Made by a program: the position numbers and the translations under genes. The notes beneath the pieces are model-generated. The model did no database searches, had not been told where the DNA came from, and saw only the letters and a list, made by a program, of their open reading frames with translations. 23,262 nucleotides of DNA from Herpomyces periplanetae (lineage: Eukaryota; Ascomycota; Laboulbeniomycetes; Herpomycetales; Herpomycetaceae). Of the stretch, positions 1 to 23,262 are shown piece after piece; position 1 is the first letter of the stretch; each line of letters begins with the position of its first letter. Location of the stretch: contig WMKJ01000153.1 of NCBI GenBank assembly GCA_009733715.1, positions 1 to 23,262 on the forward strand. Direction: 5' to 3'.

Positions 1-3000
1 GAATCTAAGTCGCGACTAGAATGCGGAGGTGATTGACAGACTATCGTTCCAAATAAATGCCAAAAAATGACCATGATTAATGAATATTGTTCTATTAACA
101 TTAGTCACAAATAAAAAATAAACCAAAATTGTAATAAATGGAAATTTATACCGCAATAAGCTTGCAGTATTTATACTAATATAATACGGAAATGACAACG
201 TAACTTCATAAAATTTCTCGAAATATAAGCGGAAAATGATGCGCAAATGTTATACAAGTCACATATGTATGACATAACATCAATATTTGTATTGACTTTA
301 AAAGTAATAATAAAACTGTCAAAAATTGTAATCATATTCGGATATTTTTAATTAAGTAAAATGAATTACTGCTTTGAATTTTATATGATTTAACATACTA
401 ATACCGAATTAATTTAAGTTTCTAAAGTGAAGTATACTTTCTATAAATTTCCAAACATTAAAAACTTTATAACGATGATTTCTAAACATATATACATGGT
501 CTCTTGTGAGAGAAGACTACAGTTATAAAATGTTTTACAATATATATTGCAAACATCGATGTATATTTTGCATAAATTTCATGTGAACTGACGAACATGA
601 ATAAGAATTGTATTTAGGGCAAGTTTTAATCCTAGAAAAACTTTAATTTGAAAACCATCAACAACAATCTGTCGAGAAGAGTGTACTAAACAGCATAGTA
701 TGGAAATTAACATAGAAAAAACCTGTACGGGCGAAACTCTAACGTTTCTCTAAATCCAAAATGATACATATCTGTATATCTCGGAGAGTGTGGTAAAATG
801 TTACTTCCCTATTCGCGAAACGTATTTAGTTGGATTTTTTTATCGCCAATTTTTATCATAAATTGACTGTTGCATCTTGGCCATCTTTATATTATTTCCC
901 CTTTTTATTCTTTTTTACTTCAAAAGACTTGGAAATGCCTTATTATCTGTACCTTTCAGTCTCCCATATGTGTCCGTGTAACATTGTTTAATGATTGTGA
1001 TAGGGCAGCTTTTCCGAATTACACTGTTTTGTAATTCCCAGCTTGTTCTGGTGAGAATTGTTTTTCAGCTTTTGAATTCACAATACAAGAAACAATTCAT
1101 AATTTTGGAGTTTTTTTTGTGCCTTCAACTTTGTGTTTTTAACATTACATATTTTTTTACATAATTCTTCATATTTTTTGATATTTTTATTAACAATTGA
1201 ACAAATTTGGATCAATATTATTTTTAGTGATGGATTTTGAGATCTGAAAACTTAACTTCCTAAATTTTGAAGTTAGCCTATATTTATACGAGGACAATGT
1301 TTTCGTAGTCTTGTATATTTCTAGTGATTTTATTATTTTATATTACAGTACACTCTTTTTGAAAATGAAGTACTACTGCAGTCCCTATTTAAAATATTCA
1401 ATATGATATATAATTTTCGGTAAATTTGTCACGAATGGTACAGATAACCACCAATTTCTGTATCTTCCAGCGTTCCAACTACGCAGGAATTTGGTTGATA
1501 TTACCTTTTTGTGGCTATTTGTCTAAATGTCTATCCTAAAATGCGAAAGTGATTACACTAGCTTACCAAAGTTAATACTATTTCCGATTTCCGGTAGAAA
1601 TTTTTTTTTGTTTAATGGCCTTATATAATTATCCAATCGGAAATATAATTGATGAATTATGTATTAAACCATAAATTTTGAGATTTTAGACCTAGATGTT
1701 ATTTTCTGTACTCTTAAATATTTCTAAATTTTTGTTTCCCGGTCTCCAGGTAAATCTAGTAATAATTGTTTTATGGTTTCACGTGATTTTATATATACAA
1801 AAATTTTCAACTTACTCATGTCTTCAATTATATATTTTGATGGGACTATATTTACGTACTAAATGATGAATATATTCGGACATATGTATTTCCAAAATAT
1901 AGCTATCCTGACGCTTGAATGTCGTGTAATTCCGTTATCCATTTAGTTATTCGATTTCAAATTGATGCAACTGTGTTTTAAAGAATGCATCTACCTGTTT
2001 TACTGTTTGAATTTATCCCCATTATATACACCATCTTTTGCCATGAATTATTTCTTGAATAATTCCTTAGAAGACTCAAAGCAACTTGCATTATTCTATG
2101 CTTTTACTTTTGGGACATGACCCCCCTTTACATGATCTTCTGTCTTATACTACAGGTTACATTTGTCAGGAGGGTCACTTTATGGCTCACTGTTGTAAGA
2201 AAATAATTCGTAACACATACGAGGAATACATGACTACTGAGTGTAACGGCAATGCAAAGTATAGTATGGGATAGTTAGATGCAGTTAGTACTGATTACGT
2301 GATGATAAGAACCCTCTCATTACTCTCTGGTGACATAGACTAATTCAGAAAGCATTGGGAATAACACAATTCATGCAGGAGATTTTTGGCTCCGTAGGGT
2401 TGAATGACAACTATTATTGTGATTTGCAGATCACGTAGTTAAATGCCGCAATACATATGAAGATCAAGTAACTTTTTAGTCTTCACAATGCACGCGTAGG
2501 ACGTTATGGTGATAGTTATCACCTACCACGAAAAATCGATTAATTTATCCCGAGCAGCTTATTATTATGATTCACATAGAAACAAGAAATGGGAAAGTCA
2601 ACTCAATCCCAGTCCAACTTATCTGGCCCTTGTCTACATATATATATCACAGGGTCATTTCATTGGATAATCGTATTATTTTAATAGCATTAAGAAATTG
2701 AAATTAAATTCAAAATTAATGCTCTGATGTCACTGAGAATGCGCTTGAGCGCTCCAACACTCATTACATGTGTGAACAGCATATTTCCATGTATACCCAT
2801 TCAATTAGGGCATTGACTATGGCGATATTGCTTCCGTCGCTTTAGCGGTTTTCCAGTGCTAACCTAAAAAGCAATAATTACCGTGATGTGGCGCCTCCAT
2901 AGTTTCGTCAAGAGCTGCTTAATGAAGGCTATCGCTCTTGTGTATTAAATTACTCTAGGCTTCAGCGCTATTCGGCTCCAAACACTGGCCTTTGGCAAAA

Positions 3001-4000
3001 AAACGCAGCTTTTCTTAGATAATAATAAGCCGCGACTACGGGGTCTCTCGTGAAAATAGGATACAATAAAAATAATGGCAAATGCGGTAATATTGACAAG
3101 ACCGGATTGGTACAATGGAAGAAGGTCGACAAAGAAAGCAAAAAAAAAATCTTTCTGCAACAATATGATACCCTTTTGTTTCATGCAAAACAAATAAAAA
3201 TGAATGAGCATATAACGCTGGTAATGGCTTTGATGTTGCGCTGCTCCTTTAGTAATACTATGCTTCCTGTCAGTTGCAAGTTCCCACAAGTTGTTTGGGA
3301 TTGGCCCTTTTTCTCGACTGCTTTATATTTTGTGAAATTATTTTAATTCGTCGATATTAAGTTTTTTCTGCTTTTCCAATGTCGGTTCTTTATATCTTTC
3401 GTATTTTACCAGAAATTAACTGCTGATCCCTTCACTTTTTTGTTATATTGTTTCTATTGTGTGTTAGTAGCTTATATTTTAGTCAGAAATTGAAGTGTAT
3501 TTTTCCGACCCAGTATGATAACGGCTATGTTTGTTTCAAGGCATAAAATTGTCTCGAATTTCCATGTATGAAGAAATTTTAGGTTACTATAAATGGCCAT
3601 AAATTTATAAATTCAAGCTTTTTACATAATCTACTTCTCGTCAAAAATTTTGGTTTTATTCTAACCTTGTGTACTGGTTTGCACAGCGGTACCAACATAC
3701 ATTATTTATTAATTTTTTCAGTGGTAAATTCTAAAGCTCATCGTAAATCTGTCCAAGACGACTAACTGAGTTTCTCAACATTTGTTTAAAATGCTGAGTG
3801 TCTTTGGCTCATGAGACTTGCAATTTTCACGCGGTAGGATCTGTAAGCAGAGTCTCTAGTGAGTACAAAAGTTATAAAAATAGGGTATTTATTTGGTAAT
3901 TGAGGAAATTGTGGTATTTTAATTAACTTCGGTCACCATTAAGTTGTTTAGTCGATTTTTTTGTTAGTAGTAACAGTAAATTCATATATACCGATCTAGT
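1..4000. other. AT-rich spacer, no supported gene
   Basis: Mostly AT-rich DNA, T-rich on the + strand around 840-1400 and 3300-3700. Open frames of 60-115 codons occur but lack start context, splice signals and recognisable motifs. At 2086-2274 (+) a short stretch, ICQEGHFMAHC, has the look of a zinc-knuckle segment, as found in gag-type proteins of LTR elements. It is too short to name a family, and if real it is a worn fossil. A partly open + frame follows at 2516-3020, again unassigned. A short TA run sits near 2637-2647. Nothing here supports a functional gene. Confidence 0.5.
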
Positions 4001-6950
4001 ATACTATATGCCGTTATTACGAATATAACTACCAGAGAGGAACAACGAAAGGGGGGGATAGCTGGATAGGAGGAGCTGCTCTTTATTTTGCCGTCAGCTT
4101 TTGTCTGGAAGTTTTTACTTCAGTCTCAAGGAGATTGTCCACTGCGTTATACTTTAAAGTGGTATTGTGCGAATGGTCGAAGTTACCCGTATGTGAAAAA
4201 TACAGTCATGATGTTGACACATGACCCTTCGCCTTGTAGCAGGGTAGAAGGCGAATAAACGGATTGCAACTGAGTAGAAAACAACCCAACACAAGCGAGG
4301 GAGCAAACAAGTGAATGTTGTAATAAAACATAGACACGGAAAAATTATCTACTTTTAAGGCGAAACTTAAGCAACACGAACTGAGCAAGAAGAATAATAA
4401 ACAAGCGAGTAACTATAGGATGGAACCACAAAGTACTGTCAACTTCTAATTGTTTATGTCAAGTTGCGCAACAAACAAATTCTGCAGGAGTAGTCATCTG
4501 GGCCGTCCAGTGTGCGTCAGGTTCGGATTAAAATCCGTTGCGACCTTCCAATTGGTACCACACGACTGTCAGCGAAAATTCGGGGATAACCGTAAGTCTG
4601 TGCTCAAATATTTCAGATGGAAAACTTTGAGTGATGCAGTGCTTGTCTGACAGTCACAATGACCATTGTTTAATCCAGCAAAAAATGATATCCGTGAGGA
4701 ATAGCAGGTGAGCAAGACCAGCTTTCAAACATCTGGAGAGGCACATACGCCTCCCATGCTTGTTATAAAGTAGATATCCAAGGCGGGACTCGTTATGGAA
4801 CGTCCTAGAAATAGGCTTGAACTGGTACAAGCCTAATGACGTTGGTGAGAGCAGAGTCTGGTCGTAATCAAAGCAATAGCATCTACATGCTGATATTGGT
4901 AATGTCGTACCTATCGCACTCAAAATTGCAATACCCTTGTGGCAGTGAAGGGGTTGAGAGATCCACTTTTGAATGTAAAAACATAGGTCGAGTTACGTGT
5001 AAAATCATGCAAATAATTGGTAACACCAATAAAGACGGTATCTACAATGACTGAAAAAAAATTCACAGAATTGACACGACAAGATACAAAACAAAACATT
5101 GCCACTTGAATAATAAAAGGACGGCGTTAAACTAAAATTATAAGATGTTGGTAAAACCTCCGAAATAACTATTAACCCAGAAAGTTGTCTGATTGTCGCT
5201 GAATTCTGCGGATTAATACCTTGACATATATGGAGAATGTCTGCAAAATTTTAGTACGATTGAACTCTGAAAGATTACAGAAAATGGAGTTTTATTAGCT
5301 TTTGTATAGATATCAACGCAGGGACACGGGGGCATAACGCTTATACTCGCAGAGGAAGATCCTTTGAGACATCGTCATTATCTTAAAATCATTCATATGA
5401 CGAGTATATAAGGACCTCCAAGTCTGCCATACTCCTGGCCCAACAGACGATAAATTTCGGTTTGTATCTTATACTATGTAACCTCGTTGCTTAGATTTTC
5501 CGGATAGTCCTTTAACAAATTAATAGCATTTAATGACTCAGGCTTTGTTCCTCCCGGTCTGGAATTGTGGCTGTGCAACAGTAACTTCATTCCATATTGT
5601 CACTCGCATGTTTTCACTGGTGTTCTTCAGTATTGCTGTAGTGCTAGAAGTACTTGTGCTGGACCTTCCCTGTAGCCCTATTCTTACGTCGCTGGGCCCG
5701 GGGACTACTTGGCGGTAGTCTTATACGTATGACTATCGTCAACACCCCATGAATACAAACTTAGAGATGAAACATACAGAAATTTCTTGTGAGCTGCAGC
5801 CAGAGTCCACGCAGTTATATTTCATGATACTCTGAATCACAACAGAAACTTTATGCTTAAACTTCCTAGTATTGCCAAAGAGGGCGTCGTCATCTCATAT
5901 TTTTACAAGCAAAACGGCTAAAAAATCCTGAAATTGTAAACTTTTCCTCTAAAATGATTCAGGATCCAGGACACTAACGGTGGTACGGGATGGCTTGGTG
6001 TTAGAATCTAGTACAGTTCGCTCTATGCTTACAAACACATGAACACAAGCTACATAGCCCACAATTCAATACGTTCCACAGGCATAATTTAGTGCTACGC
6101 TGCATTTGCCGGAGTTTTTAATACATATATTCAATCAACAAAGGCTGAAATTTTACTCAGAGTGAAATTTGATTGAATAATATTAATTTAATCTGGAGGG
6201 ACGCCACCTATAACCGTTAAAAAGTACCATAAGCCATTGTCCTCCGAGAGTGGGGAGTAAAGACCAAAAATCGCCTTTCAATATTCTTTAATGGCGGTTG
6301 AATCTTCATTTGAAAACATAATGATATGCCAACTGAACCGATAGCCCTACCGAAGAGGTGCAATATATTACGACACTAGAGCACTGGAAAAAATCCCGCG
6401 ACTCACTCATCTTGGATTTTCTTCGAGGTATATGCTAGACTTACATGCTTTGTAGCACGTACGATTTAATAAGCTGAATATATAAGTGATGGTGCAAGTA
6501 TGTAGAAAATACAATAAATGAACTATTGAATTATTAAGTGCGAGCTTCACAGATCACACACGGATGACTAATTTTTCCCTTTCCGTCCCCCAGAATCTTG
6601 TGGGAGGAGCATCCCTTCCGTCAGCCGAAGTTTGTTTGCACTTAATAGCGACCAGGTCCATCCGTTTGTTTCGGCGTCTTTTCTTGCCGTTAGGCGTATC
6701 GTTCATTGGGACCCAACCTGTTTTCGCACCACAGTGACTAGTCCCGTCCTGTGGCAGCCTCTATATATTGGATGGCATACACTAGCACCAATTCCCTTAA
6801 TGAGCATGGCTATCCAGCTCCTACGTCATTGGGGCGTCTGTATGGGATATTTCCTCGGTTCCCCACATTACAGTATATTCCAAACCTTTAGGCGTCTCCA
6901 GCTTTTTACACGGGCTTCTTTTTGAGCCCATTACTCGAAATTTCCGTTCT
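4000..6950. other. GC-richer block, probably decayed sequence of unknown origin
   Basis: This block is visibly richer in G+C than the flanks (for example 5641-5700 is roughly half G+C, against about a quarter in the first few hundred bases). It contains short open stretches on both strands. The most protein-like is a minus-strand open run without a start at 5720-5538 (60 codons, Ser/Thr-rich centre, with VPGPSDVRIGLQGR and MRVTIWNEVTVAQ). It overlaps an antisense + frame at 5533-5718. A second minus-strand run near 6550-6720 carries NGKKRRRNKRMDL. No conserved domain, terminal repeat or target-site duplication was recognised. An old, worn insertion is the simplest reading, but the family is unknown. 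Confidence 0.35.
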
Positions 6951-7559
6951 ATATATGATTCATCAAAGGAACCGAAGTGTATGTTTTAGATTCGAAAAAT
7001 ATCTGGTTGTTTTCCAGTTATGATAATCTTATTTCGAGCGAAGACTTTCCAAGAAAATCAACTGACTAAAGTAATTTTGGTACCTTTCTTCTCCAAATTG
7101 GAAGGAAAAAACGATGCTAATAATTATTTAATACAAATACACACAAAAGCTAGAATTTGTATCTTTTCCGTGTCGGCTATTACAGTTTCACTAGTAAAAT
7201 TGTATGTTTTATGCAAACGGGTACTCCTTTGAGGTAATTAGTTGAGATGATGTTAATGGCTGGATTCTTCTGTTGACGTTACCAGGTTGGTCCTAGGGAG
7301 ACTTTGAAATTTGGCTTCTCTAAAGCCCACAAATGCTAACTCTTCCCACCAAGGTTTTGAAAAAACAGAGGGTGCAAATACGATTTTCCACGTTAAGTGC
7401 TATTTTGTTCTATTGGTCTTTTCATATCAGTACATCTTCACAGCCTATTTTTGCCCCATTACGTATCATGTTCTCTTGTAGTATCAGCCCCAGTGTCGAC
7501 AATTAGACTGTGATTCCTTACCCATGGCTAACGTTGACCATAAGAATTCACCAATATGA
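6951..7559. other. spacer, no supported gene
   Basis: Contains a 70-codon + frame from ATG 7020 (7020-7232) without a signal peptide or family motifs. It is followed by C/T-rich sequence with several AG dinucleotides. I found no splice combination giving a longer protein. Confidence 0.4.
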
Positions 7560-7918
7560 GGCATTTGTGCCTTAGGACGAAGGCAAGCTTTGGCTTTCAT
7601 GGAGTATTGATGATAATCTGAGGCAATAGCTAGGTGTTTATATGGAGAAAGCTAATGAAATTGATTGAGTGGTACGCATCTTTATGGCCTCAATGTGTTG
7701 TCTAGCATACTAAAATTATTCAGAGTTAGACTTCTGGATGATTAATATCTGATTGAAGGACGAGTGCTTTGAGACTAATGAAGATGATCCTTTGAATTTT
7801 GATGCTCTTGAGAAGCTCAGACTACACCCCTTAGCACGTGGAGCTTTCAACACATTGAATATATGATGAGTTGCCCCGAGTATTTAAGAATCCTTTGTTC
7901 TTGATTCCAAGACCGTAA
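7560..7918 (+). pseudogene. protein-like relic, family unknown
   Basis: One + frame reads like protein broken by several stops: EGKLWLSWSIDDNLR, LGVYMEKANEID, CFETNEDDPLNFDALEKLR and LHPLARGAFNTLNI. A different frame then continues with DELPRVFKNPLFLIPRP, directly followed by a GTAAGT donor-like site at 7916. The amino-acid make-up is balanced, unlike the low-complexity frames around it, which suggests former coding sequence. I cannot name the family, and cannot tell a host gene fragment from part of a mobile element. Given the low information, this could still be chance. Confidence 0.3.
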
Positions 7919-10900
7919 GTCATGTTGTATGTACTATGAAGTAACGTTTTATTTTTGATTTTATATATTTATCCTATTTAATATATTATTACATACATGA
8001 GTGTTTTGTTTACACATTTATGGAAATAAAATGTAGAAGTAGTTTAATACAGGTGATTGTTGGCAGGTATGACTTCATAATGAAAATCCATTTTGTGGAA
8101 ATGGAGTTTAAAGTTAGCGACATACAAGGGATGTAAAATTAAAGTATTTTGTGTAAACATAGGTTGAAGCTATTCACTTGCTTCACGTTTTTCCACGAAT
8201 GGAGTCGCCGGTAGACTTTTGAGGGAATTAGGTTATCTTTTTCAATACATGAAGGGATCTGTTAGTTTAGTATTAACTGGTTACGATTATAATATATTGC
8301 AACATTTTGCACCCGTTATACACTATTTATAGTCAATGTATAATCGTTATTTTGAAGAGTTTTGAGTAAGATTGGATGATCGTGTGATTGATGGTGTACA
8401 CATTTTGTGATGCAAATTTTAAGCGTTTTCTTAAGGTTGAATATTTGGCCATGAATATTTTAATGTTGTAACTGAGTAATGCCTGGATTTATGCATCTAA
8501 TGCGAGTTTCACCTGCCCATTATCGGGAAATATACGGTAAATACATCATGTAATAATGCCAGAAATCTTGAGGACCCAGAGTGAATTTGGATACATTAAA
8601 TATGTATTTAAGTCTGTGTGTTGGAAAAAAATAAAACAATATTAAACTCAATGGTGCCGTAATAGGGAGGGCTTATGTTAGGCAACTAATGAGTAAAAAA
8701 AACGGAATTCAATTCAATTATGCATTTAAAAAACCCATGAAGATAAAGGATACTCGATCCATATCCTACTAAATTTTTGGTACGTTGAAGAAATTATTTA
8801 ATTCTTTAAATTTAATATATGTGGATGCGCTCAAATAAAAATGATCTTAATGACTTGAGTTGTTACAAATATGAAAAATGTATAGACATAAACGTAGAAC
8901 TGTAAAATTTTATTTTTCTAGAAGCTGAACTTAAAGTTTAATTTATCACGACTCTATACACATGTGAAAGGACCGCTTGTAGGCATGTGCAAATTATAAC
9001 TGTACAAACCGAAGCCAAATCCATTTTATTTGGCAGAAAATGTGGTACTTGGTCAATTAGATAATTCAATATTCTATACCGTTTTTACAAACTCAGATCA
9101 GCTTGAAGACATTTTATATTATGGAGGGACAAAAGCCTATTTTCCAATACAAGACGAGAATAATTTTCAACATTGGAGTATAATCAATATATAATTGTAC
9201 ATTTCTAGTGGTGTAAAGATACATTCAGGATATACGGTATTTGAATTTGTAGTAGCAAATCAATATTGAATGGATAATTAATTGAAAAATTCGTAATCGA
9301 CGGAGCTAATTCTGCATCATTTAACAAGGAAAAAGTATACCAGTTTTGAAACGTCAGTTGTATTTGATACGAATAGAAGTATACATGTTTGCATAAATTT
9401 TATAAATACATTTTAATCAAAATAGTAAATGATGGACATGTCATAAGAATGAGCTATGGAATGAAACATGTACATGTTAAAATACGAGATTGTTTCCAGT
9501 AAATTTTGATTTTTCAACATGGACGAAGGGCGACCATTATTTTTTAGTGGGAGAATTTATTCTACTGTTACTCATAGTGTTTTAGTTTTGATAAAAGGAT
9601 CAGCAAAGTTACTTTTGGATTTTTGCCCTAACTTAACCATATTTTTCCCATTAGTCCCCATATGCATTAGCCATTTGTTCACAGGGAAGCAACGTAACCA
9701 CTACAAGTTGATAAGGTGAGTTAAATTATCGGGCATTTGTTTACAGAAGACAGTAACGTAAATTATGCTTCGTTTCACAATACTTAAACCAAGGATAAGT
9801 GAATCAGTGGGAACCTGCCATGAGTAGATGCAAGTAAAGTTTTGCTGCCAGATTAGAAAATCTGGAATTGTATGATGGTTAGTTTTGAGGTAGTTAAGAT
9901 TGAGTGAATACTTAGTTGGCCAGTTCAGTTGCGATAATGATGGTGATTTTGCTACAGTTAAGAAAGGTTTTTCCATTTGAGAGCGGTTAGTTGTTAAAGG
10001 TGTAAATTCTAATCTCTGTAGAACAGACAACAGCGTAGTGGCCAGGAGTAGAGTGTGGTATTACTTGAATTTTACGGGAAAATGCACGTGAAAAATATGA
10101 TATGTGAGTTTAGGGCGATTCAAATGGGAAGAATTCTGTTTAATAAATGGTGGGAGTATAAGGATGATTAAAGTGACAAGGTCAATTGTAATATGAAAAG
10201 CAGTACAGGATTAACCTTGCGGAATTACAGAATCAGAGTGTTTGCATGATCTAGTGAACATAGGAAGGACATTTACGTCAAAAAAAGTGAAGTATAAAAT
10301 GCAAACCGTTTAGCATTTTCCGAAGTCGGAAGCGCTGCATTAATTTAAGGAACGTAACGTACAGTTAAGTTAATGAGGCTGTGAATGATGCATATAATGT
10401 GAAGATGGATTTAGAATGGGCTAAGGTACTAACATGTGTTACTGTAGATTTGGCACATAAGTATCAAGATTGTGATTAGGGACTTCAGATAGAGTGGACT
10501 GCTCTTGAGGGTCAATTTTACCGCTAAATTGGCTTAGTTTCAATATTAGTCTGCTAGATGAAGGAAGCATAGTACCATTAAATCTTAATCAAGGCATTAC
10601 CAATGTATAACCAATTGAATAATTGAATCACGTAGAATATATATAGTTAAAGATAGTACGGAAAGTGTATAAATAATTCAAAATTACAGATTTATAAATG
10701 ATAATTTTAAGAGAGTATGATGATGATAAGTTAAGGTATACTACAGAGTTATATTAAAGAGAATAAGAATTGTCTAACGGGATTAAGCTATAGTTTGTTT
10801 AAATGCATAATTTAACCAATGCAATAAAAGGATATTTCAAATGTAAATGTTCAGTTGACGATTTTATGACAGAATCGCTAATTCATTGGTAGCAAATGGG

Positions 10901-12386
10901 TTACACGAAAATATGTATTATACATATGTTGAATTAACATGACGATATTTTAACGGTAGCTCATGCGACAATTGCGCATTGATTTGGAGGGTAAGATTCT
11001 GAATAAGGGTTCACATATGGCGTTCCAGATGATCGGCATAGTTCAAGAATAAAGTAATTGAAAGTTTAAGTAACGCGAAACTTGAATATTTGGTACATGA
11101 TAGGAAGTGAATTAGTGTGAAAGTGTTGGAATTAACGGAATTGTAGGTATGTATGAGCTTTCTACGAACATAGTGTTGAATAAGAAATATAAAGAATTTA
11201 TCAAAGATATTTATACAATGACTACTGGGGAAAAAATTAGTGGGGTAATTGAATGAAGGAGAATAAGAGTACGTAAAAACAGTACTGGACCAAAAATTAA
11301 ACATTTCAGACAGATTTAGAGGAAATTAGCGAATATGTGAAATTGAAGAACGTTGGAAAGTTTGATTTGTTGTTTATGTGTAAAGAAAAAGTGAAATAAT
11401 ATTATGAATGAATTAACAAAGTTCGATGAAATTGGTGAAATAGAAGAGAAGCATCAAAAGCAAGATTAATTTAGTGTCACATTAATTTCGCAGCACGGAC
11501 TCTGAAATCTGTCGAAAAAAAGTAACCAGAAGTGTAGTTGATAAGAGAATATCAACAAAACAATTTTATAATTTGATCGAATTATCTTTAGCCATCATAG
11601 GAATATGCATGGAGCATTAACTCACAGCGCTGAACGTAATAGTTAAGAAATAGTTCACTAACTCGATTAATTTGTAAAATGGGACAAACTGCGAAACGGT
11701 TTTCCCACGTTTCCATAATATGTATAAAAGGAATATTAGATTAACCTACTATTCAATGATCGCATATTAAAGGGTTTACACATGATAATTGGTCAATTGA
11801 TTAAAATATCGCGAAGTTTGGACTTGAAGACAGATGAACGGAAAATGGCTATAAAATGGTAATTAAGTGGTAAACATGATTCCCAAATAAGGGTTAACAT
11901 AGTTTCATTTAGAAGGTAATGCGGAAATAATGTCAAATTGGTGCTAAACAAATATTTGATAAGCGTGAACTTGAATATGAATTGATGTGTCGAATAGTGG
12001 TAAGTATATACTCGGAGATTTTCCAGAAATCGGAATCTTATTAAAAAATCCATTTTGGAATGCCTGGCGAAATGAGAATTTGTTCGGTTTGATGAATATA
12101 TAAATTGCATCATGTCATTGATGGAGTTTACGACACATATTTGAAAGTTCTTGGTTAACCAAGGTACAGATTAAATTTTATCTAGGCCAATTTGCGTACA
12201 CATCTATAACGAATTACCAAGTGGACAAACTTACGAATTATTCGATTTGAATAGTCTGCTTATGATAATTGATATTTTCCTGTATACATTTAACATACTC
12301 TTAATTAAGTGAAATTTACAGGCATTTCTCCCTCTGAATATTTTTCCACTTCAAGTTTCAAGAAGCGGACAAGTGATTCCGGTATC
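7919..12386. other. purine-biased spacer (G over C on + strand), no supported gene
   Basis: The + strand is markedly C-poor: 10141-10200 has 16 G and 2 C, and 11341-11400 has 14 G and 1 C. Minus-strand frames of about 100 codons (9701-10030, 11011-11304, 11793-12113) are rich in Phe, Leu, Ser and Tyr and look like a side effect of this bias. Short + strand runs look faintly protein-like (about 10375-10490, 11310-11390, 11405-11470, 11930-12045), but none is long or recognisable. A 66-codon + frame from ATG 9519 ends at a strong AAG|GTGAGT donor without a convincing next exon. Confidence 0.45.
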
Positions 12387-13086
12387 ATGAAATTATCAAT
12401 AATCTGGCTTGGAATATTAGCATCCTTGGTAAGATGCATGCAACCTTGGGAGAATATGTACAGTATAAAGTATAAACTAGCTCTATTACCCTTGTCAGAA
12501 TCGAACGAGGTTGAAGCAGTATATTTGAAAGTTCAGAGTAATGGATTGCTGTATGGATCAATAGGTTCGAATGAATTACCTCATGATGTGAGTGTTAGTT
12601 GAACATATTGATGAGTTTAAGCTTAAAGTTGAAATGACAGAAATATTTTTATAAATTTCAATCTACTCTAGCGGACTATTTACCTAAATATTCCACTAAT
12701 TCAAATTTATTTGGTGCTGATTTATCGGAAAACGGAGGGGTTGAAGCGTATGAAACACGATGTAAGTAATAAATACAAGGCATATTCAAGGACTAGGTTA
12801 ACTCGAGAAAAACCTATTAGACCTATACATAACTGGGCAGCGAGGATGGCTAAGATTTTTAAGCAGTGATTCAGAAGATAGTTGGGGAAAACCGATAACA
12901 GCATGCAAAATTCCACCCAGGTCTAAAATACTGCAATGCAATGGACAAACTGACTTCTTTGCGTGCCAACGCTCGAATAAAAGATTATACTTAGTGCGCA
13001 CGACGGAACTAGGAGAGAATTGTAAAGCGGTAAAAGTTTATCTTTACAATCACACCCCAACTATGACAGCAGGCCCATGTTTTTAA
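12387..13086 (+). CDS. small secreted protein, three exons (distant family member C)
   Basis: Predicted secreted protein of 195 aa. The exons are 12387-12587, 12641-12761 and 12821-13086. Intron 1 (53 nt) is GTGAGT to GACAG, phase 0. Intron 2 (59 nt) is GTAAGT to ATTAG with a GTTAAC branch-like site, phase 1. The joined frame stays open for 195 codons and ends TGT TTT TAA. ATG 12387 gives a short signal peptide (MKLSIIWLGILASLVRC). Mature landmarks are KYKLALLPL, VYLKVQSNGLLYGSIG, ADYLPKYS, GGVEAYETR, LYITGQRGWLRFL, then TACKIPP, LQCNGQTDFFACQ and NCKAVKVYLYN. Without splicing, exon 2 seems to end in a stop right after the donor, so the gene is easily missed. The intron order and phases match the two minus-strand secreted genes at 14.0-16.6 kb, and LYITGQRGWLRF aligns with EMVIDDKGFVSW across the same splice junction. 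Exact function is unknown. An in-frame GTG at 12309 exists but adds no sensible sequence. Confidence 0.85.
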
Positions 13087-14009
13087 TTACCCCAGCGGAA
13101 CATTCCGCAAATATTATTGTGCAAGTTCAATACGAATAAAATTGCGAAGAGGTTTAAAGATAAAAGTTATCAAAATATACACACGTACTAATTATTCACT
13201 AAAATAGCCATGTAAATAACACAAATTTAATCAAACTTTAATTCAAATTTTTGAACAATATGTTAATCAAGATGCGTGGGAAATGGTGATGGTGGTTGGG
13301 AGTAGAAAGAGAAAACCTAAATTGTGAATCGCACGGTAGTTCAAGAAACTAATAAGCAGGACATTGAGTAGGGTATAGTTGCAAAGGATTTACAAAAGTA
13401 GTGGATTAATCCAGAGTCGATTGGAATACTGGAAATATCCATGAGAGAAATGGGCAAATTGATACGCTAAAAAAATGAGTTAAGATATTGCAGTAATTCA
13501 AGTACAGTTGTATGCGAATGACGAATTAAGTATGAACATATGCACAAGAATAAGTTTAAGGAAAGATAATATTGACGGGTTTAGGAGATAAAGGAATGGT
13601 CAATTATTGATGCAAAACACTATAATAGGACAATGTTGACAGTAGTGTACACATGCAGGCATACAAAGCTCAAAACATAACAAGTTGCACAAGAAAATTC
13701 GACATTAGCATGTGGGAAAATCGAAGAGAGAGAACAACGCATAAATTGGGTCACGAAGAGCCATTCATATGCGCTGGTCTAACCAAGGTCATTTAGTTCA
13801 GTGGTGGATAGATGAAACTTTCATTTGGGCAGAAATATAGAAAAGTCGTGTCCAGCAACAAATTTGAACAAAAAGGCGTAGCAAAGTGGATCAAGTGCAC
13901 TCATGGAGTTTGTTAAATTTCACATATACGATTATGCAGATACATCTGAGTAAAAGTATAGGGAAATATATTAACTGAATGGGTTACCTTGCCGTATAAG
14001 CAACTTAAA
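13087..14009. other. convergent intergenic region
   Basis: Lies between the 3' ends of the + strand secreted gene and the minus-strand paralogue A. It is purine-rich on the + strand, with only short open runs (for example near 13490-13590 and 13810-13915). No terminator-like or coding element was recognised. Confidence 0.5.
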
Positions 14010-14835
14010 CTATCCGAAATAATGTTGGGGGAAGATTTGATTTCCGGCATCAGACACGTATAATGTAACTTCACGACATTCTGAATCTGACAACGTACAA
14101 TCTTCCAACTGAATACGATTAGTTGAAAGAGCAAATGTCCAATAATCTACAGGACAAGCGTATACTTTGCGATTATTAGTCGGCACAAGTTCTTCTTCGA
14201 ATACAATATGTTCGGGAGTTTTTCGAAAGAGGAAATCCGCTCCTCTCATATTGTTTACAACCGGTCTCCAGGATACAAAGCCTTTATCATCGATAACCAT
14301 TTCGACTACGTACAAGAAAATGTTAATGTTAAAAGGTAAGATGATAGAGGGAGATATTGGTGATAAAATTAATGAAAATTTTGGGCCAGGAAAAAGCTTA
14401 CCATTGCCGTGTACAAATGTTACATCTTGTATAGCGGTTTTATTACCGAAGTTAACATCATAGAAAAGTTTAGGAATATTTTTAACACGAAACTAAACGG
14501 ATTCAGAGTTAGTTTGACCAGATGGTAAAATAATTTTAAGAAACGGGAAAAATTCCCTCCGTCCAGAAAAATCTCAGTATAGTTATTATAGTTATAATCC
14601 ATTTTAAGAATCGAATGCGGATTTTTCAGGAAGAGAGGAAGAAAAAACTCACGTTGTTACGACGATAGACAAAGTAATGATTATTGTGACCATCGACAAC
14701 TTGACTGTTGGAAAATTCAGGATCATCGGCGACGGCAATTAAACGAAAAGTTGCCTGAGCGGTTAAGGTTAAAAAGGCCATTAACACTATCAGGAAATAA
14801 GGAAGCGTATACGATGGTATAGTTAATTGCATCAT
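14010..14835 (-). CDS. small secreted protein, three exons (paralogue A)
   Basis: Predicted secreted protein of 189 aa, from exons 14835-14653, 14492-14402 and 14305-14010. Intron 1 (160 nt) has donor GTGAGT, an ACTAAC branch site and acceptor TTTAG, phase 0. Intron 2 (96 nt) starts GTAAGC and ends CGTAG, phase 1. Translation starts at one of two adjacent ATGs (14835 or 14832), giving signal peptide MMQLTIPSYTLPYFLIVLMA followed by FLTLTAQA, with cleavage likely before TFRLIAV. Mature landmarks are SNSQVVDG, YFVYRRNN, IQDVTF, VIDDKGFVSW, then VYACPVDYWTFAL and two further Cys (EDC, SEC). Aligned with the 15824-16624 protein, the last 51 residues are nearly half identical and the rest diverges more, with both intron positions kept. 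It is convergent with the gene at 12387-13086. Function is unrecognised; small size, export and divergence fit a candidate effector or cell-wall protein. Confidence 0.85.
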
Positions 14836-15823
14836 GAACAAAATTTAACGTGTAAGTATGTATTCAAGTCTGCAAAATAAATATTTAAATTCTATTTTGA
14901 TTTGGTAGTAATTACACACTTTCAATAGATTAACAACCTGACAAAGGGATAATGAAAAATACCAGACCGGATATGGGTCATTTAACCTACAAAAGACAAT
15001 ATACTCATTCACAGTTTTCCCGTTTGACTAAATTGTGCTATGGAGACGTTAACTTATGAAATATTGTCAATGACATTTGCATATACAGATATATCTACGA
15101 AATAATCCCTCTAACAATGCCGAATCCATATCATTTGATTTCCACTTGAATACAAAAATTGCGCATACGGACCGCTTATCGACATGGCATAAATGATTAA
15201 TTTAGCCCCCATGCATAACAAATTGGCCGGATTACTGCAATTCAATTTGTAGAAAATGTTGACTCGGGAATTTCAAAGATTAACTTGTCCGATAAATGTC
15301 AACTTTGATGATTGTTTCATTTCGGTTGCCTATAAAATGATAATTTTACCACTTACATACTTTACATGCAAATTTATCATCTATACAAATTTTCGTTAAA
15401 CTGCGCAAGAGCGTAAGATTTGGTTTTAAAAACTTTCTATTTTTCATATTGCAAATTCTATACATTACTTCGTGTCAACTGAATGAATCAAATAAGTAGA
15501 CAGGAATAGTAACGTTTAGTTTACCAATTCAACAAGATGGTGTAAAATCGTGACAATACATATTCATATTTAAGAGTAGAATTTGAAGAACAAACCATGT
15601 AAGAAAGCCCCAAAGAAATCAATTTAACTTAACTTTGGCATATAACAATAACTGGGACTAAAATAATATGGTACACGAATGTTCATCCATGTGAAAAGAT
15701 AAACTCTCTATGAAGTAACAGAAAGTAAATGGGAGGGCAAAAAACGTTGGATATACGTCTAGGTAAATAGCTCATATAGATCTAAAAAGTTTGAAAGTTT
15801 GGTGTACTTAACTAGTAATTTCG
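14836..15823. other. intergenic region between the two paralogues
   Basis: This is the upstream region of paralogue A and the downstream region of paralogue B. It is AT-rich and G and C are about balanced (15001-15060 has 10 G and 11 C). I saw no open frame of note and no shared motif with the upstream region of paralogue B. Confidence 0.5.
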
Positions 15824-16624
15824 TTAAGCATAGTAATGAGATGGAAATGATTTATCACCAGTATCTTCCAAAACCAAATCAATTTTGTGGCATTCTTGAT
15901 CTTTCAGCTTACAATTTGTCAGTCGACTACGTCTAGTCGTTATAACATAAGTCCAATAATCCAGAGGACAAGCGTAGACATTTTTACGATGTCTTGACTT
16001 AAGAAATTTATAATTGTATTTTGGATTTGGACGCTTCACAAGAACTATTTCAACGTCTGATAAAGAATTACTCAGATCATGGAAATGTTTTACCACCAAT
16101 TCGCCACGTTGATTAAATGTAAGATGAGCTGGTAAATTGTAATAGGGAATTATCATGTTAGTATTGAGTATTTGTAAATGTACATACATGAATAGAAAAT
16201 GTTAACTTACTAGATGTATTAAATGCTGTTATATCTTGTATCATAGGAAATCTTTCATCATTGGTAGCAAAATTGAAATATCTTGGTACACTTTGAACAT
16301 GAAACTAAACCACACAAATTCCATTTTCAGCGTCAGCGAAATCTTTAAAACGTTTGTTGACTCCGGAAAGGATTTTTTCCCCATCAACCAACTATGAAAA
16401 ATGTTGAATTAATCACGTACATTGTCCTTACGATAAACATATAAGTTGTTACCTAGTCCGTTAACAACTTGTAAATTTTGAAATTGTGTATGATTTGAAA
16501 AGGCTAGCATGCGAAAGTACGCCGACACTCCGCTTGTCCAAAATAATAAGATTGACATTAGCCATGGTAATAACACCACTCTGAATCCTATTCCACGATT
16601 CTTTGACTCTATTGGATTTCCCAT
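15824..16624 (-). CDS. small secreted protein, three exons (paralogue B)
   Basis: Predicted secreted protein of 200 aa, built from exons 16624-16421, 16304-16211 and 16128-15824. Intron 1 (116 nt) starts GTACGT and ends TTTAG, phase 0. Intron 2 (82 nt) starts GTAAGT, carries a TACTAAC branch site and ends CCAG, phase 1. The start at 16624 is the only ATG giving an N-terminus with a hydrophobic core (VVLLPWLMSILLFWTSGVSA), a typical signal peptide cleaved just before YFRML. The mature protein has FQNLQVVNG, YVYRKDN, MIQDIT, and a C-terminal block VYACPLDYWT with NC and QEC following. Three cysteines are shared with the 14010-14835 protein. It lies 988 bp upstream of that paralogue on the same strand. 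Function is unknown. The pattern of beta-rich segments ending in an ACP...W...C block is reminiscent of fungal PhiA/IgE-binding-like cell-wall secreted proteins, but this is a weak resemblance. A host-directed effector role is possible and unproven. Confidence 0.85.
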
Positions 16625-17980
16625 TTTAACGCACTGTGTGCACAAACTTAAAAGGTCACCAAACCGCAATTTTGTAAAAAATTGACAATTAAACAAAGTA
16701 TACTTGTGTTTCCTTTGCCCTCCTGAGCAATCATCAAAGAAAATATTAATACCACTAGATTATTCCCACATTAAATATTTATTCGGACAAAAGTACTCGC
16801 TCTTTGCTAGACCGACTATTCATATCCGCCAATTGTCTCATGCAAAAATACACTTGGCCATCGCCATACATAATCGACCCTTGATTGTTTGATAATACAA
16901 ACATTTAGCATGTCAACTAGAACCTAAATAAAGGTCATGCTGGCCAATTTCCCCCAAATGATAATTTACTCTATACTCAATATTGCCGGAATCTCATTAT
17001 TGTACGTGTACTCACTCTGCAATTATAAAATCACAGAGCTATCCAAAGCGTAATTATACCCCATGATTTATTGAGTATAAAAATTTTAAGCCATCAATAC
17101 ACTTTAACATCCATCCATGATATTTACCCCGTAAATGCCAAATTATGCTGATAGATTATCTATGACTAGCCTAAAAGTATCTTCCAAGTACTTAATATAG
17201 AATGTAAAGCTAAACCTGCCACGCTCGGTTGATAATAAAATATTTGATAAAAATTATGCATCATAACTTAAAATACTACTCCAGATTTATCCACCATTAA
17301 ATATTAGTGTAAATTGTTCATTCCAATCGTCTTATTACATCTCACGATATTCTTGATTGTGCCCTCCCATGTTTATGTCTATGAAGCTTCTTCTGAAGCA
17401 ATTTTTTCCCGAAAAACTATGCAAATGGAAAATACGGCATAAACTTATCGCACAATAATCATAAAATGCCTTTTCCTGTAATAGTATGAACTCTCTTCAG
17501 GTACCAGAATTTTGTTCTCTCTTCGTTTTCCTCCGGGGAGAAGGGGAAGGGGAAAGGCTTTACCCAATATCTCAAGTAATTTCAAAATACCAAATCAATT
17601 GATTGCTGCTCATCATCACCTAATAAGCCTACTTTCACTTGCATTGAGTTGCCATTATAGTTATTCCTCACGTTCCCTTACGACAAAAAACAAAACCGTG
17701 CGCCAGAAAATCACACATCTCCCATTTCCACGCCACGGAAACTATTATACGATGAAGACCCTTTGAAAAATATTGCTTTAAAAATAAAATGCCTTAGTAG
17801 AAATTCTGTTTAATGCACTATATGCGTTATGCGCGCTAAGAAAATATTCATGGAATAAATAATTCTCATCTGTTAACAAACCAAGCCGGATTTGGTCCAG
17901 CGAACGCCCGTAATTTTGGCCATATAAAAATCAAGGAAATGAATTTTGCACGTTTAACTCCGCATCAAAAACTTACAAGA
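16625..17980. other. intergenic region between Scc2 3' end and paralogue B
   Basis: It holds the 3' flank of Scc2 and the upstream region of paralogue B. The + strand is C-rich over G (16741-16800: 12 C, 5 G; 16801-16860: 17 C, 8 G). Around 17510-17770 the sequence is less AT-rich and pyrimidine-biased, with an 84-codon + frame that begins at TTG and has no recognisable content. No gene is called. Confidence 0.5.
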
Positions 17981-20900
17981 CTAGCTTGCTCGTTTTTTCC
18001 CATTAGCTATACCATTGAATTTCCCCCGTTTATCCTGATGTCCAGGATTCCATGTCGAAGTAGAAAGACAATCGTATGAATCACCAGACCCGCTTTGACT
18101 ATTTCTTCGCTTTTTATGATTAACGTTAGCAGGCCAAGTTGGCAAAATCCCGCAAAACTTTCGCGCGGTGTTAATTCCCGAGTCATTTACTGTATCAAAT
18201 GTTTCATCATATACCCCACTATTACCACCACCAAATCCCAAAGCTAAACCTTCTATACCCCTGTCAAACCCTTTCTCATCTCCTGCTTCGTCATCAATCG
18301 TTAACAATCCAACCAAACTTTCGCACGCAAAAACCAGATTTCGAAGTAGCTCCTTCCCTTCGTCAATCTCTTTTTCCTCCACTGTTTTTAAGGCATCAAG
18401 TTCCCATGGTTCAATGACCCGTTCCTTCCACCGAGAATTTTTGGTTTTAACATCTTCAATACCCAAGAAAATATTAGCCAAATTAGTTACCCGATCTAGA
18501 TAATTATCGTGATTCACACCATGCATGCGTACTGCACTTGCTTTGGAGTTGGGCGCACCTTCTTTCCCATTCAGCCCTAAACCACCTCCTAGGCCTGATC
18601 CGACCCCGTTACAGTTCAATCCAACATTTTTACCCGTTATCCGCGATATATTGTACAGTTTTCGTAAATGGGACCTTGTTTCCCACACAATACAAAGTGA
18701 TGCGGCGGCTTCTGCTAAATTGTATAATCGACCAAGTTTAAGCTCACCGTTGCCACATTCCGTTTCATTATTGGTAATTTGAATTTCCCCCGCAAATCCA
18801 TCATCTTCCATATTAAATGCAATAAATTCATTCATTTTAAGAAACCTCTCTTGCCGTTTTTTATGAGCTTCTTCAAGTCCTGCTTTGTCCTGTCCAATTT
18901 GTTTGATAAATTCATACTTCTTCGTAACCTCTGTTTCAATCATATGAGCAACTGCTGCTCCTAATCGAACTACAAACCTTTCAAGTCCTTCCACCATTTC
19001 AATAACTTCATCTAATTTGGTGTATTCAAATAATCCCAAATTCTCCATTATAAACCTAACGTATCCTAATTGGACTATTTCTGTATTTCCAGCATCCCCA
19101 ATTTTTTCTTCGTTGCTGTTCATACTTGCTTTGCAACTGGAAATTAAATGATTGAGAAACCGTTTACGCATCTTCCCATTACCCGTTTTTAGTACCTCAA
19201 ATAACAGGCGCAATTTAGCAAAACATTGACGATTCGTATGCGTTGCATTATTATCTCCGTTCACTGTTCCCCCTACTCCATTTGTAAAAACTACACCCCG
19301 TGCATCTCGAATCGTGTCTCGCTGATATGTAAAAGCCAGTTTAACGGCTCGAATATATTCCTTTTCAATCATACTTTCATGCTTAGAATGCAGGCTACAA
19401 TGTTCCTTGTACGCTGTACTTGATATAATACTATTTGGCGAGGTTTCTAATGCAACTAGTGATGGTCCGTATTCCTTGGGATGCACCAACCCTTGTCGAC
19501 TAATGCTTGCTAAAAGTTGGCACGCCAAAATGGCCAATTCTTCCGTGGCTCCCAATGCTAAGCGCAGAAAATGATTCAAAAACTTTTGTGCTACACACGT
19601 AGACACTCCGTCAACTTCCGTAGCCGCTAATGATTTATCCATTCTAGTAGTTCCATTGGTCCCATTTCCACTACCTCCGTTACCACCACCATTACTACCA
19701 GCCGCTGGATCGTTAGTATTAATTCCCAGTACCGTCCCACTTTCCGATGATCGTTCCTCTGAAACAAAAAAATTTCGAAAGCATGTTAACACAATACTCT
19801 GAGTTTTAACCTCTTCCCCGTAGAATACCAGTTCGAAAGCAGTTCCAACGTCTGGTCGAAGAAATTGTTGCGGCCAAGCTTGACAAATCATGCCAACACA
19901 ATCCAGAGCTGTTTCACGCAATGCAATGGGCTGTTTCTGGCGCGTAAACGGAGTCAACATATCAATCACCAACCCGGCTACCGTTCGCCCTCTCCACGCT
20001 GGAAACCGTTCACGAAACACTTCAATATGTCCTTCAAAATTGCATGCTTTACAAAAATATCCAGCTATCATCATGTATCTTTTGACTCTATTCAGGGCAT
20101 TTTTATCCTTATTTTCAGTAAAATCATGTTGTTCGAAGCCGCTTATTCCCTTCAAAACAGATATAGTGAGGCGTATCAAGCGATCTGTGTTCTTGAGTAC
20201 GCCATCCAGAATCCACAAGCATGATGCAACTTCATTTAGTTCCATCTTACCAAGCTTTGATACACTGCTCAACAATGCATCTTGTATGCTCTTGAGAAAG
20301 GCATTCTGTAGTGATGACAACGTGGGTAAAACATGTCGAAATATCACAATAACAGAGCGATATATCAGTAAGTCATCTGTGTTTGATAAATTTTTAATGT
20401 AAGGTTCCAGCAATTCAAGTTGGTCAGCAACGAAAAGTCTGGGATTTGCTCGCGCAAATACCGTAAGAGTTTGCAATATATGTATCTGTGACACTGCACG
20501 ACCGTCACTAACTGTCAAGGCTTTATCATCAACAATCGCATCAAACAAAACGGCCACCATAGCTTTGCATAGGTCAAAATTATCCGCATAAAGACTACTT
20601 GACGTTGAATTTACTCGATTTCCGTTGACCCCACTACTGTGTCCCACATTCATACAAACACTGTGAGGAGATCCAATAGCATAAGCGGTTGACGAATTAT
20701 TTCCATTTCCCAGTGTGTGGTTACCGCCTGAATTACCGGTACTATTGTTCCTAATATCTTTAACAAGTAAACTTTGAAGTAAGCTATCGAGTAGTGATAA
20801 AACGCCTTCGCCTCTTTGTACTGTATTGATTAGTAGCAGGACCTGTTGGTGTAAAGCCAACTTAGACGAGAGTTCTGTATCCCATTCTTTCGTCGCATTT

Positions 20901-23262
20901 CCCGGATGATGGCTTCCAACTAAAAATGGTGTCATCCAGATTTCTTCCAGCATTTGCCTGGCCATTTCAGCAATTCCCTCGTCAGTATCACGAATTCGCA
21001 TTAACATGGCCTCAGCTACGGCAGCCTTTACGTCTGAGCTGGTATTTCGCAAATACGACTCTTTGAGCATTTTTAATGCCCTTCGCCTCACCATCACTGC
21101 TACATCACTTGATCGAGAAATTATTCGCTCAGTAACATCTTTGTCAAGTGAAGGCTTAATTATTAAACACTTGCCCAGTACTGCAAGTGCTGAGTCTCGT
21201 ACCATGGTTGATACATCGTTCAAACATCGGGCAATTTGATTTAACAAAAGACTTCCCCTTAGTATTCCGGTATCTTTCTCTAGTATAAGAAGTATGCTCT
21301 TTAAAGATCGACTCTTTAAGGAGGCCTGATCACTATTCAATAGTGAGAGTAACGTAGCAAATATCCTCTTTGAAGCTCGACAAAAGGGTAAACTTAGGGC
21401 AACCAAAGCGGATGCCAATCGGCCATACAAATCAGACGGAGGAGCGGCGTTTATCTTTCGGTGAATTGACGAAGAATTCAATAGCAAATTACGCACTTTG
21501 AGTACAATTCCTTTAGAGATAATATCAGCTGAATTGTCAGTTTTCCCGTCATCAGAGTCATCAATAGCTTGGGCTAAATTTTTGGCCCAAAAAACCACGT
21601 AATAGTCGTGAGCACTTTGAATTTGGACTTCATTGTTCTCATCATTTGATAGAAGATACTCTAATACAGTGCGATACGGACCGTCATTTGCAAACACTTC
21701 CGGTGGTACTTTAGCGGCAGACCTACTTTCATCAAGTAACATTTCGGATACATTGATCAAGCTTACAGCCATTGGTCCTAAATCACACGATCCTTGAACA
21801 GATCGTGTGAATGCACGGGCAGATGCTTTCAGATTTGCAATTCCCGAAGCGAGAACGCCCATAATATCCAAGGCCATAGTCTTCGCAGGGGTATGAGCTT
21901 TATCATTTTCAACTAAGCCGATCATCTGTGAAAGTAAACTACGCAATAGCAACTCAGAAGAAGGCCAGTCTGCCATGCCTAGTACGCTGATAAAATCTTC
22001 TGCGAATATATCTAGCAAATTTCGATATGGTGTATCGCCGGATTTAGTAGCGGTTAACGCACGCTGCACCATGAAGGAAACAACATAGTAAGCAGCTTGT
22101 TGAGCGCTAACCATGTAAGGTTTTGCTGCATCATCTAATTCAGTATGTAAAACTTTCATATTAAGATTCTTTGCAACAACCATGCCGGAATTAGCACCAT
22201 CACTAGTGAGACTTTGGGAGTTAGCATCAGTATGAGCAATAAACTCATCTATTTCATCATCTAATACATCTAGATCAGAGTGAGGGTTTGTGGTGTCGAG
22301 ATGATTTTGCGACTCCTTTACATCCGTTAACAACTTTGACTTGCGATGAGATGATAAATTAGATGAGCAATTCGGAAATTGAGTTGGAGAAGCAGCGATT
22401 TGAACGAGACGCATAAGCAATGCGCTAACCAATTGAATAGGTCTACCTTCAGCAAGGCGATACTGTCGCGCACTTTGACGTTGAACAGGAAGCTTTTCTA
22501 AACTGGTTAAAATTTCATCGAATATACCATTACGCTGAGCTGTGTAACGACAGAAGATTTGGGCTAATACATCCATGCCGACACGGCGAGTAGACTCGAA
22601 TTTTTGAACGCCCAAGACGGATTCTCTTTCGGTGTGAGCGTTTTCGACAAATATAAGACGCACACATAAATCTTCAATGGAACTGATCGCTGTATCGGCC
22701 AGATCAATACTGGTAATCAAATCGCCTAGCAATCGAAGTACACGAGTTGATATAGAAGAAACGCTAGTTAGTGCTTTACGCTGGGAAAGCATGAAAGGAA
22801 ATAGAGTGGAAGTGGAACCACAGCTCCGTAGGGCGACGGCAGGGACGAGCAGAGAATCGAAGCAATGTTTTAAGGAGGAAAGAATTGTGTACACGAGATC
22901 CTCAGAATAAAGGACTTTTTCTTCACGACCGGCACACATGATTCGTAATAATAATTTGCCAGATTGTAAACCAAGGGCAGCAAGGCGAACATGAATAAGC
23001 CATGCATGAGTGTCATGGTCTGACAGATCGGAAGGAAAAGTAAGGGAAAGAGATTCGACACAGTGAAGAGAATTTTCACAAATTTTTTGGATGCGTTGTA
23101 AACTATCGACGGTAATTTCATTGAAGAGTCCAGCAAGAATAACATTTTGGATGGCCTTTTCAAGCCTATTTTGAGTTTCAGGGAGTAATTGGGGAGGTGA
23201 AGTAAAGTCGCCATCAGCGGTTTCAGGAACGAACATTAAACCATTACCATCAGCCAATTGAC
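17981..23262 (-). CDS. SCC2: Scc2/Mis4/NIPBL-family cohesin loader, 5'-partial
   Basis: This is the HEAT-repeat subunit of the Scc2-Scc4 complex, which loads cohesin onto chromatin in the nucleus. The frame is open without intron for about 1,760 codons and is still open at the window edge. The first codon sometimes taken as a start (23257) is TTG, so the true ATG and the N-terminal Scc4-binding region lie outside. Residues counted from 23257: HEAT repeats at about 655-790 (for example IARCLNDVSTMVRDSALAVL) match the cohesin-loading-factor HEAT region. About 1215-1320 (KFLNHFLRLALGATEEL, then HPKEYGPSLVALETSP) matches the Scc2/Nipped-B C-terminal domain. A charged, coiled-coil-like stretch lies near 1440-1477. 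The tail is basic, with KKRR at about 1715 as a likely nuclear signal. Asn/Gly/Ser-rich inserts sit near 836-885, 1182-1206 and 1547-1567. It ends RAS-TAG. Family assignment is firm; the exact fungal orthologue was not checked by search. Confidence 0.95.
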   Translation of the reverse strand, partial: QLADGNGLMFVPETADGDFTSPPQLLPETQNRLEKAIQNVILAGLFNEITVDSLQRIQKICENSLHCVESLSLTFPSDLSDHDTHAWLIHVRLAALGLQSGKLLLRIMCAGREEKVLYSEDLVYTILSSLKHCFDSLLVPAVALRSCGSTSTLFPFMLSQRKALTSVSSISTRVLRLLGDLITSIDLADTAISSIEDLCVRLIFVENAHTERESVLGVQKFESTRRVGMDVLAQIFCRYTAQRNGIFDEILTSLEKLPVQRQSARQYRLAEGRPIQLVSALLMRLVQIAASPTQFPNCSSNLSSHRKSKLLTDVKESQNHLDTTNPHSDLDVLDDEIDEFIAHTDANSQSLTSDGANSGMVVAKNLNMKVLHTELDDAAKPYMVSAQQAAYYVVSFMVQRALTATKSGDTPYRNLLDIFAEDFISVLGMADWPSSELLLRSLLSQMIGLVENDKAHTPAKTMALDIMGVLASGIANLKASARAFTRSVQGSCDLGPMAVSLINVSEMLLDESRSAAKVPPEVFANDGPYRTVLEYLLSNDENNEVQIQSAHDYYVVFWAKNLAQAIDDSDDGKTDNSADIISKGIVLKVRNLLLNSSSIHRKINAAPPSDLYGRLASALVALSLPFCRASKRIFATLLSLLNSDQASLKSRSLKSILLILEKDTGILRGSLLLNQIARCLNDVSTMVRDSALAVLGKCLIIKPSLDKDVTERIISRSSDVAVMVRRRALKMLKESYLRNTSSDVKAAVAEAMLMRIRDTDEGIAEMARQMLEEIWMTPFLVGSHHPGNATKEWDTELSSKLALHQQVLLLINTVQRGEGVLSLLDSLLQSLLVKDIRNNSTGNSGGNHTLGNGNNSSTAYAIGSPHSVCMNVGHSSGVNGNRVNSTSSSLYADNFDLCKAMVAVLFDAIVDDKALTVSDGRAVSQIHILQTLTVFARANPRLFVADQLELLEPYIKNLSNTDDLLIYRSVIVIFRHVLPTLSSLQNAFLKSIQDALLSSVSKLGKMELNEVASCLWILDGVLKNTDRLIRLTISVLKGISGFEQHDFTENKDKNALNRVKRYMMIAGYFCKACNFEGHIEVFRERFPAWRGRTVAGLVIDMLTPFTRQKQPIALRETALDCVGMICQAWPQQFLRPDVGTAFELVFYGEEVKTQSIVLTCFRNFFVSEERSSESGTVLGINTNDPAAGSNGGGNGGSGNGTNGTTRMDKSLAATEVDGVSTCVAQKFLNHFLRLALGATEELAILACQLLASISRQGLVHPKEYGPSLVALETSPNSIISSTAYKEHCSLHSKHESMIEKEYIRAVKLAFTYQRDTIRDARGVVFTNGVGGTVNGDNNATHTNRQCFAKLRLLFEVLKTGNGKMRKRFLNHLISSCKASMNSNEEKIGDAGNTEIVQLGYVRFIMENLGLFEYTKLDEVIEMVEGLERFVVRLGAAVAHMIETEVTKKYEFIKQIGQDKAGLEEAHKKRQERFLKMNEFIAFNMEDDGFAGEIQITNNETECGNGELKLGRLYNLAEAAASLCIVWETRSHLRKLYNISRITGKNVGLNCNGVGSGLGGGLGLNGKEGAPNSKASAVRMHGVNHDNYLDRVTNLANIFLGIEDVKTKNSRWKERVIEPWELDALKTVEEKEIDEGKELLRNLVFACESLVGLLTIDDEAGDEKGFDRGIEGLALGFGGGNSGVYDETFDTVNDSGINTARKFCGILPTWPANVNHKKRRNSQSGSGDSYDCLSTSTWNPGHQDKRGKFNGIANGKKRAS

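What the first reader, a model, noticed from the sequence alone, without database searches (positions are those of the whole stretch)
12387..16624. Three secreted proteins share one gene architecture: phase-0 then phase-1 intron
The genes at 12387-13086 (+), 14010-14835 (-) and 15824-16624 (-) encode 195, 189 and 200 aa. Each has a signal-peptide exon of 61-68 codons ending in phase 0, a middle exon of 30-40 codons plus one base, and a long last exon. The second junction falls at the same spot relative to a conserved strand and glycine: EMVIDDKGFVSW, HLTFNQRGELVV and LYITGQRGWLRF. The + strand member is so diverged that sequence alone would hardly link it, but the shared intron phases do. This looks like an expanding, fast-evolving family of small secreted proteins that conventional gene finding may split or miss.
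Basis: partly seen in the sequence, partly recalled or inferred. Interest (0 to 1): 0.8.

Follow-up and report, generated by a model that had tools for sequence, protein, structure and literature searches.

The report
Three small secreted orphan protein genes
A filamentous fungus carries three neighbouring genes for small secreted proteins without known relatives; two are clearly duplicates and the third is probably a distant sister, which makes this a real but fairly ordinary new family of fungal secreted proteins.

Summary
All six junctions, the phases (0 then 1) and the lengths (195, 189, 200 aa) reproduce as model predictions. A scan with no phase rule finds exactly these three leader-bearing genes in the window, and none in 40 shuffles. 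B (14010-14835) and C (15824-16624) are certain tandem paralogues, 35% identical over 81 residues of the last exon. A (12387-13086) is linked only weakly: no signal in exons 1 and 2, the top 1-2% of shuffles in exon 3, and a shared Gly-8 and [FY]AC-x18-Cys. Shared phases alone are weak evidence. "Expanding" is not supported: in the 13.8 Mb assembly only B and C find each other. C's exon 3 and B's exons 2-3 have no relatives among 5.8 billion proteins; A was not searched there. The host is a Dothideomycete by its Scc2 gene. Best reading: extracellular, beta-rich, disulphide-braced orphan proteins. A's last exon weakly resembles the genome's PIR-type wall protein, though an unrelated Pfam model scored equally. 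The fold is unproven: models reached pLDDT 42-43 only.

The parts
12387..12587 (+). gene A exon 1: hydrophobic leader and first strands, 67 codons, ends phase 0
   Evidence: (hydrophobic core SIIWLGILASLV, codon score +6.6)
12641..12761 (+). gene A exon 2: 40 codons + 1 base
   Evidence: codon score +7.4 against -0.26 for the rival frame
12821..13086 (+). gene A exon 3: Gly at residue 8, FAC-x18-C-x18-C, stop at 13084-13086
   Evidence: its own codon score is flat, -1.8
14653..14835 (-). gene B exon 1: hydrophobic leader, 61 codons, ends phase 0
   Evidence: 39% identical to C exon 1 over its match
14402..14492 (-). gene B exon 2: 30 codons + 1 base
14306..14401 (-). gene B intron 2: 96 nt, in frame, no stop; retention would give 221 aa
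   Evidence: codon score -3.3
14010..14305 (-). gene B exon 3: Gly-8, YACPxDYW, YAC-x18-C-x6-C
16421..16624 (-). gene C exon 1: hydrophobic leader, 68 codons, ends phase 0
16211..16304 (-). gene C exon 2: 31 codons + 1 base
15824..16128 (-). gene C exon 3: Gly-8, YACPxDYW, YAC-x18-C-x6-C; TACTAAC-type branch site in the preceding intron
17981..23257 (-). neighbouring Scc2/Mis4/Nipped-B cohesin loader, uninterrupted 1758-codon frame reaching the window edge; used to place the organism
   Evidence: (PF12830 E 7.5e-50)

Best explanation
Three real genes in an AT-rich stretch beside Scc2 of a Dothideomycete fungus encode small secreted proteins. B and C arose by tandem duplication about 1.8 kb apart and then diverged almost to saturation (shown). 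A is probably an older, inverted sister (inferred, about 0.65). The leader sends each protein out of the cell (predicted from hydropathy). Outside, the last exon forms a beta-rich domain braced by a disulphide between the [FY]AC cysteine and the cysteine 19 residues on (inferred). The protein most likely works by binding a ligand at the fungal surface or in the host apoplast, in the manner of PIR-type wall domains and beta-trefoil candidate effectors (inferred, weak). Loop divergence on a fixed core would change its target.
For: Gene models unique in the window, 0 of 40 shuffles. B/C homology in exons 1 and 3, and less strongly in exon 2, and as DNA repeats at 1812-1814 nt spacing. [FY]AC-x18-C and Gly-8 in all three: 4 of 200,000 shuffles of A's exon 3 carry both, but the motif was chosen after looking. 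The broader pattern [FYW]xC-x16-19-C-x6-18-C occurs in A, B, C and the genome's PIR gene, and in 2 of 275 ORF pieces from other own-genome loci. Dothideomycete placement. [quoted passage not shown]
Confidence: 0.55

Rival explanations
1. Only B and C are a family. A is an unrelated small secreted gene that shares the (0,1) intron phases and a cysteine motif by chance.
For: No meaningful BLAST match of A's exon 3 with B or C; hhalign E 0.2; no signal in exons 1 and 2; a (0,0) model for A exists.
Against: Exon 3 profile and anchored scores are in the top 1-2% of shuffles, with exact Gly-8 and x18 spacing; adjacency; same size and exon plan.
Confidence: 0.3
2. All three descend from a PIR-type cell-wall lectin domain. 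A is the least changed and B/C are far-diverged offshoots that became free secreted proteins.
For: A exon 3 against PF22799 PIR1-like_C: E 0.11 and 0.13 over 24,736 models, below the curated cut-off. BLASTP with the genome's own PIR gene L012: E 0.001 for a single comparison; 8 of 3000 shuffles and 0 of 275 null pieces as good. Pir domains are predicted lectin-like beta-trefoils (PMC10483737 passages).
Against: An unrelated Pfam model, PF23578 DGKI, matches A's exon 3 equally well (E 0.11 and 0.10). B and C show no similarity to L012. L012 appears by eye to have a single intron just after the leader and none at A's second junction. A shows no PIR repeats.
Confidence: 0.2
3. They are RNase-like effectors of the RALPH kind, which also keep one intron position through extreme divergence and often carry a YxC motif.
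For: Shared intron position as the family signal and clustering, in several cases within 10 kb, are described for these effectors (PMC3582587 passages); YAC in B and C, FAC in A.
Against: No PF00545 match in the exon pieces scanned (A exon 2 and C exon 2 were not scanned) or in the assembly at E <= 10; YxC lies in the last exon rather than near the mature N-terminus; the organism is a Dothideomycete, not a powdery mildew.
Confidence: 0.05
4. The models are not genes: chance open frames in AT-rich DNA.
For: A's exon 3 has no codon-usage signal (-1.8); no database relatives of C exon 3 or B exons 2-3.
Against: 0 of 40 and 1 of 60 shuffles give such a model; B/C protein similarity; canonical splice signals.
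Confidence: 0.03

Closest known systems
Ecp32 family and other beta-trefoil candidate effectors of Dothideomycetes (Dothistroma septosporum, Fulvia fulva)
   Same: Same class of fungi, small secreted paralogous proteins with little sequence identity, few cysteines, one shared disulphide among several, some with two introns (passages of PMC9493481 and PMC11872807).
   Different: No sequence link was tested; the fold here is unknown; introns in Ecp32 vary between paralogues.
PIR cell-wall proteins (PF22799 PIR1-like_C; in this genome L012:1312-1833)
   Same: A's exon 3 weakly matches the domain; [FY]xC-x16-19-C-x6-18-C in all four.
   Different: Score below the Pfam cut-off and equalled by an unrelated model; no repeats seen; B/C show no similarity; intron plan differs.
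RALPH effectors of powdery mildews
   Same: Family recognised by conserved intron position despite eroded sequence; clustered genes; YxC motif (passages of PMC3582587).
   Different: No RNase T1 signature, one conserved intron there rather than two, different fungal class, very large expansion in Blumeria (passages of PMC9816061) and none found here.

Membership tests
RALPH (RNase-like) effectors | RNase N1/T1-type domain recognisable by profile or fold | tested here: not met
   No PF00545 hit in the exon pieces scanned (not A exon 2 or C exon 2) or in the own genome at E <= 10; fold not obtained, so the fold half is open
RALPH (RNase-like) effectors | YxC motif near the mature N-terminus | tested here: not met
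   The [FY]AC motif is at residues 46-53 of exon 3; the source paper reports some effectors with a more C-terminal YxC
PIR cell-wall proteins | C-terminal PIR1-like_C domain above the curated cut-off | tested here: not met
   A: 13.7 bits against a cut-off of 27.6; B and C: no match
PIR cell-wall proteins | internal PIR repeats | tested here: not met
   No tandem repeats in the window at score 50; none seen by eye in the exon translations
Ecp32 / beta-trefoil candidate effectors | predicted beta-trefoil fold | tested here: inconclusive
   AlphaFold2 with 2-3 rows on exon pieces gave mostly beta models of pLDDT 43.1 and 42.0; Foldseek gave nothing at E <= 0.001
Ecp32 / beta-trefoil candidate effectors | signal peptide and no known domain | tested here: inconclusive
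   Leaders judged by hydropathy only; no Pfam or NCBIfam match above cut-off in the pieces scanned
Ecp32 / beta-trefoil candidate effectors | sequence relationship to Ecp32 members | not tested
   No Ecp32 sequence was fetched
Ecp32 / beta-trefoil candidate effectors | apoplastic activity or expression in the host | not testable with these tools
   Needs RNA-seq and protein assays

The most novel reading that the evidence does not exclude
The locus catches a cell-wall protein domain turning into orphan secreted proteins. A still carries a faint PIR-type lectin signature, while B and C, next door with the same exon plan, have lost all of it. If so, shared intron phase plus one cysteine spacing would link effector-like orphans to an ancestral wall protein.
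Probability: 0.12. Interest if true: 0.6.

Novelty: new member of a known kind. Interest (0 to 1): 0.33.

Why it matters
Orphan secreted proteins are a main unknown in fungal host interaction, and gene structure is one of the few signals that outlives sequence similarity. This locus is a small, checkable case: three neighbours with one exon plan, two provably related and one at the edge of detection. It also shows how little weight intron phase carries without a sequence anchor.

Tried and rejected
RNase T1/RALPH reading, prompted by a strand-Gly motif that looked T1-like from recall: rejected by profile searches. More paralogues: queries with A exons 1 and 3, B exons 2-3 and C exons 1 and 3, and a degenerate DNA pattern for [FY]xCPxDYW (2 exact sites, in B and C; 35 sites at up to 2 mismatches against 37 in the reversed control). 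Of the 33 sites outside the two genes I read only the three with one mismatch; one holds a stop and none looks like the family by eye. Structure: two AlphaFold2 jobs failed in confidence, and the one fold search, on the second model, is meaningless at that confidence. PDB sequence searches with C and B exon 3 gave nothing below E 0.1. NCBIfam gave one weak bacterial match (C exon 1, E 0.022, 13.8 bits against a cut-off of 300). A plasmid DNA search and Rfam on the window were empty. Alternative gene models were enumerated and ranked. Naming the organism by 18S rRNA failed: the server was busy five times. Pfam on eight pieces over 2948-10060 found nothing. One literature search for intron phase in fungal effector families listed one paper, on a 5' UTR intron of Ave1-like genes.
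Full report
WHAT IS THERE. I call them A (12387-13086, +), B (14010-14835, -) and C (15824-16624, -). A and B converge; B and C lie head to tail. Each begins with a hydrophobic leader. The splice signals are ordinary for ascomycetes: GTGAGT, GTAAGT, GTACGT and GTAAGC donors, and CAG or TAG acceptors at all six introns. A TACTAAC site lies in C's intron 2 and a CTAAC site in B's intron 1 (sequence).

IS IT MORE THAN CHANCE? I scanned both strands of the window for any ATG with a hydrophobic leader and two well-scored introns giving 170-220 aa, without a phase rule. Exactly three models came out, A, B and C, each with phases (0,1); 40 Markov shuffles of window 1-17900 gave none. The limits were chosen knowing the genes, so the absence of false positives matters more than the exact threshold. 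With looser limits (score >= 10, >= 120 aa) the window gave five stop positions: the three, one antisense to Scc2, and a second model from B's own ATG with phases (0,2); 60 shuffles gave none. At score >= 8 and >= 150 aa, 60 shuffles gave one.

WEAK POINTS OF THE MODELS. A has a rival with the same splice score but phases (0,0) and 178 aa. A's exon 3 has no codon signal in any of the three forward frames. B's intron 2 is 96 nt, open and in frame; the codon score of that stretch is -3.3 and C has an intron in the same place.

IS A A SISTER? BLASTP and profile comparison of exon 3 do not see it. Against a B/C profile, 594, 494 and 16 of 1000 shuffles of A's exons 1, 2 and 3 score as well. An alignment anchored at the second junction is matched by 23 of 2000 shuffles. 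In exon 3 all three proteins have Gly at residue 8 and [FY]AC-x18-C, with the first cysteine of that motif at residue 48, 50 or 53. Of 200,000 shuffles of A's exon 3, 72 carry [FYW]AC-x18-C at about that place and 4 also Gly-8; I chose this motif after seeing the three sequences, so the figure flatters it. Against 275 ORF pieces of 70-110 residues from other own-genome loci, A's exon 3 matches B's (3 as good) but not C's (134 as good). The phases add little alone: (0,1) would be shared by perhaps one two-intron gene in eight (recalled phase frequencies), and by my hand count the distances from the first strand to the junctions differ by about 8 and 17 residues. Taking all together I put A's kinship at about 0.65, a judgement rather than a computed value.

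NOT AN EXPANDING FAMILY. The window is part of a 13.8 Mb, 220-contig assembly. Queries with A exons 1 and 3, B exons 2-3 and C exons 1 and 3 return only themselves and the B/C pair. The [FY]xCPxDYW codon pattern occurs exactly twice without mismatch, in B and C. The search works exon by exon and needs shared words, so very distant copies could be missed; A exon 2, B exon 1 and C exon 2 were not queried.

WHOSE GENOME. Residues 640-1450 of the adjacent Scc2/Mis4 frame (17981-23257) have 74 relatives at E <= 1e-10 among the 7989 candidates scored. The best named ones are Botryosphaeriales and other Dothideomycetes at about 50% identity, among them Aplosporella, Saccharata, Neofusicoccum, Diplodia and Phyllosticta. 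So the protein set holds such fungi, and the lack of any hit for C's exon 3 and B's exons 2-3 suggests orphans, though the queries were pieces, the method needs shared 5-residue words, and A was not searched. Exon-level searches found no GH28 and no RNase N1/T1, which may reflect a reduced genome, an incomplete assembly or split exons.

WHAT IT MAY DO. A's exon 3 gives a sub-threshold match to PIR1-like_C (E 0.11 over 24,736 models; 0.13); an unrelated model, DGKI, scores the same (0.11 and 0.10), so the E-value alone decides nothing. The assembly's single match above that family's cut-off, L012:1312-1833, aligns with A's exon 3 at BLASTP E 0.001 for one comparison; 8 of 3000 shuffles and 0 of 275 pieces do as well, while B and C show nothing. 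The broad pattern [FYW]xC-x16-19-C-x6-18-C is in A, B, C and L012 and in 2 of 275 null pieces. Pir domains are predicted lectin-like beta-trefoils (passages of PMC10483737), and Dothideomycetes have sequence-unrelated beta-trefoil candidate effectors with one shared disulphide (passages of PMC11872807 and PMC9493481). I therefore favour an extracellular, beta-rich, disulphide-braced binding protein. The secretion signal is predicted, the disulphide and fold are inferred, and the ligand is unknown. Two AlphaFold2 attempts on exon pieces were mostly beta but reached only pLDDT 43.1 and 42.0, so they prove nothing.

PRECEDENT. That intron position can reveal eroded kinship among secreted proteins is proposed for the RALPH effectors (passages of PMC3582587, and of PMC6759760). 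The locus is a new case of a known kind, not a new phenomenon.

Noticed in passing
window 16308-16391 (-): Inside C's intron 1 lies a 28-codon open stretch with a coding-like codon score (7.5), ending in the TAG that forms the acceptor; unexplained, possibly chance.
   Followed up: partly
window 14146-14460 (+): A 105-codon open frame antisense to B's exons has a codon score as high as B itself (14.2 against 14.0); probably a shadow of the coding strand.
   Followed up: no
L012:1312-1833 (-): The one gene found above the PIR1-like_C cut-off in the assembly ends in an acidic Asp/Glu run and a cysteine cluster, which struck me as an unusual tail for a PIR-type protein.
   Followed up: no
window 4000-7000: GC rises to 0.39-0.42 without a long frame or a Pfam match (eight pieces tested over 2948-10060); an intron-rich gene or an old element may lie there.
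   Followed up: partly
G000 (own assembly): Exon-level searches found no GH28 pectinase and no RNase N1/T1, fitting a reduced or host-dependent Dothideomycete, if the assembly is complete.
   Followed up: partly
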